A stretch of 64,000 nucleotides of DNA from Woeseiaceae bacterium (GTDB taxonomy: Bacteria; Pseudomonadota; Gammaproteobacteria; Steroidobacterales; Woeseiaceae), in contig JAJFKP010000012.1 in NCBI GenBank assembly GCA_021773135.1, forward strand, positions 1 to 64,000, in the 5' to 3' direction. The notes under the pieces are model-generated. The model did no database searches. It saw only the letters and a list, made by a program, of their open reading frames with translations, and was not told the DNA's origin. Positions 1 through 64,000 of the stretch are shown in pieces (positions within the stretch are counted from its first letter, which is position 1; each line of letters starts with the position of its first letter). The position numbers and the translations under genes were made by a program.

Positions 1-792
1 GGACGTTGCCGCCCACAGGACACCGGCGCTGTCCGTAACGATATCAACGATCGGGTTTGCAGATTCAATCCGGGTCTGCCTCGTGAAATTTCCGTCCTCC
101 CAATGGCCGACAAAATTGTTCGAATCGGCGAGCCAAAGTCGCCCGGACCTGTCGACATGGGTGTGTGTGATGCTGTCGTCGAGCTTGGTGAGTCCGCCAT
201 TGCTGCCAAAGGTTAATTTGTAAAGACCTGTTGTGGACGCGACCCACACGTCGGTGCCGAAAACCGCTAGATCGGTGATACCGAGCGACGCGTCGCCGAT
301 TTGTTCAGTCCGGTAGTCGTCCCCCACGGGCGTCATTCGGGCGATGCCCACCCCTTCAACGACGGCAAATACGGCCTGTCCGATGACTTCAATATCAAGA
401 ATCGGGGCGCTGCTATTCGCAAATGGCGCGATCGTGCGCAGAACCCTTGAACCCTGTAACACCGTTATCCCGCCGCGAGTGTCGCCAACGAAAATAGTAT
501 TGTCAGCATCCACGTAAATAGCGGTCAGATTGTTGTGCGGCATGCCGTCGGCAATGGTGTAGTGATCGAACGACTGGCCGTCGAAACGGTTAAGCCCGCG
601 TGCAGTGGTAAACCACAGGTAACCGGAACGATCCTGCGCGATGGCGTAGACGTCCGATTGCGTCAATCCGTCGGCTGCCGAGTAATACCGGAAAGGCGGA
701 TCCGCAGAGCCCGCGGCGGCCCAGGCGCACGAAAATCCAACCCACAGTGACGCCCACAGGGACAGCGTACGGATTAGAAGTTTTTCCTTCAC
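1..792 (-). CDS. Two-component-regulator propeller (Reg_prop) sensor protein, N-terminal part
   Basis: The frame is open from a GTG at 792 to the left edge, about 264 residues, so the C-terminal output domain is missing. It starts with a basic and then hydrophobic signal peptide (KEKLLIRTLSLWASLWVGFS, then CAWA). Next comes the classic first propeller blade, YYSAADGLTQSDVYAIAQD followed by GYLWFTTARGLNRFDG. Later blades carry the LWFTT- and VWVAS-type strands typical of the periplasmic sensing half of hybrid histidine kinases, GGDEF or LuxR-type proteins. An in-frame TGA lies four codons upstream of the GTG and there is no ATG between them, so the GTG is the earliest possible start. The ligand and output domain cannot be known from this window. 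Confidence 0.82.
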   Translation of the reverse strand, partial: MKEKLLIRTLSLWASLWVGFSCAWAAAGSADPPFRYYSAADGLTQSDVYAIAQDRSGYLWFTTARGLNRFDGQSFDHYTIADGMPHNNLTAIYVDADNTIFVGDTRGGITVLQGSRVLRTIAPFANSSAPILDIEVIGQAVFAVVEGVGIARMTPVGDDYRTEQIGDASLGITDLAVFGTDVWVASTTGLYKLTFGSNGGLTKLDDSITHTHVDRSGRLWLADSNNFVGHWEDGNFTRQTRIESANPIVDIVTDSAGVLWAATS

Positions 793-997
793 CCAATGAA
801 CTCACTAAAATCAAGAACTTACGTGAGACTGTGTCGGCCACCTTGCTGATATCTTTAGCGATCTGAGCGTTTATGGTTGAAATGTAAGCGTTGGGTCACG
901 AATCGTTGCAGCAATAGGCGCCGGGATTGCCCCGGCGGTCGCCAGGGCAGGTATCGTCCTTGCAACAGAAAGCACCCTCTGGATGCTGTTGGTACAA

Positions 998-2314
998 TTA
1001 CGGGGACGTGCTGTTTGCTATCGAATTGCGGTGTTTTGAGCGGATCTGGATATAGAGGACGACCAGCGCAATGTAAACTGCCACAAGGATCCAGCCGGTG
1101 CGATCGATATCCGAGAATGAGAGTGCACCCTGGCCGAGGAGCACACAGATGCCGATAACACTTATGGTCCGCAGCGTACGCTCCGACATCTTCATGCGTG
1201 CCTGCGCGAACACCTCCGGCAACCGCCTGGCAAAATTGAAGGCCGCAATAAGCGGAATCAGGTCATAAATAAAGACCAGGCCACCGCCCAGCATGATGAT
1301 GTAGCGAAGATCTTTTCCCGCCAATATCGGCGCCGCGCCAAACAGCAGCAGGAATGTCAGGAGAATGTGTGGCGTATTGAAGCGTTTGTTCACGACCGCA
1401 ATGCCCTTCGGCAACCAGCCGTCCTCGCAGGCAATTATCACCGACTTGGTGGCCCAGGAGAAAGTCGAATTAATACTGGTTGCCAGCGCGAAAAGCCCTG
1501 CGCCTACAATGAACGCGGTGTACACCGGCGCCGGCAATATCGCTTTGGCAACTTCGGACAGCGGCTTACCTGCCGTCTGTTCTACCGGCAGTATGCCGAC
1601 AGCAACGATTGAGACCAGCGCGAAAAAGACAGCAGCGAGCAACGTGGCGTAGATGATCGCACGCGGCAAATCATGATGCGGATTCTTCATCTCGCCACCA
1701 AGCTCGGAAATGTACTGCGCACCGCCGGTAGAAAACGACAACACAACGCAGGCGAGACCGAAGCCGTACCAACCATTGGGAAACAGGTTTCGCTGGCTGG
1801 TGAAGTTACCGTAGTCAACTTCGAGAATGCCGAAAAAAATCAGTGCCGACAGTCCGCACAGCAAGAAGACAATCATGATCTTTTGCACGGTAGCCGCTTG
1901 CTTAACACCAACCAGGTTCACCAGGTAAAACACGACGAGAATACCCAGGGCAACGGCATTCACGTTGAGATCGGGAACCAGCGCCACGGCGTACTGGGCA
2001 AAGCCGAGCGCAAATAACGAGATGAGGATGTGCGTTACCAGCAGGATTGCCAGGTAAAAGAATCCGGTCTTGGGTCCAAGTACGCGCTTACAGTAGACAT
2101 ACAGCCCACCGGTGGCGGGCATGGCGGACCCCATGAATGCAACCGGCAATTGTTTGATGACCGATAGCGTTGCTGAGAGGACGAACGCGATTGGGATAGC
2201 ATACGCCGTGAACTGAATGCCGATGCCTATTAGCACCATGATGCCGGAGCCAATGACCTGACCGAGCGCAATGGCGAACACGTCCCAAAAGCTAAGCGTC
2301 TTTTTCAGCTGCAT
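998..2314 (-). CDS. APC-superfamily amino acid permease
   Basis: A 438-aa polytopic membrane protein with about 12 hydrophobic segments. The N-terminus carries the APC hallmark in TM1 (GQVIGSGIMVLIGIG), and TM6 has the unwound FSTGGAQYISELGGEMKNP segment, which matches the substrate-binding FxGxExxxxxxxE region of amino acid/polyamine transporters. It lies 29 bp downstream of a Cys/Met-type PLP lyase on the same strand, so the two are probably co-transcribed, and the substrate may be a sulfur amino acid. That is inference from context; the sequence alone gives only the family. Confidence 0.85.
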   Translation of the reverse strand: MQLKKTLSFWDVFAIALGQVIGSGIMVLIGIGIQFTAYAIPIAFVLSATLSVIKQLPVAFMGSAMPATGGLYVYCKRVLGPKTGFFYLAILLVTHILISLFALGFAQYAVALVPDLNVNAVALGILVVFYLVNLVGVKQAATVQKIMIVFLLCGLSALIFFGILEVDYGNFTSQRNLFPNGWYGFGLACVVLSFSTGGAQYISELGGEMKNPHHDLPRAIIYATLLAAVFFALVSIVAVGILPVEQTAGKPLSEVAKAILPAPVYTAFIVGAGLFALATSINSTFSWATKSVIIACEDGWLPKGIAVVNKRFNTPHILLTFLLLFGAAPILAGKDLRYIIMLGGGLVFIYDLIPLIAAFNFARRLPEVFAQARMKMSERTLRTISVIGICVLLGQGALSFSDIDRTGWILVAVYIALVVLYIQIRSKHRNSIANSTSP

Positions 2315-2343
2315 TTACTGCCGCTCCGGTAAACGCCCGCCGT

Positions 2344-3543
2344 TCATGTACTTTGCAGCGCCATGTCAAAATCGGCAATTAAATCATCCGCGTCCTCGAG
2401 CCCGGTTGATACGCGGATCATGCCGTCCGCAATATTCATCTCGCGCCGCTGCTCTTCGGGCACGTCGAGGAAAGCCATCGATGCCGGTATCTGCGTTGTC
2501 GTGCGTACACCGCCAAGACTTGCCGCGAAACATGCCAGTTCGAGGCTGTTCAGGACCTGCAGTGCTGCCGCTGCGTCTTCGACTTCAAAGGTGAGCATGC
2601 CGCCGTAGGATGGCATCTGTCGGGTCGCAATCTCATGCTGCGGATGAGATGCCAGTCCGGGATACCACACTCTGCTGACGGCATCGTGCGCTTCAAAGTG
2701 TCTTGCCAGTATTGCCGCCGTCTCACATTGACGGGACAGGCGAACACCTAACGTTTGAATGCCGCGGAGCAACAGCCATGCGTTGAATGGCGACAGCGGC
2801 GAACCCAGTTTGACCATCGTGCTCCAGCGGATTTGCTCCAGGAAATCCTCCGGCAGTAACGTCGACTTCATGCAGATTGCGCCGCCGATGGCGTCGCTGT
2901 GGCCGCCAATGAACTTGGTCGCACTCTCAACCACGAGGTCGACTCCCCACTCCAGCGGGCGCATGACGTAGGGGCTTGCAAAGGTGTTGTCACAAATGAC
3001 GATAATTCCGCGCTCGTGAGCCATCTCAACGAGCGGCGGAATCGCTGTGATCTTCATGGTTGGATTGGCGATGGTCTCGAAATACAGGACTTTGGTGTTG
3101 GGACGAATCGCGGCGCGAACGGCATCCGCATTTGCCGTGTCAACGAAAGTCGTTTCGATATTGTAGTCGGTCAGTCGGTGGTCCAGCATTTCGTGAGTAG
3201 AGCTGTACGTCGTCCAGTCGCAGACTATGTGATCGCCGGCTTTCAACAGGCCGAAAAGTGATACTGAAATGGCAGCCATTCCCGATGCGGTCGCAAGGCA
3301 GGCGTCGGCACCCTCGATCATCATCATCTGTTCTTCAAACTGGTACTCCGTCGGATTGCCGCATCGTCCATAGATGTTGACCGACTTGCGTTCACCATCG
3401 ACCACCTGTTGATAGATGTCGGCGTCATACTGAAAACTCGACGACATGAATATCGGTGCACTGATCGATTTGCTGGCCTCGTCCGGGGGTAGATAAACCG
3501 CTTTGCTGTCCAGGCGAAGATTGGCCCTTTTCTCAGGTTTCAC
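2344..3543 (-). CDS. Cys/Met metabolism PLP-dependent lyase (cystathionine/methionine gamma-lyase type)
   Basis: A 399-aa protein of fold-type I PLP enzymes (gamma family). Visible are the neighbouring-subunit phosphate-binding YGRCGNPTEYQFEEQ, the SGMAAIS turn that packs on PLP, DNTFASPY with the Asp that binds the pyridine nitrogen, and the Schiff-base lysine in VVESATKFIGGHSD. The C-terminus has the substrate-carboxylate segment MIRVSTGLEDADDLIADFD. The length fits cystathionine gamma-synthase, gamma-lyase and methionine gamma-lyase, which cannot be told apart here. It is divergent from psuK and is followed by an amino acid permease, which favours a catabolic role. It is one of three paralogues in the window (with 8220-9407 and 23387-24661). 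Confidence 0.85.
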   Translation of the reverse strand: MKPEKRANLRLDSKAVYLPPDEASKSISAPIFMSSSFQYDADIYQQVVDGERKSVNIYGRCGNPTEYQFEEQMMMIEGADACLATASGMAAISVSLFGLLKAGDHIVCDWTTYSSTHEMLDHRLTDYNIETTFVDTANADAVRAAIRPNTKVLYFETIANPTMKITAIPPLVEMAHERGIIVICDNTFASPYVMRPLEWGVDLVVESATKFIGGHSDAIGGAICMKSTLLPEDFLEQIRWSTMVKLGSPLSPFNAWLLLRGIQTLGVRLSRQCETAAILARHFEAHDAVSRVWYPGLASHPQHEIATRQMPSYGGMLTFEVEDAAAALQVLNSLELACFAASLGGVRTTTQIPASMAFLDVPEEQRREMNIADGMIRVSTGLEDADDLIADFDMALQST

Positions 3544-3686
3544 TGCATTGGCTCCCGCAACTGGCGTGGCTACGGCTTGCTGCCGTAACCCGCAGTTTTT
3601 TTGAAATTATGGTTGTACCGGCGAATTCCCGGAAGACCGGGTAACGCTGGCGCTTGATCGTGCCTTATGTGACGAGGTAATGTTAC

Positions 3687-3717
3687 AAACAAATGTTTAC
3701 GAATAAAACAAATGTTT
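3687..3717. promoter_or_regulatory. Two identical palindromic boxes in front of psuK (candidate operator)
   Basis: AAACAAATGTTT occurs twice, at 3687-3698 and 3706-3717. Each copy is an inverted repeat (AAACA, two bases, TGTTT), and the copies are 19 bp apart, close to two helical turns. The second ends 5 bp before the psuK ATG at 3723. The site lies in the divergent gap between the PLP lyase (start 3543) and psuK. A likely binder is the HTH domain carried by PsuK itself. That is inference; the repeats are directly visible. Confidence 0.6.
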
Positions 3718-3722
3718 AACAG

Positions 3723-4823
3723 ATGACCGAGCGCGAGCAGCAGGTTTTGGCGCTAATCCGCGCTAACGCCCTGATTTCACAGGATGCAATCGCCGACAAG
3801 CTGCATATCAGCCGATCGGCGGTCGCCGGGCATGTTATGCGGTTGGTGGCCAAGGGCGTCATCAAGGGTCGCGGCTATGTCATCAGTGACGCCCCCTTTG
3901 CCATCGTTATAGGTGGCGCCAATATGGATATTTGCGGGACATCGACAGCCGGACTTCGACTTAATGATTCGAACCCGGGCACCGTAACGTCATCCCCGGG
4001 CGGTGTTGCCCGCAACATTGCGGAAAACCTGGCGCGACTGGGCGTCGATTGCCGACTGATTGCTGCCATCGGCGCCGATCACCACGGCGACCTGCTGCTG
4101 CAGCAGGCACAGGCGGCAGGAATTGATACCCGTTATATGCTGCAACTGGAGGCTAAACAGACGTCGACTTACATCAGCGTGCTCGACGACACCGGCGACA
4201 TGCTGGTCGGAATTAACGATATGTCGATTGTTGAACAGCTGCGTCCCGAGCGCCTGCAGGCCCATGAACCCATGCTAAAGCAAGCCAGCATCATTGTTGT
4301 TGATACCAATCTGTGCGAAGAGTCCCTGGCGTACCTTGGTGGCACCTGTGTACAGCAACCGCTGTTCGTGGATACCGTGTCCGTCGCCAAGGCAGCGCGC
4401 ATTAAACCGTACCTGGATACCATTCACACACTGAAAGCCAGTCGGATAGAAGTTGAGGCGTTGAGCGGTATTGAGTCACCGACTCACAAGCAGTTGTCGA
4501 AAACGGCTGCCTGGCTGCACAACCGTGGCGTGCAGCGGGTTTTTATCACCCTGGGCCCCGCAGGTGTATTCTATAGCGACGGCAATTCAGAGGGCCTGCA
4601 AGCGCCGCAACAGACCGCCGGGAAAATCCAGAATGCCAACGGTGCGGGCGATGCATTCGCAGCCGGGATCGCCTACGCCTGGCTGCAACATTGGCAACTC
4701 AAAGAGTCAGTCCGCTTTGCGATGTCTGCGGCGCATGTCGCCCTGGCACATCGTGCGACAATAAACCCCGCGATGTCGGCGGCAACCGTTGCCAGGAATT
4801 GTGAGGCGCACTACGGTGTCTGA
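3723..4823 (+). CDS. psuK: Pseudouridine kinase with N-terminal HTH domain (PsuK-like, PfkB family)
   Basis: A 366-aa protein. Residues 1-52 form a winged helix-turn-helix (EREQQVLALIRANALISQ, then AIADKLHISRSAVAGHV). Residues 58-360 form a ribokinase/PfkB kinase with the N-terminal GGANMDICG motif and the catalytic anion-hole motif NANGAGDAFAAGI near residue 305. It should phosphorylate pseudouridine to the 5'-monophosphate, the substrate of the next gene. Its stop overlaps the chosen psuG start by 8 bp. The HTH suggests that the enzyme also acts as a transcription factor. Little Shine-Dalgarno sequence is seen before the ATG. Function rests mainly on the pairing with psuG, since PfkB members are promiscuous in annotation. 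Confidence 0.85.
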   Translation: MTEREQQVLALIRANALISQDAIADKLHISRSAVAGHVMRLVAKGVIKGRGYVISDAPFAIVIGGANMDICGTSTAGLRLNDSNPGTVTSSPGGVARNIAENLARLGVDCRLIAAIGADHHGDLLLQQAQAAGIDTRYMLQLEAKQTSTYISVLDDTGDMLVGINDMSIVEQLRPERLQAHEPMLKQASIIVVDTNLCEESLAYLGGTCVQQPLFVDTVSVAKAARIKPYLDTIHTLKASRIEVEALSGIESPTHKQLSKTAAWLHNRGVQRVFITLGPAGVFYSDGNSEGLQAPQQTAGKIQNANGAGDAFAAGIAYAWLQHWQLKESVRFAMSAAHVALAHRATINPAMSAATVARNCEAHYGV

Positions 4824-5751
4824 TCCAATCAACCAGTATCTCGATATTCTTCCGGAGGTTCGCGATGCGCTCGATAAAGGCGCACCCGTTGTCGCGCTGG
4901 AATCGACGATTATCTCTCACGGCATGCCCTATCCGAAGAATGCGGAGACTGCGCATCTCGTTGAGTCGGCGGTAAGAGACAACGGCGCATTGCCTGCAAC
5001 AATTGCGATTCTGGATGGTCGCCTGAAGGTTGGTCTCTCGGCGCGAGAGATCGAGCACTTCGGCCGTACGGGTCCGGCGATCACGAAAGCGAGCCGCCGC
5101 GATATTCCCTTTGTCGTTGCACGGCGTGGAGACGGCGCAACGACGGTTGCGGCGACTATGGTTGTTGCCGCCATGGCGGGCATTCGCGTCATGGCGACCG
5201 GCGGCATTGGTGGCGTGCATCGCGGTGTTGAACAGACAATGGATATATCAGCCGATCTGCAGGAGCTTTCACGCACAAACATGGCGGTCGTCTGTGCCGG
5301 TATAAAGTCTGTGCTCGACATCGGGCGAACGCTGGAATACCTGGAAACGATGGGCGTGCCAGTCGTCGGATATCGCACAGATACCGTTCCCGCATTCTAT
5401 GCACGGAACAGCGGCTTTCCCGTTGACTACCGCGTCGAAGAAAGTCTGGATGCGGCGCAAGCGATGCACACTAAATTCGCATTGGGCATTGACGGTGCGG
5501 TGCTGGTAACCAATCCGGTGCCGCAAGAACACGCGCTGGACGCCACCGAAATTGACGGCACGATTGCCCGTGCAATTGAGGAGATGAACGTGCGCGGCAT
5601 TACAGGAAAGGAGACGACCCCTTTCCTGCTGGCAACCATCGCCGAAAAAACCGGCGGCGAAAGCCTGCAGGCGAATATCGAACTGGTGCTGAATAATGCC
5701 CGGCTGGCGGCGGATATCGCGCGGCACTACAGCCAGCTCGCGAGCGTCTAG
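4816..5751 (+). CDS. psuG: Pseudouridine-5'-phosphate glycosidase
   Basis: Splits the C-glycosidic bond of pseudouridine 5'-phosphate to uracil and ribose 5-phosphate (reversible). From the GTG at 4816 the product is 311 aa, the family's usual size; an in-frame ATG at 4789 would add nine residues and a 35-bp overlap with psuK. Family motifs are clear: VALESTIISHGMPYP with the conserved Glu, GDGATTVAATM, ATGGIGGVHRG, the Asp in TMDISADLQEL, and the lysine in CAGIKSVLDIGRTLEYLET that forms the ring-opened ribose adduct. Together with psuK and a 2OG oxygenase it forms a short operon for salvage of pseudouridine from RNA turnover. Confidence 0.95.
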   Translation: MSDPINQYLDILPEVRDALDKGAPVVALESTIISHGMPYPKNAETAHLVESAVRDNGALPATIAILDGRLKVGLSAREIEHFGRTGPAITKASRRDIPFVVARRGDGATTVAATMVVAAMAGIRVMATGGIGGVHRGVEQTMDISADLQELSRTNMAVVCAGIKSVLDIGRTLEYLETMGVPVVGYRTDTVPAFYARNSGFPVDYRVEESLDAAQAMHTKFALGIDGAVLVTNPVPQEHALDATEIDGTIARAIEEMNVRGITGKETTPFLLATIAEKTGGESLQANIELVLNNARLAADIARHYSQLASV

Positions 5752-5755
5752 GCGG

Positions 5756-6727
5756 GTGCTTGCCGCGGTAGACCTTAAGCTGTTCCTGCATGGCAGTTCA
5801 ACGGAACGCCGGCAGATTGCTGATGAAGTGGACGACGTTTGTCGCTCGATTGGATTTTTGATCGTCGAGCACCACGAGATATCACAGCAGGTCTGCAGCA
5901 ATGCATGGTCGGCAGCGCAGGCATTTTTCGATCTGCCACTCGAGGAGAAGCTCGCGGCAAAGCCGGCGGATTCATCGTGCCCGAGAGGTTACTTCCCTGT
6001 CGAACAGGAATCGCTGGGCAAGACGTTGGGTGTGCCGGCACCGCCCGACAGCAAGGAGGCTTTTAGTATTGGGCCGCTGTTAGCGCCGGACGGCCACGAT
6101 GGCGGCCCGGATTTTGATTTTTTCTACGGGCCGAACATCTGGCCACAAAACCCGGCGGAACTACAGCACGCTCTGATTGACTATTACATGGCGATGGAAA
6201 TGCTGGGTGCGCAGCTGATGCAGCTGCTGGCTACAGCGCTGCGGATTGACGAAAATTTTTTCGTCCCGTTTCATACCCACCACCTGAGCGCACTCCGTAC
6301 GCTCAACTATCCGTCTGTTACAGGCAAACGGTTACCCGGACAGCGACGTGCGGGAGCACACTCAGATTACGGCACGGTTACGATCCTCAGGCCGGACCCG
6401 ATGGTAAGCGGCCTCGAAGTGCGGCTGCCGTCCGGCGAATGGATTTCCGCGCCACTGGTTGCTGATGGTTTTATCGTTAACATCGGCGACCTGATGGCCC
6501 GCTGGACGAATGATCGCTGGGTGTCGACGTTACATCGCGTCGTCGATCCTTGCAGCAGTGATGACAGCCCGTCCCCGCGACGCCAGTCGATCGCCTACTT
6601 CATGAATCCCAATGACGATGCACAGATCACTGCCATCCCTACCTGTATGGGGCACGGCGAAACGCCGAAATATCCGCCGGTTGCGGCAGGCCGGTACCTG
6701 ATTGAAAAGTTTAACTCCGCAATCTAG
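5756..6727 (+). CDS. 2-oxoglutarate/Fe(II)-dependent oxygenase, isopenicillin-N-synthase family
   Basis: An N-terminal DIOX_N-like part (EVDDVCRSIGFLIVEHHEI) is followed by the jelly-roll core. The iron triad is visible as HSD in AGAHSDYGTVTIL plus the distal His in STLHRVVDP, and the 2OG-binding Arg-x-Ser is in PRRQSIAYFMNP. The GTG at 5756 (323 aa) is preferred because homology begins there; an ATG at 5696 would overlap psuG by 56 bp. The gene is 4 bp from the psuG stop, so it is translationally linked to pseudouridine breakdown. Fungal thymine-7-hydroxylase belongs to the same fold family and acts on a pyrimidine base, so oxidation of uracil or another base is conceivable. The substrate is unknown. 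Confidence 0.85.
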   Translation: MLAAVDLKLFLHGSSTERRQIADEVDDVCRSIGFLIVEHHEISQQVCSNAWSAAQAFFDLPLEEKLAAKPADSSCPRGYFPVEQESLGKTLGVPAPPDSKEAFSIGPLLAPDGHDGGPDFDFFYGPNIWPQNPAELQHALIDYYMAMEMLGAQLMQLLATALRIDENFFVPFHTHHLSALRTLNYPSVTGKRLPGQRRAGAHSDYGTVTILRPDPMVSGLEVRLPSGEWISAPLVADGFIVNIGDLMARWTNDRWVSTLHRVVDPCSSDDSPSPRRQSIAYFMNPNDDAQITAIPTCMGHGETPKYPPVAAGRYLIEKFNSAI

Positions 6728-6786
6728 CGCGGACTGCCCGGAACCGGGCCGCCGAATTCGACCAGGATCGCCTGCATGGCGTTGGC

Positions 6787-8223
6787 CTATGCAGTAACCG
6801 AATCCTGGTGGCCCAGTCGTTTCAGCCCGAAACCCGTTTTCGAGAACGTCGCCGCAATCAGGAGTGAGAATATCGGGCCCGTCAGGCAGAAAATGGCCCA
6901 GGGGGCGTACTCGACGGTAGGCACTCCAAGCGTGGTCGCCATGAACAGGGCGGATACGGTCCATGGCATCAGTGGCTCAACAATCGTGACCGAATCTTCG
7001 ATTGAGCGGGACAGGTTTTCCGCTGCCAGGCCCTGGTCTTTGTACGCATCCTGAAACAGGCCGCCAACGATTAGCGCCGTAACGCCACCGTGACTGGTCA
7101 GTGAAATCATGGTTGCGCCGGACAGCATTGTCGCAAGCACCAGACCGAAGGCAGTACGGGCCCGACGCAACATCGTGTGGAGCAGTTTGTCGAGGCCGCC
7201 GGAAACATCCATTCCACCCGCCAACAGGAACGCAGAAATAATCAGGATCAGCGTTGTCGCCATGGAATTGACGCCACCGCGATTCAGCAAACCCCGTAAA
7301 CTCTCACTTGGCGCTTGCAGGACTTGCGAACTCACCATGTCCATATTGAAACCCGATATGGCCGACAGCAGTGCGGAATTGAAACTGAAGTTGTGCAACG
7401 TGACGCCGACAATCATGGCCACGAGCGAGGAAGCGACCATCGTGAGTGCAGCGGGCTTTCTGCGGAAAGTGCCGTACAGCACAACCACAGCAGGTATGAA
7501 AGTCAGCCAGTTTAGATTGTAAATCTGGTCAATCTCGAGCAACAGTCGGTTGCTGCCAGCGGACATTTCGAGTTGTCCGGCTTCAGTGTAGATGCTGGCC
7601 ACGAAATACACGACCAGTGCCACGACGAACGAGGGGCCGGCCGTGTACACCATGTTGCGAATGTGATCATACAAATCCGCTTTTGCGCCGATTGCGCAAA
7701 TATTGGTTGAGTCAGATAGCGGCGAGAGTTTGTCACCGAAATAGGCTCCGGAGACAACGGCACCGGCGGTGGCTGCCAACGGCGCGCCCATAGCGGCGGC
7801 CACGCCCATCAGCGCAACGCCGATGGTGCCCGCCGAGGCCCACGATGACCCCGTCAGCGACATGGTGGCGGTGACCAGGAACGCAGTCAGAATCATGTAT
7901 TCGGGATTGACAAGCTGGATGCCATAGAAAACGAGCAACGGGATTGTGCCACTGAACATCCACGTGCCAATCAGCATGCCGATTGACAGCAGTATCAAGA
8001 GTGCCGGCAGGACTGCGGCGAGTTTCCTGCCCGTCGACACCTGAATTGCTTCCCAGCCGTGGCCGTGTCGAACTGCGATAGCGCCTGCAACGGCCGCGGC
8101 GATCAGCATGACAATAATGAGCAGCTCTGTGCCCATAGGGAACACGGCGGCGCCGCCTGCCAGGCAGATGACCATCGTGGCCAGCGGCAGCACTGCCTCG
8201 AACAGACTGATATCCCGCGTCAT
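6787..8223 (-). CDS. Na+/H+ antiporter, NhaC family
   Basis: A 478-aa integral membrane protein with many hydrophobic helices and the NhaC-type core TATMSLTGSSWASAGTIGVA, followed by GAVVSGAYFGDKLSPLSDST, whose Asp/Ser-rich segment is the diagnostic feature of this IT-superfamily branch. A second such repeat (LTSHGGVTALIVGGLFQDAY, then ENLSRSIEDSVTIVEPLMPW) reflects internal duplication. Its ATG overlaps the stop of the upstream PLP enzyme by 4 bp, so the two are coupled. NhaC homologues can also exchange organic substrates, so the partner enzyme hints at transport of a sulfur compound or amino acid rather than simple sodium export; this is inference. Confidence 0.87.
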   Translation of the reverse strand: MTRDISLFEAVLPLATMVICLAGGAAVFPMGTELLIIVMLIAAAVAGAIAVRHGHGWEAIQVSTGRKLAAVLPALLILLSIGMLIGTWMFSGTIPLLVFYGIQLVNPEYMILTAFLVTATMSLTGSSWASAGTIGVALMGVAAAMGAPLAATAGAVVSGAYFGDKLSPLSDSTNICAIGAKADLYDHIRNMVYTAGPSFVVALVVYFVASIYTEAGQLEMSAGSNRLLLEIDQIYNLNWLTFIPAVVVLYGTFRRKPAALTMVASSLVAMIVGVTLHNFSFNSALLSAISGFNMDMVSSQVLQAPSESLRGLLNRGGVNSMATTLILIISAFLLAGGMDVSGGLDKLLHTMLRRARTAFGLVLATMLSGATMISLTSHGGVTALIVGGLFQDAYKDQGLAAENLSRSIEDSVTIVEPLMPWTVSALFMATTLGVPTVEYAPWAIFCLTGPIFSLLIAATFSKTGFGLKRLGHQDSVTA

Positions 8224-9407
8224 GACTCGTTGCCCGAAGGTGCGTTCGTGGCGGCATCAAATGCTTGTTGCAGGTCATTCCAAAGGTCGCTCGGGTCCTC
8301 GAGCCCAACGAAAAGTCGAATCATGCCTGGCGGTACGCCGAAATCGACAGCCGCGTTGTTTGCTCCAAACTGGCTGTGTGAAACAGCGGCCGGAACGACC
8401 AGGCTTTCGTAGCCTCCCCAACTGACGCCGAGACGAAATAACGCTAATGCGTCGCAAAAGAGCGGAATATTAATAGCTTCGCTTACCTCGAAACTGAACA
8501 GCCCGCCGTAACCCCGAAGCGGCGAAAAATCCTGCTTTTGTATGGCAGGATGGCAGACGCGCTTTACATTTTTGTGCTCGGCGAGTTTATGTGCAATCTG
8601 CAATCCGCTGTCGTGATGTCGCTGTATGCGTAGTGGCAACGTGCGCAAACCGCGTATCAGTCTGGCCGCGTCCTGTGCTGACAGGCATGCACCCAGGTAG
8701 GGTCTGACATCCTGATCGATGCGCTCGATCAGTTGCTTGCTGCCTGCCACGACGCCCGCAACGGTATCGCTGTGGCCGGATATATATTTGGTTGCCGAAT
8801 GAACGACCAGGTCGACGCCAAGCTGTAACGGGTTTTGGTTAATCGGCGAAGCCCAGCTGTTGTCCGCAATGGTCAGGACCGATTCCGCACGTGCCAGCTT
8901 CGCCAGTGTTGCAAGGTCCTGCTCTTCGAACATCCACGTGTTCGGGCTTTCAAGGTACAGAAGTTTCGCACCCGGCAGATTCTTCTTTACGTCATCAATA
9001 TCAGTGCCATCGACAAATACGGTTTCGATATCGAGTCGCGCACACGGTCCACGCAGCAAACGATAGGTATCTGCATAGACATTCTTGATACACACGACGC
9101 GGTCGCCGGGCCGCACAATACTCAGAATCGCATTGCTGATTGCCGCCATACCGCTGCTGAATGCAAGCGCCGCCTCGCCAACTTCGAGAGTCGCGATCTT
9201 GTCGTGCAGCACCGAGTTGGTTGGATTATCGACCCTCGAGTACACAGCCTGGTGCACATCACCGAGATAGCGATCGACCATTGCCTGGTAGCTGGCGAAA
9301 GTAAACAGGGACGTCTGGTAGATGGGTGGTGCGATGGCGCCTTCCGCATGGGGATCATCGTGCACCAGCTGGGTCTCGACAGACAGCGATGGGTTCTTCT
9401 GGTTCAT
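8220..9407 (-). CDS. Cys/Met metabolism PLP-dependent enzyme (cystathionine beta-lyase type)
   Basis: A 395-aa gamma-family PLP enzyme. Motifs: AIAPPIYQTSLFTF, YSRVDNPTNSVLHDKIATLE (phosphate-binding Tyr and Arg), SSGMAAISNAIL, ADNSWASPINQNP (PLP Asp), and the Schiff-base lysine in VVHSATKYISGHSDTVAG. The WAS in place of the usual TFA/TWA and the late VSWGGYESLVVPAAVSHS resemble MetC-like beta-lyases. It is coupled to the NhaC-type transporter by a 4-bp overlap, mirroring the lyase-permease pair at 998-3543. It is divergent from the phosphonate-region gene at 9584. Confidence 0.85.
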   Translation of the reverse strand: MNQKNPSLSVETQLVHDDPHAEGAIAPPIYQTSLFTFASYQAMVDRYLGDVHQAVYSRVDNPTNSVLHDKIATLEVGEAALAFSSGMAAISNAILSIVRPGDRVVCIKNVYADTYRLLRGPCARLDIETVFVDGTDIDDVKKNLPGAKLLYLESPNTWMFEEQDLATLAKLARAESVLTIADNSWASPINQNPLQLGVDLVVHSATKYISGHSDTVAGVVAGSKQLIERIDQDVRPYLGACLSAQDAARLIRGLRTLPLRIQRHHDSGLQIAHKLAEHKNVKRVCHPAIQKQDFSPLRGYGGLFSFEVSEAINIPLFCDALALFRLGVSWGGYESLVVPAAVSHSQFGANNAAVDFGVPPGMIRLFVGLEDPSDLWNDLQQAFDAATNAPSGNES

Positions 9408-9547
9408 TCGCTCTGATCAGGTATGGGGGACAATGTGAACTCTACACGATGCGCGTCTCATTTGGTCGCGGCGCAACAGTTCGCTTGAGCAGATTGCCGG
9501 CACAGGATTGCCTTGAATCCCGGGTTGGGAATTGCCGCACCCGTTCC

Positions 9548-9576
9548 TTTTCAACCCTGGCAAAAGCCGCTATAAC
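9548..9576 (+). promoter_or_regulatory. Candidate sigma-70 promoter, transcript nearly leaderless
   Basis: TTTTCA at 9548-9553 and TATAAC at 9571-9576 are separated by 17 bp. A start point about seven bases downstream of the -10 box would fall next to the ATG at 9584. The sequence TATAACAAAATGC from 9571 recurs exactly in the promoter at 23310. The -35 box matches the consensus at only four of six positions. Confidence 0.4.
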
Positions 9577-9583
9577 AAAATGC

Positions 9584-11626
9584 ATGCATGTAGGCCCCAC
9601 AACCAGGTTGCTACTTTCTCTTGCCGGAACGCCGGTGCTGCTATTCATATCGCCGTCGATTACGGTGTACTTGTCCAGCCAGGCCGAGCTCAATCACGAC
9701 CTTGGCGTGATAAATCCGTTTGTCTTTGCTGCGCTGGTCGTATTCACCCTGACATCTGCTTGTTACCTGGTGGCGGAGGCCGTCATCGGGCGTCAAACCG
9801 AACCTCGCGCGCTACCCGTACCGCTGGCCACCTACTACCTGGCCGGACCCGTTTTTCTGGCGTACTCATTGCTGCGAGAGGCTCCGCTGCCGCTGTTGGA
9901 GCAGCTGGCAGGCGTTATTGTGGGCGGTGCCGCCCTGTTTATCGGCGCCGCATTGCTTGCCACACGAGCAAATCGGCACGGCGCCGTCAGCTTTTTTGCT
10001 GTCCTGAGCGTGGCCTTTATCTTGTCCGAGACCTATCGACTGGCATCCGGCATCGAGCAGCCATCGCCGATGGACAAGACGCCAGAACCGGAACTGGTGC
10101 TAACAGACCGCGGCAGAGATTTGCCCAATATCTACCATCTCATTCTCGACGGCTATCAAAGCGATATATTTGCAATGGTTCTGACAGAACAAATGAAGTC
10201 TGAGATGTCCGATTTCACCTGGTACTCCGAGGCAACGGCCCTGTATGACCAGACGGTATGGTCAGTGCCCTCTGTCATGTTGGGCACGCAATTCAATTAC
10301 GCAAGAAGTCACGCACAATATCAGCGCGACGCCTTCAACAGCACGTCATCATTGCTGCATGAGGTGCGTGACGCGGGTTACCTGACGGTCGCATACAGCA
10401 GGAAGCTGTATCAGTTTGACTACGACTTGTTCGATGTCATGACCGAACATTTTGACAACATGGACACTAAAGTCCTGGACGACACAGAAGATTTTGCCAC
10501 GTTGTGGGTCTATCGCAATATGCCAAAGGTAGTGAGCCTGGCCATGGCAAAACGAAACTTTCTGATCAGCCCGGCCGATATCAGGAATCTGGGTGCACAG
10601 ACGTTCCTGGCGGATTCCGCCGCGCTCGAATCGAAATTAAGTTTCGATAATATTCTCATCGAAGAGTCAAATCTGCCGGCGACCGGACGCTACACTTTTG
10701 TGCACCTTGGCGTTCCCCATGACCCTTTCGTGCTCGCGGCAGATTGTTCAGAATCGCGCTCCGGTAATGTCATTACACAATCGCAATGCGCCGCACTACT
10801 GGTAACGAAATTTCTGAAGCGTCTCAAAAGCCTTGATCGCTACGATGACGCGTTGATCCTTATTCATGGGGATCACGGCGAGCGGTACCTTGTAGATGGC
10901 TCCAACCTGACAGAAATCGAGCATCGATCTCACCGGACATTGCTGTTACTGAAACCCCCTTCTGCAAATTCCCCTCAGCCACTTGAAGAATCACGAATCG
11001 CGGCTACGTTGCTCGATATTGCCCCGACGGTCTACGATTTTATGGGCAGGGAGTCGCTTGCTCACGAAGGACTATCGCTCATTCGTGACGAATATGACGG
11101 ATTTGTCGGACGCGAAAGAACCTATAGCGTGGCCATTGGCGAAAGCGCTTTACGGCAGCACAGGGTGGATGGCCATACCCTGATTTTTGACAAGGACCGG
11201 CAATTATCGGTTAACGCGGTCGACATTGATATATTAATCAGCGCTGCGGCGCCGGCGCCTCTGAATGAGATTATTGAGGCCGAAAACGGCACAATGACCA
11301 AGAACACCACCGTCGAATCTCGCCTGCCGGGTTCACATGGGTCTTACACCAGCAATGGCAGCATCAAGTTCCGCTTTGAATTGGCGGAGCCGGCAGTTGT
11401 ACAGCTGCAGGCTCGATTAGTTGCACCGGGCGCCAACAATAACTCGAGCTATGTTCGGATCGATAACAATGAAGCCGAAGTCTGGCACATGAATATATCC
11501 AAGAACTGGAATTGGCAGGCTTTTGACTCCTCCTGGGAGCTGGCGCCGGGAAAACATTTGCTGTCGATCGAGTCTCGTGAGCAGATCTTTCTGGATCAGC
11601 TGAAGCTGGTCGTTGAAGAAATCTAA
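9584..11626 (+). CDS. Membrane-anchored alkaline-phosphatase/sulfatase-superfamily protein
   Basis: From the ATG at 9584 the product is 680 aa; the open frame reaches back to 9326 but those codons show no family features. About five hydrophobic helices occupy residues 10-160. A periplasmic phosphatase/sulfatase-fold domain follows, with the metal-site start LPNIYHLILDGYQSD, a candidate Thr/Ser nucleophile region (YDQTVWSVPSVMLGTQ) and the metal ligands in LILIHGDHGERY. No CxPSR formylglycine motif is seen, so it may be a phosphatase, phosphodiesterase or transferase rather than a sulfatase. Residues about 570-680 look like a beta-sandwich carbohydrate-binding module (ENGTMTKNTTVESRLPGS, ending in LLSIESREQIFLDQLKLVV). 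The TagB/TagF-like and phosphonate genes lie downstream. Confidence 0.8.
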   Translation: MHVGPTTRLLLSLAGTPVLLFISPSITVYLSSQAELNHDLGVINPFVFAALVVFTLTSACYLVAEAVIGRQTEPRALPVPLATYYLAGPVFLAYSLLREAPLPLLEQLAGVIVGGAALFIGAALLATRANRHGAVSFFAVLSVAFILSETYRLASGIEQPSPMDKTPEPELVLTDRGRDLPNIYHLILDGYQSDIFAMVLTEQMKSEMSDFTWYSEATALYDQTVWSVPSVMLGTQFNYARSHAQYQRDAFNSTSSLLHEVRDAGYLTVAYSRKLYQFDYDLFDVMTEHFDNMDTKVLDDTEDFATLWVYRNMPKVVSLAMAKRNFLISPADIRNLGAQTFLADSAALESKLSFDNILIEESNLPATGRYTFVHLGVPHDPFVLAADCSESRSGNVITQSQCAALLVTKFLKRLKSLDRYDDALILIHGDHGERYLVDGSNLTEIEHRSHRTLLLLKPPSANSPQPLEESRIAATLLDIAPTVYDFMGRESLAHEGLSLIRDEYDGFVGRERTYSVAIGESALRQHRVDGHTLIFDKDRQLSVNAVDIDILISAAAPAPLNEIIEAENGTMTKNTTVESRLPGSHGSYTSNGSIKFRFELAEPAVVQLQARLVAPGANNNSSYVRIDNNEAEVWHMNISKNWNWQAFDSSWELAPGKHLLSIESREQIFLDQLKLVVEEI

Positions 11627-11753
11627 TGTCAACCGCGGCAACGCGATCCGTTTGCAGCACGCCTGTCGGCCGGGGTACGATGCGGGCAATTCTCCCAGCA
11701 CCCGGCTGACACCTTCCGACCCTCGACTTTGAAGCCAAGGTGCATCTAATTCA

Positions 11754-12908
11754 ATGTTATTGATAAAGGAATTCGTCTCGCTGTGGCGGATTCGCTTCCG
11801 GACACCGCTGCCGGAACGCGCGGTCATATTTTATTCGGAACACGAAAGTTATTTCGCATACTTTGATGGCCTCATTGATGCACTCAAAGCGAAACACGCA
11901 GATCCCTTCTGCTACGTTACTTCCGATATCAACGACCCGATCCTGACATCCGACAGTCCAGGCGTGCGCGCCTTTTACCTGAACAAACTGTTGCCGCTTT
12001 TCATGAAATTCGTTAACTGTCGTGTTTTCGTCATGACCTTGACCGATCTCGACAAGTTTCATCTACAGCGTTCCGTCAACCCGGTTCACTACGTCTACGT
12101 TTTTCACGCAATGAACAGTACGCACATGGCTTATCGCCACGGTGCATTTGATCATTATGACTCGATACTCTGCACCGGCCCCTATCAGGTCAGGGAATTG
12201 CAGCGTGATGCAGAAATTCGTTCAATTGGAAATCGAACATTGGTTGAGGCCGGTTACTCACGCCTCGAACGAATTCATTCTGCCTGGTCTTCACGACAGG
12301 CCGGGATCAACGCGTCGTCGCCGCGAACCGTGCTCATTGCGCCGTCCTGGGCGGCTAGCAACGTGTTGGAGAAACATGGCATAGAGCTGGTTACCGCGCT
12401 ACGGAATGCCAATTTCAATGTAATTGTTCGACCTCACCCGGAAACCAACAAACGTTATCCGGAATTGAGTACAGACCTGCAGCAGGCGTTTTCCGCAGAC
12501 AGCGGCTTTCAGCTGGAACGCTCGGTGCGCACTGACGATTCCATGCTGGCAGCCGACGTGCTGATCACCGACTGGTCGGGGATTGCGCTTGAATATGCTT
12601 TTGGCACGGAACGACCGGTTCTGTACATGGATGTACCGCGTAAAGTCCACAATGACCGATATGAGGAACTTGGCATCGAACCATTCGAAGCCAGTATGCG
12701 CAACGAACTTGGAATCGTTATGGCGCCGGAACAAATCGACAATATTGCTGACTTTGTGAACCAGTTGGTGAACAACCGACAGCGATATCGGGACCAAATC
12801 GTTAGACTTAGGTCAGAGAATGTATTCAACTTCGGTCATTCCGGTGAAATTGGCGCGCAGTACCTATGCGAGCTACTCTCATCTGACGTCCAATCGCAGA
12901 GTAATTGA
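11754..12908 (+). CDS. CDP-glycerol:glycerophosphotransferase (TagB/TagF) family protein
   Basis: A 384-aa protein without signal peptide, with the GT-B-like fold of the Glyphos_transf family. The donor-binding C-half has VRPHPETNKRYPEL and VLITDWSGIALEYAFGTERP, the two hallmark segments of TagF-type enzymes. In Gram-positives these move glycerol phosphate or ribitol phosphate from CDP-alcohols to teichoic acid. Here, three bases upstream of a cytidylyltransferase-PEP mutase fusion, the donor could instead be a CMP-phosphonate such as CMP-2-hydroxyethylphosphonate, made by the next gene, and the acceptor a surface glycan or lipid. The family is well supported; the donor is inference. Confidence 0.85.
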   Translation: MLLIKEFVSLWRIRFRTPLPERAVIFYSEHESYFAYFDGLIDALKAKHADPFCYVTSDINDPILTSDSPGVRAFYLNKLLPLFMKFVNCRVFVMTLTDLDKFHLQRSVNPVHYVYVFHAMNSTHMAYRHGAFDHYDSILCTGPYQVRELQRDAEIRSIGNRTLVEAGYSRLERIHSAWSSRQAGINASSPRTVLIAPSWAASNVLEKHGIELVTALRNANFNVIVRPHPETNKRYPELSTDLQQAFSADSGFQLERSVRTDDSMLAADVLITDWSGIALEYAFGTERPVLYMDVPRKVHNDRYEELGIEPFEASMRNELGIVMAPEQIDNIADFVNQLVNNRQRYRDQIVRLRSENVFNFGHSGEIGAQYLCELLSSDVQSQSN

Positions 12909-12911
12909 GCT

Positions 12912-14216
12912 TTGAAAAAGAAAAAATCAGTCTATGTCGGGATGAGCGCCGATCTTGTCCATCCCGGGCATTTGAATGTAATTCAGGTTGCGCGGGAGTT
13001 GGGCGAGGTAACGTTAGGACTGCTGACGGACGAGGCAATCGCGACCTATAAACGCCTGCCCTTCATGTCGTTTGAGCAACGCAAGATAGTCGCCGAGAAT
13101 ATCAAGGGCGTAAAGCGTGTAATTGCACAGGAGACGCTCGATTATGTTCCGAACCTGCGCAAGGTTCGGCCGCATTATGTGGTTCATGGCGACGACTGGA
13201 AAACTGGCACGCAGCGCGAAGTCCGGCAGGCAGTAATCGATACCCTGGCCGAATGGGGCGGCCAGCTCGTCGAGCCGTCTTATACGCCGGGAATTTCTTC
13301 GACGGCCCTTAATGTCGCAAACAAAGAAATTGGTACGACGCCGGAGATTCGAATGAAACAATTCCGCCGTCTGCTTATGGCGAAACCGTTGGTACGCGTT
13401 CTGGAAGCCCATAGCGGACTATCGGGCTTGATCGTCGAGAAAGCGCGCGTTGAAATTGACGATCGACCGCGCGAGTTTGACGCCATGTGGCTTAGCAGCC
13501 TGACGGATTCAACGTTGAAGGGTAAACCCGATATTGAGTTCGTCGACCTGACCTCGAGAGTAAGCACGATCAGCGACATACTCGAAGTTACAACGAAGCC
13601 GGTTATTTATGACGGCGATACGGGCGGCTATCCTGACCAATTCGCGCTGACGGTGCGCCGCCTGGAGCGACTTGGTGTATCTGCAATTATTATCGAAGAC
13701 AAGGTCGGCCTGAAGAGGAACTCGCTTTATGGGACGAGCGCGCAACAGACGCAGGATAGTATAGAAGGGTTTTGCGAGAAAATCGTCGCCGGGAATAACG
13801 CCCGAGTGACCGAAGATTTCGTCATCATTGCGAGAATAGAGAGCCTGATTCTCGAGGCAGGCCTGGAAGACGCTCTACAGCGGGCTGCTGCCTATATTGA
13901 GGCTGGCGTATTTGGAATCATGATTCACAGCAAGAATGAGTCTCCGGATGAAATTCTTGAGTTTTGCCGGGAATACACCAACAGGGGACTCCAGGCACCG
14001 CTCGTTGTCGTGCCGACCACTTACGACCGGATTACCGAGCAAGAGCTCATCGATGCCGGAGCCCGCGTCGTGATCTACGCCAATCACCTCCTCAGGGCGT
14101 CTTATCCGGCAATGGTAAAAACTGCCGAAACCATTCTACGGCACGGTCGCGGCCATGAAGCCGCAAAAGAATGTATGTCGATCAAAGACATTCTGAACGT
14201 TTTTGACGGGGGCTAA
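12912..14216 (+). CDS. Bifunctional cytidylyltransferase-phosphoenolpyruvate mutase (Fom1-like)
   Basis: A 434-aa fusion starting at a TTG. Residues 5-135 are a cytidylyltransferase of the nucleotidyltransferase fold ([20 protein letters not shown] with the HxGH motif, and [11 protein letters not shown] as the equivalent of the RTxGISTT loop). Residues about 155-430 are PEP mutase with the definitive EDKxxxKxNS signature ([17 protein letters not shown]) and the [12 protein letters not shown] metal-site motif. PEP mutase makes phosphonopyruvate from PEP and so opens phosphonate biosynthesis. The same domain order is found in Fom1 of fosfomycin-producing Streptomyces, whose N-domain attaches CMP to 2-hydroxyethylphosphonate. 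Three-base gaps link it to both neighbours. Confidence 0.93.
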
Positions 14217-14219
14217 TGC

Positions 14220-15344
14220 GTGCTTTCGCCGGCATTATTTTACGCCAGCCTGCGTGCCGCAAATATCGACTTTTTTGCCGGAGTCCCTGACTCCCTCTTG
14301 AAAGATTTCTGTGCGTACGTGGCTGATCATGCGGCAGCAGACGCGAATCTGATCGCGGCCAACGAAGGCGCGGCGATCGCGCTCGCTGCCGGTCATCACC
14401 TCGCAACAGGGCGCTGTGCGCTGGTTTACTTGCAGAATTCGGGTCTGGGCAATGCCCTGAATCCGCTGGTATCGCTGGCCGATTCCGGGGTCTACTCGAT
14501 CCCCATGCTAATCCTCGTTGGCTGGCGCGGCGAACCCGGTAAGTCCGATGAGCCTCAGCATGTAAAACAGGGACGGACTACTCGCGAACTTCTGGACTGT
14601 ATTGGCATTCCGCACGAGGTTCTCCCGACGGATGCTGATGAAACTCGAAAGCTCGTATTGCGAGCAACCAAATACATGCACGAAAATCAGTCGCCGTTTG
14701 CCATCGTCGTATCGGATGGCACTTTTGACAAGTATGCGCACGTTCCGGTTTCCTCCGGGTTTGAAATGCGGCGCGAAGACGCCGTTCGTGGCGTTGCCTC
14801 GAAAGTCGGGACATCCGCCACCATCGTGGCGACAACCGGCAAGACCGCCCGTGAGCTGTTTGAGTATCGATCCGAGGCCGGTGATGGTCATGCAAGCGAC
14901 TTCCTGACGGTTGGTTCAATGGGCCACGCATCGCAGATTGCCATGGCTATTGCGTTGGCGCGCAGGGACAGACAGGTTGTCTGTCTCGACGGTGACGGTG
15001 CCTTAATCATGCACATGGGGTCGTTGGCGATCAGCGGCACGAACGGCACAAAAAATTTCAAGCACATTGTCGTCAACAATGGCGCGCATGACTCTGTCGG
15101 TGGTCAGCCTACCGCCGGCCACGACATCAATATTTGCGAAATTGCCAGGGCATGTTGCTATCTCAGTGCCGAACGCATAGTAGAGCCCGGTGATCTCGAC
15201 GAGGCGATCGACCGTCTCCTGCAGACAGACGGGCCTGCACTTCTCGAGATCGTTACCAATACAGGGGCAAGAAGCGACCTGGGTCGGCCGACGATTTCAC
15301 CAATTGAGAACAAACTGAGTTTCATGCGGAATTTAGAGGAATGA
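14220..15344 (+). CDS. Phosphonopyruvate decarboxylase (Fom2/Ppd-like)
   Basis: A thiamine-diphosphate enzyme of 374 aa that pulls the unfavourable PEP mutase reaction by decarboxylating phosphonopyruvate to phosphonoacetaldehyde. The pyrimidine-binding half shows FFAGVPDSLLKDFCAYV and the catalytic Glu in NEGAAIALAAGHHLATG. The C-half has the TPP motif GDGALIMHMGSLAISGT, ending at VVNNGAHDSVGGQPT. Length and the single-chain two-domain layout match known phosphonopyruvate decarboxylases. It starts at a GTG three bases after the Fom1-like stop and is followed four bases later by the dehydrogenase gene. Confidence 0.93.
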   Translation: MLSPALFYASLRAANIDFFAGVPDSLLKDFCAYVADHAAADANLIAANEGAAIALAAGHHLATGRCALVYLQNSGLGNALNPLVSLADSGVYSIPMLILVGWRGEPGKSDEPQHVKQGRTTRELLDCIGIPHEVLPTDADETRKLVLRATKYMHENQSPFAIVVSDGTFDKYAHVPVSSGFEMRREDAVRGVASKVGTSATIVATTGKTARELFEYRSEAGDGHASDFLTVGSMGHASQIAMAIALARRDRQVVCLDGDGALIMHMGSLAISGTNGTKNFKHIVVNNGAHDSVGGQPTAGHDINICEIARACCYLSAERIVEPGDLDEAIDRLLQTDGPALLEIVTNTGARSDLGRPTISPIENKLSFMRNLEE

Positions 15345-15348
15345 CGCA

Positions 15349-16512
15349 ATGGCGGTTGTTTGTGCGCCCGGCGCGATAGCTGATTTAGAGAAGATTCTTG
15401 ATGCGCGCAATTGCAGGCGCATATTCCTGGTTTCGGGTCGCAACTCGTTGCAGCGCTCTGGTGCAGGTCGCACGCTTGCCAATTTGCTGCATTCCTGTGA
15501 AGTTACTCACTTTTCCGATGTCAAGCAGAACCCGTCGCTTGAGCAACTTGAATCAGGATTGGCGGCATTTCGGGATGCACAGCCCGACCTGATCATCGGA
15601 GTGGGCGGTGGCTCCGCGATGGACATGGCCAAACTCATCAAGATTTTTTCCAACCAGTCACAGCCACCGCGCCACTATGTCGAAGGCGATGCCACCCTGA
15701 GGTCAGCGACCGTGCCGCTCGTGGCCATTCCAACCACCGCCGGTTCAGGCAGCCAGGCCACTCATTTTGCAGTGCTCTATATCGGGACAACGAAATTTTC
15801 GGTAGCACATGCATCGATGCTTCCGGACGAAGCACTCGTCGATCCCGCGTTTTCACGAAGTGTGCCACCTGCCGTTGCGGCGTCGGCCGGGCTCGACGCC
15901 CTCAACCAGGGAATCGAATCGTACTGGTCCATTCATTCGACTAACGAATCGAAAGCAATGGCGAGAAACGCAATTGAACTGACCTGGGGCGGATTGCATG
16001 AGATCGCGGGTGATCCGGGTGACGATGTCTACCTGGCAATGGCGACCGGTGCACAACGCGCAGGCGAGGCAATCAACATCACCAAGACCACGGCACCGCA
16101 TGCCATTTCCTATCCGATAACCGCTTATTTTGGCGTGCCGCACGGACACGCAACAGGACTCATTCTGGCAGCTGTGCTGCGCTACAACGCGGTCGTTTCC
16201 GGGGCAGACTGTCTCGACAGCCGGGGCCCGACCTATGTAAAGAAAACTATTGCTGAAATCGCCGTGCTGCTGGGGAAACCTGATGCGAACGCTGCAGCCG
16301 ATGCCTACAATGACATGATGGATGCGTTGGGTCTGAGCCGAAATTTCTGTGCATTGGGGATTCGTTCGAGGAACGATATCGAAATGATTGTCGAGCACGG
16401 ATTCAATCCGCAACGCGTCAGGAACAACCCGCGTCTCGTTACGGCGTCAGCGTTGAGGATGATGCTGCAAGAACTGCAATCCCCTGCAAGACCGCCGCCA
16501 AACGGGGACTAA
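15349..16512 (+). CDS. Iron-type alcohol dehydrogenase, probable phosphonoacetaldehyde reductase (FomC/PhpC-like)
   Basis: A 387-aa type III alcohol dehydrogenase. NAD(P) binding is shown by GVGGGSAMDMAKLIK and IPTTAGSGSQATHF. Metal ligands are Asp and His residues in SAGLDALNQGIESYWS, HAISYPITAYFGVPHGHATG and downstream. A GAGGA ribosome site lies eight bases before the ATG. In this setting it should reduce phosphonoacetaldehyde to 2-hydroxyethylphosphonate, as FomC does in fosfomycin and PhpC in phosphinothricin biosynthesis. No AEP transaminase is visible nearby, which favours 2-HEP over 2-aminoethylphosphonate as the product. Last gene of the tight operon; its 3' end overlaps the convergent 78-aa gene by 4 bp. 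Confidence 0.88.
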   Translation: MAVVCAPGAIADLEKILDARNCRRIFLVSGRNSLQRSGAGRTLANLLHSCEVTHFSDVKQNPSLEQLESGLAAFRDAQPDLIIGVGGGSAMDMAKLIKIFSNQSQPPRHYVEGDATLRSATVPLVAIPTTAGSGSQATHFAVLYIGTTKFSVAHASMLPDEALVDPAFSRSVPPAVAASAGLDALNQGIESYWSIHSTNESKAMARNAIELTWGGLHEIAGDPGDDVYLAMATGAQRAGEAINITKTTAPHAISYPITAYFGVPHGHATGLILAAVLRYNAVVSGADCLDSRGPTYVKKTIAEIAVLLGKPDANAAADAYNDMMDALGLSRNFCALGIRSRNDIEMIVEHGFNPQRVRNNPRLVTASALRMMLQELQSPARPPPNGD

Positions 16513-16745
16513 CCGTTTTCTGCCGGATCGTCGGCCGTGGTATCGACATCCTGCTCGTTCTCCCTGGATGAGAACAGCGACTTCAATTTGTACCAGTAGG
16601 TCTTGACAAGCATTGTGATTGCCGCGAAAAAACCCACAATTGCGGACATGATCGCACTGCCGGAGCCCGGGTCAATATAGGCCATGGCAGGTGCCGCGAA
16701 CGTAAGCAGGATAATCGACGATAGAATCAGGTTTGACGATTTCAT
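16509..16745 (-). CDS. Small exported membrane protein with YIDPGSGS motif
   Basis: A 78-aa product: a signal peptide or first helix (LILSSIILLTFAAPAMA), the motif YIDPGSGSAIMSAIVGFF, a transmembrane segment, then TYWYKLKSLFSS and an acidic tail. As far as I recall, short proteins with this YIDPGxGS and KTYWYKxKxFF layout sit beside alkaline-phosphatase-fold and polysaccharide genes, so I take it as real despite its size. The function is unknown; a membrane-assembly partner of the phosphonate/glycan machinery is possible. It follows the YidC paralogue on the same strand. Confidence 0.7.
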   Translation of the reverse strand: MKSSNLILSSIILLTFAAPAMAYIDPGSGSAIMSAIVGFFAAITMLVKTYWYKLKSLFSSRENEQDVDTTADDPAENG

Positions 16746-16874
16746 GTTTTGCCTTTGATGCTGTGGGCGCGGTGCCCGGTTATGCAGGTGCAGATAAACT
16801 GACTTGGTGGTTGATATTCTACGCTGTGCCGGCGCCGAGGTTGTGCCCGACGTCTCATTTTCCCTCGCCCCCGG

Positions 16875-18176
16875 TCAGATCTTCAGGATCGTCTGTTGCA
16901 CCAGCTGCAGTCCATTGGTCGCCGTCCAGTACCAGACCATGGCAGCCGGAAACGCGTAAAAAAGAACGAAAAAAGCCGCAGCCATCAGGTATAGCTGCGT
17001 TTTTTGTGCCTTAACAACGCTGTTTGGGGCTACCGAGTTGCGGAACGTAAGCGTCGCAAATAGCGTCACCAGCGTCATCAGGACCGGCAGAATATTGATT
17101 GCATCGCCAAGCATTGGAATCGCAACCGGCAGGGAAGCTACAGAGTCCGGATAAGCGAGACTGTCTATCCAAAGGAAACCGGCATCAACCAGTTGCGGCA
17201 TTTCCCCGAGTGCATTAAAAACAGCAATCAGGACCGGTATCTGAATCAGCAGGCCCAACATGGGTGTCAGTGTGAAGAACGGCGTAATACCAAGATCTTT
17301 GTGCACCTGCATGATGCGGTTGTGTGCCTGTTCCCCGGTGTACTGCGCTTTGATTTCGCGGATCTGGGGTTCAAGCCTGCGTTGGTAGGTACCGACTTTG
17401 CGTTGGGCGCGAACCGTCATATAACTCAGCGGAAGTAACAGAACCTTCAGAACAACTGCCAGCAGGACGATAGACCATCCCCAGCCCACTCGTGTTATCT
17501 CTTGAATTGTCTCCAGCACTTTCTCAACCACTTTCGACATCGCGGCAAGCCAGCCCCATAAATGTGAATAGCGGGTGACTTCAAATACGCGTTCTTTCCT
17601 GGCAACAGACTCTTTTTCGCCAAAGATAAAACGGACGTCAGCGTTCGTGCCGGGCGGCCAAACCAATAGCACCCCGCCTTCAGTAACGGACAACGTGGCA
17701 CCTGGTGCCTCAATTCCAAGCACGTTATATCGACCTGTGATCGTCAGCCACGACCCGTCGGTAAAGGTGCGCTTATCCGATGGCGGGTCCAGGTTTCGAT
17801 TCTCATTCAGGACGTTGACTCGGGCACTGCCGTAAAACTCAGCCAGCCCGAAAAATCGATAGCTGTCTGCGGCGATTTGCGCCAGCAAACTTAAGTCGAT
17901 GTGCCGGTTTTCCGCCGGCAATCGGAATTCCACTCGCAGCACGCCGTCTGCACATTGCGATGAAAGTGTTTGGGGAATTGCCTGGCCGGTAGTAATTTGA
18001 AAGCGCAGCGCATCCAGCACGATTGTGCATTCGTGAATCTCAGTTGCTGATTCCTGTGCGCGGCTAATTCCGCCAAAGAGTAAAAGCGCGACCGCCAGGA
18101 GCGCACCAGTGCTGCGCAACACGTTATGCATTCGCCGCTGTTTCGACCCGCTGCCATGCGAAAACGCTTGCGCCAT
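16875..18176 (-). CDS. Divergent YidC/Oxa1 membrane insertase paralogue
   Basis: A 433-aa protein. The N-terminal signal anchor lies at residues 20-40, followed by a periplasmic beta-rich domain of about 170 residues, much shorter and different from the P1 domain of housekeeping YidC. The Oxa1/60KD_IMP core covers residues about 225-430 (VGWGWSIVLLAVVLKVLLLP, LGITPFFTLTPMLGLLIQIP, and WYWTATNGLQLVQQTILK). The groove Arg of the housekeeping enzyme (IIVRG) is replaced by Lys (VVLKV). It is not in the rpmH-rnpA-yidC setting, so it is an accessory copy, probably serving the neighbouring surface genes. An internal ATG at 18131 is an alternative start; the first ATG has a GGGGA element upstream. 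Confidence 0.88.
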   Translation of the reverse strand: MAQAFSHGSGSKQRRMHNVLRSTGALLAVALLLFGGISRAQESATEIHECTIVLDALRFQITTGQAIPQTLSSQCADGVLRVEFRLPAENRHIDLSLLAQIAADSYRFFGLAEFYGSARVNVLNENRNLDPPSDKRTFTDGSWLTITGRYNVLGIEAPGATLSVTEGGVLLVWPPGTNADVRFIFGEKESVARKERVFEVTRYSHLWGWLAAMSKVVEKVLETIQEITRVGWGWSIVLLAVVLKVLLLPLSYMTVRAQRKVGTYQRRLEPQIREIKAQYTGEQAHNRIMQVHKDLGITPFFTLTPMLGLLIQIPVLIAVFNALGEMPQLVDAGFLWIDSLAYPDSVASLPVAIPMLGDAINILPVLMTLVTLFATLTFRNSVAPNSVVKAQKTQLYLMAAAFFVLFYAFPAAMVWYWTATNGLQLVQQTILKI

Positions 18177-18357
18177 GCTTACTGTGTCCCCTTACAGAAT
18201 TCAGGTATCAACGAATTCGTACCCTTCAGCTGCGGCAGGTGACGTCATAGCATTGATATACGCTATTGTAGTGTACGCAGGTCTGACCACAACCGATGTC
18301 CCGGTTGAAAAACCCCAGGCTGCGGCGCAGCCGCGATGAGATTATCTTAACGGCTCG

Positions 18358-19131
18358 TCAAATAACGCCGTCAATTCTGACGTCGATACCATTCGCGTCA
18401 GGCCCTACCCGCGACCGAATGCCATAGATTTCCTCCAGCCGGACCTCGGTCATCGTCTCCCGCGGCGATCCATCGGCGACTATGCGGCCATTTTTCATCC
18501 AGATGAGTCGGTCGGCGATACGCGCCGCCAGGCCAATTTCGTGCAGGACGACCAGTGCACCACCACCATCATTGACGTAGTTCCGGATCAGTTGAGCAAT
18601 TCCCAATTGATGGCGCGGGTCAAGTTCCGCTACCGGCTCATCTGCGATAAGCAGCGGCGTCTGTGCTGCAATCACACGCGCAAAATGCACCCGGGAAAGT
18701 TCTCCTCCGGAGAGGTTGTCGATATGACGATCGACGAGGTGCACAAGATCGCACGCCTCGATCGCAGCCCTTACCGCTGCGCGGTCGACCGGGCCGAGTC
18801 GACCCAGTGTCGCCCCGTGTGCAAACCTGCCCAGCGCGACAATATCCCGGACCGTGTTTGGCCACGCCAGCGGACGGCGCTGCGGCAGGTAGGCTAAGTT
18901 TCTCGCTCTTTCTGCAGGCGACAGGTCCGCAACCGGCGTACCCGCAATGGTCGCTGATCCGGCTACCACCTTCTGCTGCCCAAGCAGCACGCGCAGCATC
19001 GTGGTCTTGCCCGCCCCGTTGGGGCCGAGCACCGCCACGAGTTCACCCGGGCGAAGCGACAGCGATACGTCTTCAAGCAGTGAGGTGTCTCTGGCTCGAA
19101 CTGCAATTTTTTTAGCCACGAGTTCAGTCAT
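18358..19131 (-). CDS. btuD: Vitamin B12 ABC transporter, ATP-binding protein
   Basis: A 257-aa ABC ATPase of the iron-siderophore/haem/B12 type. Walker A GPNGAGKTTMLRVLLG, Q-loop YLPQRRPLAWP, signature NLSGGELSRVHFARV, Walker B LLIADEPVAELD and the H-loop in VVLHEIGLAAR are all intact. It begins five bases after the permease stop and is the last gene of a four-gene operon behind a cobalamin riboswitch, so it should energise B12 uptake by BtuC across the inner membrane. Confidence 0.9.
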   Translation of the reverse strand: MTELVAKKIAVRARDTSLLEDVSLSLRPGELVAVLGPNGAGKTTMLRVLLGQQKVVAGSATIAGTPVADLSPAERARNLAYLPQRRPLAWPNTVRDIVALGRFAHGATLGRLGPVDRAAVRAAIEACDLVHLVDRHIDNLSGGELSRVHFARVIAAQTPLLIADEPVAELDPRHQLGIAQLIRNYVNDGGGALVVLHEIGLAARIADRLIWMKNGRIVADGSPRETMTEVRLEEIYGIRSRVGPDANGIDVRIDGVI

Positions 19132-19136
19132 GCTGT

Positions 19137-20126
19137 TTAGTCATTGATCGTGCGTCGCTGAACAGCGATCCAGATGAAGGCCGGTGCACCAATAAGCGCT
19201 GCAACGACACCGAGTTTCAGCTCGGTGTTGGTCGGCAGCAAGCGCACACCAATATCGGCCAGAACCAGAATCATGCCTGCCAGCAAAGCAGACGGCAGCA
19301 GACTTCTCGCCGGGTCGTAGCCGACGAACGGCCGCACGATGTGAGGTGCGACGATACCCACGAAACCGATCGCTCCGGCAAGCGCGACCGCGGCACCGGT
19401 CGCCAATCCGGCGCCAAGTACGACCGCAATCCGCTGTTTGCGCAAATCCAGCCCGATGCCACTGGCGGCTTCCTCGCCGAGCGTGAGCGCCGACAGGCCG
19501 CGTCGGGTCACAAAGAGGATTATCATTCCGGCCAGTATTAGCGGCGTCGTTATTTTCAAATCGTCGTAACTTCGATTGGCGACAGAGCCCAACAACCAGT
19601 TGATCATGTCAGAAAGTGAAAACGGGTTTGGCGCGAGGTTTAGCAGCAGCGACATCAGCGCCGCCGAAAAACTCGACAACCCAACGCCCAGCAGGATCAG
19701 CGTGACAACCGATCTGATTCGCATTGCCGCAATGGCAAGCAGGCTGGTCGCGCCCAATGCGCCAACAATCGATGCCATGGGCAGAATATAGGCCGACCCG
19801 GCAGCCAGGCCGTAATAAAGTGTAAATGTGGCGGCCAACGCGGCGCTCGCGGTGACGCCGAGCACGCCGGGCTCGGCGAGCGGGTTGCGCAGAAGGCCCT
19901 GCAGGGCCGCACCACTGATGCCCAATGCCGCCCCGACCACGAGCGCTGCCAGCGCACGCGGCAGCCGGATTTCCCAAATGACGATGACGTCGCCGGCAGG
20001 AGCCTGTCCAAGTATCGCCGCCATTACACGCGTGATACTCATCGGAGTCGAACCGAACAAACAGGCAGCCACCAGCGCCAAAACGATGCCGGTTATCAAC
20101 CAACCGTATAGGTAGGCAGTCCTCAT
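19137..20126 (-). CDS. btuC: Vitamin B12 ABC transporter permease (FecCD family)
   Basis: A 329-aa permease with about ten helices. FecCD hallmarks: IRLPRALAALVVGAALGISG, LLRNPLAEPGVLGVTASAAL, and GAIGFVGIVAPHIVRPFVGY, which contains the coupling helix that meets the ATPase. The ATG at 20126 was chosen because it overlaps the btuF stop as ATGA; the open frame runs 48 codons further upstream but those residues do not look like a transporter N-terminus. Operon order btuB-btuF-btuC-btuD. Confidence 0.9.
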   Translation of the reverse strand: MRTAYLYGWLITGIVLALVAACLFGSTPMSITRVMAAILGQAPAGDVIVIWEIRLPRALAALVVGAALGISGAALQGLLRNPLAEPGVLGVTASAALAATFTLYYGLAAGSAYILPMASIVGALGATSLLAIAAMRIRSVVTLILLGVGLSSFSAALMSLLLNLAPNPFSLSDMINWLLGSVANRSYDDLKITTPLILAGMIILFVTRRGLSALTLGEEAASGIGLDLRKQRIAVVLGAGLATGAAVALAGAIGFVGIVAPHIVRPFVGYDPARSLLPSALLAGMILVLADIGVRLLPTNTELKLGVVAALIGAPAFIWIAVQRRTIND

Positions 20127-20974
20127 TGTACGTCGTTCCCGGACGATGCCAGCGCTTCCACCGCATCGACCAGGAACCAGCCGCCGCAGGAAGTCCAGGC
20201 TCCCTCCAGCACGACAATCGGCAACTCCCGCAGCTGACGCTGTGCCAGCGGGTGGCGCATCGAGCTCCACAGCGCCGCTTTGTCGACATTGTCGTCGAAA
20301 TAGGCCGCAGCCACCGCGTCGGGTCGATCATAGGCGAGCCGCTCGAGAGGAATCGAATGCCAACCCGGGCGCTGCTCATAGTTGTCCAGTCCGGCAGCCA
20401 GCAGCATCTCGTGCACGAGCGTACCGGGCCCGCTGGTGGCGCCACCCGATGTCATGTACAAAACGTTTTGTTTCGTCGCCGACTGACGAATGGCACCCAG
20501 CCTGGCATTCATATCACGAACGATGGCGTGGCCCTGTTCGGGCACATTAAGCCGCTCGGCAATCGTCACTATCGATTGGCGAATATCCTCAAAATTGCCG
20601 GCATAAGGAATCTGCAGCACCGCTATGCCAGCCCGGTCGAATAGTGCCGTGGCCTGCGGCCCGCCACCGTAGGACCGCACCACAAGATCGGGCTGGATCG
20701 CCAATACATCTTCGGCAAGCGGCCGAATGCGGCGCACACCGACTGCCGCGTCGCGCATGTACGAATAACTTTCTGCCGCATCGGGCGACACCGCGAGTAT
20801 GCGGTGGCGTGGCAGCAGCTTTAGCACGAATTGATCGGCACAATAGTCGAGGCTAACGACCCTTGCAGCGGGTTCGTCAGCTGCGATGGCCGGACCGGCA
20901 CCGAACGCCGCCAGGCCGAAGAGACATGTCAGCAGGAATCGGGACACGATTGCGTCAAAACCTGAATTGCGCAC
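20123..20974 (-). CDS. btuF: Periplasmic vitamin B12-binding protein
   Basis: A 283-aa class III (helical backbone) binding protein with a signal peptide (FLLTCLFGLAAFGAGPAIA). RVVSLDYCADQFVLKLLP is the standard opening strand, and EDVLAIQPDLVVRSYGGGPQ the ligand-cleft region of PeripBP_2 proteins. The GTG at 20974 overlaps the btuB end by 20 bp; a second in-frame GTG at 20947, after the btuB stop, gives a more compact signal peptide and may be the true start. It delivers cobalamin from BtuB to BtuC/BtuD. Confidence 0.88.
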   Translation of the reverse strand: MRNSGFDAIVSRFLLTCLFGLAAFGAGPAIAADEPAARVVSLDYCADQFVLKLLPRHRILAVSPDAAESYSYMRDAAVGVRRIRPLAEDVLAIQPDLVVRSYGGGPQATALFDRAGIAVLQIPYAGNFEDIRQSIVTIAERLNVPEQGHAIVRDMNARLGAIRQSATKQNVLYMTSGGATSGPGTLVHEMLLAAGLDNYEQRPGWHSIPLERLAYDRPDAVAAAYFDDNVDKAALWSSMRHPLAQRQLRELPIVVLEGAWTSCGGWFLVDAVEALASSGNDVQ

Positions 20975-22793
20975 CTACGTGCCCGGAAACACCCGGAGTA
21001 CCGTAACCAAGCACCTGCTGATAGTCCTGATCGAACAGATTCTCGATGCGTCCATACAGCTCCATTTGTTCGCTCAGCTGGTAGCGACCGGCAACGTCTA
21101 CGCGAGTCCAAGGGCTCACAGTGCCATTGGCATCTTCTTCGCTGCCGTTGTAACGCAAAGCGATATTGCCTGAAAACACACCGCCGGGGTTGAGCGCGAG
21201 CGCCACATTTCCGGAGTGTTCCGGTACCCGTGGCAGCCGGGCGCCACTTTGATCTGTTGTGTCAATATTAGTGTAGTTTGCCGTGACCCGGGCATACTCA
21301 GATAAGCGCAAGCCGGCCGCAATTTCAAAACCCGTCGAGTTCGCCGAGGCAATGTTCTCGTAGGTGCCGTTGTCAAAGGAGAAGGTTATAAGATCCGTCG
21401 TATCCTGATTGAAATATGTCAGGCCGACCTCACCGCGATTATCGGCGGTGCGAATCACAACGCCAACATCAAAAGCATCAGAAACTTCCGGCCGCAGGCC
21501 CGGATTCGGTTCGGTGCCGCCACAGCAGAAAAATGTTGTCTGAAAAAGTGTGGGTGCCTTGAAGCCTTCCCCCCAGCTGGCGCTTATCGTTACCTGATCA
21601 TGGGGATTGTAGGCAACTGCCAGACGTCCCGTGGTTTCCGCACCGAAGCGTGCATGGTCATCGCGCCGCAGCCCGGCCGTAAGTGTCAGCGAATCCAGAG
21701 GCTGCAATTCGTACAACGCAAACAGACCATCGATCGACGCGTCGTTAGTGCCGCTCTCTGTTTCTTCTCTTTCGGCACCTATCACCAGGCGGTTCCGCTG
21801 GTTAAGCAGCAGGTTTCCCTGATAGCGAAAAGTCGCTCTCTCGCCTTCGCTTTGAAACGCCGGCAGGCCATTGGAGAAATTCTCGCGTTCAATGTCGGCG
21901 ACGCCTATTAGCAAAAGATTGTCGAGCCTGCCAGCAAACATTGGCAGCTGCAGCTTAAGGTTTGCTGTTAGCTCTTTGGTCTTGCTTGACTCATTGCCGT
22001 CTCCGATATTGCCTTCGGCCCCAAAGGAGAAACTGTCGAAATCCAGATCGGCTTCAGTCCAGAGAAGTGACGCCTCGAGACGCGCATCGGCTGGCAAAAT
22101 CAGGCCGCCAACCGCGCTGACGGTGGCGGAATCATAGCCGTCTTTTTCGGCGTTGCCGTTTCGCTCATCGGCTTTGGATATCCCCTCCACTGAACTGCCT
22201 GTCACCGTAAGGCGAAAATCATAGCGGTCATGTGCGCCATTGACCGCTGCACCACCACGAAATGCGCCAAAAGACCCCCCTTGTGCAAATGCGTTGCCGC
22301 CGAATCCCGTTGCAGGTCGCTTCGTAATGATATTGACAACGCCACCAATCGCATCCGTTCCCCACAGCGTCGATTGGGGGCCTTTCAGGATCTCAATGCG
22401 GTCCACATTCGCCGGATCCAGTCTCGCAAAGTCGAACCCACCGCCAGGAGACGATGGATCATTGACTACAACGCCATCAATAACGACCAGGGTTTGCTCG
22501 CTTGCTGCGCCGCGAATGCGCACGCTGGCAAACCCGCCAAAATTACCACTTTGGGTTACGGTTACGCCGGGCGCCGTGGCAATTGCATCGACGATGAAAT
22601 CGACGCCAAGCGCCTCGATGTCATCGGCACTGATCACCACGACGCTGGATCCGACATCGGTTTCCGGTTGCGGCAAGCGCGTGCCATACACGACGATGTC
22701 ATCCGCGCTGTTTTCGACATCCGCGCCTTGAGCAATAGCCTGTACGGGCACGATCAGGCTGGCGATAGACCACCACACAGCATTTCTTTGCAT
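20955..22793 (-). CDS. btuB: TonB-dependent outer-membrane cobalamin receptor
   Basis: A 612-aa outer-membrane barrel. After the signal peptide (WSIASLIVPVQAIAQG) there is a TonB-box-like acidic stretch (ADDIVVYGTR), then the plug (VVVISADDIEALGVDFIVDA, IRGAASEQTLVVIDGVVVND, and IEILKGPQSTLWGTDAIGGV). The rest is a beta-barrel ending in the C-terminal aromatic signature VGAQFRF. The ATG at 22793 is preferred over one at 22856 because of the AGGGGA ribosome site just upstream. The riboswitch about 160 bases upstream and the btuFCD genes downstream settle the substrate as cobalamin or a corrinoid. Confidence 0.93.
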   Translation of the reverse strand: MQRNAVWWSIASLIVPVQAIAQGADVENSADDIVVYGTRLPQPETDVGSSVVVISADDIEALGVDFIVDAIATAPGVTVTQSGNFGGFASVRIRGAASEQTLVVIDGVVVNDPSSPGGGFDFARLDPANVDRIEILKGPQSTLWGTDAIGGVVNIITKRPATGFGGNAFAQGGSFGAFRGGAAVNGAHDRYDFRLTVTGSSVEGISKADERNGNAEKDGYDSATVSAVGGLILPADARLEASLLWTEADLDFDSFSFGAEGNIGDGNESSKTKELTANLKLQLPMFAGRLDNLLLIGVADIERENFSNGLPAFQSEGERATFRYQGNLLLNQRNRLVIGAEREETESGTNDASIDGLFALYELQPLDSLTLTAGLRRDDHARFGAETTGRLAVAYNPHDQVTISASWGEGFKAPTLFQTTFFCCGGTEPNPGLRPEVSDAFDVGVVIRTADNRGEVGLTYFNQDTTDLITFSFDNGTYENIASANSTGFEIAAGLRLSEYARVTANYTNIDTTDQSGARLPRVPEHSGNVALALNPGGVFSGNIALRYNGSEEDANGTVSPWTRVDVAGRYQLSEQMELYGRIENLFDQDYQQVLGYGTPGVSGHVGAQFRF

Positions 22794-22949
22794 ATATTTT
22801 CCCCTGCGATTCCAACCGTCGAGTCTGGTCACGCTGGTAACGACATTTTTCGGCATCGCTGACAGGCAGCGCGACGGGCCGATGTGTTGTCGTTACACGG
22901 GAACTCTTTATCCGGCTCTGACGGTTAACCCGACCTCGAGCGAACGACA

Positions 22950-23125
22950 CGACGGCAGGTTTCCTGGCTTGCTGATCAAAATTGCTGGCCGCCTTCCCAG
23001 GACCATTAGGTCCTAGTGGCTCGACTGGCCAGCAACTCCCAGCTTACAGTTGCGGGTACAACTCCGGATTCGCACCGGATTCCCTCTTAGCTCCGAATTG
23101 GCAGAGCACCATCTGCGGGTCAAGT
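22950..23125 (-). ncRNA. Cobalamin riboswitch
   Basis: Read on the minus strand, all conserved blocks occur in order: AGAGGGAATCCGGTGCGAAT, CCGGAGTTGTACCCGCAACT followed by GTAAGCTGGGAG, GAGCCACT, GGGAAGGC, and finally AGCAAGCCAGGAAACCTGCC (the B12 box). It lies in the leader of btuB (start 22793) and should lower expression of the uptake operon when adenosylcobalamin is plentiful. The boundaries are approximate because P1 is not resolved by eye. Confidence 0.95.
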
Positions 23126-23250
23126 TAGTCGCTGGGCAGCTAGGTGTCAATTTCCGCGCATGCACGCGGAAGCGAATTCGCATGCCGGCTGGATGCCAGG
23201 CGCGGCCAACGACCCGCCGCGAAAACTAAACGGTGATTTCCGCGCAACCG

Positions 23251-23278
23251 GCTTCGATCCAGGCAACGCCTGTGAAGC
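23251..23278. other. Two-tier hairpin upstream of the metY promoter
   Basis: GCTTC (23251-23255) pairs with GAAGC (23274-23278) and encloses a second stem, CAGGC-AAC-GCCTG. It ends eight bases before the -35 box of the next gene's promoter, so it would not be in that transcript; it could be an operator or part of an unseen RNA. No T-run follows it, so it is not a typical terminator. Confidence 0.35.
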
Positions 23279-23286
23279 AGCGAAGG

Positions 23287-23315
23287 TTGCAAGAGTTCGT
23301 GCACGGGGTTATAAC
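23287..23315 (+). promoter_or_regulatory. Sigma-70-type promoter of O-acetylhomoserine sulfhydrylase
   Basis: TTGCAA at 23287-23292 and TATAAC at 23310-23315, with an ideal 17-bp spacer. The ATG of the gene is at 23387, leaving a leader of about 65 bases that ends in an AGGAA ribosome site. Confidence 0.6.
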
Positions 23316-23386
23316 AAAATGCTCACGCCGGCAGCGACAATGAGACGTCAAGCCGGCCGCTCGCCGACTTTTTCCAGGAACCTTTT

Positions 23387-24661
23387 ATGAAAAACGAGAC
23401 GCTGGCAATACATGCTGGTTTCAAATCAGACCCGACAACGAAAGCCGTAGCGGTCCCGATATATCAGACTGTTGCCTACGAATTCGAAAGTGCGCAGCAC
23501 GGCGCGGATCTTTTCAATCTCGCGGTCGAAGGCAACATTTATTCACGAATCATGAATCCAACGCTGGATGTGCTGGAAAAACGGTCGGCGGAACTCGAGG
23601 GTGGCATTGCAGGCCTGTGTGTCAGTTCCGGCAGCGCAGCAATCAACTATGCAATTTTGAATATTGCTGAACAAGGCAACAATATCGTCACTGTGCCGCT
23701 GTTATACGGCGGCACGTATACATTGTTTAAGCATATGCTGCCGAAACTGGGCATCGACGTCCGCTTTGCGGCTAACGACTCGGTCGACGCAATGCGACAA
23801 CTGATTGACGGGAAAACCACGGCCGTGTTCTGCGAATCGATTGGCAATCCGGCCGGTAATATCGTCGATATCGAGGCGCTCGCACAGATGGCCCATGAAC
23901 ACGGCGTACCACTTATCGTGGATAACACCGTCGCAACGCCGGCGCTCACAAAACCAATCAGCTGGGGTGCGGACATCGTGGTCAATTCCATGACCAAGTA
24001 CATGGGCGGCCACGGTAATTCGCTTGGCGGTGTAATCGTAGACGGCGGCAATTTCCCCTGGACCGACTATGCCGAGAAATTCCACATGCTCACAGAGCCG
24101 GAAGCGTCTTACCACGGCGTGGTCTACACGGAGGCGCTGGGACCCGCCGCCTACATCGGTCGTGCAAGAACCGTCCCGCTGCGCAACACGGGGTCTGCTC
24201 TGAGCGCCATGAATGCATTTTTGATTTTGCAGGGCCTGTCGACTCTCCCCTTGCGCATGGAGCGTCATTGCGAGAACGCGATCGCCGTGGCACGCCACCT
24301 TGATGCTCACTCAGGGGTTAGCTGGGTGAATTATGCGGGGTTACCGGAGTCGCCCTATTATGCACTGGCGCAGAAATATACTGATGGCAAGCCGTCAGCA
24401 CTCCTGACGTTCGGCATCAAGGGCGGCTTTGATGCAGGTGTCAAGTTCTACGATGCGCTGGAGATGTTTGTTCGTCTCGTCAACATAGGGGACGTCAAAT
24501 CCCTCGCCGCCCATCCGGCCTCAACCACCCATCGACAGCTCTCGGACACGGAACTCAAAACGGCTGGCGTAACACCCGATATGATTCGGCTGTGCGTTGG
24601 CATCGAGCACATTGACGACATACTGGCCGATCTCGACCAGGCGCTGGCCGCTGCCGCGTAA
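23387..24661 (+). CDS. metY: O-acetylhomoserine aminocarboxypropyltransferase (sulfhydrylase)
   Basis: A 424-aa gamma-family PLP enzyme that condenses O-acetylhomoserine with sulfide or methanethiol to give homocysteine or methionine in the cytoplasm. The start (ETLAIHAGF, then AVAVPIYQTVAYEFES), YSRIMNPTLDVLEKRSAELE, and the lysine in VVNSMTKYMGGHGNSLGGVI are typical. The extra insertion around EASYHGVVYTEALGPAAYIG and the tail IGDVKSLAAHPASTTHRQLS separate MetY from cystathionine lyases, which are about 25 residues shorter. An AGGAA site lies six bases before the ATG. It is a monocistron or is followed by the secreted-protein gene 10 bp downstream. Confidence 0.92.
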   Translation: MKNETLAIHAGFKSDPTTKAVAVPIYQTVAYEFESAQHGADLFNLAVEGNIYSRIMNPTLDVLEKRSAELEGGIAGLCVSSGSAAINYAILNIAEQGNNIVTVPLLYGGTYTLFKHMLPKLGIDVRFAANDSVDAMRQLIDGKTTAVFCESIGNPAGNIVDIEALAQMAHEHGVPLIVDNTVATPALTKPISWGADIVVNSMTKYMGGHGNSLGGVIVDGGNFPWTDYAEKFHMLTEPEASYHGVVYTEALGPAAYIGRARTVPLRNTGSALSAMNAFLILQGLSTLPLRMERHCENAIAVARHLDAHSGVSWVNYAGLPESPYYALAQKYTDGKPSALLTFGIKGGFDAGVKFYDALEMFVRLVNIGDVKSLAAHPASTTHRQLSDTELKTAGVTPDMIRLCVGIEHIDDILADLDQALAAAA

Positions 24662-24671
24662 TGCCACCGCT

Positions 24672-25550
24672 ATGCGTCTTGCACCTGCAGGCCTCTCGAT
24701 TCTCGTAGCCCTTGCGCCGCAATGCTATGCGCAGGAGCAGCACGCAGACTACGTGGTACTGGGCAAATCCATTAACCACCGCCAGTCTATGGCAGGTGAC
24801 CTGAATCTGCTGAACAGCGTGTTTTTTGCAGAGATTTTTCTGACCAAAGATGGCCAGGTTACGAACGGCTACCTGCAGGGCCCTGGCGACGCCGCGGTCG
24901 GGCTGCGCTTTCCGGAGGGCAAGATTCAGTTTCTGGCCGGCACGCGCCAGTACAGCATCGAGGCGCTGACAGAGCATTATCCGGATACGACCTATCATTT
25001 TAATTTCGATACGCCCGACGGCAATGTGCGTGGCTTGCCAGCCACATTCCGGCGCGATGAAGGGGAAATGCGTAATCCCGGACCGATAGAGATTTATCTT
25101 TATCAGAATGGCGCGACAGCAGATCCTGCGGCAATTGATCCTGACCATGACCTTGTCGTCCGCTGGAGCAAATTTGCCAAAGGATCGGCCGATCCACGCG
25201 GCACCATTGACGATATGATTTACGTCATTGTGGGTGATTGCATGGGCAATGAAATCGAGCACAGCGGTCACGCCATAAGCAACCCTGACGCACTGACCTA
25301 TGCGGCCAGTGAATTTGTCATTCCGGCTGCGAAACTGCACGCAGGGCAGCCTTTTCAACTCGAAGTAGAACATTCAAATATGGACACGGATGTCTGGAAC
25401 AACATTGAGATTATCGTCACCTATGCGGCAACCTCATTTCTGGATGTGCAGGCAACGGGCACCGATGCGCAGGCCCGGGGCTGTCCGGCGACGCCCTATG
25501 CGATGGATGGCGGCCAGACAGATCGAGAGCCGCCTCCAGCTGCCAATTAG
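24672..25550 (+). CDS. Secreted protein of unknown function
   Basis: A 292-aa product from the ATG at 24672, which gives a clean signal peptide (MRLAPAGLSILVALAPQCYA, cleaved before QEQ). The frame also opens further upstream inside metY. The mature part has no membrane helices and looks beta-rich, with two Cys (VGDCMGNE and ARGCPATP) that could form a disulfide. I recognise no family. It is 10 bp downstream of metY and may be co-transcribed, though a functional link is not evident. Confidence 0.65.
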   Translation: MRLAPAGLSILVALAPQCYAQEQHADYVVLGKSINHRQSMAGDLNLLNSVFFAEIFLTKDGQVTNGYLQGPGDAAVGLRFPEGKIQFLAGTRQYSIEALTEHYPDTTYHFNFDTPDGNVRGLPATFRRDEGEMRNPGPIEIYLYQNGATADPAAIDPDHDLVVRWSKFAKGSADPRGTIDDMIYVIVGDCMGNEIEHSGHAISNPDALTYAASEFVIPAAKLHAGQPFQLEVEHSNMDTDVWNNIEIIVTYAATSFLDVQATGTDAQARGCPATPYAMDGGQTDREPPPAAN

Positions 25551-25709
25551 AATTGTAATTCCGCACATGCAAGGCGCACAAAACATTTCGCGCCGCTAAA
25601 CCTTTTCGCTGCCTCTCGCATCCAAGTTAATACCAATATCGCTCTCCCGGCCAGGATAGCTCGATGCTGTGGCTGGGTGAGTGCCGGGTACACGAAGGGG
25701 AATTCGCGG

Positions 25710-27026
25710 ATGTTCGGGTACAACATGAAACTGGCGGTCACGAGCATGCGTCGCAATCCGATCATGACGACATTGATGGTAGCGGCGATTGCGATTGGCA
25801 TTGGCGTGAGCATGACGACGCTCACCGTCTATTACCTGATGGCCAGTAACCCTATCCCTGAGAAAAGCGAAGTCTTGTTTGCCATCACGCTGGACAGCTG
25901 GGATCCGTTGCGGCCATTTGATGACGACTACCCCGAGCGCGCACCGCACCAGCTGACGTTTGGCGATGCCGAACGTTTGTTGCAGCTGGGGAAGGGCAAA
26001 CGGCAGACGGCGATGTTCGAATCAAGCCTGATTATTGAACCGACGAACGATGGAGGACTGCCATTTGAGGCCACGTCGAGAGTTGCAACAGCCGATTTTT
26101 TTGAAATGTTCAACGTGCCTTTCCTGCACGGCGGAGGCTGGGGAGAAGCCGCAGACGACGCGATGGAACCCGTGGTCGTTCTGACCAGGCAGCTCAACGA
26201 ACGCCTGTTTGGCGGAGAGAACAGTGTCGGCAGGCAGCTGTCCATGGACGGCATGCTATTCCGGGTGGTCGGCATTACCGATACCTGGGAACCAACGCCG
26301 CGATATTTTGACCCGATCAATGGTGGCTTCCAGAACGTCAACGAAATGTTCATTCCATTCAGTCTCACCCGGGTCCTGGAGCTGGGATCGATTGGCAGTG
26401 ACTGGGGCTGGAAGGCAGAAAGCAACAATTCGTTTGAGCAATGGCTGAACTCCGAGGCGGTCTGGATCCAGTATTTTGTTGAGCTCGTCAGTTCCGGCGA
26501 GCGCAGTGAATACGTGGCGCACCTGGATGCCTATGTCAACGAGCAAAAGAGACTCGGTCGCTTCGCTCGGCCTCTTAACAACAGCATTCATAACGTGATG
26601 GAATGGATGGAATACCATGCAGTAGTTGCCGACGACTACAGAGTGCTGGTTGGTCTGTCGTTCCTGTTCCTGCTTGTGTGCGTATTAAGTACGATCGCGC
26701 TCACATTGACCAAGTTCATCGGCAGAAAGGGTGAAATCAGCCTGCGCCGCGCGCTGGGCGCCAGTCGCACAACCATCTTCAAGCAGCAACTGGTCGAAGT
26801 CGGCGCGATCGGTTTCACTGGCGGCCTGATCGGCCTGTGCCTTGCCGGGCTGGGATTGCAGGGCATCAAGATTCTGAATGACGCGCCAGACGGCCTGGTA
26901 ACGCTGGACTGGGTCATGGTGCTGGTCGCCATAATCGTTGCCATCGTCAGCAGTGTCGTCGCGGGAATCTACCCGGCGTGGCGTGTCTGTCAAATTCCGC
27001 CCGCCGCACAACTAAAAACACAGTAG
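25710..27026 (+). CDS. MacB/FtsX-type ABC transporter permease
   Basis: A 438-aa protein in the four-helix MacB topology. One helix near the N-terminus (TTLMVAAIAIGIGVSMTTLT) is followed by a periplasmic domain of about 270 residues (MacB_PCD) and three C-terminal helices with the FtsX-domain cytoplasmic motif GRKGEISLRRALGASRTTIF. The ATG at 25710 has an AAGGGG site eight bases upstream and is chosen over a GTG at 25677. The second permease follows 10 bp later, so the two probably pair as a heterodimer. No ATPase is adjacent. Confidence 0.87.
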   Translation: MFGYNMKLAVTSMRRNPIMTTLMVAAIAIGIGVSMTTLTVYYLMASNPIPEKSEVLFAITLDSWDPLRPFDDDYPERAPHQLTFGDAERLLQLGKGKRQTAMFESSLIIEPTNDGGLPFEATSRVATADFFEMFNVPFLHGGGWGEAADDAMEPVVVLTRQLNERLFGGENSVGRQLSMDGMLFRVVGITDTWEPTPRYFDPINGGFQNVNEMFIPFSLTRVLELGSIGSDWGWKAESNNSFEQWLNSEAVWIQYFVELVSSGERSEYVAHLDAYVNEQKRLGRFARPLNNSIHNVMEWMEYHAVVADDYRVLVGLSFLFLLVCVLSTIALTLTKFIGRKGEISLRRALGASRTTIFKQQLVEVGAIGFTGGLIGLCLAGLGLQGIKILNDAPDGLVTLDWVMVLVAIIVAIVSSVVAGIYPAWRVCQIPPAAQLKTQ

Positions 27027-27036
27027 GAGCCTGACC

Positions 27037-28245
27037 GTGGGAATTCGACCGATGTTGTCATCGTTAATACGCAACAAGACGGGCCCGCTGCTTGTGGCGC
27101 TGCAAATCGCGGTAACGCTGGCAATCGTAATCAATTCGCTGTTTATCGTTGTCCAGCGTATTGAGACAATGAATCGTGATTCCGGCATCGACGTTGACAA
27201 TGTTGTCGTGATCGATGTGCGCGGTTTTGGCGAAGGTTTTAACGTAGTAGACAGCATCGCCAATGATATAGACCTGATTAGCGCGATACCGGGCGTCATC
27301 GCTGCAACAGTATCCAATCATGCACCGTTGACCGGTTCCGGATCCGGGACGGGGTTGCGCAGCGTGCCGGATGAGACTATTGACGCGATCCCCGCCGGAC
27401 GCTACCAGTGGAGCGAAAAAGGGCTGGATGCACTTGGGGTCAGGTTGTCCCGCGGCAGAAACTTCTATCCTGAAGAAGTGAACTTCGTGCTGCCCGAGAC
27501 TGACAACGGCACGCCGCCATCGGTACTGGTTACACAACAGCTGGCCGATGAATTGTTTCCGGACGACGATGCGCTGGGCAAGCCCGTTTACTGGGGCAAT
27601 ATGGAGCTATCGACAATCGTGGGCATCATTGAGCACATGCATGGCTCATGGGTATCGTGGGACAACCTCGGCAATGTCGTCATTCAACCGGGTAAGCCTG
27701 CCTTTATCAACAATCGATATATTGCACGTGTGGATCCGGGCAGGCGCGACGAGATCATGCCAATCATTGAGCAGCGGCTCGGCGAGTCTAATTTGATGCG
27801 AGTGGTGAAGGACGTGCGGTCGCTGGAGGAAATGGCAGCCAATTCCTACCGGCGAGACCGTAGCATGGCAATTGTTCTGGCCACCGTTATCACGTTGCTG
27901 GTGGGTCTTACGGCGCTGGTCATCGTCGGGCTGGCTTCTTTTAACGTCACCCAGCGCACGAAGCAGATTGGCACGCGCCGTGCGCTTGGCGCGCGACGTA
28001 TCGATATCGTCCGGCAGTTCATGCTGGAAAACTGGCTGATAACGACTACCGGCGCGGCGCTTGGCATTGTGCTGACCGCCGTGGTTGCCTACTGGCTGGA
28101 AACGGCGTTTGCACTGCCGCGCCTGGACTGGCGCTATTTGCCGGTTGGCATTGTGTCACTCTGGGTGCTGTCGACGCTCGCCGTCATAGAGCCTGCCCGG
28201 CGCGCAGCGTCTGTGCCACCCGCGGTGGCGACACGCAGCGTCTAG
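27037..28245 (+). CDS. MacB/FtsX-type ABC transporter permease
   Basis: A 402-aa partner of the preceding permease, with GTG start. The N-terminal helix (PLLVALQIAVTLAIVINSLF) lacks the usual NPxxT lead-in but the periplasmic domain and C-terminal FtsX core with TQRTKQIGTRRALGARRIDI are clear. Transporters of this type work in the periplasm by mechanotransmission, moving lipoproteins, peptides or toxins, and need a MacB-like ATPase and often a membrane-fusion protein, neither of which is next to these genes. It ends about 180 bp before a convergent lipoprotein gene, across REP-like palindromes. Confidence 0.87.
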   Translation: MGIRPMLSSLIRNKTGPLLVALQIAVTLAIVINSLFIVVQRIETMNRDSGIDVDNVVVIDVRGFGEGFNVVDSIANDIDLISAIPGVIAATVSNHAPLTGSGSGTGLRSVPDETIDAIPAGRYQWSEKGLDALGVRLSRGRNFYPEEVNFVLPETDNGTPPSVLVTQQLADELFPDDDALGKPVYWGNMELSTIVGIIEHMHGSWVSWDNLGNVVIQPGKPAFINNRYIARVDPGRRDEIMPIIEQRLGESNLMRVVKDVRSLEEMAANSYRRDRSMAIVLATVITLLVGLTALVIVGLASFNVTQRTKQIGTRRALGARRIDIVRQFMLENWLITTTGAALGIVLTAVVAYWLETAFALPRLDWRYLPVGIVSLWVLSTLAVIEPARRAASVPPAVATRSV

Positions 28246-28258
28246 CCAGCTGGGGCGA

Positions 28259-28280
28259 TCGCGGCTAAAGCCGCTCCCAC
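28259..28280. repeat. REP-like palindrome
   Basis: TCGCGGCTAAAGCCGCTCCC followed by AC, with a perfect GCGGCT/AGCCGC stem at 28261-28274. This is the common gammaproteobacterial REP type (GCGGCTTTAGCCGC with a CTCC(T/C)AC tail). A degenerate GCGGCTAACGCC follows near 28306. Confidence 0.65.
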
Positions 28281-28345
28281 TGTTGGGTTGAGAATTGCTA
28301 ATTGCGGCTAACGCCACACCTGACATATTTCCGGGGAAAAATTCG

Positions 28346-28404
28346 TCGCAACTGAAGTCGCTCCTACATCGTGATTCGCGATGTAGAAGCGACTTTAGCG
28401 GCGA
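28346..28404. repeat. Inverted REP pair (BIME-like hairpin)
   Basis: Arms 28346-28371 and 28379-28404 match at 22 of 26 positions around a seven-base loop. Each arm carries the GTCGCTcCTACATCG-type REP tail, so this is two REP units head to head. It lies between two convergent genes and may also end transcription from both sides, although no T-run follows. Confidence 0.65.
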
Positions 28405-28425
28405 TTGTCGATTACCTGGCCACCG

Positions 28426-30246
28426 TTACGGCAATAACGTGCTACTAATCAACTCAAACCGATCGCCGGTTTCGAGATCTACCTCGAGAATCTTGCCAAC
28501 GCCCGGCACGTAGTACTTGTTTTCCTGCACGCCCGGATCGAGTGGTGAGAAATCCCGCGTTTGCAGGCAACTGTTATTGCACGACACCGCAGGCGAAGAC
28601 TCGTCACTATCAAGTGCGAGGATCTCGATAACATCTTCCGCATTTGCAAATGACACTTCCTGGCGAAAAATATCTCCGACAACGGGTGCGAACGGCAATT
28701 GAATGCCGGCCTCGTCGCCGTCACGTCCAGCCTTGAACGAGCCATCGATCGCAACCAACTCGGCGATTGCCGGAACATCACCATCGAAAGTCTCGTAGTC
28801 CTTTACCTCTTCGCCGCAATACCACACGTTTCCGTCAATATCCTGGGCGAACCAATCGTCCGTGTCTTCGATGAGGTCACCGTCGACCTCAACGATATCC
28901 CGAACGACGAGACAGCGGATGCCGTCCACCAGCTTTATTTTGTCGGTGACCGTAATGGTGATTACCTCGGTCACCATTTCACCATCCTCCTCGAAAGTAC
29001 CCTCGAACACCCACTCTGCTCCCTGCGTCATCGGGAAGTACGGATTGGTTTGCTCAGAGACGCCAATCAAAAGCGGATCAATAAAATTGGCGACGAAGCC
29101 CGGACCAAAATCCGGATTATGCGACGCGTCATTGGTTGCAACGCACAGATTCAGCCGCTCGGCGGTTACGGCACTACACTCATCCAGTAACTCGTCGCGA
29201 TCATCTGCATAGGTTTCCAGGCACACACCAGCGTCTGCCGCGGTTGCATTGTGTGCACAGGTTGCAACACCGATGAAGAATTCATCCAGTGCCTCGAATT
29301 CGCACGCCCGCCGCAATGAATTGGCAGCGCTGGCACAGGAAACAGATTCCATGTCGGTCGCAACGGCGCTGCCAAGTGCATGGAAATCATTGATCGCAGC
29401 CAGGGCCGCCGTTTGCTCACTATCCAGCTCAAAACTCATCGCGGGCAGACCGTCCAAAGAGCCATCAGCGATGTCAGCGGCAAGCAGGTATAGCGCCTCG
29501 TCCATGGAGGTTCCGCCGAGGGTCGCTGCGGCCCGAACCGAGAACCCCAGATCCGTAGAAGCAGTTTCGAGAAGGGTGACATCGCCTGTCGTCAGTGGAT
29601 CCTCGCCGCCCGGGAAAAGATCCTCGCCTAATGACGATACACCGAAGGCTGCCACGGTATTGAGAAGTGCATTATCGATCGCGGTCTGGATCATGGCAGC
29701 GTCGATTACCGTGCCATCATCGTCGGGATCGAGAATTGCGCGAACCTGAATGGCGTTCAGGGTTGTGTGCGGGGTCAGGTTAACCGTCAATTGGCTCCCG
29801 GCGGCCCCGGCAACTGCCACGGCCTCCAGATTGAATGGCCGGTCTGCGAAGGTCTGGTCTTCTGCGCCCTCTGCATCGAAGACGAAAAATAAAGCCGTGC
29901 CTGCCTGTGCCTCCGGGACAGTCAGACTATAGCTGGCGCCGTCCGCAGGGTCCCGGGCAAGCTCCAGAAGCGGTCCTGCAGCCGACAGGGCTGCTGCGCG
30001 ATCCTGAGCAGCATTTGCAGCCGCAAGCGCTGCACTTATGTCTGCGGCTGCAAATACAAATAGCGTGCCGCCCTCAACGGGCCCATCGTAGACACCACCG
30101 GTGACTTCGATCGTCGTAACTGGCGGTGGCGGTGGTGGTGGTGGTGGCGGCGTTGGCGTAAGCGGGTTGTTGCTGCCGCCACAGGCGCTAAGCGCGAATA
30201 CGGCTGCAACCATACAAGCGAGGTTTTTAAACGTAGATGTGTTCAT
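28426..30246 (-). CDS. Lipoprotein with poly-proline linker and C-terminal domain shared with its neighbour
   Basis: A 606-aa product from the ATG at 30246, which follows an AAGGAAAA ribosome site. The signal peptide ends in the lipobox LSAC, followed by GGSNNP and a run of ten prolines. Residues about 50-310 resemble a carboxypeptidase-like or bacterial Ig-like region (VTGGVYDGPVEGGTLFVF). A Cys-rich stretch follows (CASAANSLRRACEFEALDEF), then a domain of about 200 residues with YFPMTQGAEWVFEGTFEEDG, DWFAQDIDGNVWYCGEEVKD and YYVPGVGKILEVD. The last two thirds of the neighbour at 30277-31293 are closely similar. Function unknown; probably surface-exposed. Confidence 0.75.
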   Translation of the reverse strand: MNTSTFKNLACMVAAVFALSACGGSNNPLTPTPPPPPPPPPPVTTIEVTGGVYDGPVEGGTLFVFAAADISAALAAANAAQDRAAALSAAGPLLELARDPADGASYSLTVPEAQAGTALFFVFDAEGAEDQTFADRPFNLEAVAVAGAAGSQLTVNLTPHTTLNAIQVRAILDPDDDGTVIDAAMIQTAIDNALLNTVAAFGVSSLGEDLFPGGEDPLTTGDVTLLETASTDLGFSVRAAATLGGTSMDEALYLLAADIADGSLDGLPAMSFELDSEQTAALAAINDFHALGSAVATDMESVSCASAANSLRRACEFEALDEFFIGVATCAHNATAADAGVCLETYADDRDELLDECSAVTAERLNLCVATNDASHNPDFGPGFVANFIDPLLIGVSEQTNPYFPMTQGAEWVFEGTFEEDGEMVTEVITITVTDKIKLVDGIRCLVVRDIVEVDGDLIEDTDDWFAQDIDGNVWYCGEEVKDYETFDGDVPAIAELVAIDGSFKAGRDGDEAGIQLPFAPVVGDIFRQEVSFANAEDVIEILALDSDESSPAVSCNNSCLQTRDFSPLDPGVQENKYYVPGVGKILEVDLETGDRFELISSTLLP

Positions 30247-30276
30247 GACTGTTTTCCTTTCGCTATTTAACATGCC

Positions 30277-31293
30277 TTAAAGCGCAACAAACTCGACAAG
30301 CTCAACCCGATCACCCGACCCAATATCAATTTCGAGGATCAGACCGACGCCCGGCACGTAGTACTTGTTCTCCAGTGCTTCAGGATCCAATGGGGAGAAA
30401 TCCCGTGTAACCAGACAATTTCCGTTGCAACTGGCAGCGACCGCATTTTCGTCACCATCGATGGCGAGAATCTCGATGATGTCCTCGGCATTGCCGACTG
30501 AAAGCTCCTGGCGAAAGATGGCACCGATTTCCGGCACCTTGGGTAGCAAAATGCCTCCCTTGTCATTGTCACGGCCGGCTTTGAATGATCCATCGTCAGA
30601 TATGAGCTCAGGCAGCGGCGGCTCATCGCCTTCAAAGGTTTCGTAATCTTTTACCTCTTCGCCGCAATACCACACGTTGCCGTCGACGTCTTGCGCAAAC
30701 CAGTCGTCCGTGTCCTCTATCAGCTCACCGTCGATGGTTACGACGTCACGCACGACCAGACAGGTGATGCCGTCTATAAACTTGGTCTCGTTGAGGACAG
30801 TGACGACAATGGTCTCAGTGACCGTTTCACCGTCTTCGTCGAAGGTACCTTCATAGGTCCACGTGTTTCCCTGGACCAGGGGAAAAAACGGGTTCGGCTC
30901 GACTGCTCCGCCGATATCAAGCGGGTCGATAAAATTGCTGGCAAAAGCTTCGCCAAACTCCGGCAGGTGTGCCGCGTCATCGGTGAGATCGCAGGTATCT
31001 GTTTGCGCTTCCAGGATAGCGGCACACTCTTCCAGCACTTCATCAAAATTTCCCTGCGCTTCGTCGAGGCAGGTTGGTAAATCGTCATCGGGCGAGTCCA
31101 TGCAAATCGCCCGCTCCGTAAAGAGATCGTCTTTGGCGGCAAAGTTGCAGGCAAGATTCGAGGCGTTCGCGGCTGCGCTGCAGCCAATGGCCTGTGCAGA
31201 TACATTGCCTGCGGACATTGCGAGCGCCGGAAACGCAAGAAAGGCAATGAATGAACGTAATTTGGGGGTTGTACCCCGGCTGAATCGTGTCAT
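30277..31293 (-). CDS. Secreted paralogue of the adjacent lipoprotein
   Basis: A 338-aa protein with a signal peptide (SFIAFLAFPALAMSAGNVSA) but no lipobox. It lacks the poly-proline and N-terminal domain of its neighbour and starts directly in the Cys-rich stretch (CSAAANASNLACNFAAKDDL). It then carries the shared domain (FFPLVQGNTWTYEGTFDEDG, DWFAQDVDGNVWYCGEEVKD and YYVPGVGLILEIDIG). Identity is high at both protein and DNA level, so the pair came from a tandem duplication with gain or loss of the N-terminal part. The many Asp/Glu residues make a calcium-binding or simply acidic extracellular protein plausible. Function unknown. Confidence 0.75.
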   Translation of the reverse strand: MTRFSRGTTPKLRSFIAFLAFPALAMSAGNVSAQAIGCSAAANASNLACNFAAKDDLFTERAICMDSPDDDLPTCLDEAQGNFDEVLEECAAILEAQTDTCDLTDDAAHLPEFGEAFASNFIDPLDIGGAVEPNPFFPLVQGNTWTYEGTFDEDGETVTETIVVTVLNETKFIDGITCLVVRDVVTIDGELIEDTDDWFAQDVDGNVWYCGEEVKDYETFEGDEPPLPELISDDGSFKAGRDNDKGGILLPKVPEIGAIFRQELSVGNAEDIIEILAIDGDENAVAASCNGNCLVTRDFSPLDPEALENKYYVPGVGLILEIDIGSGDRVELVEFVAL

Positions 31294-31355
31294 CGAAGGT
31301 CTCCGAAAGTGGTTTTCGAAAACTTAGACACGTGTTGCTCTTTATTCCGGTCGTG

Positions 31356-32201
31356 CTACGACGTATTCGTCAGCGGATCTTGGTAGATTAGCTTTCTAAA
31401 TTTCGGCAATTCCGGATCTGCTTCTTCATCGTTTGCACTCAGGCGATATTTTCTTTTGCGCCGAAAGATGAGGTCCTTCTTCTCTCTGATCAGTCGCTCA
31501 ATGACCCTTCTGTTTTTATACTTCGGGCGGTTGTAGCGTTGATGCGAATAGGATTCGAGCTTGGTAATTATTCGGTCCACACCACCAAAACAGGTACAGT
31601 GCCAGCCCGCATGGTTATTTCTCGATACTTTTTCCGGTATATACGTAACGCGCTTGTCTTTTGAACGATATTTTAGCTTACGCATGTGATTGAGATCGAT
31701 CGAGTCGAAGTAGCGGTAGGGAATACTGGTTGTTCCCGGCCACCCGTTGGGGTTCTCACAGGTAAAATCGTAGTAGAACAACCGTTGGTTGAAAACGAAA
31801 ATCCTGTCGTCGTCAAAGCGCGCCAGATCCAGGTAGATCGGGTTTGGCACCTCATCCGCATCGGACATCAGAACAATATCTCTGGAATGAATGCCGGGCA
31901 CCTGCCCAACGGCGCGAATGAGAGAGTTCCTATGGTGAAATTCGCGACCCCAGGCGTCATTAGGTTCGGGGATATCGTCTACCAGGTAATAAATAATTTT
32001 GTCATGAAACGCCTGGAATAGACCTTTGTTTTCGGCGTAAAAAAGCGGCTTTCGATTACCCGCGTGCGTAACATCAGCTTCCACGATTACGAAGTAATCC
32101 ACGAAATCATTCAGCTCATGCAGCCGCATGTTGAGCGTTGAAAGTTCGTTGTAAAAGATAAAACTATCAATAAGCTTTCTTTGTTGCATGTCTGTAGTCA
32201 C
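31356..32201 (-). CDS. Glycosyltransferase family 17 protein
   Basis: A 281-aa protein. KLIDSFIFYNELSTLNMRLH, then FVIVEADVTHAGNRKPLFY, and the DxD-like IVLMSDADEVPNP are the GT17 hallmarks (beta-1,4-N-acetylglucosaminyltransferase family). The CTCFGGVDRIITKLESYSH segment and a basic C-terminus follow. There is no signal peptide, so it would act at the cytoplasmic face on nucleotide-sugar donors. It is followed by a lipoprotein-paralogue gene and preceded by a methyltransferase on the same strand; with the divergent UDP-xylose synthase this suggests assembly of a surface glycan. Confidence 0.85.
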   Translation of the reverse strand: MTTDMQQRKLIDSFIFYNELSTLNMRLHELNDFVDYFVIVEADVTHAGNRKPLFYAENKGLFQAFHDKIIYYLVDDIPEPNDAWGREFHHRNSLIRAVGQVPGIHSRDIVLMSDADEVPNPIYLDLARFDDDRIFVFNQRLFYYDFTCENPNGWPGTTSIPYRYFDSIDLNHMRKLKYRSKDKRVTYIPEKVSRNNHAGWHCTCFGGVDRIITKLESYSHQRYNRPKYKNRRVIERLIREKKDLIFRRKRKYRLSANDEEADPELPKFRKLIYQDPLTNTS

Positions 32202-32222
32202 CTGGTCTGTGGATCGACATTT

Positions 32223-33107
32223 TTATCGAACGCCTGCCGCGAGTTCGAAATATGATTCATGGGCAGGAAGGTTTCTGCATATTTCCCAGTACCAGGTTCG
32301 CGGTTCAACGTCACCATGCGGCACCAACGGCCGCAGAATCCTGTATTTGAACGGGCTCGCGGATTGCGAAGCCCGTGAAAGCGCAACGAATTGGATAAGC
32401 CGACTCAGTTTTCGATACAGCTTGATCTTGTGCTGCGAATACAGGTGCGCATTGGGGCCCGAGCCCACGTATTGAGCCCAACCGATTGACCCGCAAACTC
32501 CACACGGACCAAATAGCGGATTGAGGAGAATCTGTTCACAGAAGAGTCGAATTGGCCCTTCCGCCAGATGTAGCACGTCATGGAATGCAACCACAGCTCC
32601 ACGCCGGAGGTGCCTGGAAAAATTCTCAAAGTCCCTTTTGGTGCCGTTATAGGTGTGGTCACCGTCAATCCAGAGCAAGCGAAGCGGTCTCGTCCAGTTT
32701 GCAGCAAGCTGCTCTGAACGCAACTGATGAAACTCGACCAGCTCGCGCACGGCATTGTCTCGAAGCGTTTGCTCGAAAACGTCCGGCAGCGACTCACCTG
32801 GCTGCAGCGATGGGTCAGTCGTTGCTGGCAACGTCAGCGGATCGACCGCCACTATGCGGCCCCCTTCGTTTAGCGCCGCCGACTTCGCGAGTATGGTCGT
32901 CGACTTTCCCTTGTAACTTCCAATTTCCAGCACTTCTCCCAGTGCAGCAGGAAGCGTTGCTGCACACAGAGCCAAAAACCGCACCTCCCGCGATGACAAA
33001 CAGCCGTCCAGTTTTCCGGCGAGCGCCACCATTGTATCCAGGTGATTTTCCAGTTGATTGAGTTGCACGGTAGTGTTGCCTCCCTGGCCTCGATTTATAG
33101 GTTGCAA
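32223..33107 (-). CDS. Class I SAM-dependent methyltransferase (Methyltransf_24 type)
   Basis: A 294-aa product with the SAM-binding motif I VLEIGSYKGKSTTILAKSAA, the acidic motif II IVAVDPL, and LLWIDGDHTYNGTKRDFENF, typical of methyltransferases of polysaccharide and cephalosporin-hydroxylase-like families. A GTG at 33068 with a GGGAGG element ten bases upstream is an alternative start, 13 residues shorter; homology starts later than either, so this is undecided. It lies 21 bp upstream of the GT17 gene on the same strand and probably modifies the same glycan. Confidence 0.8.
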   Translation of the reverse strand: MQPINRGQGGNTTVQLNQLENHLDTMVALAGKLDGCLSSREVRFLALCAATLPAALGEVLEIGSYKGKSTTILAKSAALNEGGRIVAVDPLTLPATTDPSLQPGESLPDVFEQTLRDNAVRELVEFHQLRSEQLAANWTRPLRLLWIDGDHTYNGTKRDFENFSRHLRRGAVVAFHDVLHLAEGPIRLFCEQILLNPLFGPCGVCGSIGWAQYVGSGPNAHLYSQHKIKLYRKLSRLIQFVALSRASQSASPFKYRILRPLVPHGDVEPRTWYWEICRNLPAHESYFELAAGVR

Positions 33108-33124
33108 TATAAATGCTCGGAAAC

Positions 33125-33158
33125 TTAGACCGATATTGCCAACAAAGTCGGTCTAAGA
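33125..33158. promoter_or_regulatory. Perfect 10-bp inverted repeat between divergent glycan genes
   Basis: CTTAGACCGA at 33125-33134 and TCGGTCTAAG at 33149-33158, with a 14-base spacer. It sits centrally in the 108-bp gap between the methyltransferase (minus) and the UDP-glucuronate decarboxylase (plus), so it could be a shared operator. The related string AACTTAGACAC lies at 31320-31330, just upstream of the 31293 gene start. Confidence 0.5.
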
Positions 33159-33215
33159 CGTTGCAGACATTTTGTGCCGGGATTGTCTCGTTGATTTGGA
33201 TGCTGGGGGAGCGAG

Positions 33216-34232
33216 ATGAATAGAGCGACACAGGCAACAGAAACTGTCAGCCAACGTATTCTCGTAACCGGGGGAGCCGGATTCCTCGGGGCAAACCTGT
33301 GTGCTCGACTACTCGAAGCCGACCATGAGGTAATTTGTGTCGATAATTTTTATTCCGGCCGCAAGTCGAATGTTGCCGATCTGCAGGTTTCGTCGAATTT
33401 CGAACTCATTCGCCACGACGTAACTTTCCCTTTGTACGTTGAGGTTGACGAAATCTATAATCTGGCGTGCCCGGCCTCGCCACCCTTCTACCAATCCGAT
33501 CCAGTGCAAACTACAAAGACCAACGTGCATGGAGCCATCAATATGCTTGGCCTTGCCAAGCGGCTGAATGCGAGAATATTGCAGGCGTCAACCAGCGAAG
33601 TGTACGGTGATCCTGAGCAGCATCCGCAACGAGAAGACTACTGGGGCCGTGTAAATCCGAACGGAATTCGCGCCTGTTACGACGAGGGAAAACGTTGCGC
33701 GGAGACATTGATGTTCGACTATCGGCGCCAGCATGGCCTGGAAATCAAGGTCGCGAGAATCTTTAATACCTACGGTCCCGGAATGCATCCAAATGACGGT
33801 CGCGTCATATCGAATTTCGTTGTCCAGGCGCTGTTGAACGACCCGCTCACGATTTACGGAGACGGCGAACAGACACGTTCCTTTTGTTACGTCGATGATC
33901 TGGTCGGCGGGCTTCTTAAGTTGATGCACGAAACACCGCCGGAATTTCCTGGCCCCGTTAATATTGGCAACCCGGACGAGTGGTCGGTTAACGACCTCGC
34001 CAAACTCGTGTTGGACCTTACGGGATCGTCGTCAACGATCAGTTACGGCCCGGCTCCCGCCGACGATCCCGTGCAGAGAAACCCCGATATCGGACTGGCT
34101 CAAACCGTGATGCAGTGGCAGCCGGAAACGGATTTGAAAACCGGACTTCGAAAGACGATTGACTATTTCGAAAGCGAACTTCGAATCGGGAGTCAGACAA
34201 CGCTACTGCGAAGCGTGGGGCGCAGATCGTGA
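33216..34232 (+). CDS. UDP-glucuronate decarboxylase (UDP-xylose synthase)
   Basis: A 338-aa extended short-chain dehydrogenase. NAD binding: [20 protein letters not shown]. The family signature is unusually clear: [37 protein letters not shown], and [19 protein letters not shown], with the catalytic Tyr-Lys pair in YDEGK. It oxidises and decarboxylates UDP-glucuronate to UDP-xylose (or the 4-keto intermediate) in the cytoplasm, feeding a pentose into a surface polysaccharide. Divergent from the methyltransferase-GT17 pair. Confidence 0.92.
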
Positions 34233-34329
34233 CGTGCAGGTGCCGGTCGATATACCCAGGTGCAAACGTCCTGGCAATTTACTCTGCGGCCGGTGACATA
34301 CGTCAAGCAAATTGTATGCTCCGGAGTGC

Positions 34330-35379
34330 TTAGTTACGGCCCTTTCTGCGCTGGTTCTCGCTGATAACGCTTTTGTAGAATTTGCCGGTCGATTTATCAC
34401 GAGCACGTCGTTCAGCAACTGACTCTCTGTTATGTTCTTCCTCACGAACTAGCTTTCGCCAGCGACGTATGCGATCACCATCGATAGAACCGGATTCGAC
34501 CGCCGCCAGCACGGCGCAGCCGGGTTCGGTTTCGTGGCTGCAATCGCCGAACCGGCATTCCTTGGAGTACTTCGCTATTTCTGCGAACACGTCGTCAAGA
34601 CCCGACTGCACGTCGACTAGCTGCAGTTCGCGCATGCCAGGTGTGTCAATTACCCACGCGCCGCGTGGAAGCCGATACATTTGCCGCGCGGTTGTAGTGT
34701 GCCGACCCTTGTCGTCATCAGTCCGCACCGCCTGTGTCTCGATATGGGCCGCGCCAAGCAGGGAATTGGTCAACGTTGATTTGCCGACACCCGACGACCC
34801 CAGCAGTGCAATGGTCTGACCACTGCCGAGCCAGGCGTCCAGGCTGTTTAATGACGAATTGTCCAATGCGTTGACCGCTTCGACCATCAGGCCTGGAGCC
34901 AGCCGGCTGGCGCGCCGTAAGTATTCACCTGCATTCTCGCAAACATCCGCCTTGGTCAGTACGATCAGGCACATAGCGCCCGCATCACGGCCTACGGCGA
35001 GATACCGTTCCAGGCGAGCTTCGTTGAAATCCTGGTTGCAGGACGAGACGACAAAAAGCGTATCGACATTGGCGGCAAGCAGCTGCTCGCTTCGATCCGT
35101 GCCAGGTGCCCGCCTTCTGAAAACGGAACAGCGCTCAAACAAATGAATTATCCGCTGGCCGGATTCATCAATGAGTACCCAGTCCCCAACGGTGACGGGT
35201 CCGTGGTCTGGCTTGAGGGGCAGCGGCAGCCGGGCATCGTATCCCGGTGCTGCCACGTGCAGGACTGAACGATGCAGGTCAAGCACGCGTGCGGGACGGG
35301 CCCCCTTGTAGTCAGTGGCTGCCAGTTCCTGCGCCTGCAGCGGGCCCCACCCGAACCCGGCGAGATCAGCACTCGACAT
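34330..35379 (-). CDS. rsgA: Ribosome small-subunit-dependent GTPase
   Basis: A 349-aa circularly permuted GTPase that helps late maturation of the 30S subunit. An N-terminal OB-fold (VTVGDWVLIDES) is followed by the G motifs in permuted order: LTKAD (G4), GSSGVGKSTLTNSLLG (G1), the HTTTAR switch (G2) and DTPGMREL (G3). The C-terminal zinc knuckle CRFGDCSHETEPGC has all four metal ligands, and the extended basic tail is typical. Neighbours are unrelated, so this is a stand-alone housekeeping gene. Confidence 0.95.
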   Translation of the reverse strand: MSSADLAGFGWGPLQAQELAATDYKGARPARVLDLHRSVLHVAAPGYDARLPLPLKPDHGPVTVGDWVLIDESGQRIIHLFERCSVFRRRAPGTDRSEQLLAANVDTLFVVSSCNQDFNEARLERYLAVGRDAGAMCLIVLTKADVCENAGEYLRRASRLAPGLMVEAVNALDNSSLNSLDAWLGSGQTIALLGSSGVGKSTLTNSLLGAAHIETQAVRTDDDKGRHTTTARQMYRLPRGAWVIDTPGMRELQLVDVQSGLDDVFAEIAKYSKECRFGDCSHETEPGCAVLAAVESGSIDGDRIRRWRKLVREEEHNRESVAERRARDKSTGKFYKSVISENQRRKGRN

Positions 35380-35440
35380 CGTGCGAGACTGCAGATTGAT
35401 GGAGCCTTGTGGACCGATACATTTCGATATCGTCGCAGCG

Positions 35441-36247
35441 TTACCCGACCGACCAGACTTTTGGAAACCACTTGTCGTCGTGCGGTGCTTCGCCCGCCCT
35501 GAAAGTCACCATTTCGTCATTCACCATCGGATCTGTTCCTTCACGCGGATCCCAAATCGCATCATCTCCGACGTAGCGAATGGAGAGCGCCGCTCTTCTG
35601 TGCAGACTGCCGGTGTTGTCGCTCGCCCCATGAATAACCTCACCACCGAATACAATGACGTCGCCCGGCTCGACATCCCAGCACAGAATTTCGAAGTCGT
35701 TCGGGGAGCCATCTATATCCGGCATGACTTCAAGCGACGCATTCTGGTCCAGGAACTCGGAGCTGCCACCGTCCTTGCCAAAAGGAATCGGTCGATAGAC
35801 TTTCCCCGCAGTGTGTGAGCCACGCACGAACTTTAAAGCGCTCGCATCTTTCTTGCAGCCGGTCAGTGCCACCCACGCGGATGCAATCTGTTTCCCCTGG
35901 AAGGGCCAGTAAGGCCTGTCCTGATGCCAGGGCGTGGTCTGACCGGTGCCCGCTTCACGCACAAATATATGATCGAAGTACAGTCGCGCCTCACTGCTGC
36001 GCATAAGCTGGCCGACAATTTCGGGCAGCTTGCTCGTTGCACAAAACTCATACATCCAGGGCATCGACGGCCACAGATGACGATCCGAGAACCCGCCGTC
36101 GCGAATCGTTGTCCAGCGATCGTTGTCGCTTTCGATAAGCACGTCGAGGTTTTGCAGCACTGATGCTATTGTTTGCGGGTCGATGGCACCCTTAATACAA
36201 ACGGCGCCATCATTTTCGTATTGTCTGATAAGGCTTTCAGTGATCAT
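35441..36247 (-). CDS. Phytanoyl-CoA dioxygenase (PhyH) family oxygenase
   Basis: A 268-aa Fe(II)/2-oxoglutarate oxygenase. Iron ligands are in TTPWHQDRPYWPFQGKQ (His-x-Asp) and GGEVIHGASDN (distal His), and the 2OG-binding Arg in HRRAALSIRYVGDD. LKFVRGSHTAGKVYRPIPF is the usual loop before the distal His. The substrate is not predictable; bacterial members hydroxylate lipids, ectoine or small natural products, and a lipid or phosphonate is possible. Monocistronic between rsgA and the Gld-like operon. Confidence 0.87.
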   Translation of the reverse strand: MITESLIRQYENDGAVCIKGAIDPQTIASVLQNLDVLIESDNDRWTTIRDGGFSDRHLWPSMPWMYEFCATSKLPEIVGQLMRSSEARLYFDHIFVREAGTGQTTPWHQDRPYWPFQGKQIASAWVALTGCKKDASALKFVRGSHTAGKVYRPIPFGKDGGSSEFLDQNASLEVMPDIDGSPNDFEILCWDVEPGDVIVFGGEVIHGASDNTGSLHRRAALSIRYVGDDAIWDPREGTDPMVNDEMVTFRAGEAPHDDKWFPKVWSVG

Positions 36248-36409
36248 TGCTGGCAGGCCCTCACGGGCGACGAATCATCCGGTAAGTCGTTTCATTATAG
36301 CCTATCACTATGCCCTGGAATCGATGCACCACAGGGGTCTTGCAAGAAATTTCCGATTTTGATAAAAAATCGCTCGCTCTGAAAACTGACTGGAAAAGCT
36401 GATTACTCA

Positions 36410-37150
36410 ATGCTGAAAATAGAAGGTCTGACAAAGCGCTTCGGCCAGAAACTGGTCGTCAATAACCTGAGTTTCCGGTGTGGTCCGGGTGAGGTTCTCG
36501 GATTCCTGGGCCCAAACGGGGCCGGAAAATCTACGACCATGAAAATGGCGGCAGGTTTTGTTGCGCCAAGTGCAGGTACCGCCAGTATCTGCGGACACGA
36601 CGTCCAGACGGATAAGCTTAATGCCCAGCGCAGGCTTGGCTACCTGCCGGAGGGTGCGCCCTCCTATGCTGACATGACACCAGCCCAGTTCCTGAATTTC
36701 ATCGCGGACGTGCGCGGGCTTGACAGTCGCAGTCGCCGGGATCGACTGACGGAAGTGATCGAGCTGTTGCATCTTGGGCCCGTGCTCGACCAGTCAATTG
36801 AGACATTGTCGAAAGGTTTCACCCGTCGCGTCGGACTGGCACAGGCCATCCTGCACGATCCTGATGTTCTGATTCTCGATGAACCCACCGACGGTCTCGA
36901 TCCGAATCAGAAGCACGAAGTACGCCAGCTGATTCGTTCCATGTCGGAGGAAAAACTCATTGTCATTTCAACGCACATATTGGAAGAGGTCGAAGCGGTT
37001 TGCACACGGGCCATGATCATTGCCGACGGCCGGCTTCTTGTGGATGACACGCCGGCAAACCTGGTCGCACAAGGCGCTGGCGATCTCGATGAGGTTTTTC
37101 GAAAAATAACCACGAGCAATGCTTCCCCGACAACGGAGGACCGATCTTGA
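36410..37150 (+). CDS. ABC transporter ATP-binding protein, Gld-like
   Basis: A 246-aa ATPase: Walker A GPNGAGKSTTMKMAAGFV, Q-loop YLPEGAPSYADMTPAQ, signature LSKGFTRRVGLAQAI, Walker B VLILDEPTDGLDP and H-loop VISTHILEEVEA. The variant signature LSKGF and the PEGAP Q-loop are typical of the GldA/NatA branch. It is the first gene of a four-gene operon with overlapping or nearly touching reading frames, in the same order as gldA-gldF-gldG plus a DUF4340 gene in many bacteria. Despite the name, outside Bacteroidetes such operons are not tied to gliding. Confidence 0.9.
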   Translation: MLKIEGLTKRFGQKLVVNNLSFRCGPGEVLGFLGPNGAGKSTTMKMAAGFVAPSAGTASICGHDVQTDKLNAQRRLGYLPEGAPSYADMTPAQFLNFIADVRGLDSRSRRDRLTEVIELLHLGPVLDQSIETLSKGFTRRVGLAQAILHDPDVLILDEPTDGLDPNQKHEVRQLIRSMSEEKLIVISTHILEEVEAVCTRAMIIADGRLLVDDTPANLVAQGAGDLDEVFRKITTSNASPTTEDRS

Positions 37151-37152
37151 CA

Positions 37153-37881
37153 ATGATCAGGGCATTATTTCGGCGCGAGCTGCAAAGCTATTTCGCAACG
37201 CCAGTCGCGTATGTGTTTATCGTCATTTTCCTGATGCTGATGGGAACGTTTACTTTCAGCCTCGGTGGGTTCTACGAGCGTGGTCAGGCTGACCTGCGTG
37301 CATTCTTTAATTTTCACCCATGGCTGTATCTTTTTCTTGTGCCGGCGATCGCGATGCGACTCTGGGCGGAGGAGCGGAAATCCGGGACAATCGAGTTGCT
37401 CATGACGCTGCCTGTAACGCCCTGGCAGGCGGTGCTGGGTAAGTTTCTTGCCGCATGGGCTTTCGCCGGGATCGCACTGTTCCTTACGTTCCCGATCTGG
37501 CTAACGGTCAACTACCTGGGCGACCCTGATAACGGCGTCATTTTGGCGGCATACATTGGCAGCTTTCTGATGGCCGGGGGATTCCTGGCGATTGGTTCCT
37601 GCCTGTCCGCGTTTACGCGCAACCAGGTCATCGCTTTTGTGCTTACGGTCGTCGCCTGCTTTATGTTCCTGCTATCCGGATTTCCTTTTGTGCTTGACCT
37701 GTTTGCGAGCTGGGCGCCGCAAATTGTCGTTGACGGTGTCGCCAGCCTGAGTTTCCTGACGCACTTCGAAAATATTTCCAGGGGTGTCATTGAACTGCGC
37801 GACCTCGTGTATTTTGCATTGGTTATCGGCACTTTCCTGTTCGCCAATACGATTGTGCTGGCCTGGAAACAGGCGGACTGA
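37153..37881 (+). CDS. ABC-2 permease, GldF-like
   Basis: A 242-aa, six-helix membrane protein opening with MIRALFRRELQSYFATPVAY, the standard N-terminal amphipathic and TM1 start of this family. WAEERKSGTIELLMTLPVTP is the conserved coupling helix of ABC-2 permeases. The ATG at 37153 is 3 bp after the ATPase stop; a TTG at 37147 overlapping that stop is an alternative. It pairs with the ATPase before it and the auxiliary protein after it, two bases further on. Confidence 0.9.
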   Translation: MIRALFRRELQSYFATPVAYVFIVIFLMLMGTFTFSLGGFYERGQADLRAFFNFHPWLYLFLVPAIAMRLWAEERKSGTIELLMTLPVTPWQAVLGKFLAAWAFAGIALFLTFPIWLTVNYLGDPDNGVILAAYIGSFLMAGGFLAIGSCLSAFTRNQVIAFVLTVVACFMFLLSGFPFVLDLFASWAPQIVVDGVASLSFLTHFENISRGVIELRDLVYFALVIGTFLFANTIVLAWKQAD

Positions 37882-37883
37882 CG

Positions 37884-39770
37884 ATGAGCACCAGGAACCA
37901 GCAACGACTCGGCGCATCCAGTCTCATACTGCTCGCGATTGCATTTATCGCGGCGGTGATCGTTTCAAACCAGTTGTTCAAGGGGGTAAGGATCGACCTC
38001 ACCGAGAACAATCTGTACACGTTGTCTGACGGCACCAGGCGTATTGCCGAGAGCATCGACGAACCGGTCAATCTCTATTTCTACTTTTCGGACCAGGCAA
38101 CCGAAGGTTTACCAACACTTCGTGACTATGCCGGTCGAGTGCGCGAATTGCTCGAAGAGATCGTAGCGGCAAGTGACGGCAAGATTCGTCTCGCAGTAAT
38201 TGACCCGCTGCCCTTCTCGGAAGAAGAGGATCAGGCCGCACAATTTGGTCTGCAGGGGGCGCAGCTGGCCGTAACACCGGACCCCGTTTACCTGGGGCTC
38301 GCCGGAACCAACAGTGTTGGCGATGAAGAAACGATTCCATTCTTTCAGCCGGACAAGGAGACGTCACTCGAGTACGACCTGGCGAAACTGGTTAGCACGT
38401 TAGCGAACACCGAGCGCAATGTCATCGGCCTGGTAGCCGGGGTCTCCATGACCGGCGAATTCAATCCCCAGCAGCAGCGCATGGAACAGCCCTGGGTGAT
38501 CTATCAACAGGCGAGCCAGCTGTTCGAGATCCGCGACCTTACCACTACGTTTACGGTCGTGCCGGATGACGTCAGCCTGCTTTGGATCGTGCAACCAAAA
38601 GACCTGCCCGCAGAAACGCAGTATGCAATTGACCAGTTTGTCATGTCTGGCGGCAAGGCACTGATATTCGTCGATCCGATGGCCGCTGTGGACGCAGCCG
38701 CGACGGAAGGTATGCCGCAGGGTATGCCACCTATGGGTCAAGGCTCGGATATACCAACCCTGTTTGAGGGCTGGGGCATCAATTTCACGGCCGATGAAGT
38801 AGTGGCAGATGCGCAACTCGCCCTGCCGCTCAATAGTGGTATGGGCGGTCGACCGGTACGTCACTACGGCTATTTGGGCATTACCCGCGACGGCATGAGC
38901 CAGGACGACATCACCACGATGGAACTCACCACGGTTAATGCGGCCATGGCGGGTGCGTTAAGTGTCGCAGATGACAGTGAATTAACGCTAGAACCGCTGC
39001 TGATGTCCAGCCCTGCGTCGACCAAAATGCCGGCGTCGAGATTTTCATTTCTACCGGATCCGGCCACCCTGCAGGACGGATTTGTAGCGGGCGGAGAGCC
39101 ACATGTCATTGCCGCCCGCATCAGCGGCACAATTCCCAGCGCGTTCCCGGATGGCAGGCCAACCGCCGCTGAAACCGCGCCTGAGGCAGAGAAAGATGAA
39201 CACCTGGATCAATCCGGCGAAGCTGCCAACCTGATCATCGTTACCGACGTCGATTTACTGAGTGATCCGCTTTGGGTGCAGGTGCAAAGTTTCTTCGGTC
39301 AGCAAATAGCCAATGCATTTGCGAGCAACGGCGCGTTTGTCATTAACGCGCTGGAGAATCTGGTCGGCAGTTCCGACCTCATTGCGGTTCGCAGCCGCGC
39401 CAGTTTCGCACGTCCTTTCACACGGGTTGACGAACTACGCGTTGATGCTGAAGCCCGGTTTCGAGCCACCGAGCAGCGTTTGCAGCAAGATCTCGCAGAG
39501 ACGGAACGACGCCTCGGCGAGCTGCAATCTACCCGCGAAGACTCCGGCAGCCTGTTAATGACAGACGAGCAGCAGGCCGAGATTGATCGATTCGTCGATC
39601 AGCGAGCGTCGATTCGAACGGAGCTCCGCGCGGTACAGCGCGGTCTCGACAAGGACATCGAAGATCTGGGCTCGCGGCTCAGGATAATAAATATTGGGCT
39701 GGTCCCGCTGTTGTTGACTGTGGGTTCCCTGATCGCAGTCTGGCGTCGGGGGCGCAGGAGGCAGGCATGA
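37884..39770 (+). CDS. GldG-like ABC transporter auxiliary protein
   Basis: A 628-aa protein with an N-terminal helix (LILLAIAFIAAVIVSNQLFK) followed by RIDLTENNLYTLSDGTRRIA, the hallmark of the ABC_transp_aux/GldG family, and a large periplasmic domain (VNLYFYFSDQATEGLPTLRD). Late in the chain there is a coiled-coil (residues about 525-600, ERRLGELQSTREDSGS) and a C-terminal helix (LVPLLLTVGSLIAVWRRGRR). It probably extends the permease into the periplasm. Its stop overlaps the start of the DUF4340 gene (ATGA). Confidence 0.88.
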   Translation: MSTRNQQRLGASSLILLAIAFIAAVIVSNQLFKGVRIDLTENNLYTLSDGTRRIAESIDEPVNLYFYFSDQATEGLPTLRDYAGRVRELLEEIVAASDGKIRLAVIDPLPFSEEEDQAAQFGLQGAQLAVTPDPVYLGLAGTNSVGDEETIPFFQPDKETSLEYDLAKLVSTLANTERNVIGLVAGVSMTGEFNPQQQRMEQPWVIYQQASQLFEIRDLTTTFTVVPDDVSLLWIVQPKDLPAETQYAIDQFVMSGGKALIFVDPMAAVDAAATEGMPQGMPPMGQGSDIPTLFEGWGINFTADEVVADAQLALPLNSGMGGRPVRHYGYLGITRDGMSQDDITTMELTTVNAAMAGALSVADDSELTLEPLLMSSPASTKMPASRFSFLPDPATLQDGFVAGGEPHVIAARISGTIPSAFPDGRPTAAETAPEAEKDEHLDQSGEAANLIIVTDVDLLSDPLWVQVQSFFGQQIANAFASNGAFVINALENLVGSSDLIAVRSRASFARPFTRVDELRVDAEARFRATEQRLQQDLAETERRLGELQSTREDSGSLLMTDEQQAEIDRFVDQRASIRTELRAVQRGLDKDIEDLGSRLRIINIGLVPLLLTVGSLIAVWRRGRRRQA

Positions 39771-40840
39771 ACAAAAGAACGGTCCTGATTCTCGCAGCCG
39801 CCATCGCTGGCCTGGTATTGCTGATGCTGGTGTTGCGACAGGACAATGATGCCACGGTGTTCGGTGGCGGCACGCTGTTGCCTGACTTCGAGTCGGTCGC
39901 GAACCAGGTTACCAATATCAGCATTAGCAACTCTGATGCCGGCGAAAACCTGGAAATTCGGCGTGATGGCAGCAGCTGGGTCGTTACCGAGCGTGATAAT
40001 TACCCGGCGCAGCTCAGCACGATTCGGCAGCTCATCATCGCACTGGCGGACGCGAGGATCGTCGAAGAAAAAACAGCCAATCCGGACAATTACCCTCGGT
40101 TAGGCGTTGCCGAACCGGGCACCGATGGCTCGGGTACAAAAGTCGCGCTTAGCGGTGATAATTTCGCCTACTCGGTTATTATTGGCGATGTCGCGCAGCG
40201 TAATTTCCGGTATGCAAGAGTTGCCGATAACCCGACGAGTTACCTGATAGACCAGAATCCCGACCTGCCGACTGACGTCGGCGGATGGCTGGCGGATAGC
40301 CTGGTTGATGTGCCCGCCGGCAGGATCCGTCGGGTCAGCATTTCACATGCTGACGGTGAATCGATCACGATCGAGAAAAGCGAGGAAGCGCAAACCGATT
40401 TTGCTGTTGTAGGCATCCCCGAAGGTCGAGAGCTTAGTTACGCCACCGTTGCCAATGGCATTGGCGGTGCTTTAACAGGCCTTACGCTTGAGGATGTTCG
40501 TGCGGCGGGTGAAGTTCAACCCTCGACGTCGGTGCTGTTCGAAACCTGGGATGGACTTACAATTGAAGCAGACGTGGTCGAGGAAGACGGCGATACGTGG
40601 GTAACGTTTGCAGCGCAGGCGTTGATGCCCGCGGAATTCCCTGCAGAAGATGGCGCGGACGTTTCTGACGAGCCTACCGACGCTGATACGACCGCACCAA
40701 CTGCGGCACCGTCGCCGCGTGAGCAGGCGGACGAGATCAATAGCCGTGTCTCTGGCTGGCAATACTCGCTTGCCGGGTATAAGAGAGACCTGCTCGTAAA
40801 ACGCTGGGACGATATCCTCAAGCCCGTCGAAACGGAATAA
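39767..40840 (+). CDS. DUF4340 membrane-anchored periplasmic protein
   Basis: A 357-aa protein with one N-terminal helix (VLILAAAIAGLVLLMLVLRQ) and DUF4340 features: NQVTNISISNSDAGENLEIR, WVVTERDNYPAQLSTIRQLI and IVEEKTANPDNYPRLGVAEP. The domain is seen almost only behind GldG-like genes. An Asp/Glu/Thr/Ala-rich low-complexity stretch (residues about 290-320, GADVSDEPTDADTTAPTAAP) splits the C-terminal part. It is the last gene of the operon. Its role in the complex is unknown. Confidence 0.85.
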   Translation: MNKRTVLILAAAIAGLVLLMLVLRQDNDATVFGGGTLLPDFESVANQVTNISISNSDAGENLEIRRDGSSWVVTERDNYPAQLSTIRQLIIALADARIVEEKTANPDNYPRLGVAEPGTDGSGTKVALSGDNFAYSVIIGDVAQRNFRYARVADNPTSYLIDQNPDLPTDVGGWLADSLVDVPAGRIRRVSISHADGESITIEKSEEAQTDFAVVGIPEGRELSYATVANGIGGALTGLTLEDVRAAGEVQPSTSVLFETWDGLTIEADVVEEDGDTWVTFAAQALMPAEFPAEDGADVSDEPTDADTTAPTAAPSPREQADEINSRVSGWQYSLAGYKRDLLVKRWDDILKPVETE

Positions 40841-40852
40841 TCATTGTTCTGC

Positions 40853-42577
40853 CTACTGGTTCGGCACGACTGGCAGCAAAACGTGAGATGGATACTCGTC
40901 ACTCATGTGAATCGTTTGCCGCGCTTTTTTCATCGCGCTCGTTTTCGCAAATTCTGCACCCGTATTCAGATTTCTGGCCAGGCGTGGAAAGTTGCTGCTG
41001 GTAACGTCAATTCTTAGCCGGTCTCCCGGCGACAGCACGTAGCTCGTGGCCCACATATCAAGGCTGTATTGGTAGATCTTTCCAGGCTCGATAAGTTTCG
41101 GCCTATCGAACCCTTCGCGATAGCGGGCCCGAATCACACCGTCAACCAGGTTGAACGCGGTGCCGTCCGGCTTGACGACGATCAGCTTTGCCATGAAATC
41201 GGTATCCGCTGCATCAGTAGACGCATAGATTTCTGCGACAATCGGGCCGGTGATTTCCGTGCGCTCAGCAAACGGTTCAGTCACGAAACGAAGCACATCC
41301 TTGCGACTGTCAAGCGGTGCCTGGTCATAGGGACCACGCAGCGTCGGCTCCATGATATTGCCGCCGAGAGTTGGCACCGGGTCCGCCGGGTCGTAGGTAT
41401 AGTCGAGTGACGCTGAGCGTCGCGCTGGGGGTTGGCTGGACAGGGATTTGTCGGCGTGCAGGAAGTAAGGTTTGTACTCCGTTCGCGCGAGCGGCCATTC
41501 GTATTCCTCCCGCCAGACGTTCTCGCCCATTACAAATATCCGGATCGGCGCACCGGCAGGCTCCGGCCCATCCTTCATCCAGTAATCGAACCATTCCAGC
41601 AGGAGCGGCTCGACGTCGAGCACCGCGTCGTCACCGAATTCCTGGTCTCCGGTCTTCGTGGACACGTTCCAGCCGTGCGGCCAGGGACCAATGATCATGC
41701 GTTGCCCGGCACGTGCCGTTTCGGTCGCCGCTTCCTCGGTCATCGTCTTGAAACTGCCAATCGTGCTGCGCAGGAACACGTCGTACCAGCCGCCGAAATT
41801 GAGTGCGGGGACAATCATCTCGGACGCGCGGGCCTCCAGATTAAGCGGTTCCCAGTAGGCATCGTAAGACGGATGATCGAGCCAGTCCCGAAAATGGCGC
41901 ACATCGAAACCCACGCTTTCGGCAAGCGTTTCCAAAGGAAGATGTCCGATCCCGTTGATCCAGTCGACCGGGAAGCCGGCAGTCGTGCGACCACCGACCA
42001 GCCCGATTCCCCAGCGCGCGCGTGACAACAGCGAAAATGCGCCGCCAGGATAGGCAACATCCCGATAATAATTTCCCGGGCTCATCGCTGGGGCAATCGC
42101 GACCAGCGCTGGATTACGATTCAGGGCGGCCAGCCACTGCACGGATGCGAGATAGGAGGTGCCGAACATGCCAACCTTGCCGTTTGACCAGGGCTGCTCG
42201 GCTATCCAGGTGAGCGTATCGTCGCCGTCGTTGATTTCCTGAAAATACGGATACCACTGCCCATCCGAATCGTAGCGTCCTCGCGCCGATTGAAACACGA
42301 ATGCATACCCGTTGGTCGTTGCAAATTGTGCGTAACGCTGGCGATTTGCGGTCGAGCCGTTGGTGTAGATATCCCTGATCAGCAAGGTCGGATACTCGCC
42401 CTCCGCGGCAGGAAGATAAATATCGGTTGCGAGGGCAATGCCATCTCGCATTTGCACTTTTTTGTGATAGATCGCTTTAACCGTGTCGGGGAACGTACCC
42501 TCTGCAAAGCTTTGCGATGACGCGCCCTGGTAGGGCAGCAATGCGATCGCAATAAAAAACAGCCAGCGGTTGTTCAA
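40853..42577 (-). CDS. Exported CocE/NonD-family hydrolase (X-Pro dipeptidyl-peptidase fold)
   Basis: A 574-aa product from a TTG at 42577, chosen because an AGGAGAAG ribosome site sits four bases upstream and a signal peptide (WLFFIAIALLPYQGASSQS) starts there; the frame is open back to 42703. Alpha/beta hydrolase core: KVQMRDGIALATDIYLPAAE, nucleophile Ser in GMFGTSYLASVQWLAA, and the His in IIGPWPHGWNVSTK. The C-terminal jelly-roll (VTSSNFPRLARNLNTG) is typical of CocE and PepX_C proteins. It hydrolyses esters or acyl-peptides in the periplasm; glutaryl-7-ACA acylase-like enzymes share the fold. Substrate unknown. Confidence 0.87.
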   Translation of the reverse strand: MNNRWLFFIAIALLPYQGASSQSFAEGTFPDTVKAIYHKKVQMRDGIALATDIYLPAAEGEYPTLLIRDIYTNGSTANRQRYAQFATTNGYAFVFQSARGRYDSDGQWYPYFQEINDGDDTLTWIAEQPWSNGKVGMFGTSYLASVQWLAALNRNPALVAIAPAMSPGNYYRDVAYPGGAFSLLSRARWGIGLVGGRTTAGFPVDWINGIGHLPLETLAESVGFDVRHFRDWLDHPSYDAYWEPLNLEARASEMIVPALNFGGWYDVFLRSTIGSFKTMTEEAATETARAGQRMIIGPWPHGWNVSTKTGDQEFGDDAVLDVEPLLLEWFDYWMKDGPEPAGAPIRIFVMGENVWREEYEWPLARTEYKPYFLHADKSLSSQPPARRSASLDYTYDPADPVPTLGGNIMEPTLRGPYDQAPLDSRKDVLRFVTEPFAERTEITGPIVAEIYASTDAADTDFMAKLIVVKPDGTAFNLVDGVIRARYREGFDRPKLIEPGKIYQYSLDMWATSYVLSPGDRLRIDVTSSNFPRLARNLNTGAEFAKTSAMKKARQTIHMSDEYPSHVLLPVVPNQ

Positions 42578-42626
42578 TATCTTCTCCTGAAAATCGACTC
42601 GTCGTGGCGGCTGCAGATCCTGAAAT

Positions 42627-44108
42627 TCACAGTTTGACGATGAACGGCTTGCCATTGAGTTCGCGCCAGTCCACGTTACCGAAAATCTCTGTCTTCCTGC
42701 CATCCGGTGTCATCACGGTTACATGCACATCAATGTCGGTGGCCTCGCTTAATCCAACATGCACCGGCTTCGCATTCTGTGCATTGTAGCCGCTTCCGGT
42801 ATCAACCATGCGCAGGCCAAGCAAATTATCGGTGCCCGCTTTGAAAATCCTGACCTCTGAACCGGCGCGGGTGTAATGACCGTTTGCATCGAGTACCAGG
42901 ACCTGAATCGACCGGGCCGCAACATCTGCTGCCAGGTCATTGCGAAACAGGTAATGTGAACCGGCCGGGTCGTTCGCTGCAAGCGCCAGATCGAGGTCTC
43001 CGTCCTGGTCGAAATCCGCCCACTGCACCCCATGATCGGTATCGTTCCTGGCGATCGCTGCCGGCAGGCGGTTTTCGAAATGATCGCCTTCGTTTATGTA
43101 CAGATTGTCCGGTGTGCCGGGCTTGCCGTTGACGTAGCCGACCGTGTAAAGGTCGGGACGACCGTCATGCTGAACGTCACCCCAAACACCCGTCACGATA
43201 TGATGTTCGTTGTTGACACCCATTGCCGGCGCGACATCGCTAAACGTACCGTCGCCGTTGTTTCGATAAAGCAGGTCATCGCCGTATGCGGCAACGTACA
43301 GGTCCAGGTCGCCGTCGGTATCAAAATCCGTTACCGCGCAGCCAACGCCTCCGTCTGCGATCGGGCGTCGCGGACTATCCATATCAAGTGCGATTGCGAC
43401 ATCGCTGAACTGGCCGTCATCATTGCGAAACATGCCGTCCCGATCGCCGTTCTGGTTGGCTGTAAACAGGTCGAGGTCGCCGTCAGCGTCCATATCGAAC
43501 CAGCATGCGCCAACGGTCCGCCTTGGTTCCATTATTCCATTACTAGCGGTGACGTCGGTGAAAATGCCGGCATTGTTTTGCAGCAGTCGATTGACGCCGG
43601 CCCGCAGTGCAACGTAAAGGTCCAGGTCTCCATCGGCATCATAGTCGATGAATGACACCTGGCGTGTCGCACCCTTCAAGGCGACGCCGACAGCCTCGCC
43701 GACCTCGGTGAACCCTTTATTCTTCTCATTCAAGTTGTTGCGAAACAGCCTGTTTGCCGGGCCGTCATAGCCGGAGTAGCCGATATAGACATCGAGGTCG
43801 CCATCGCCGTCATAGTCTCCCCATGCGACAGAGCGAGGATTGCCACCGTCAGTTGGCAAACCAGTGCCGTCGGCAACGTTTTCGAAGCCGGTCGTACTGT
43901 TCCGGTACAGGCGCACCGGCGCATCGCGAAAGGTGACGATCAAGTCCAGGTCACCATCATTGTCGTAGTCGCCCCAGGCGTTTGACTGACCGCCCGCATC
44001 TGCAAATAGGAGTTCCTGAACAGGAGTAAAACGAATGTCGTCTGCCGCCAGACCGGCGCCTGACACCAGCAGCGAAAGCACGCCAATTGCAGGTTTACGC
44101 AAGTTCAT
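42627..44108 (-). CDS. Secreted FG-GAP/VCBS repeat protein with ASPIC/UnbV C-terminus
   Basis: A 493-aa protein. After the signal peptide (GVLSLLVSGAGLAA) come at least seven beta-propeller repeats with calcium-binding loops of the DxDGDxD type (WGDYDNDGDLDLIVT, WGDYDGDGDLDVYIG, WADFDQDGDLDLALA and others). It ends with an ASPIC/UnbV domain (IQVLVLDANGHYTRAGSEVR, and MVDTGSGYNAQNAKPVHVGL). Such proteins are common and poorly understood in marine bacteria; the ASPIC domain is linked to surface or enzyme-associated roles. It ends about 50 bp upstream of the CocE-type gene on the same strand, so co-transcription is likely. Confidence 0.87.
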   Translation of the reverse strand: MNLRKPAIGVLSLLVSGAGLAADDIRFTPVQELLFADAGGQSNAWGDYDNDGDLDLIVTFRDAPVRLYRNSTTGFENVADGTGLPTDGGNPRSVAWGDYDGDGDLDVYIGYSGYDGPANRLFRNNLNEKNKGFTEVGEAVGVALKGATRQVSFIDYDADGDLDLYVALRAGVNRLLQNNAGIFTDVTASNGIMEPRRTVGACWFDMDADGDLDLFTANQNGDRDGMFRNDDGQFSDVAIALDMDSPRRPIADGGVGCAVTDFDTDGDLDLYVAAYGDDLLYRNNGDGTFSDVAPAMGVNNEHHIVTGVWGDVQHDGRPDLYTVGYVNGKPGTPDNLYINEGDHFENRLPAAIARNDTDHGVQWADFDQDGDLDLALAANDPAGSHYLFRNDLAADVAARSIQVLVLDANGHYTRAGSEVRIFKAGTDNLLGLRMVDTGSGYNAQNAKPVHVGLSEATDIDVHVTVMTPDGRKTEIFGNVDWRELNGKPFIVKL

Positions 44109-44254
44109 GACGTCATCATCTCCCCGGCCTGGTTAACACTGGAGAGACAATAACAGATGCGCAGTTGTTTTCTTTAACGAGTCGCCGCCTTATCGGCTGG
44201 AGGCGGGAAAGGGCACGACCATCGGTCGGCACTCTCACCGGTTGCCATGATTGC

Positions 44255-44288
44255 AAAAAAAGGCGGCACTCGGGGGAGGAGTGCCGCC
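44255..44288 (-). terminator. Rho-independent terminator of the fasciclin gene
   Basis: On the minus strand a perfect 10-bp stem GGCGGCACTC/GAGTGCCGCC (arms 44279-44288 and 44262-44271, seven-base loop) is followed by seven T residues (44255-44261). It is 16 bases past the fasciclin stop. Confidence 0.9.
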
Positions 44289-44304
44289 GAGACGCACAAG
44301 GTTT

Positions 44305-44820
44305 TCAGGGGAGGATAACCTTGTTTACTACATGTATAACGCCGTTGCTTGCCTCGACGTCGGTCGCTACAACAGTAGCGTCATTGATAAGTACATTGCC
44401 ATCCACGATGCTGATGGCGACATCACGGCCGTTCACCGTCGCTGTTTCGGTCAGGTTTACGACATCGGCCGCCATTACTTTTCCTGCTACAACGTGATAG
44501 GTCAGGATCGAGATCAGCTGGTCACGATTCTCAGGCTTCAGGAGCGAATCAACCGTACCCGCAGGCAATGCCGCGAACGCGTCATCGGTCGGAGCGAACA
44601 CGGTAAACGGACCGTCACCCTGCAGAGTCGAGACCAGGTCGGCCGCTTCCAGCGCTGCCGCCAGCGTGTTGAACTGTCCTGCAGATTTTGCGACATCAAC
44701 GATGTCACCCTGTGCGGCCTTTACATTCGGTGAGAGTGATACAAGCGACGCAGCTGAGATTGAAATAAAGGCAAGTGTCGCCAGAAAAACGAAGAGTGGT
44801 TTGGGTAATAAGCGTGTCAT
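44305..44820 (-). CDS. Exported fasciclin (FAS1) domain protein
   Basis: A 171-aa protein: a signal peptide ([18 protein letters not shown]) and one FAS1 domain. H1 motif: [20 protein letters not shown]; middle: [17 protein letters not shown]2-like end: [23 protein letters not shown]1 proteins are adhesion or matrix proteins in the periplasm or outside the cell. Single gene with its own strong terminator, so expressed alone. The single-domain form is the usual proteobacterial size. Confidence 0.93.
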
Positions 44821-44963
44821 GTCTGTGCCTCGAACGAAGTGTGTTAATGAATGTCGAGGGTTAAATTACCGGGCACATGACCAGAAGTGTTTTCAGATTT
44901 GTACGTGGTTGTATCAGTTCGTATCAGCGCGCCGGCAGCCAGCGATGGATTTCGAATGTGCAT

Positions 44964-45884
44964 TTACCGATTCAGGTGCGACAGGTTCTCCGCCGTAAAC
45001 GATTCTGGCGCGCGGCCAATCAGCGACTGAAGTGCCGCCGGCTCCGCGACGTTCCCTTCTGCCAGCATCTTTAGCTGATCGCGCGTAACCGGAAAAAACG
45101 GCAGCCAGTCCAGGAAAGTGGCCGCCAGGTACATCAGCGAGATCGGCATTGGCACGATCCATTTGTTCTTTTGTGTCGCGACAGCAATTCGACGCAGCAT
45201 TTCTATCCATGATAACGCTGCAGGTCCGCCCAGTTCGTAAGTCTGTCCGATCGTAGTCGGTTCTTCGAGTGCATGTACGAACGCCGCCGCAACATCTGCA
45301 ACGTGTACCGGGGACATCAATACCGGGCCGTGAGCTGGCCGCCAACCGGTAAAAAAACCAACCGCCGGGATCGGCGGTCTGACCATGTCCTGGTATAGCT
45401 GGGTAGCAATTTCCATGCCGCCCTGCGGATCGCCAAAAATCACTGAGGGACGGAACACGGTCGCCTCGAACGGGCGAGACTGCAGGTACTGCTCTGCCCG
45501 ATACTTGGTCTCCTGGTAGGGGGTTCCCGGACACCTGACCCCGTTGGCACTCATGAGAAGAATCCTTGTTACGCCGTTTGCACTGGCCTGTTCAGCCACA
45601 CGCACAAGCGCTTCGTACTGCAGCGCTTCGAATGTAATTCCCTGCCGCGGACTTTCCCGTAAGATGCCAATACAGAATATGACTGCACTGCAGCCCTCGA
45701 TGACCGCCGCTATTTTCTTGCCGGAACCAACATCACCGCTGATCAGGCGACATTGACTTTTCTGGCGGACTTTCGACTCGCTTCCAGGGCGAACGAGGAG
45801 TGAGGGTTCATGCCCGGCAGCAATCAGGGCATCGACAATGTAGCTGCCAACGAAACCGGTTCCACCTAATAATGCGACGCGCAT
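44964..45884 (-). CDS. NAD(P)-binding epimerase-like protein (complex I NDUFA9-like SDR)
   Basis: A 306-aa atypical extended SDR. The ATG at 45884 follows an AAGAGGT ribosome site; an ATG at 45929 would add 15 residues. MRVALLGGTGFVGSYIVDAL binds the nucleotide, and TPYQETKYRAEQYLQSRPFE holds the catalytic-site equivalent without a standard YxxxK proton donor. VLMSPVHVADVAAAFVHAL and TYELGGPAALSWIEMLRRIA are typical of the NDUFA9-like branch that binds but may not turn over its cofactor. A role in quinone or redox assembly is possible; substrate unknown. It is divergent from the photolyase gene. Confidence 0.8.
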   Translation of the reverse strand: MRVALLGGTGFVGSYIVDALIAAGHEPSLLVRPGSESKVRQKSQCRLISGDVGSGKKIAAVIEGCSAVIFCIGILRESPRQGITFEALQYEALVRVAEQASANGVTRILLMSANGVRCPGTPYQETKYRAEQYLQSRPFEATVFRPSVIFGDPQGGMEIATQLYQDMVRPPIPAVGFFTGWRPAHGPVLMSPVHVADVAAAFVHALEEPTTIGQTYELGGPAALSWIEMLRRIAVATQKNKWIVPMPISLMYLAATFLDWLPFFPVTRDQLKMLAEGNVAEPAALQSLIGRAPESFTAENLSHLNR

Positions 45885-46040
45885 GCTGTTCGACCTCTTG
45901 GGTTGAGAGAACAAGCTAGCATTTTTCAAGGCCGATCATTCCTGGTCGGCGGATATCGTTACAAATACTTACGATTCAGCAACGTCTGCAAAAGCAGGCG
46001 TCCGTATACTGCGCATTGGTTTATGTTTTGAGTCGTGTTC

Positions 46041-47480
46041 ATGGATAAGGTTCGTCCCACTATCGTCTGGTTTCGTCAGGATCTGCGCTTATCTGATAAT
46101 CCTGCGCTTGTCGCTGCGGCCGAGTTGGGTACACCGATTCTGCCGATCTACATCCTGGACGACGAAAACGCCGGCGACTGGAAAATGGGTGGTGCAAGTC
46201 GCTGGTGGCTGCATCAGAGTCTGGAATCACTGAACAAGTCGCTGGACGGTCAACTGCGACTGCTTCGCGGCGACGCCGCGAAACTATTGCCCGCTATCGT
46301 CGATCAGGTAAACGCCACCCAGGTTGTCTGGAATCGGTGCTATGAGCCATGGCGCATCGCCCGTGATCGACGCATCATGGCGAAATTGAGAGAGGGCGAC
46401 GTCTCAGTGCGAAGCCACAATGGCTCACTGCTGTTCGAACCGCAGAGCATAACCAAGGCGGACGGCACACCTTATAAAGTCTTTACGCCTTTCTACCGCA
46501 ACGGCTGCTTGTCTCCGGAACATGAGCCTCGTCCTACGGTTGCCAGCCCGAGTGCTCTTGAATTTGCCGACGCAAACATCGGTATCCCGTTGGCGAAACT
46601 CGAGTTGCTGTCGAAGGTTGCCTGGTACCGGCAAATGGCGGAGCAGTGGTCTCCAGGCGAAAAAGGTGCCCGGGCACGACTGCAGGATTTTCTTGAAATC
46701 GGCATCCGGAATTACAAAGAAGGCAGAAACCGTCCGGACAAAGCCTTCTGTTCCCGCCTGTCGCCGCACCTGCACTTCGGGGAAATATCGCCGCACCAGG
46801 TCTGGAACGCGACTGAGCCCCTGCAGGATCAGCCGGGGCTGCATGCCGAAGTGGACCATTTCCGCAGCGAGCTGGGCTGGCGCGAGTTTTCACACTACCT
46901 GCTGTATCACTGGCCGCAGCTACCGGAAGACAACCTGCAGAAGAAATTTGACCGATTTCCGTGGCGGGAGGATGCAGCGGCGCTGCGAACGTGGCAACGC
47001 GGAGAGACGGGCTACCCGATAGTCGATGCCGGAATGCGGGAATTATGGCGTACGGGCTTCATGCACAACCGGGTACGGATGATCGTCGCCTCGTTCCTGG
47101 TCAAGAATCTGCTGCTGCACTGGCATCACGGCGAAGCCTGGTTCTGGGATACGCTGGTGGACGCAGACCTGGCCAATAACAGCGCAAGCTGGCAGTGGGT
47201 ATCGGGCTCCGGAGCAGACGCGGCGCCCTATTTTCGGATATTCAATCCCGTGCTGCAGGGACAAAAATTCGACCCAGAAGGGGATTATGTGCGGATGTAT
47301 GTTCCGGAGCTTGCGGGACTGCCCAAAAAGTACATTCACAATCCCTGGGAAGCCCCCGCCAGCATGTTGCAGGAGGCAGGGGTTTCTATCGGCGAGAATT
47401 ATCCGCGGCCGGTTGTAGACCGGGCCGACTCGCGCGACCGTGCCCTCGCTGCATTCAAGTCTATTAGCGCTGCCGCCTGA
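46041..47480 (+). CDS. phrB: Deoxyribodipyrimidine photolyase (class I CPD)
   Basis: A 479-aa FAD enzyme that uses blue light to split cyclobutane pyrimidine dimers. N-terminal antenna domain: TIVWFRQDLRLSDNPALVAA. C-terminal FAD domain: RSELGWREFSHYLLYHWPQL, TGYPIVDAGMRELWRTGFMH, NRVRMIVASFLVKNLLLHWH and DADLANNSASWQWVSGSGAD, which holds the Asn facing the flavin N5. The length is the family norm. ATG at 46041, with a GTG two codons earlier. It ends 6 bp from the convergent hydrolase gene of the nei operon. Confidence 0.95.
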   Translation: MDKVRPTIVWFRQDLRLSDNPALVAAAELGTPILPIYILDDENAGDWKMGGASRWWLHQSLESLNKSLDGQLRLLRGDAAKLLPAIVDQVNATQVVWNRCYEPWRIARDRRIMAKLREGDVSVRSHNGSLLFEPQSITKADGTPYKVFTPFYRNGCLSPEHEPRPTVASPSALEFADANIGIPLAKLELLSKVAWYRQMAEQWSPGEKGARARLQDFLEIGIRNYKEGRNRPDKAFCSRLSPHLHFGEISPHQVWNATEPLQDQPGLHAEVDHFRSELGWREFSHYLLYHWPQLPEDNLQKKFDRFPWREDAAALRTWQRGETGYPIVDAGMRELWRTGFMHNRVRMIVASFLVKNLLLHWHHGEAWFWDTLVDADLANNSASWQWVSGSGADAAPYFRIFNPVLQGQKFDPEGDYVRMYVPELAGLPKKYIHNPWEAPASMLQEAGVSIGENYPRPVVDRADSRDRALAAFKSISAAA

Positions 47481-47486
47481 TCGCTT

Positions 47487-48278
47487 TCACGATGCAGCAC
47501 GGGCGCGGCGCTTGCGCTTACCGGACAGCGTCTTCGCGATCAGTCTCCAGACCAATGGATTGACCCCGAGCCCAAGGTGAGAGCCAGGGACGCGTTCGTG
47601 ATACGCGTGCGTATTGTAGCGATCTATCGCAGCCCGCCAGCCAACAATGCCGTCACTACGACTGTAAATTATAGTTAGCGGACAGGTCACGCCGCGCTGG
47701 TTGATTGCATGGACATGACGTTCGAAATCGTCGAGATCGATGCCCTGTCGCGCCGCGAAACGATCGCCGGCCGCGGTATATTTAGGGCCACCCTCGACGG
47801 GCGTGCCAAGCGTGATGACTTCCCGGACAGAGTTCGGATGTAGCAGCGCAACACCCCGTGCAATCACGCCACCCAGACTCCAGCCGATTAGTGTTATGGG
47901 TTCGTTGCCGCGCTGCAGGGCCGTTATCCTGTCGATGACGCGAGCGACATCCTTTTCCGGCTGACCCAGGTTGCGGCCCAGCCCCCAGGGCATTGCCTCA
48001 TAGCCCAAATATTGCAGGAAGCGTCGCAATGGAAACGTTGCGCGGTCGTCGGTAAAAAGTCCAGGCAACAGCATGACCTGGCGGCCATCGCCGCGCGCCT
48101 GCGAAGCTAATAGCGGTGCGGCAGGCAGTAACGAAGCGGCCTCGAGAATGGCGCGAATCTCAAAGTATTTGAGAATGCTCGTTGGCCGTCGCAGGTCGTA
48201 CTCCGCCTCGCGGTCGAATACGGGTCCAGCAGGTGTTGTTGTGCCGGTAGTGTCTGTTTCATGCACGGTGCGATTCAA
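47487..48278 (-). CDS. Alpha/beta hydrolase (esterase/lipase-like)
   Basis: A 263-aa protein with the hydrolase triad: nucleophile Ser in LIGWSLGGVIARGVA, Asp in YSRSDGIVGWRAA and His in VPGSHLGLGVNPL. VMLLPGLFTDDRATFPLRRF holds the oxyanion-hole region (LPG in place of HG). No signal peptide, and the C-terminus is strongly basic (GKRKRRARAAS). It overlaps the SDR stop by 4 bp (ATGA) in the order nei-SDR-hydrolase. The substrate is unknown. Confidence 0.8.
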   Translation of the reverse strand: MNRTVHETDTTGTTTPAGPVFDREAEYDLRRPTSILKYFEIRAILEAASLLPAAPLLASQARGDGRQVMLLPGLFTDDRATFPLRRFLQYLGYEAMPWGLGRNLGQPEKDVARVIDRITALQRGNEPITLIGWSLGGVIARGVALLHPNSVREVITLGTPVEGGPKYTAAGDRFAARQGIDLDDFERHVHAINQRGVTCPLTIIYSRSDGIVGWRAAIDRYNTHAYHERVPGSHLGLGVNPLVWRLIAKTLSGKRKRRARAAS

Positions 48279-49021
48279 AACTCGATCGCCGAACCGTCGT
48301 ACGCGAAAAATCCGCCTGAGTCTTTTGGCTCCAGGTTATCGATTACCCCAAGCAACGCCTCCGCCGCATACGCGGGCGAAAAAATTTTTCCTTTATCGCC
48401 GCGACCGGTAAAGGGACGTGACAGCTCGGTTGCAACGGTGCCGGGGTGCAAGGCAACGACGATGGACTCAGGTCGAGTACGCGTTTGCTCGATGGCTGCC
48501 GTGCGCACCAGCATGTTTACTGCCGCTTTCGACATTCGATATGACAACCAGCCGCCAAGGCGATTGTCTTCGATACTTCCAACTCGGGCCGAAAGTATGG
48601 CGAATACCGTTTTTGTATCGCGCCGCAGTGCGGGCAAAAAGTGTTTGGCAACGAGCGCCGGGCCGATTGAATTAACGGCGAACACCTCGGCAAGTGAGCC
48701 CGCATTGATTTGCCGCAGACTCTTTTCCGGGCGCAATTCTTCGCCGCGGTGCAGGATGCCGGTCGCGACAATCACAAGGTCAATTGGACCCTTGGCCAGG
48801 GCTGCATCCCGCGCTGCTGCTATCGAATCCTCATCGCCAAAATCAAGATGGTGGGTGTGAATAATGCCGCGGCGACCGGCAGCCGGAGAACGGGAGAAGG
48901 CGTTGACCTGCTCGACCTGGTCGATTCTGGAAAGCAATTCCACGAAAGCACCGCCAATGCCGCCGCTGGCGCCAATGACCGCAACGTTTGCATTCCTCGA
49001 CAAGGATTCAAGCTGCATCAT
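48275..49021 (-). CDS. Short-chain dehydrogenase/reductase (CsgA-like)
   Basis: A 248-aa SDR. NAD(P) motif VAVIGASGGIGGAFVELLSR, the motif VIVATGILHRGEELRPEKSL, and the catalytic Tyr-Lys in LGGWLSYRMSKAAVNMLVRT. The C-terminus (PFTGRGDKGKIFSPAYAAEA) is like that of C-factor-type SDRs. The ATG at 49021 overlaps the nei stop (ATGA); a second ATG follows at once. Genes of this type often travel with photolyase, which is also next door here. Substrate unknown. Confidence 0.82.
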   Translation of the reverse strand: MMQLESLSRNANVAVIGASGGIGGAFVELLSRIDQVEQVNAFSRSPAAGRRGIIHTHHLDFGDEDSIAAARDAALAKGPIDLVIVATGILHRGEELRPEKSLRQINAGSLAEVFAVNSIGPALVAKHFLPALRRDTKTVFAILSARVGSIEDNRLGGWLSYRMSKAAVNMLVRTAAIEQTRTRPESIVVALHPGTVATELSRPFTGRGDKGKIFSPAYAAEALLGVIDNLEPKDSGGFFAYDGSAIEF

Positions 49022-49845
49022 TGGCTGACCGGCTGGCAGGTGGGGCAATAAAAAATATTTCGACTAGCCATGGTTGCCCGCTCAAGCAGCGAATCGCAGC
49101 GATAGCACGGCAGTCCCTGCCGGCCGAATACAAAGAACCGGTATTCGCCGTATTTCAATCCTTGCGCCTTTAGTTCTTTTGCCTGAGCCGGCGGTACCGT
49201 CACACCGCGAGTCCGATACGAGCGCCTGCTTATCTTCAGCGTCTGACTGGCAAGCGCCTCCAGAACGCCAGCATCCAGAGCCGCAGGCTTGGCCGCCGGG
49301 TTCACGCCCGCTGCCCAGAGAATTTCCGAGCGAAGATAGTTGCCGTTGCCGGCGAGAAAAGCCTGGTCGAGGTACAGGCCGGCGAGCGCTCGATTGCGAA
49401 ACCGCGGCAATTCAAGTCGCTCGACGATGTCCCGGGGCCACAACGTCTTGTCGAGTATATCCGGGCCGATGCGGGTGAGGAATGGATGCCGGGACAGTTG
49501 GCGGTCGGATAGAACCTCGATATCCGACGCGCTGTACAAGAGCGCGCTGCGACGCTCGGTGTGAAGTGCGACGCGCAATGATCGGCTGGTCTTTGGCATA
49601 CGCGGACGGCGCACTGTGTACCAACGCCCGTACAATTGATTGTGGCTGTACAAGGTCAATCCGTTGTCGAAGCGGGTCAGCATAGCCTTGCCGCGAGTGT
49701 CGACGGCCATCACCCTGGCACCGGTCAGGCGTTTCTCGAATCGCTTGAGCTGCGGCAGATTAATATCGACGGCCGTCACCGTCTCGCCCAGCAGCACAGA
49801 CGATACCTGGTCAGCGGCGAGGCGAATTTCAGGACCTTCCGGCAA
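49018..49845 (-). CDS. nei: Endonuclease VIII-like DNA glycosylase
   Basis: A 275-aa Fpg/Nei-family enzyme that removes oxidised bases and nicks the backbone. The catalytic N-terminus is MPEGPEIRLAADQV (Pro and Glu act after loss of Met). KAMLTRFDNGLTLYSHNQLYG fits Nei rather than Fpg. The helix-two-turn-helix is near FLAGNGNYLRSEILWAAGVN, and the zinc finger is CYRCDSLLERATMASRNIFY followed by CPTC, with four Cys. First gene of the nei-SDR-hydrolase operon and convergent with phrB, so the area groups base-excision and light repair. Confidence 0.93.
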   Translation of the reverse strand: MPEGPEIRLAADQVSSVLLGETVTAVDINLPQLKRFEKRLTGARVMAVDTRGKAMLTRFDNGLTLYSHNQLYGRWYTVRRPRMPKTSRSLRVALHTERRSALLYSASDIEVLSDRQLSRHPFLTRIGPDILDKTLWPRDIVERLELPRFRNRALAGLYLDQAFLAGNGNYLRSEILWAAGVNPAAKPAALDAGVLEALASQTLKISRRSYRTRGVTVPPAQAKELKAQGLKYGEYRFFVFGRQGLPCYRCDSLLERATMASRNIFYCPTCQPVSQ

Positions 49846-49993
49846 GCGAAGCGCTCCGACGACTACAGCGACGCGAGCAGTATTTTACCGCTCCCCAGTT
49901 TTTCGCCCATTTGCGACGCCAGGTGTATTGCAGTCCACAGGCCACGCAAGTCTTTTGAGGCAGGTGTGGCTTGGCGTGCACGGCAGTGTCGCT

Positions 49994-50533
49994 CTACTTC
50001 TGCAACGCAGACTCAATGGCTGCGACAAGGTCCTTGTCATAGGGCTGCGTGCCCGGGCTGAATTCGGAGATAAGCTGCGCGTCTCGTCCGATCAGAAACT
50101 TGTGAAAATTCAAGGTCGGGTAGGTGCCGGCCTCGGCCGCGAGTTGGTGAAAGAATGGGTGCGCGTCATCTTTTTTCACGGTAACTTTCTCAAACATTGG
50201 AAAGCGCACCTTGTATGTCAAACGACAAAAATCCTGGATCTCTTGTTCTGTACCGGGCTCCTGGCCGAAAAAATCATTGGATGGGAAACCCAGCACGACG
50301 AGTCCTGCGTCGCCGTACTCTTCGTACAGCTTCTCGAGCCCGTCGTATTGTGGCGTATTGCCACATTTTGACGCGGTGTTAACGACCAGTATTACTTTTC
50401 CTGCATAGGCGTCATTCAGGTTGATGGATTCTTCAGACGCCAGTCGTCGGAAATCCTGATCAAGCAGTGTGCCGGCGTATGTTGCAGTGGATCCTGCCGC
50501 TATCAAGATCAGTGAGCCTATTAGTTTGCGCAT
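49994..50533 (-). CDS. Exported glutathione peroxidase (Cys type)
   Basis: A 179-aa thiol peroxidase of the GPx family. The ATG at 50533 follows GGGGAA and gives a signal peptide (MRKLIGSLILIAAGSTATYA); the frame extends 34 codons upstream without support. The peroxidatic residue is Cys, in VILVVNTASKCGNTPQYDGL; VVLGFPSNDFFGQEPGTEQE holds the Gln and Asn region and the second motif. FFHQLAAEAGTYPTLNFHKF replaces the usual PxWNFxK, so the tetrad Trp is missing or shifted. Export to the periplasm is less common for this family and points to envelope lipid-peroxide repair. Confidence 0.87.
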   Translation of the reverse strand: MRKLIGSLILIAAGSTATYAGTLLDQDFRRLASEESINLNDAYAGKVILVVNTASKCGNTPQYDGLEKLYEEYGDAGLVVLGFPSNDFFGQEPGTEQEIQDFCRLTYKVRFPMFEKVTVKKDDAHPFFHQLAAEAGTYPTLNFHKFLIGRDAQLISEFSPGTQPYDKDLVAAIESALQK

Positions 50534-50847
50534 GATGTTCCCCAATGGTGAGCACGGCTGTTCGCGCCCTGAGTGGATGACAGTCTGTATCGTGCAATTG
50601 TTTTGGGGTGGAAAGCTATCGGTTTGCTGTAACAATTCGTATCAGTTCAGGTACCGGTGTGGCCGGAAATAGTGGCCCGCTCGCGGTAAGCAAGGGTGCC
50701 CCGCGGTTTCCGACCGCCTTGACTGGCAGTTGGCGCCGGGTCGGCCGGCAGCAGCGTATAATCGGCATCGGGCAGGCAAGCCCGAATTTGACGCTTATCG
50801 CGCCGGCCGGCCGCCCGGCATCCGACGCGCAAGACGAGGAATAAACA
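50534..50847. other. Divergent intergenic region between gpx-like and RidA-like genes
   Basis: 314 bp without a supported gene. A perfect TATAAT is at 50757-50762 on the plus strand, but the nearest good -35 (TTGACT at 50719) is 32 bp away, so no convincing full promoter is seen. The end of the region has an AGGAATAA ribosome site for the gene at 50848. Confidence 0.5.
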
Positions 50848-51285
50848 ATGAGAATACTGGTTCTGATGTGCTTGGTAACGCTGGCCAATACGGTTGCAGC
50901 CCAGGAAATCGAACGAGTTAACCCGAACGGGATGACGCAACCAACGGCCTATAGTCATCTGGTCAAATTCGGTGACCTGATGTTCATCGCCGGCCAGGTG
51001 TCGCTCGATGAGGAAGGCAACGTCATTGGCGAAGGTGACATGGCGGCACAATACCGGCAGGCACTCGAAAACATGAAGATAGTGCTGGCGTCCCAGGGCG
51101 CGGATTTCAGCAATGTTGTCAAGACTACAATTTTCACGACCAATATCGACGAGTTTCGCAAGGTCGCCGCTTTGCGTGACGAATATTTTGGTGATAACGC
51201 ACCTGCCAGTACACTGGTCCAGATTCAGCGACTCGCGCGCCCGGTGTTCCTGGTCGAAATCGAAGCCATAGCGATAAAACGGTAA
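50848..51285 (+). CDS. Exported RidA/YjgF-family protein
   Basis: A 145-aa protein. An N-terminal signal peptide (MRILVLMCLVTLANTVAAQE) precedes a complete Rid domain: YSHLVKFGDLMFIAGQVSLD, GDMAAQYRQALENMKIVLAS, VVKTTIFTTNIDEFRKVAAL, and the substrate-site end PASTLVQIQRLARPVFLVEI. The Arg of the imine deaminase site (RPG.ARTAV.V in RidA) is replaced by QRLARP, so hydrolysis of 2-aminoacrylate is doubtful. Rid proteins normally work in the cytoplasm; export suggests another ligand. Convergent with the S2P-SUKH gene. Confidence 0.87.
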   Translation: MRILVLMCLVTLANTVAAQEIERVNPNGMTQPTAYSHLVKFGDLMFIAGQVSLDEEGNVIGEGDMAAQYRQALENMKIVLASQGADFSNVVKTTIFTTNIDEFRKVAALRDEYFGDNAPASTLVQIQRLARPVFLVEIEAIAIKR

Positions 51286-51324
51286 TTCGGTACCAAGAAG
51301 AAGACCACCTGGCCGCTGAAGACT

Positions 51325-54048
51325 CTAGTAGCCCAGTCCTGCCTGCGCCGCCGCGTGACGAACCACTGCGGTCAACGTCGGGTGATAACCGCCATAAATC
51401 TGGCTCAGGTACTGACGACCAGGCTCGAGCTCGGGGCACCAGTAGATATGGGCGTACAGTTCAGTTGCGCCAGATTCTGCATATTCATTGTTGGAAAGTC
51501 CGGCGATCACCCAGCATTGGTTTAACTCGTGGATCGAGAGTGTATGGTCACTGTCGGCATTGCTCAGATCGAGTGTGCTGCGGCGCGACGCCTCGAGAAC
51601 CGTCTGAGCTGATTGAATGTCCTCTGCCGGCAGCAAGAATACCGGCCCGAAACCGTTATGGATAGAAAGCAGGTCGGCGTGATCGGCAGGCAGCGACCTG
51701 CCAATCCTGCTCTCAGTTTCCGCTAACTCTTTTGCAGTGGCCGGCGCTGGCAATGCGCTGCCGCTCAGCACAAATCTCTCGAGCAATCCCGGCTTCGGAA
51801 ATAACGCGATCAACTCGCTGATGGAGAGATTCTGCATACGCGCGACGGCCATTTGGTACATTTGTTCCGCATTAGTTTCGTACAGTGCATTACTTTTCTC
51901 ATTGGCCCAGTCGAATCTAAGCTTGGTGAGTAAATCGGCATATGCGGTCGCTTCTTCGATCGATATTTCGTAAAGCGTATGCTCGCCATTCGCGGCGCTC
52001 GGATCAACGAATAGATAAGTCAGCCACTCGTCTCTATAGCCTATTTGCCACCAGTTGCCGGTGTCCGATACGGGAACGACTACCTCATTGTATGAATGAT
52101 CGTAAAAAGAAATCCTTCCTTCAACTACGTGGTATTGAAGCGCTCCGTCGACAAAGAGGCCCGGATCCAGCGGCGCGACCTCCGCAACCGGAAGCACTCC
52201 GAGCGTTTCCAGACCGTTTGCATGCAGATAGAAATCGCGCAGTGATTCGGGCAAAGAACTGCCCATACGCATCTCCAGCTGATTGATGTCATCACTCGTC
52301 GCCGGCCGGGGATCACCACCGTCAATGGCAAGCTCCCGGACGATATCCTGGAGCGACATTGTTCGGGATTCTTCAATGTAGCGGGCCTGTTTTGCATCCA
52401 GTTCATCGTAAATGGCAAGCGCCTCAGGGCTCATCTGATACAAAAACGGATTGGTTGCGGAAAAGCCGAGCGCTGCAACCGGCACGGCCACGAGACTTAG
52501 GTAAACGAGCGAAGCGGCGCTGCGATGCAGGGCACTCATGGGACGCATGTCGATCTGACTGAGGATACTCTGGGCCAGACGGATACGTTTTGCCGCCTGT
52601 TGCGGCGCACCCAGCAACGATTCAAGTTTGGCGAGCACCCACTCGGTACGCACGATGTTCTCGTCCGTCTCAGGGGGTCGTTCCTGATCAAAATAACGGA
52701 CCAGCTTCGCATCCTCCCACAGGCTTTTAACAGCGAAGAGTTGGAGTGCAGCGATGAATGCAAGCGGCCAGAATCCAAGCAGGTAGGCTACGTAAATACC
52801 GATCACGACACCCAGAAATACAGCTACGATCTGGACGAACACCCAGCGCGGCGGCAGAAGCGCTTTGACGACATGAGCGCCGTCCAGCGGCGGAATGGGC
52901 AACACGTTTAAATAGTTCACGAACAGCAAGATGAGAATGGTGGGTAGCAGCCATTCCGAATACAGGGCTGAGTCGAGTTGCATGGAGACGATGTAAATCA
53001 GTAACCAGCCGAGAATTATTCCCGGCAGCGGTCCGGCAAGGCTCACCCAGACGCGTTTTGCCGCCCCCGGGTCTGTTTCGTGCCCGATAGTGACACCGCC
53101 GAGAAGCGGCAATAGCGTGATGTGTGGGTTGCGATAGCCGAAGGCTCTCATTGCGGCCCAGTGTCCGCCCTCATGAAACAGGATGACGCCGAGAATAATA
53201 GCCGTGTAATTCAAGCCGAGGATAGGCCAGCCAATCGCAAGAAACAGCGCGGCGCTCAAGAGCAGAAGGAGCCACTGAGTCGACTGCGCCGGCGCGCGCT
53301 CGCTCGTTCTTTGAACGACGCGGGCGAGAAATGCCAGTCGGGCTGTCGGAATACCTGATGCTTTCGTAGCCTGCCTGACCGGACGCGTGAGGATTTTATT
53401 AAGAAGCGGGACGGCGAACCCGAAGCTCGGCCTGGCGATTCCGTCGCTTAGTCGTATCCGGCCGCGTTCAATCAACCGTTCGCGAATGTTGTTCATGTGT
53501 TCGCCGGCAAAGCGCATTACGGCGTCGCGAATCGGGACATTAGCGATTGGACTGCTATCCAGCGACTGCACGAATTCCAGATGTTGCTGCAGCTCAGTGG
53601 CCTTGTCCGAAGCAGCAATCGTTTGCGCCGGTGTGAGTGGATCATCGACGGCGGAAAAATACGGATCCGATATCTGGGTGACAGCGAAGCGGCCATCGTT
53701 CAACGCAGTCGTAAAATAGAAAAGCTGCTGGTCGGGCTGCGCAATGTCGATTGTCGGCCCGACCCATGCAACCGTATGTTGCGCAACGTTTCTGAAAACA
53801 GCGTGGTGGGAAACGTTTTCGATGTCTGTCTGGCGTTCTTCGTCAACCAGCCAGGCAGGTCCCTCAAAACCCAGATCTTTCAGCTCGGCGGTGGTTTCAT
53901 CGAGCAGTTCCAGGCCACCGAACTGGCGCGCATCGGGACGGATGCCTGGTCGAACGTGGCGAATCGGGAATACGATCGACAAAATGCTGCGCAGCGACTG
54001 CAGGGCGACCAGGCAGAGAATTCCGACGATCACATAAACCCAGGTCAT
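51325..54048 (-). CDS. Site-2 protease fused to two SUKH (SMI1/KNR4) domains
   Basis: A 907-aa protein. Residues 1-25 form a membrane anchor. Residues about 265-480 are a multi-helix intramembrane zinc protease: HEGGHWAAMRAFGYRNPHIT with the HExxH-type motif at 292-296, and VNYLNVLPIPPLDGAHVVKA with the third ligand Asp near 389. A later helix (SLVYLSLVAVPVAALGFSAT) is followed by two soluble SMI1/KNR4 domains, one at about 580-720 (INQLEMRMGSSLPESLRDFY) and one at about 765-900 (LAETESRIGRSLPADHADLL). SUKH domains usually bind partners in toxin immunity or signalling. The fusion would tether such a sensor to regulated membrane proteolysis. Monocistronic. Confidence 0.87.
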   Translation of the reverse strand: MTWVYVIVGILCLVALQSLRSILSIVFPIRHVRPGIRPDARQFGGLELLDETTAELKDLGFEGPAWLVDEERQTDIENVSHHAVFRNVAQHTVAWVGPTIDIAQPDQQLFYFTTALNDGRFAVTQISDPYFSAVDDPLTPAQTIAASDKATELQQHLEFVQSLDSSPIANVPIRDAVMRFAGEHMNNIRERLIERGRIRLSDGIARPSFGFAVPLLNKILTRPVRQATKASGIPTARLAFLARVVQRTSERAPAQSTQWLLLLLSAALFLAIGWPILGLNYTAIILGVILFHEGGHWAAMRAFGYRNPHITLLPLLGGVTIGHETDPGAAKRVWVSLAGPLPGIILGWLLIYIVSMQLDSALYSEWLLPTILILLFVNYLNVLPIPPLDGAHVVKALLPPRWVFVQIVAVFLGVVIGIYVAYLLGFWPLAFIAALQLFAVKSLWEDAKLVRYFDQERPPETDENIVRTEWVLAKLESLLGAPQQAAKRIRLAQSILSQIDMRPMSALHRSAASLVYLSLVAVPVAALGFSATNPFLYQMSPEALAIYDELDAKQARYIEESRTMSLQDIVRELAIDGGDPRPATSDDINQLEMRMGSSLPESLRDFYLHANGLETLGVLPVAEVAPLDPGLFVDGALQYHVVEGRISFYDHSYNEVVVPVSDTGNWWQIGYRDEWLTYLFVDPSAANGEHTLYEISIEEATAYADLLTKLRFDWANEKSNALYETNAEQMYQMAVARMQNLSISELIALFPKPGLLERFVLSGSALPAPATAKELAETESRIGRSLPADHADLLSIHNGFGPVFLLPAEDIQSAQTVLEASRRSTLDLSNADSDHTLSIHELNQCWVIAGLSNNEYAESGATELYAHIYWCPELEPGRQYLSQIYGGYHPTLTAVVRHAAAQAGLGY

Positions 54049-54269
54049 TTCAGATTAGCCGTTATTGCTGATAAGCAGGGACTTAGGTCAAGAACGGTAG
54101 CACGGCATGTGCTTCCGGATTGAGGTCAGCGTCACGAAAGAAACAGCCTGGGGAAACCACTCCGGTAGTGGCTTGGCGAAAAAAGGCGGGCACGTTGACG
54201 GCAGCGGTTGCAGGCTAAGAATCTGGCACGCACCGAACCGGCGCGCCAATTGTCGTTCGAGCGGTTGCG

Positions 54270-55427
54270 CTAGTTACTGCTTATACACTCGAGTTCGCAG
54301 TCACCTATCTTAAGAACGTCGCCGTCACCGAGAATAAATTCCTTTACCTGGTGTCCGCGGACAGATGTTCCGTTCGTGCTGCCGAGATCCAGTACCTGCA
54401 GATATTCTGCCGTCTTGATAATGATGGCATGACGTCTGCTGACCTTGAGACTCGGTAGAACGATGTCAGAGAAAGCCGCGCGACCGACCAGGTAGCGGCC
54501 CTTTTCCAGTGGAATTTCCTGAATCACCTCGCCGTCAAGACGAATGACCAACATTTCATCAATGTGCGGGGGCTTTTCGGGCGGAATGGGTTCCACTGCG
54601 GGTGCAACAATGTCGACAGCAGAGTTTAGATCCAGACCACGCGCTGCCTTGGTAACCGTATTTGACGTCACTGCTTTTTTGTCATCGAGCTTGGCAAGCA
54701 ACAGACTTTCATGACAAAGTTGGGCCACAGTATCTGACCTGCCGCCACTTAATCCGTGTAGTCGATCAACTGCTTCAAAATCGAAGACCCGGCTCACGTC
54801 ATTGTTGCCCGTTGACTCGACCCTCTGACGAACAAACTCTCGCGTTTCCGGGAGCGTAAATGGGGGAAGTCGTATAGGTCGACCCGCGTAGCTGCAGATG
54901 CGGCCAAGTGACGAGTCACCCAACATTCCGTCGAGATCCGGGCTGCCGGTCAGGACGAGCAATAGACCGCAACCATTCAGTTCCTCTGCTTCCACAAGAG
55001 CTGCAAGCGTGTCCAGAAGCCATAGTGCCTGATCGTCTGCCTGCTCAATACACAGGACGGTTCGATTATTGTGCTGTCTTTGATACTGCAGAAACATGAC
55101 AAGAATTTTTTGCATATCCGAAAGGCATAGGTCATTCGGTTCGAAGCCAAGAGCACGATTAATGTGCTGCATAGCTGTCAGTGCATCGGTGTGCGGCTGC
55201 TTGAGTCGCACGAATGTCGCGTTGTCCGGAAGGCTGCCATGAAACGCACTGATTACGTGACCGGTTTCGATGACGCCGTCGCCAATCAATAACGCAACGG
55301 AGCGTTCCTGTTCAAACGCGGCTTTCAGTTTTTCGATCGCAGCCTGGTGCCGATCGGTCATGACCGAAAACAGAGGAATCCCGCGAAAATGATCGACTGA
55401 TTGCTGTACCTGCGGCTGATGTCGCAT
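54270..55427 (-). CDS. FHA-domain protein with degenerate ExeA/AAA-like ATPase domain
   Basis: A 385-aa protein from the ATG at 55427 (AAGGGGT upstream). Residues about 10-260 follow the ExeA/GspA layout (HFRGIPLFSVMTDRHQAAIE, VLCIEQADDQALWLLDTLAA as Walker B, and LSGGRSDTVAQLCHESLLLA). But the Walker A loop reads LLIGDGVIETGHVISAF, without GKT/S, so ATP hydrolysis is doubtful. Residues about 300-380 are an intact FHA domain (YLVGRAAFSDIVLPSLKVSR, RRHAII and DLGSTNGTSVRG), which binds phosphothreonine. No kinase is adjacent. The gap to the S2P gene is 221 bp, with nothing recognised in it. Confidence 0.85.
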   Translation of the reverse strand: MRHQPQVQQSVDHFRGIPLFSVMTDRHQAAIEKLKAAFEQERSVALLIGDGVIETGHVISAFHGSLPDNATFVRLKQPHTDALTAMQHINRALGFEPNDLCLSDMQKILVMFLQYQRQHNNRTVLCIEQADDQALWLLDTLAALVEAEELNGCGLLLVLTGSPDLDGMLGDSSLGRICSYAGRPIRLPPFTLPETREFVRQRVESTGNNDVSRVFDFEAVDRLHGLSGGRSDTVAQLCHESLLLAKLDDKKAVTSNTVTKAARGLDLNSAVDIVAPAVEPIPPEKPPHIDEMLVIRLDGEVIQEIPLEKGRYLVGRAAFSDIVLPSLKVSRRHAIIIKTAEYLQVLDLGSTNGTSVRGHQVKEFILGDGDVLKIGDCELECISSN

Positions 55428-55439
55428 TTTTCTACCCCT

Positions 55440-55605
55440 TTGGCCCTTTAAAAACAATAAGTTATGGGCTCTTGTTCGTTTGTTTTATTTGTTTTACCGA
55501 GTGTATGCCAGTTTTCTTATTATGTGAAGTGGTTTTTGATTAATAGCGATATCTAGTTGATTTTTATATTTTTTTACTTATTTGGTTACGCCCAATGTTG
55601 TCCCG
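55440..55605. promoter_or_regulatory. AT-rich divergent promoter region
   Basis: This stretch is far richer in A and T than its surroundings, with repeated GTTTGTTTTATTTGTTTTA and a T-rich run near 55560-55575. It separates the FHA gene (minus) from the CPBP protease gene (plus) and probably holds both promoters with UP-like elements or a nucleoid-protein target. No individual box is convincing. Confidence 0.4.
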
Positions 55606-56583
55606 GCCCAGCGTCGAGGCAGGAATAACGTGTTGAGCGGTATCGGTTTTGGCGTTAAAACGACGGTCAGGTGCCCACCGATAACGTGGCATCCGGATGT
55701 CACTGTTAAGGAGAGGGCTATCCAATCGGTAACTGCCAATTCAAACGACGCCGTGAAAGCAATTGTGCTTTTTGTGGTAATCACTTTTGCGCTTTCAGCC
55801 GTTTTCATCGGCGCAATGCTGAGACTTGGCGCGATGGAACAACTCTATGTGACCGCCGTGATGTGGATGCCAGCCGTTGGTGCATTCCTGACCTGCGCAA
55901 TAATTAAGCGTCCGATTGCATCACTACCATGGGCATGGGGCGAGTGGCGCTGGAATATTTATGCCTGGAGTCTGCCACTTGTGGCAGGCCTGGTTGCTTA
56001 CAGCATTGTATGGCTGCTCGGCCTTGGTGGTTTTCCGAATATGGAAACCGTGGCTGCCTGGGCGACGCAGTTTGGGCTGGGAAATGCCGCCACGCCGTTC
56101 GTGATATTCGTCGGCGTGGCCCTGCTGGCGACGGCAGGTATTGTTGGTTCCCTGGCCCGGGCGGTAGGAGAAGAGATCGGCTGGCGTGGCTTTTTGATCT
56201 GGGAGCTCAGAAAATTGATGCCCTTCTGGGCAGTGGGTGTGGTGTCCGGCCTGATTTGGGGGCTGTGGCATGTCCCCGCCATACTCGGTACCGACTACAA
56301 TGCCGGCACCGGCAGCCCGGCGTTCCAGGTCGCACTCTTTTTTGCAAATGTAATCACAGCAAGCGTAATTTTTGCATACTTTACGTTTCGCGCAACCTCA
56401 CTTTGGCCAGCCGCAATCCTGCATGCAAGTCATAACCTTTTTGTGCAGGCGATTTACACACCACTAACTGTTTTCGGCCCGAAAACGCACCAATGGGTGG
56501 ATGAATTCGGCATCATGCTACCTGTCATTTACGGAATTCTGGCGCTGTATTTCGTCTACAGGGCAAAACTTGAAGGTTTATGA
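55582..56583 (+). CDS. CPBP-family intramembrane metalloprotease
   Basis: The longest frame is 333 aa, but family similarity begins near residue 55 (DAVKAIVLFVVITFALSAVF), so the first 50 residues may not be translated. An AAGGAGAGG ribosome-like site at about 55708 has no ATG or GTG at the right distance, which leaves the start open. Seven or eight helices follow, with the three ABI motifs: VGEEIGWRGFLIWELRKL, LIWGLWHVPAILG and ILHASHNLFVQ. These supply the Glu, Glu, Arg and His residues of Rce1-like proteases. Substrate unknown; bacterial members act in bacteriocin immunity and protein secretion. Confidence 0.85.
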   Translation: MVTPNVVPAQRRGRNNVLSGIGFGVKTTVRCPPITWHPDVTVKERAIQSVTANSNDAVKAIVLFVVITFALSAVFIGAMLRLGAMEQLYVTAVMWMPAVGAFLTCAIIKRPIASLPWAWGEWRWNIYAWSLPLVAGLVAYSIVWLLGLGGFPNMETVAAWATQFGLGNAATPFVIFVGVALLATAGIVGSLARAVGEEIGWRGFLIWELRKLMPFWAVGVVSGLIWGLWHVPAILGTDYNAGTGSPAFQVALFFANVITASVIFAYFTFRATSLWPAAILHASHNLFVQAIYTPLTVFGPKTHQWVDEFGIMLPVIYGILALYFVYRAKLEGL

Positions 56584-56610
56584 TTGCGATTGCGGCAGTA
56601 TCACGGCATG

Positions 56611-56640
56611 AAAAAAAGGGCCCCGTTCCGGGGCCCTTTT
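56611..56640. terminator. Bidirectional Rho-independent terminator
   Basis: A perfect 8-bp stem GGGCCCCG/CGGGGCCC (56618-56625, 56629-56636) with loop TTC has seven A on the left and four T on the right. It lies between the convergent CPBP and DUF4397 genes and can serve both. Confidence 0.92.
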
Positions 56641-56723
56641 CTCCTGCTCCAGGGATCGACTTGCTATATGTCCCTAACGCCTGTCCAGGGCCATTCAGTT
56701 AACAGACTGGCTGGACGTACTGG

Positions 56724-58103
56724 TTAGGGCACGAAGTCATCCATGAGAATCAGACCAAACGTATCCATCATCACTGCCGGATCCGGATCTCGTGCGACCG
56801 CGGTATAAACGCCACCTTCTGCAAGAGTGATTGTCGCAGCGATGGCGACGTTGGTCGTTCCCGTTTCAGTAATCGTCAAGTCGTACATGCCGGAGGCAAA
56901 CGAGCCAAAGCCGGTATCGGCCTGGAAAGGAACGCCCGCGGCGATCGGTGTTTCCATTGAAATGTCCGCCCCGACTGCAGTGAGATATATGTCAACGTCA
57001 CCGGCTGCAGGCGCACCGTGAACCAGTCGAACCTTGGACTCGCCTGCTACCGGACGTAGATCGTCGCTCGATACCAGCGCGGTTATGGTCGCCAGAACGT
57101 CAAGTGCGATAACGGTATAGCTTTCTCCTGCGTTGAGCGTCGTGCCAGCCAGATCAATGGCAACAGTGGCGGGATCGTCTGCCGGGGTCACTGCGATATC
57201 GTAGGTTCCGGCGTCAACGCTCATGAACATGCTGGCGGTTGGGTATGCAAGGTCGGTGAACAGTTCTCCACCGTCAGCAAGCACGTCTACGAGGCCGGCA
57301 TCCGGAGACGCGTGTACCACACGAACGTTAGCAGGAGTGGCGACATCAAGGATTTCACTCGCGCCTGTGCCATCCAACACGGCCAGCGTGATAGGTGCCA
57401 GGCTGGTTGTAGTGTTGTCGACTGCGGCGACCAGGAGGTCATCGCCGTCATTCAGGGTGATCGCACCGGAGTCGAAAACTTCCATAGTGGGCATGCCGAC
57501 GAGCGTCACGCGAATCTGGTAATCACCTGGCGCCACTTCGACGGGCGGTGCATCTTCTCCGAAGGCCAGTGAGGCGATCGGCATTGACGCAGTCAGGTCG
57601 GCAGCCGGGGCCGTTACGAAGATATCAACTGCCGGTGCGCCCGGCGCAGCGTGCAGAATCCGGGCTCTGGCCGCGCCAGCGGTTACCGTACCGGACTGCG
57701 CAAGCACCAGCGGCGCAACAGTGGCGGCGTCGCCAATTGCCACAATGTGGTAAAGCATTCCCTCTGCGAGGGTTGCCGGGGTGGACGGAATCAAGGTGGT
57801 GGTCGTTCCGCCTGCTACAAGTCCGTCTACCTGAACCGTGACGTCACCAGAATTGACAGTAAAAGCGCTCGTGCCACCTTTGTAGTCGATTGCCAGCAGC
57901 TCGCTGCCGGCCGGAGGCGCAAAGCCATTGAACGAAACATTGACTGCCGGCCCGTCAGGGACGGCATGAAGCACCTGTACGGTCGACGTTGGCGGTGGTG
58001 GTGGCGACGGCGCATCAGGAATTGTTGCGGGCGTGCTGCTGCTATCGCAGCCAATTAGCCCCATAAAGGCGGCCATTAATGCAACGGGAAATAGTTTTTT
58101 CAT
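56724..58103 (-). CDS. Lipoprotein with four DUF4397 repeats
   Basis: A 459-aa protein. The signal peptide ends in the lipobox LIGC (then DSSSTP), followed by a proline-rich linker. Four DUF4397 repeats of about 100 residues each open with VQVLHAVPDGPAVNVSFNG, ARILHAAPGAPAVDIFVTA, VRVVHASPDAGLVDVLADG and VRLVHGAPAAGDVDIYLTA. Each repeat is a beta-sandwich thought to act in surface binding or adhesion. The protein is acidic and Cys-poor after the anchor. Monocistronic, with the shared terminator downstream. Confidence 0.88.
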   Translation of the reverse strand: MKKLFPVALMAAFMGLIGCDSSSTPATIPDAPSPPPPPTSTVQVLHAVPDGPAVNVSFNGFAPPAGSELLAIDYKGGTSAFTVNSGDVTVQVDGLVAGGTTTTLIPSTPATLAEGMLYHIVAIGDAATVAPLVLAQSGTVTAGAARARILHAAPGAPAVDIFVTAPAADLTASMPIASLAFGEDAPPVEVAPGDYQIRVTLVGMPTMEVFDSGAITLNDGDDLLVAAVDNTTTSLAPITLAVLDGTGASEILDVATPANVRVVHASPDAGLVDVLADGGELFTDLAYPTASMFMSVDAGTYDIAVTPADDPATVAIDLAGTTLNAGESYTVIALDVLATITALVSSDDLRPVAGESKVRLVHGAPAAGDVDIYLTAVGADISMETPIAAGVPFQADTGFGSFASGMYDLTITETGTTNVAIAATITLAEGGVYTAVARDPDPAVMMDTFGLILMDDFVP

Positions 58104-58299
58104 CTTTAAGTACCCTGTTGAAAGTGTCTGGGTACTCTAATGGCTGGCGAGGACCAGCCGGTTTCAGATCGGTAACTGAAGTGTAACTATTTGTGTCTTC
58201 CGTAAAAGCCATTGACCCCGCAGCAGGATATTGGATGCGGGCTCTCGAGCGCCAACAAATTGCAGCCCCGATCGAGTGAAGACGGCCCGAAAGTACGTA

Positions 58300-58494
58300 T
58301 CACCGGCAATCCCAATGGCCCCGATGCCGCCAGCAATGTCTTTTCGCAGGCCTCACATGGTGCACAACGTGGTTGTTTACGACTGCCTGGTGAGCGTGAG
58401 CCCTGGGTACAACAACCGTTCTGGTCGCACAGCCACTCAGTACGATGAGTGCAGCTACCAGCGCCATTAATCCGTATCGGTTTTGCTTTTTCAT
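58300..58494 (-). CDS. Small His-rich lipoprotein
   Basis: A 64-aa product with an intact lipoprotein signal (YGLMALVAALIVLSGCATRT) and an AGGA ribosome site eight bases before the ATG, so it is probably a real gene. The mature part is only about 43 residues, with nine His, two further Cys (HCWRHRGHWDCR) and many Arg. The ending matches the HCWxHxxHWHC-type tails of short lipoproteins seen in gammaproteobacteria. Metal binding at the outer membrane is possible; function unknown. Confidence 0.72.
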   Translation of the reverse strand: MKKQNRYGLMALVAALIVLSGCATRTVVVPRAHAHQAVVNNHVVHHVRPAKRHCWRHRGHWDCR

Positions 58495-58740
58495 GGGTAC
58501 GTCCTTTTACTCGTTATGTATTGGTATAACGCGACATCTGCTTGTGCGTTGACGCAGATTGTTACTTTGTCGAGCACTTTTTCGCACCCGCTTTGCAAGT
58601 CTTTGTAATATCGACCCACTGCGAAAAAGTTCCGAAAAAATCGTTTCGTCAGTCGCCTCTATTCAGTTCACCTTCATCATTGCCAGCGCAAACTGAATGC
58701 GTGTTTAGGATGATTTGTTCACCACTGAGAGGACAAGACG

Positions 58741-59166
58741 ATGAAAAGCAAATTTATGGTCGTCACTTTGTTTGCGGCGCTGGTAGCAGTATCTACGCCG
58801 GCGCTGGCTGGTTCGAAGTCGCACGCTGAATTCAGGCGCAGTGATTCAATCTGGCTGCACCGCGGCAATCGCCTGCATGACTGGCGTGCGGTCGGTCGTG
58901 ATCAGCTGCTAATCTGGACATCGCCGTCCCGCGCCTACCTGGTGAAGATCTGGCGCCCATACTCTAGCTTGCGCTTCGCCCGCTACATCGGTGTTACCTC
59001 GACTGCCGGGCGTGTCACCAGATTTGACCGCGTGATTGTGAACGGGGAACGACTGCCGATACGCTCTATCGTTGCATTGGATCGCGAGTATGCGAAAAGC
59101 TTACGCTGGAAGAAAAAGGGATCACGCGCTTACAGCCGTTATACCGCAGGTCGGCGCTACCACTAG
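58741..59166 (+). CDS. Exported DUF6491-like small protein
   Basis: A 141-aa protein with a signal peptide (KFMVVTLFAALVAVSTPALA) and an AGAGGA ribosome site seven bases before the ATG. The core (LHDWRAVGRDQLLIWTSPSR, YLVKIWRPYSSLRFARYIGV and VTRFDRVIVNGERLPIRSIV) follows the DUF6491 pattern, seen mostly in short periplasmic or lipoproteins of gammaproteobacteria. The C-terminus is very basic (SLRWKKKGSRAYSRYTAGRR). Function unknown. Confidence 0.75.
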   Translation: MKSKFMVVTLFAALVAVSTPALAGSKSHAEFRRSDSIWLHRGNRLHDWRAVGRDQLLIWTSPSRAYLVKIWRPYSSLRFARYIGVTSTAGRVTRFDRVIVNGERLPIRSIVALDREYAKSLRWKKKGSRAYSRYTAGRRYH

Positions 59167-59261
59167 GTCCGCCTGCTATTCGAACATTGCACTGTGGCGT
59201 TGGGTAGCCGCAGACGGTGTTGCCGGCGCTGACGGTAGCGTCACTTAACCGGCATGGCCGG

Positions 59262-60581
59262 TCAGGCGGCGTTGCTGCATTCGTCCCTGATCGTGTCGAT
59301 GCCGGCTTTGAGCGTCTCGCAAAATGCATCCACATCTTTGCGGTCCATCACGGTAGAGCAAACTCCAAGCATGCCGGGCGACATCCAGTAGCCGTGCTGC
59401 ACCATGTACCGATGCATTCCGCTGCTGCGATAAACCGCTCCGCGAGCAGCATCGTCTTTCAATTCCGGCTCGTTAAACGTAATGGAAAAAATCGAGTACT
59501 GCCCCTGCACGCCACCTTCGGCGTCAGTTAGCGCAAGGACTTCCCTGCAGCCTTGCCTGAATGCGTCGCCGAGTGCGTTCAAATCGTCGAAGGCTTCGGC
59601 ATTCATCATGTTCATAGCGGCAAAACCTGCTGCCATGGATACGGGATTGGCGTTGTAGGTACCACCGTGCGGCAGCTTCGCCCTGCCCTCGCCCGCCTCG
59701 AACACGGACATGACATCGGCTGATCCTGCAACCGCACCGACCGGGAAACCACCACCGATAATCTTGCCAAGTGTCGTCAAATGGGGCCTTAATCCACGCT
59801 CTCCCTGTAAACCCGCGAGACCGGCGCGAAATGACACAACCTCATCTGCAATAAATAACGCACCACTTGAATCGCAAAATTCCTGGACCTGGTTTAGAAA
59901 CTCATCGGTGTGCGGTATGCGTGCCATACCGAGTCCGATCGGGTCAACCAATACTGCGGCCAGGTCCTCTGCATGTTCGTCAAGAATGCGCCGTGCCGCT
60001 TCCGGATCATCGTGCGGAATGACGATAACATTGTCGAGTACGCCCTGCGGTGTTCCGTGCGCGTAGGCTCTGGACAACGGATCGCCGTCAGCCAGCCTGG
60101 TTGGCTCTACGCCGAGACTGACTTCGGCAAAGTCATATGAGCCATGATAGGCATTCTCACATTTGGCGATTTTTGGTCGGCCTGTATACGCACGCGCCGC
60201 TTTGATTGCTTTCATCACGGCCTCAGTCCCTGAGTTCATAAAGCGAATCTTGTCGAAGTTGTCGACTCTGCCGCAGAGCAGATCTGCGAGTGCGTATTCG
60301 GCCTCGCTGCCAAACGAATATCCGGTACCGCGAGTGATTTGTTCGGTGGCGGCTGCGATGATCTCTGGATGAGCATGCCCATGCAGCATCGCGGTGTAGT
60401 TATTATTGAAGTCCATGAGTCGATTACCGTCGACATCGGTCACGTACTTTCCCTGTGCCGACCGAACATAGATTGAGTAGGGCGCGATTCGAATCGTACT
60501 GCGCGATCCGCCGTCGGTAAGGACACTCTGTGCACGCTTGAATAACGCTGCTGACTTCGAGCCGGAATTTGGATATTTCAT
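59262..60581 (-). CDS. Class III PLP aminotransferase (glutamate-1-semialdehyde aminomutase-like)
   Basis: A 439-aa protein from the ATG at 60581 (GGGGGG upstream); 13 further codons are open. Motifs: YVTDVDGNRLMDFNNNYTAM, MNSGTEAVMKAIKAARAYTG, ENAYHGSYDFAEVSLG, the PLP Asp in LFIADEVVSFRAGLAGLQGE, and the Schiff-base Lys in LTTLGKIIGGGFPVGAVAG. The layout is that of HemL, but YTGRPKIAKCENAYHGSYDF and the short C-terminal end suit the HemL-like aminotransferases or mutases of secondary metabolism and amino-acid use. No haem genes lie nearby, so I do not call it hemL. Confidence 0.85.
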   Translation of the reverse strand: MKYPNSGSKSAALFKRAQSVLTDGGSRSTIRIAPYSIYVRSAQGKYVTDVDGNRLMDFNNNYTAMLHGHAHPEIIAAATEQITRGTGYSFGSEAEYALADLLCGRVDNFDKIRFMNSGTEAVMKAIKAARAYTGRPKIAKCENAYHGSYDFAEVSLGVEPTRLADGDPLSRAYAHGTPQGVLDNVIVIPHDDPEAARRILDEHAEDLAAVLVDPIGLGMARIPHTDEFLNQVQEFCDSSGALFIADEVVSFRAGLAGLQGERGLRPHLTTLGKIIGGGFPVGAVAGSADVMSVFEAGEGRAKLPHGGTYNANPVSMAAGFAAMNMMNAEAFDDLNALGDAFRQGCREVLALTDAEGGVQGQYSIFSITFNEPELKDDAARGAVYRSSGMHRYMVQHGYWMSPGMLGVCSTVMDRKDVDAFCETLKAGIDTIRDECSNAA

Positions 60582-60836
60582 GGTCGCCCCCCGTGACACC
60601 CGTCCCTGGCGATGCTCCATTATCCGAAATAGTAGTCGATTGCGCCTACCAAGTGCAGCACAAATTGATCGGCGAAAATCGACAACACAGCTTCACCCGG
60701 CGCACCCTAGCCGGGAAACTCGAAACCTGGCCTCGGATGTCAAATTGCTGTTGCCGCAGATGGTTCCTCACTAAATGCGGGTCTGCTAGTCTCCCTGCTT
60801 GTCAGCAGTTCCGACCGATCGCGAACGAGCAATTAA

Positions 60837-63281
60837 ATGCCCACCTCAAACCACGATGACAGCCAGCTAACGGCAAGCGCCCTCAAAGACCCCGTCTGCG
60901 GCATGACGGTAACCGCGGATTCGGAGCACCATTGTGAACACGCAGGCGACAGGTTCTTTTTTTGCTGCGCCGGCTGTCGAAACAAGTTTGCGGCGGACCC
61001 ATTGAAGTATCTCGATCACAGCAGGTCGAAGGACACCGCCGCAGTACCCGACGGGCCCGGACCCTACATTTGTCCCATGTGTCCGGAAGTACGGGAAGAT
61101 GAACCAGTGCCCTGCCCGGTATGTGGAATGGCACTGGAGTCCGCAGCGCCACCCGCCTTGCAGATGGAAACCCGTTACACCTGTCCGATGCACCCTGAAA
61201 TCGTCAAGGACAAGCCAGGCGATTGTCCGATCTGCGGCATGGCTCTTGAGCCGGTGACCGTAACGCTTGAACCGGAACATAGTCCTGAGCTCGTGGATAT
61301 GACGCGGCGCTTATGGATTAGCACCATACTTACATTGCCGGTGATTCTCCTCTCCATGGGTGGGATGGTCGGCCTGTCGTTTGACTGGCTGGCATCACAG
61401 CGGACGCTCACCTGGCTTGAACTCGTATTCGCATCGCCGGTTTTTTTGTGGTGCGGATGGCCTTTTTTGCAACGCGGCTGGCAGTCCATAGTCAGTCGCA
61501 ACCTGAATATGTTTACGCTGATCGGCCTTGGCACCAGCGTCGCGTATATTTACAGCGTCGTCGCGACAATCGTGCCGGACATATTTCCTGCCTCGTTTCG
61601 GGACATGCATGGTGAAGTGGCCGTCTACTTTGAAGCCGTAGCCGTAATCATAACGCTCGTGCTGCTAGGGCAAGTCCTAGAACTGCGTGCGCGCAGCCGC
61701 ACTGGCAATGCCATTCGCGCCTTGCTCGGACTCGCGCCGCGCACGGCCAGGCGCATTGATGCGGACGGTAACGAGCACGACGTGGCGATCGAGGACGTTC
61801 AGGTGGGTGATCGCTTACGGATAAGGCCCGGCGAGAAAGTCCCTGTCGATGGTGACGTGGTCGATGGGAGCAGCAGTATCGATGAGTCAATGCTCACGGG
61901 GGAGTCCATTCCCGTTGCGAAACGGTCGGGCGATACCGCGTTTGGTGCAACTATAAACGGGACGGGCAACCTGATCATCGAGGCCCGTCGTGTTGGTGCC
62001 GATACGCTGTTGTCGCAAATAGTAAACATGGTGGCCGCAGCACAACGCAGTCGTGCACCGGTGCAGAAAACGGCTGATATTGTAGCCGGTTATTTCGTGC
62101 CAGCCGTCGTTCTGGCCGCGATTGTCGTGTTCATCGTATGGGCGTGGCTCGGTCCCGAACCTGCCATGGCATATGCAATTATTAATTCGGTCGCGGTGCT
62201 GATCATCGCGTGTCCCTGCGCCCTGGGGCTTGCTACGCCGATGTCAATAATGACAGCAACGGGCAAGGGGGCGACCGCGGGCGTGTTATTCCGGGATGCC
62301 GAAGCCATGGAAACGATGTGCCAGGTCGATACGCTGGTCGTCGACAAAACCGGCACGCTGACAGAGGGCAAGCCAAAGCTCACGCATATCGAAGCTGTTA
62401 ACGGCATGGAGACCATCGAGCTGCTGCGTTTGGCAGCTTCAATAGAAAAAGGCAGCGAACATCCGCTGGCTGCGGCAATTGTTGCTGCTGCGCACGAGCG
62501 CAATGCCGGCATTGCTCAGGTTGCCAATTTCGAGTCAATTACTGGTATGGGCGTAACCGGCGACGTCGACGGGCAAGCTATCGCGCTGGGAAACCGGCGA
62601 TTGCTCAACTCTCTGGACATTGAGGTCGACGGCCTGGGTCACCAGGTCGAGGCGCTGCAAGAGTCTGGTCAGACAGTTATGTACGTTGCCATAAACGGTC
62701 AAATGGCCGGGCTCCTGGGTGTTGCCGATCCGCTCAAGGAAAGTTCATCGGCTGCCATCAAGACACTGGCCAAGGAAGGCATGCGCATCGTTATGCTTAC
62801 CGGGGACAACGAAGCGACCGCACGAGCTGTGGCGGCTAATCTCGGCATTGACGACGTCGTCGCCGGTGTGCTGCCAGACGAAAAAGCGGCGCACATCCGG
62901 CAGCTGCAAAAAGAAGGACGCATCGTGGCAATGGCAGGAGACGGCATCAACGACGCACCCGCGCTGGCACAGGCGCAAGTTGGCATCGCAATGGGCACCG
63001 GCACAGATGTCGCGATGGAAAGTGCTGGAATAACGTTGGTAAAAGGCGATCTGCACGGTCTGGTACGCGCGCGGCGACTTTCCGCGGCAACGATGACGAA
63101 TATTCGCCAAAACCTGTTCTTCGCATTTGCCTACAACGTCATCGGCGTTCCGATTGCCGGCGGTCTGCTCTACCCGGCGTTCGGCATCCTGCTCAGCCCG
63201 ATGATCGCGGCGGCAGCGATGAGTTTCAGTTCCGTATCCGTAATTGCCAATGCGCTGCGGCTCAACCGCTTGCAGCTTTGA
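60837..63281 (+). CDS. Copper-translocating P1B-type ATPase with YHS and two HMBD domains
   Basis: An 814-aa pump. The N-terminus has no HMA domain but a YHS-like segment ([16 protein letters not shown], then FFFCCAGC) and two heavy-metal-binding HMBD modules ([20 protein letters not shown] and [20 protein letters not shown]). The P-type core is complete: [10 protein letters not shown] (actuator), [13 protein letters not shown] (transport CPC), [10 protein letters not shown] (phosphorylated Asp), [19 protein letters not shown] and [32 protein letters not shown] in the last helix supports a Cu(I) type. It should export copper or silver from the cytoplasm. No chaperone or CueR regulator is adjacent. 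Confidence 0.93.
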
Positions 63282-63328
63282 AGCAAGAACCGGCCAGCCG
63301 ATGCGTACTGGTCGCCTGCACGGCAGTC

Positions 63329-64000
63329 CTAAACAGGCACCAGGGACGCATGCACCTCTGGCAGCACGTCCGAGCAGTCGGCCGCAAGCTTTAGCGAGGC
63401 CATGTCGTCTGCCCGTGTTCGTCCCTGGTTGACGATGACGATAGGCTTTCGCAACTTCTGCGCATGTCGCGCAAATCTGAACCCGGAGAAAACCATTAGC
63501 GACGTGCCGACCACCAGCAGTGCATCCGCGCGTTCCACGGCAGCCATTGCCTGCTCGACGCGCTGTTTTGGCACCGCTTCCCCGAACATCACTACGTCAG
63601 GTTTTACGATGCCGCCACAATGATCGCAGTCGGGCACGACGAATTCACCAGCACGTTCCTCGGCCAGGTCCACATCACCGTCTGGCCTGATTTGGGAAAC
63701 AGCGGCGTGCCAGGCGGGATTAGAGTCTTTCATATCCGCCTGAAATTCAGCGCGCGCACGGGTCAGGTCGCATTCTACGCAACGAATCCTGCTGAGCTCT
63801 CCGTGAAGGTCGATCACCTGAGAACTACCGGCGGCCTGATGCAGCCGATCAACATTCTGTGTAATTAACGTTTCAACTTTGCCACTCGCTTCCAGGGCCG
63901 CCAGCGCATGATGACCTGCATTTGGCTGCGCAGCGGAGAATCGGCGCCAACCAATATAGCTGCGTGACCAGTAGCGCTGCCGAGACTTACCACTGCGAAC
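63329..64000 (-). CDS. NAD-dependent protein deacylase, Sir2 family (5' end outside the window)
   Basis: The frame is open through position 64000, so the N-terminus with the GAGxS NAD motif is missing; 223 residues are visible. The catalytic stretch LITQNVDRLHQAAGSSQVID followed by LHGEL contains the QNVDRLH active-site His and NAD-ribose contacts. Zinc is bound by CVEC and CDHC pairs, and VVGTSLMVFSGFRFARHAQK plus PIVIVNQGRTRADDMASLKL complete the Rossmann part. The TRARAEFQADM segment and long zinc insert resemble SIRT4-like bacterial members. Convergent with the copper ATPase gene, 47 bp apart. Confidence 0.93.
   Translation of the reverse strand, partial: VRSGKSRQRYWSRSYIGWRRFSAAQPNAGHHALAALEASGKVETLITQNVDRLHQAAGSSQVIDLHGELSRIRCVECDLTRARAEFQADMKDSNPAWHAAVSQIRPDGDVDLAEERAGEFVVPDCDHCGGIVKPDVVMFGEAVPKQRVEQAMAAVERADALLVVGTSLMVFSGFRFARHAQKLRKPIVIVNQGRTRADDMASLKLAADCSDVLPEVHASLVPV

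What the first reader, a model, noticed from the sequence alone, without database searches (positions are those of the whole stretch)
11754..16512. A Fom1-Fom2-FomC-like phosphonate pathway wired to a TagF-like transferase
Four genes with gaps of three or four bases encode a TagB/TagF-family transferase, a cytidylyltransferase-PEP mutase, phosphonopyruvate decarboxylase and an iron alcohol dehydrogenase. Seen: all four families by their motifs. Known: Fom1, Fom2 and FomC make and cytidylylate 2-HEP in fosfomycin biosynthesis; PntC-type cytidylyltransferases activate phosphonates for surface polymers. Inferred: with no Fom3/Fom4 and no AEP transaminase here, CMP-2-HEP is the product, used to decorate a surface glycan or lipid in a Gram-negative.
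Basis: partly seen in the sequence, partly recalled or inferred. Interest (0 to 1): 0.88.

Follow-up and report, generated by a model that had tools for sequence, protein, structure and literature searches.

The report
Phosphonate envelope module with YidC-like protein
A bacterium carries genes to make an unusual carbon-phosphorus compound and, beside them, a recurring set of membrane and transfer proteins (one related to the protein inserter YidC) that probably carries it onto the cell surface; this set could supply missing steps of a pathway whose ending was unknown.

Summary
The four-gene operon is real: TagF-like transferase, Fom1-type cytidylyltransferase-PEP mutase, phosphonopyruvate decarboxylase, iron alcohol dehydrogenase. 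The cytidylyltransferase domain is 65% identical to PDB 5x3d (Fom1, recalled), and no AEP transaminase passes its cut-off in the genome, so CMP-2-HEP is the likely product. The operon is flanked by an alkaline-phosphatase-superfamily transferase (LTA-synthase-like; 9326-11626), a second, divergent YidC paralogue (16875-18176, minus) and a 78-aa YIDPGSGS membrane protein (16509-16745, minus). Elsewhere these occur as fusions: YidC+AP in one protein, YIDP+TagF in another. In 75 related loci, AP/YidC occur in 10 of 11 with this TagF and 0 of 64 without; TagF, LicD and CDP-alcohol transferase share none. In 198 spirochaete genomes the fusion and TagF coincide (35 both, 3 and 1 alone). The cassette also accompanies AEP and ethanolamine/choline-type activation. 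Model: TagF takes the head group from CMP, YidC-like carries the lipid-linked product across the membrane, AP transfers it outward. The assembly is strongly supported; the flip-and-transfer steps are conjecture. My searches found no paper describing it.

The parts
9326..11626 (+). Alkaline-phosphatase-superfamily (LTA-synthase-like) membrane transferase; likely start ATG 9584 (680 aa)
   Evidence: PF00884 19.9 bits, below the 25 cut-off; profile A4 best in PDB = LTA synthase 2w5q, E 5e-13, also MCR-1/2 weakly; D, T, H, D, H of catalytic type in every AP domain that fills the column (66-68 of 72 rows), though in alignment A4 one of 9 rows (L047) has S for the T; homologue beside TagF/YidC in L235, 26% over 362 aa, E 3e-25
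11754..12908 (+). TagF-like transferase, proposed to take HEP-phosphonyl from CMP-HEP
   Evidence: PF04464 over cut-off; TagF then TarL best in PDB, E 1e-6 and 2e-5; AlphaFold model pLDDT 87.9, nearest solved structure TagF 3l7j/3l7k, E 2e-13; H118, R226, H228, D273, S275 invariant in 9 sequences, the window's included
12912..14216 (+). Fom1-type fusion: HEP cytidylyltransferase domain (about 5-140) + PEP mutase (about 151-432)
   Evidence: TIGR02320 over cut-off; residues 5-140 match 5x3d_A, E 1.5e-56, 88 of 136 identical
14220..15344 (+). phosphonopyruvate decarboxylase
   Evidence: TIGR03297 469 bits, cut-off 312.5
15349..16512 (+). iron alcohol dehydrogenase, proposed phosphonoacetaldehyde reductase (to 2-HEP)
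   Evidence: Fe-ADH Pfam; best NCBIfam TIGR03405 PsrA, below cut-off; Fe-ADH near ppd in most fom1 loci
16509..16745 (-). 78-aa YIDPGSGS membrane protein; the same segment is the N-terminus of TagF in the fused modules
   Evidence: ORF, no Pfam; motif plus TM segment in 10 of 11 TagF loci and 0 of 69 other fom1 loci; very similar segment in L235; 3' end overlaps the Fe-ADH gene by 4 bases
16875..18176 (-). YidC/Oxa1-family paralogue (433 aa), second of two in the genome; such a domain is fused to the AP domain elsewhere
   Evidence: PF02096 106.9 bits; housekeeping YidC is elsewhere, 219 bits; outside the housekeeping clade (100/99) and paired with L235's YidC (100/99)

Best explanation
A seven-gene phosphonyl-tailoring module. 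Cytoplasm: PEP -> phosphonopyruvate (mutase domain) -> phosphonoacetaldehyde (Ppd) -> 2-HEP (Fe-ADH) -> CMP-2-HEP (Fom1-type domain). The TagF-like enzyme, held at the membrane by the YIDP protein, transfers HEP from CMP to a lipid or lipid-linked acceptor. The YidC-like protein, whose family has a hydrophilic groove open to lipid, lets this product cross the inner membrane. The AP-superfamily enzyme, with an LtaS/EptA-type threonine, transfers the HEP group to an envelope acceptor. Shown by sequence: the enzyme families, and the linkage of YIDP, TagF, AP and YidC as one cassette by fusion, adjacency and co-occurrence. Inferred: HEP as product, TagF as user of CMP-HEP, YIDP as its anchor. Conjecture: the lipid intermediate, crossing by YidC, final transfer by AP.
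For: Fusions: YidC+AP in one protein (Pfam; alignment), YIDP+TagF. L235 repeats the module (YIDP-fom1-ppd-feADH-TagF-YidC, AP opposite); L021 has AP-fom1-ppd-feADH-TagF-YIDP-YidC on one strand. L195 is an AEP version: PepM-ppd-aminotransferase-NTP transferase-YIDP-TagF-AP-YidC, and L196 has the same order. AP/YidC in 10 of 11 TagF loci, 0 of 64 others, Fisher 1e-11. LicD 26, TagF 11, CDP-alcohol transferase 8 of 75 loci, none with two, 0 of 20,000 shuffles as low. 198 spirochaetes: both 35, fusion only 3, TagF only 1, neither 159. 35 of 39 strong TagF hits within 5 kb of a fusion, a span of 0.8% of those genomes. Own class: TagF in 6 of 303 genomes, all six among the YidC-like/fusion genomes. 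CyTase 88/136 identical to 5x3d. E. coli YidC scrambles lipids in vitro (preprint PMC10491306, passages).
Against: No chemistry was tested. The AP partner is not one family: the window's is LtaS-like; L195/L196 carry DUF3413 (YejM/PbgA-like, recalled) and do not align with the window's by BLAST. YidC and YIDP lie on the opposite strand here, so co-transcription is not given. The cassette has exceptions: L233 has AP, YIDP and YidC but no TagF in 20 kb; the fused gene in L239 has no TagF in its stretch, that genome's TagF being on another contig; L019 has TagF with no AP/YidC over threshold, L032 no YidC. In 11 of 38 fetched stretches with a fused protein no TagF lies within three genes. The window's YidC keeps the groove lysine, so it could still be an insertase. 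The Fe-ADH is below the PsrA cut-off. The AP fold model is poor (pLDDT 50).
Confidence: 0.6

Rival explanations
1. TagF-like transfers HEP directly to a lipid-linked glycan in the cytoplasm, which is exported by an ordinary route. The YidC-like protein is a dedicated insertase or chaperone for the YIDP/TagF or AP membrane proteins, and AP is a periplasmic editor or hydrolase, or transfers another group.
For: YidC family function is protein insertion; the window copy keeps the groove lysine. The Thr-type AP family also holds hydrolases (recalled). TagF-like capsule polymerases are known in Gram-negatives (PMC8262930, abstract in the listing).
Against: The 20 fused YidC domains compared have all lost the groove cation (N/S/T), against K/R in 12 of 12 split and 12 of 12 housekeeping copies, which is odd for an insertase. 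Fusion to AP fits a shared lipid substrate better. Fom1 loci with LicD instead of TagF show no AP/YidC.
Confidence: 0.25
2. TagF-like, a polymerase by ancestry, makes poly(2-hydroxyethylphosphonate), a teichoic-acid-like chain joined through phosphonate esters, since HEP has both an acceptor OH and the activated phosphonate.
For: Nearest solved structures are TagF and TarL polymerases; HEP is chemically an AB monomer (inference); LTA-synthase-like partner.
Against: The same TagF-YidC-AP cassette goes with aminotransferase-containing (AEP-type) sets and with LicC plus choline/ethanolamine kinase, whose amino ends cannot chain this way.
Confidence: 0.07
3. Free 2-HEP or a fosfomycin-like small molecule is the end product; neighbours are unrelated.
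For: Fom1, Ppd and Fe-ADH are shared with fosfomycin biosynthesis (Fom1 and HEP: PMC6697681, parts read; the other two recalled).
Against: No fom3/fom4-like gene among the 11 flanking proteins scanned; the transferase cassette is linked across phyla.
Confidence: 0.03
4. The product is CMP-AEP, with an aminotransferase encoded elsewhere.
For: Some Fom1-type loci carry an aminotransferase fused to an NTP transferase and no Fe-ADH in the stretch (L178).
Against: No TIGR02326 match over cut-off in the genome; Fe-ADH in the operon; CyTase is Fom1-like.
Confidence: 0.03

Closest known systems
Fosfomycin pathway Fom1/Fom2/FomC (Streptomyces)
   Same: PEP mutase fused to a HEP cytidylyltransferase (65% identical domain), decarboxylase, Fe-ADH
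   Different: no Fom3/Fom4 seen near; CMP-HEP feeds an envelope transferase cassette
Pnt phosphonyl tailoring (PntC, AEP; Rice et al. 2019, PMC6697681, parts 1-3 of 8 and Discussion read)
   Same: CMP-phosphonate logic for surface tailoring; Ppm fused to PF01467 is 23.6% of Ppm enzymes in that paper
   Different: HEP rather than AEP; the paper calls the tailoring steps after C-P bond formation enigmatic and fills in the cytidylyl step; in the parts I read it names LicD-like transferases and glycosyltransferases, not TagF/YidC/AP
Lic pathway (LicA/B/C/D)
   Same: kinase/synthase, CMP activation, transferase
   Different: LicD replaced by TagF + AP + YidC; the two share none of 75 fom1 loci
TagF/TarL teichoic-acid polymerases and Gram-negative TagF-like capsule polymerases
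   Same: fold, CMP-linked donor family, conserved His
   Different: short single domain, fused or paired with YIDP; donor probably CMP-phosphonate
LTA synthase / EptA-MCR phosphoethanolamine transferases
   Same: AP fold family, Thr in the nucleophile place, membrane anchored
   Different: fused or paired with a YidC-family domain; donor unknown
YidC/Oxa1 insertases
   Same: PF02096 core
   Different: second copy, outside the housekeeping clade; fused forms lack the groove cation called strictly conserved

Membership tests
Fom1-type CyTase-PEP mutase | PEP mutase motif EDKxxxxxNS and equivalog score | tested here: met
   [14 protein letters not shown]02320 387.7 of 319.6
Fom1-type CyTase-PEP mutase | N-terminal cytidylyltransferase close to the Fom1 domain | tested here: met
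   5x3d_A E 1.5e-56, 88/136 identical; that 5x3d is the Fom1 domain is recalled, the record says phosphoenolpyruvate phosphomutase
Fom1-type CyTase-PEP mutase | uses 2-HEP and CTP | not testable with these tools
   needs assay
phosphonopyruvate decarboxylase | equivalog score | tested here: met
   TIGR03297 469 of 312.5
phosphonoacetaldehyde reductase (FomC/PsrA type Fe-ADH) | equivalog score or close kinship | tested here: inconclusive
   TIGR03405 is the best of 17 models but 189 of 424
fosfomycin pathway | fom3/fom4 present | tested here: inconclusive
   not among 11 flanking proteins put to Pfam; whole genome and the rest of the window not searched for them
AEP-type Pnt pathway | AEP transaminase | tested here: not met
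   TIGR02326 none over cut-off in the genome
TagF/TagB (PF04464) | family score, fold and invariant His | tested here: met
TagF/TagB (PF04464) | polymerase of phosphodiester chains | not testable with these tools
   needs assay
LTA synthase / pEtN transferase (AP superfamily) | Thr nucleophile place and Asp/His metal-type residues | tested here: met
   window has all; T 66/66, D 67/67, H 68/68, DH 68/68 of rows filling the column; one of 9 rows of A4 (L047) shows S for T
LTA synthase / pEtN transferase (AP superfamily) | lipid donor | not testable with these tools
   needs assay
YidC insertase (housekeeping) | falls in the housekeeping clade | tested here: not met
   housekeeping clade 100/99 excludes it
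YidC insertase (housekeeping) | positively charged groove residue | tested here: met
   K in the window copy; absent in the 20 fused relatives compared

The most novel reading that the evidence does not exclude
A YidC-family protein has been repurposed as a dedicated lipid flippase/scramblase inside a modular surface-tailoring machine (CMP-head group -> TagF -> YidC -> AP transferase). Only the head-group synthesis is swapped (2-HEP, AEP, ethanolamine/choline type), across Spirochaetota, Bacteroidota, Thermodesulfobacteriota, Synergistota and the window's phylum. In the fused form the insertase groove charge is lost, so the domain no longer inserts proteins.
Probability: 0.3. Interest if true: 0.95.

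Novelty: new variant of a known kind. Interest (0 to 1): 0.85.

Why it matters
Most bacterial phosphonate capacity is thought to go to cell surfaces, but the 2019 study that found CMP activation (PMC6697681) calls the tailoring steps enigmatic and fills in only the cytidylyl step, in the parts I read. This module names candidates for the later steps in several phyla: TagF-like transferase, YidC-like carrier, LTA-synthase-like transferase and a small partner. It makes two questions testable: how phosphonates reach the outside, and whether a YidC-family protein can serve lipid traffic instead of protein insertion. The link with choline/ethanolamine-type activation suggests one general machine for polar head groups.

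Tried and rejected
Considered and rejected. (1) TagF alone is the partner and the neighbours are accidental: rejected by fusions and co-occurrence. (2) The fused YidC-AP is common in the window's own phylum: none among 398 genomes with profile A1 at E 1e-25, though profile A3 in 369 genomes of the class brought up three, in G1166, G1364 and G1148. (3) Fusion common in Bacteroidota: only the centre genome among 395. In some searches only the best two candidates of each genome were scored, so these absences are weak; searches also scored only a few candidates per genome (4 to 9). (4) The module on plasmids: no match to one fused protein. (5) Vertical inheritance: the full-length fom1 fusion is in the window genome and in 1 of the 59 others (G056), in none of 11 of its genus; G+C is 51.5-54% at 9-14 kb against 54-61% in the rest of 1-36 kb, save a second dip at 30-34 kb: suggestive only. 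(6) Promoter/terminator scan gave no more than chance. (7) Fold model of the AP protein too poor to search.

Weak points of my counts. Five of 80 fom1 loci had no fom1 ORF called and were dropped (L009, L028, L069, L071, L076). Genes were called by a simple longest-ORF rule, which lost some genes (e.g. ppd and Fe-ADH of L055 and L056, seen by tblastn). The TagF, YidC and AP profiles were built from some of the loci in which they were then counted. The spirochaete sample was centred on a genome known to carry the module and its genomes are related, so Fisher values are descriptive. The 20 fused YidC rows of the tree are a choice of mine, and two of them (L023, L072) are cut by a contig end before the AP half; L210 gave no YidC domain and is missing from the tree (44 rows). 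In one search a locus (L231) whose PepM lies just outside its stretch was labelled as without PepM. In one search three outgroup rows were mislabelled; one search repeats the count without them (11 changes, 10 forced by supported branches).
Full report
OBSERVATION. The families are as stated: TagF/TagB family over its cut-off, PEP mutase and phosphonopyruvate decarboxylase over their equivalog cut-offs, a cytidylyltransferase domain, and an iron alcohol dehydrogenase whose best named model is the phosphonate dehydrogenase PsrA, below its cut-off. The cytidylyltransferase domain matches PDB chain 5x3d (named phosphoenolpyruvate phosphomutase; I recall it as the Fom1 domain) with 88 of 136 residues identical. 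No AEP transaminase passes its cut-off in the genome. The genome is Gram-negative by its TonB-dependent receptor (20955-22856); its name was not given.

HEP CASSETTE. Of the 75 of these 80 in which the fusion gene was called, 70 have the decarboxylase and 62 an Fe-ADH within six genes. By tblastn the cassette is also in archaeal contigs (L004, L049, L061, L069). So Fom1-Ppd-FeADH is a common cassette and not itself the surprise. In the window's own genus 0 of 11 other genomes have the fusion; 1 of 59 relatives has a full-length copy (G056, 59% identical), without TagF or YidC beside it (L193). Its presence is patchy.

In several of these loci a TagF-like gene stands with a large protein whose N-terminus is a YidC/Oxa1 domain and whose C-terminus is an AP-superfamily (sulfatase-like) domain (Pfam). 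In the window both halves are present as separate genes on either side of the operon: an AP protein at 9326-11626 and a YidC-like protein at 16875-18176 (minus). The genome has another, stronger YidC elsewhere (219 against 109 bits). A third part is a 78-residue membrane protein with the motif YIDPGSGS at 16509-16745 (minus). The same motif and membrane segment form the N-terminus of TagF in the fused modules. Thus two kinds of fusion tie the four parts together. The YIDP segment is in 10 of 11 TagF loci and in 0 of 69 other fom1 loci.

REPEATS OF THE MODULE. L235, from another family of the window's class, has YIDP-fom1-ppd-feADH-TagF-YidC with AP opposite. Desulfobotulus alkaliphilus (L021) has AP-fom1-ppd-feADH-TagF-YIDP-YidC on one strand. 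L195, from the window's family, carries an AEP version: PepM with an NTP-transferase domain, Ppd, class V aminotransferase, second NTP transferase, YIDP, TagF, a DUF3413+sulfatase AP protein, YidC; L196, from its order, has the same gene order, only two of its genes (aminotransferase, AP) put to Pfam. Identities to the window are modest: TagF 33-46% in the split modules and 28% to the fused-type L018; YidC 32-45%.

STATISTICS. Among the 75 fom1 loci, AP or YidC occurs in 10 of 11 with TagF (both in 7) and 0 of 64 without (Fisher 1e-11). LicD (26), TagF (11) and CDP-alcohol phosphotransferase (8) share no locus, which none of 20,000 shuffles reached (LicD and the phosphotransferase named from one representative each); 30 loci have none of the three. 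So TagF fills the place of the enzyme that uses CMP-HEP. In 198 spirochaete genomes the fusion (38) and this TagF type (36) coincide in 35. In the 37 fusion genomes other than the centre, 35 of 39 strong TagF hits lie within 5 kb of a fusion, 2 more within 10 kb and 2 on other contigs; that 5-kb zone is 0.8% of the sequence. A fortieth, weak TagF match is elsewhere. TagF lies within three genes of a fused protein in 27 of the 38 fetched stretches that hold one; 3 more have it 5-7 genes off and 8 have none in the stretch (40 fetched). In the window's class TagF is in 6 of 303 genomes and all six are among the 12 genomes that I take as YidC-like (262 bits or more) or fused (long frames); the six others listed there (133-141 bits) I take as housekeeping. 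These genomes are related and only a few candidates per genome were scored, so the P values are descriptive.

HEAD GROUPS ARE SWAPPED. Around the spirochaete modules the activation genes differ: LicC-like NTP transferase with choline/ethanolamine kinase and the ethanolamine permease EutH (L154); PepM with decarboxylase and aminotransferase (L157, L158, where TagF is 6-7 genes from the fusion); Fom1 with an NTP-transferase/aminotransferase fusion (L178); PepM with Fe-ADH (L164); a lone cytidylyltransferase (L153) (Pfam on chosen representatives, the rest by my profiles). On the TagF tree, presence of PepM nearby changes 11 times, 10 forced by supported branches (at least one row is probably mislabelled). 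So the TagF-YidC-AP cassette is the constant part and the head group the variable part.

YIDC. On a 44-row tree housekeeping YidCs form one clade (100/99), fused ones another (100/100), and split ones lie between; the window's pairs with L235's (100/99). At the place of the groove's positive residue, which a 2022 paper calls strictly conserved in all homologues (PMC8920935, abstract and passages), the 20 fused copies compared have N, S or T, split copies K/R in 12 of 12, and housekeeping copies K/R in 12 of 12. By that paper the charge is dispensable in E. coli YidC when its neighbour at 517 is hydrophilic or aromatic but essential in S. mutans YidC2, which has Trp there; the fused copies all have Trp. 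So loss of insertase function is possible, not proven. E. coli YidC itself scrambles lipids in vitro (preprint PMC10491306, passages).

AP PROTEIN. The profile of nine relatives finds LTA synthase first in the PDB (E 5e-13), then sulfatases, further LTA synthases, phosphonate monoester hydrolases and, weakly, the MCR transferases. Asp, Thr, His and Asp-His of the active-site type are kept in every row that fills the column (66-68 of 72 rows); in the nine-row alignment L047 shows Ser in the Thr column. Threonine at the nucleophile place is that of LtaS and EptA (recalled), not the Cys/Ser of sulfatases. The AlphaFold model is too poor to use. The TagF model is good (pLDDT 87.9) and its nearest solved structure is TagF.

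MECHANISM. I propose that TagF moves HEP from CMP to a lipid-linked acceptor, the YidC-like protein lets this cross the inner membrane, and the AP enzyme moves HEP to an envelope acceptor. AP-superfamily transferases of this kind use lipid donors (recalled: LtaS from phosphatidylglycerol, EptA from phosphatidylethanolamine), which would explain why AP/YidC go with TagF and not with LicD. Enzyme families and linkage are shown; HEP as product is inferred from close homology; the lipid carrier, crossing and last transfer are conjecture.

LITERATURE. Full-text searches for YidC with sulfatase, fusion and phosphonate (20 of 34 listed), YidC with paralogue, LTA synthase and scramblase (20 of 462 listed), YidC with teichoic acid and CDP-glycerol, phosphonoglycan/phosphonolipid transferases and AEP/HEP with LicD, YidC, CDP-glycerol (25 of 35 listed) listed no paper that by title and abstract start describes this assembly. 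The library holds open-licence papers only. Rice et al. 2019 (PMC6697681; parts 1-3 of 8 and Discussion read) established CMP activation and called the tailoring steps enigmatic. Of Acker et al. 2022 (PMC8931226) I saw passages on HEP and phosphonylated glycoproteins.

Noticed in passing
L154, L155, L156, L160, L165 (spirochaete stretches): TagF and YidC-AP fusion beside a LicC-like NTP transferase/choline-ethanolamine kinase fusion (Pfam on the L154 copy, the others by clustering), with the ethanolamine permease EutH in L154: a likely phosphoethanolamine or phosphocholine version of the same machine.
   Followed up: partly
L195 2130-3956, L196 14584-16299, L231 8369-10183: The AP partner is a DUF3413+sulfatase protein of YejM/PbgA type (Pfam on L195 and L196, L231 by profile), not the LtaS-like kind of the window.
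   Followed up: partly
L178, L168, L162 and other spirochaete stretches: Two or three copies of the YidC-AP fusion close together beside one or two TagF genes, as if each served another acceptor.
   Followed up: no
L154 10752-11903 and six other stretches: A SpoIID-domain gene (Pfam on the L154 copy) lies next to a YidC-AP gene in seven spirochaete stretches.
   Followed up: no
L188, L189: In two genomes of the spirochaete sample YidC (238-286 aa), TagF and a weakly matching AP protein are separate neighbouring genes, a split form outside the window's phylum.
   Followed up: no
L004, L049, L061, L069: Fom1-Ppd-FeADH cassette (by tblastn) in archaeal contigs (Woesearchaeota, Methanomassiliicoccaceae, Pacearchaeota).
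   Followed up: no
26 of 75 fom1 loci, e.g. L024 4481-5212: LicD-family gene beside the HEP cassette, so HEP is probably placed on glycans by a LicD route in many bacteria.
   Followed up: partly
window 16509-16512: The Fe-ADH gene and the YIDP gene converge and overlap by 4 bases at their stop codons.
   Followed up: no
window 2344-3543, 8220-9407, 23387-24661: Three Cys/Met-metabolism PLP enzyme genes within about 22 kb, unrelated to the module.
   Followed up: no
window about 30000-34000: A second stretch of low G+C (51-52%) outside the module.
   Followed up: no
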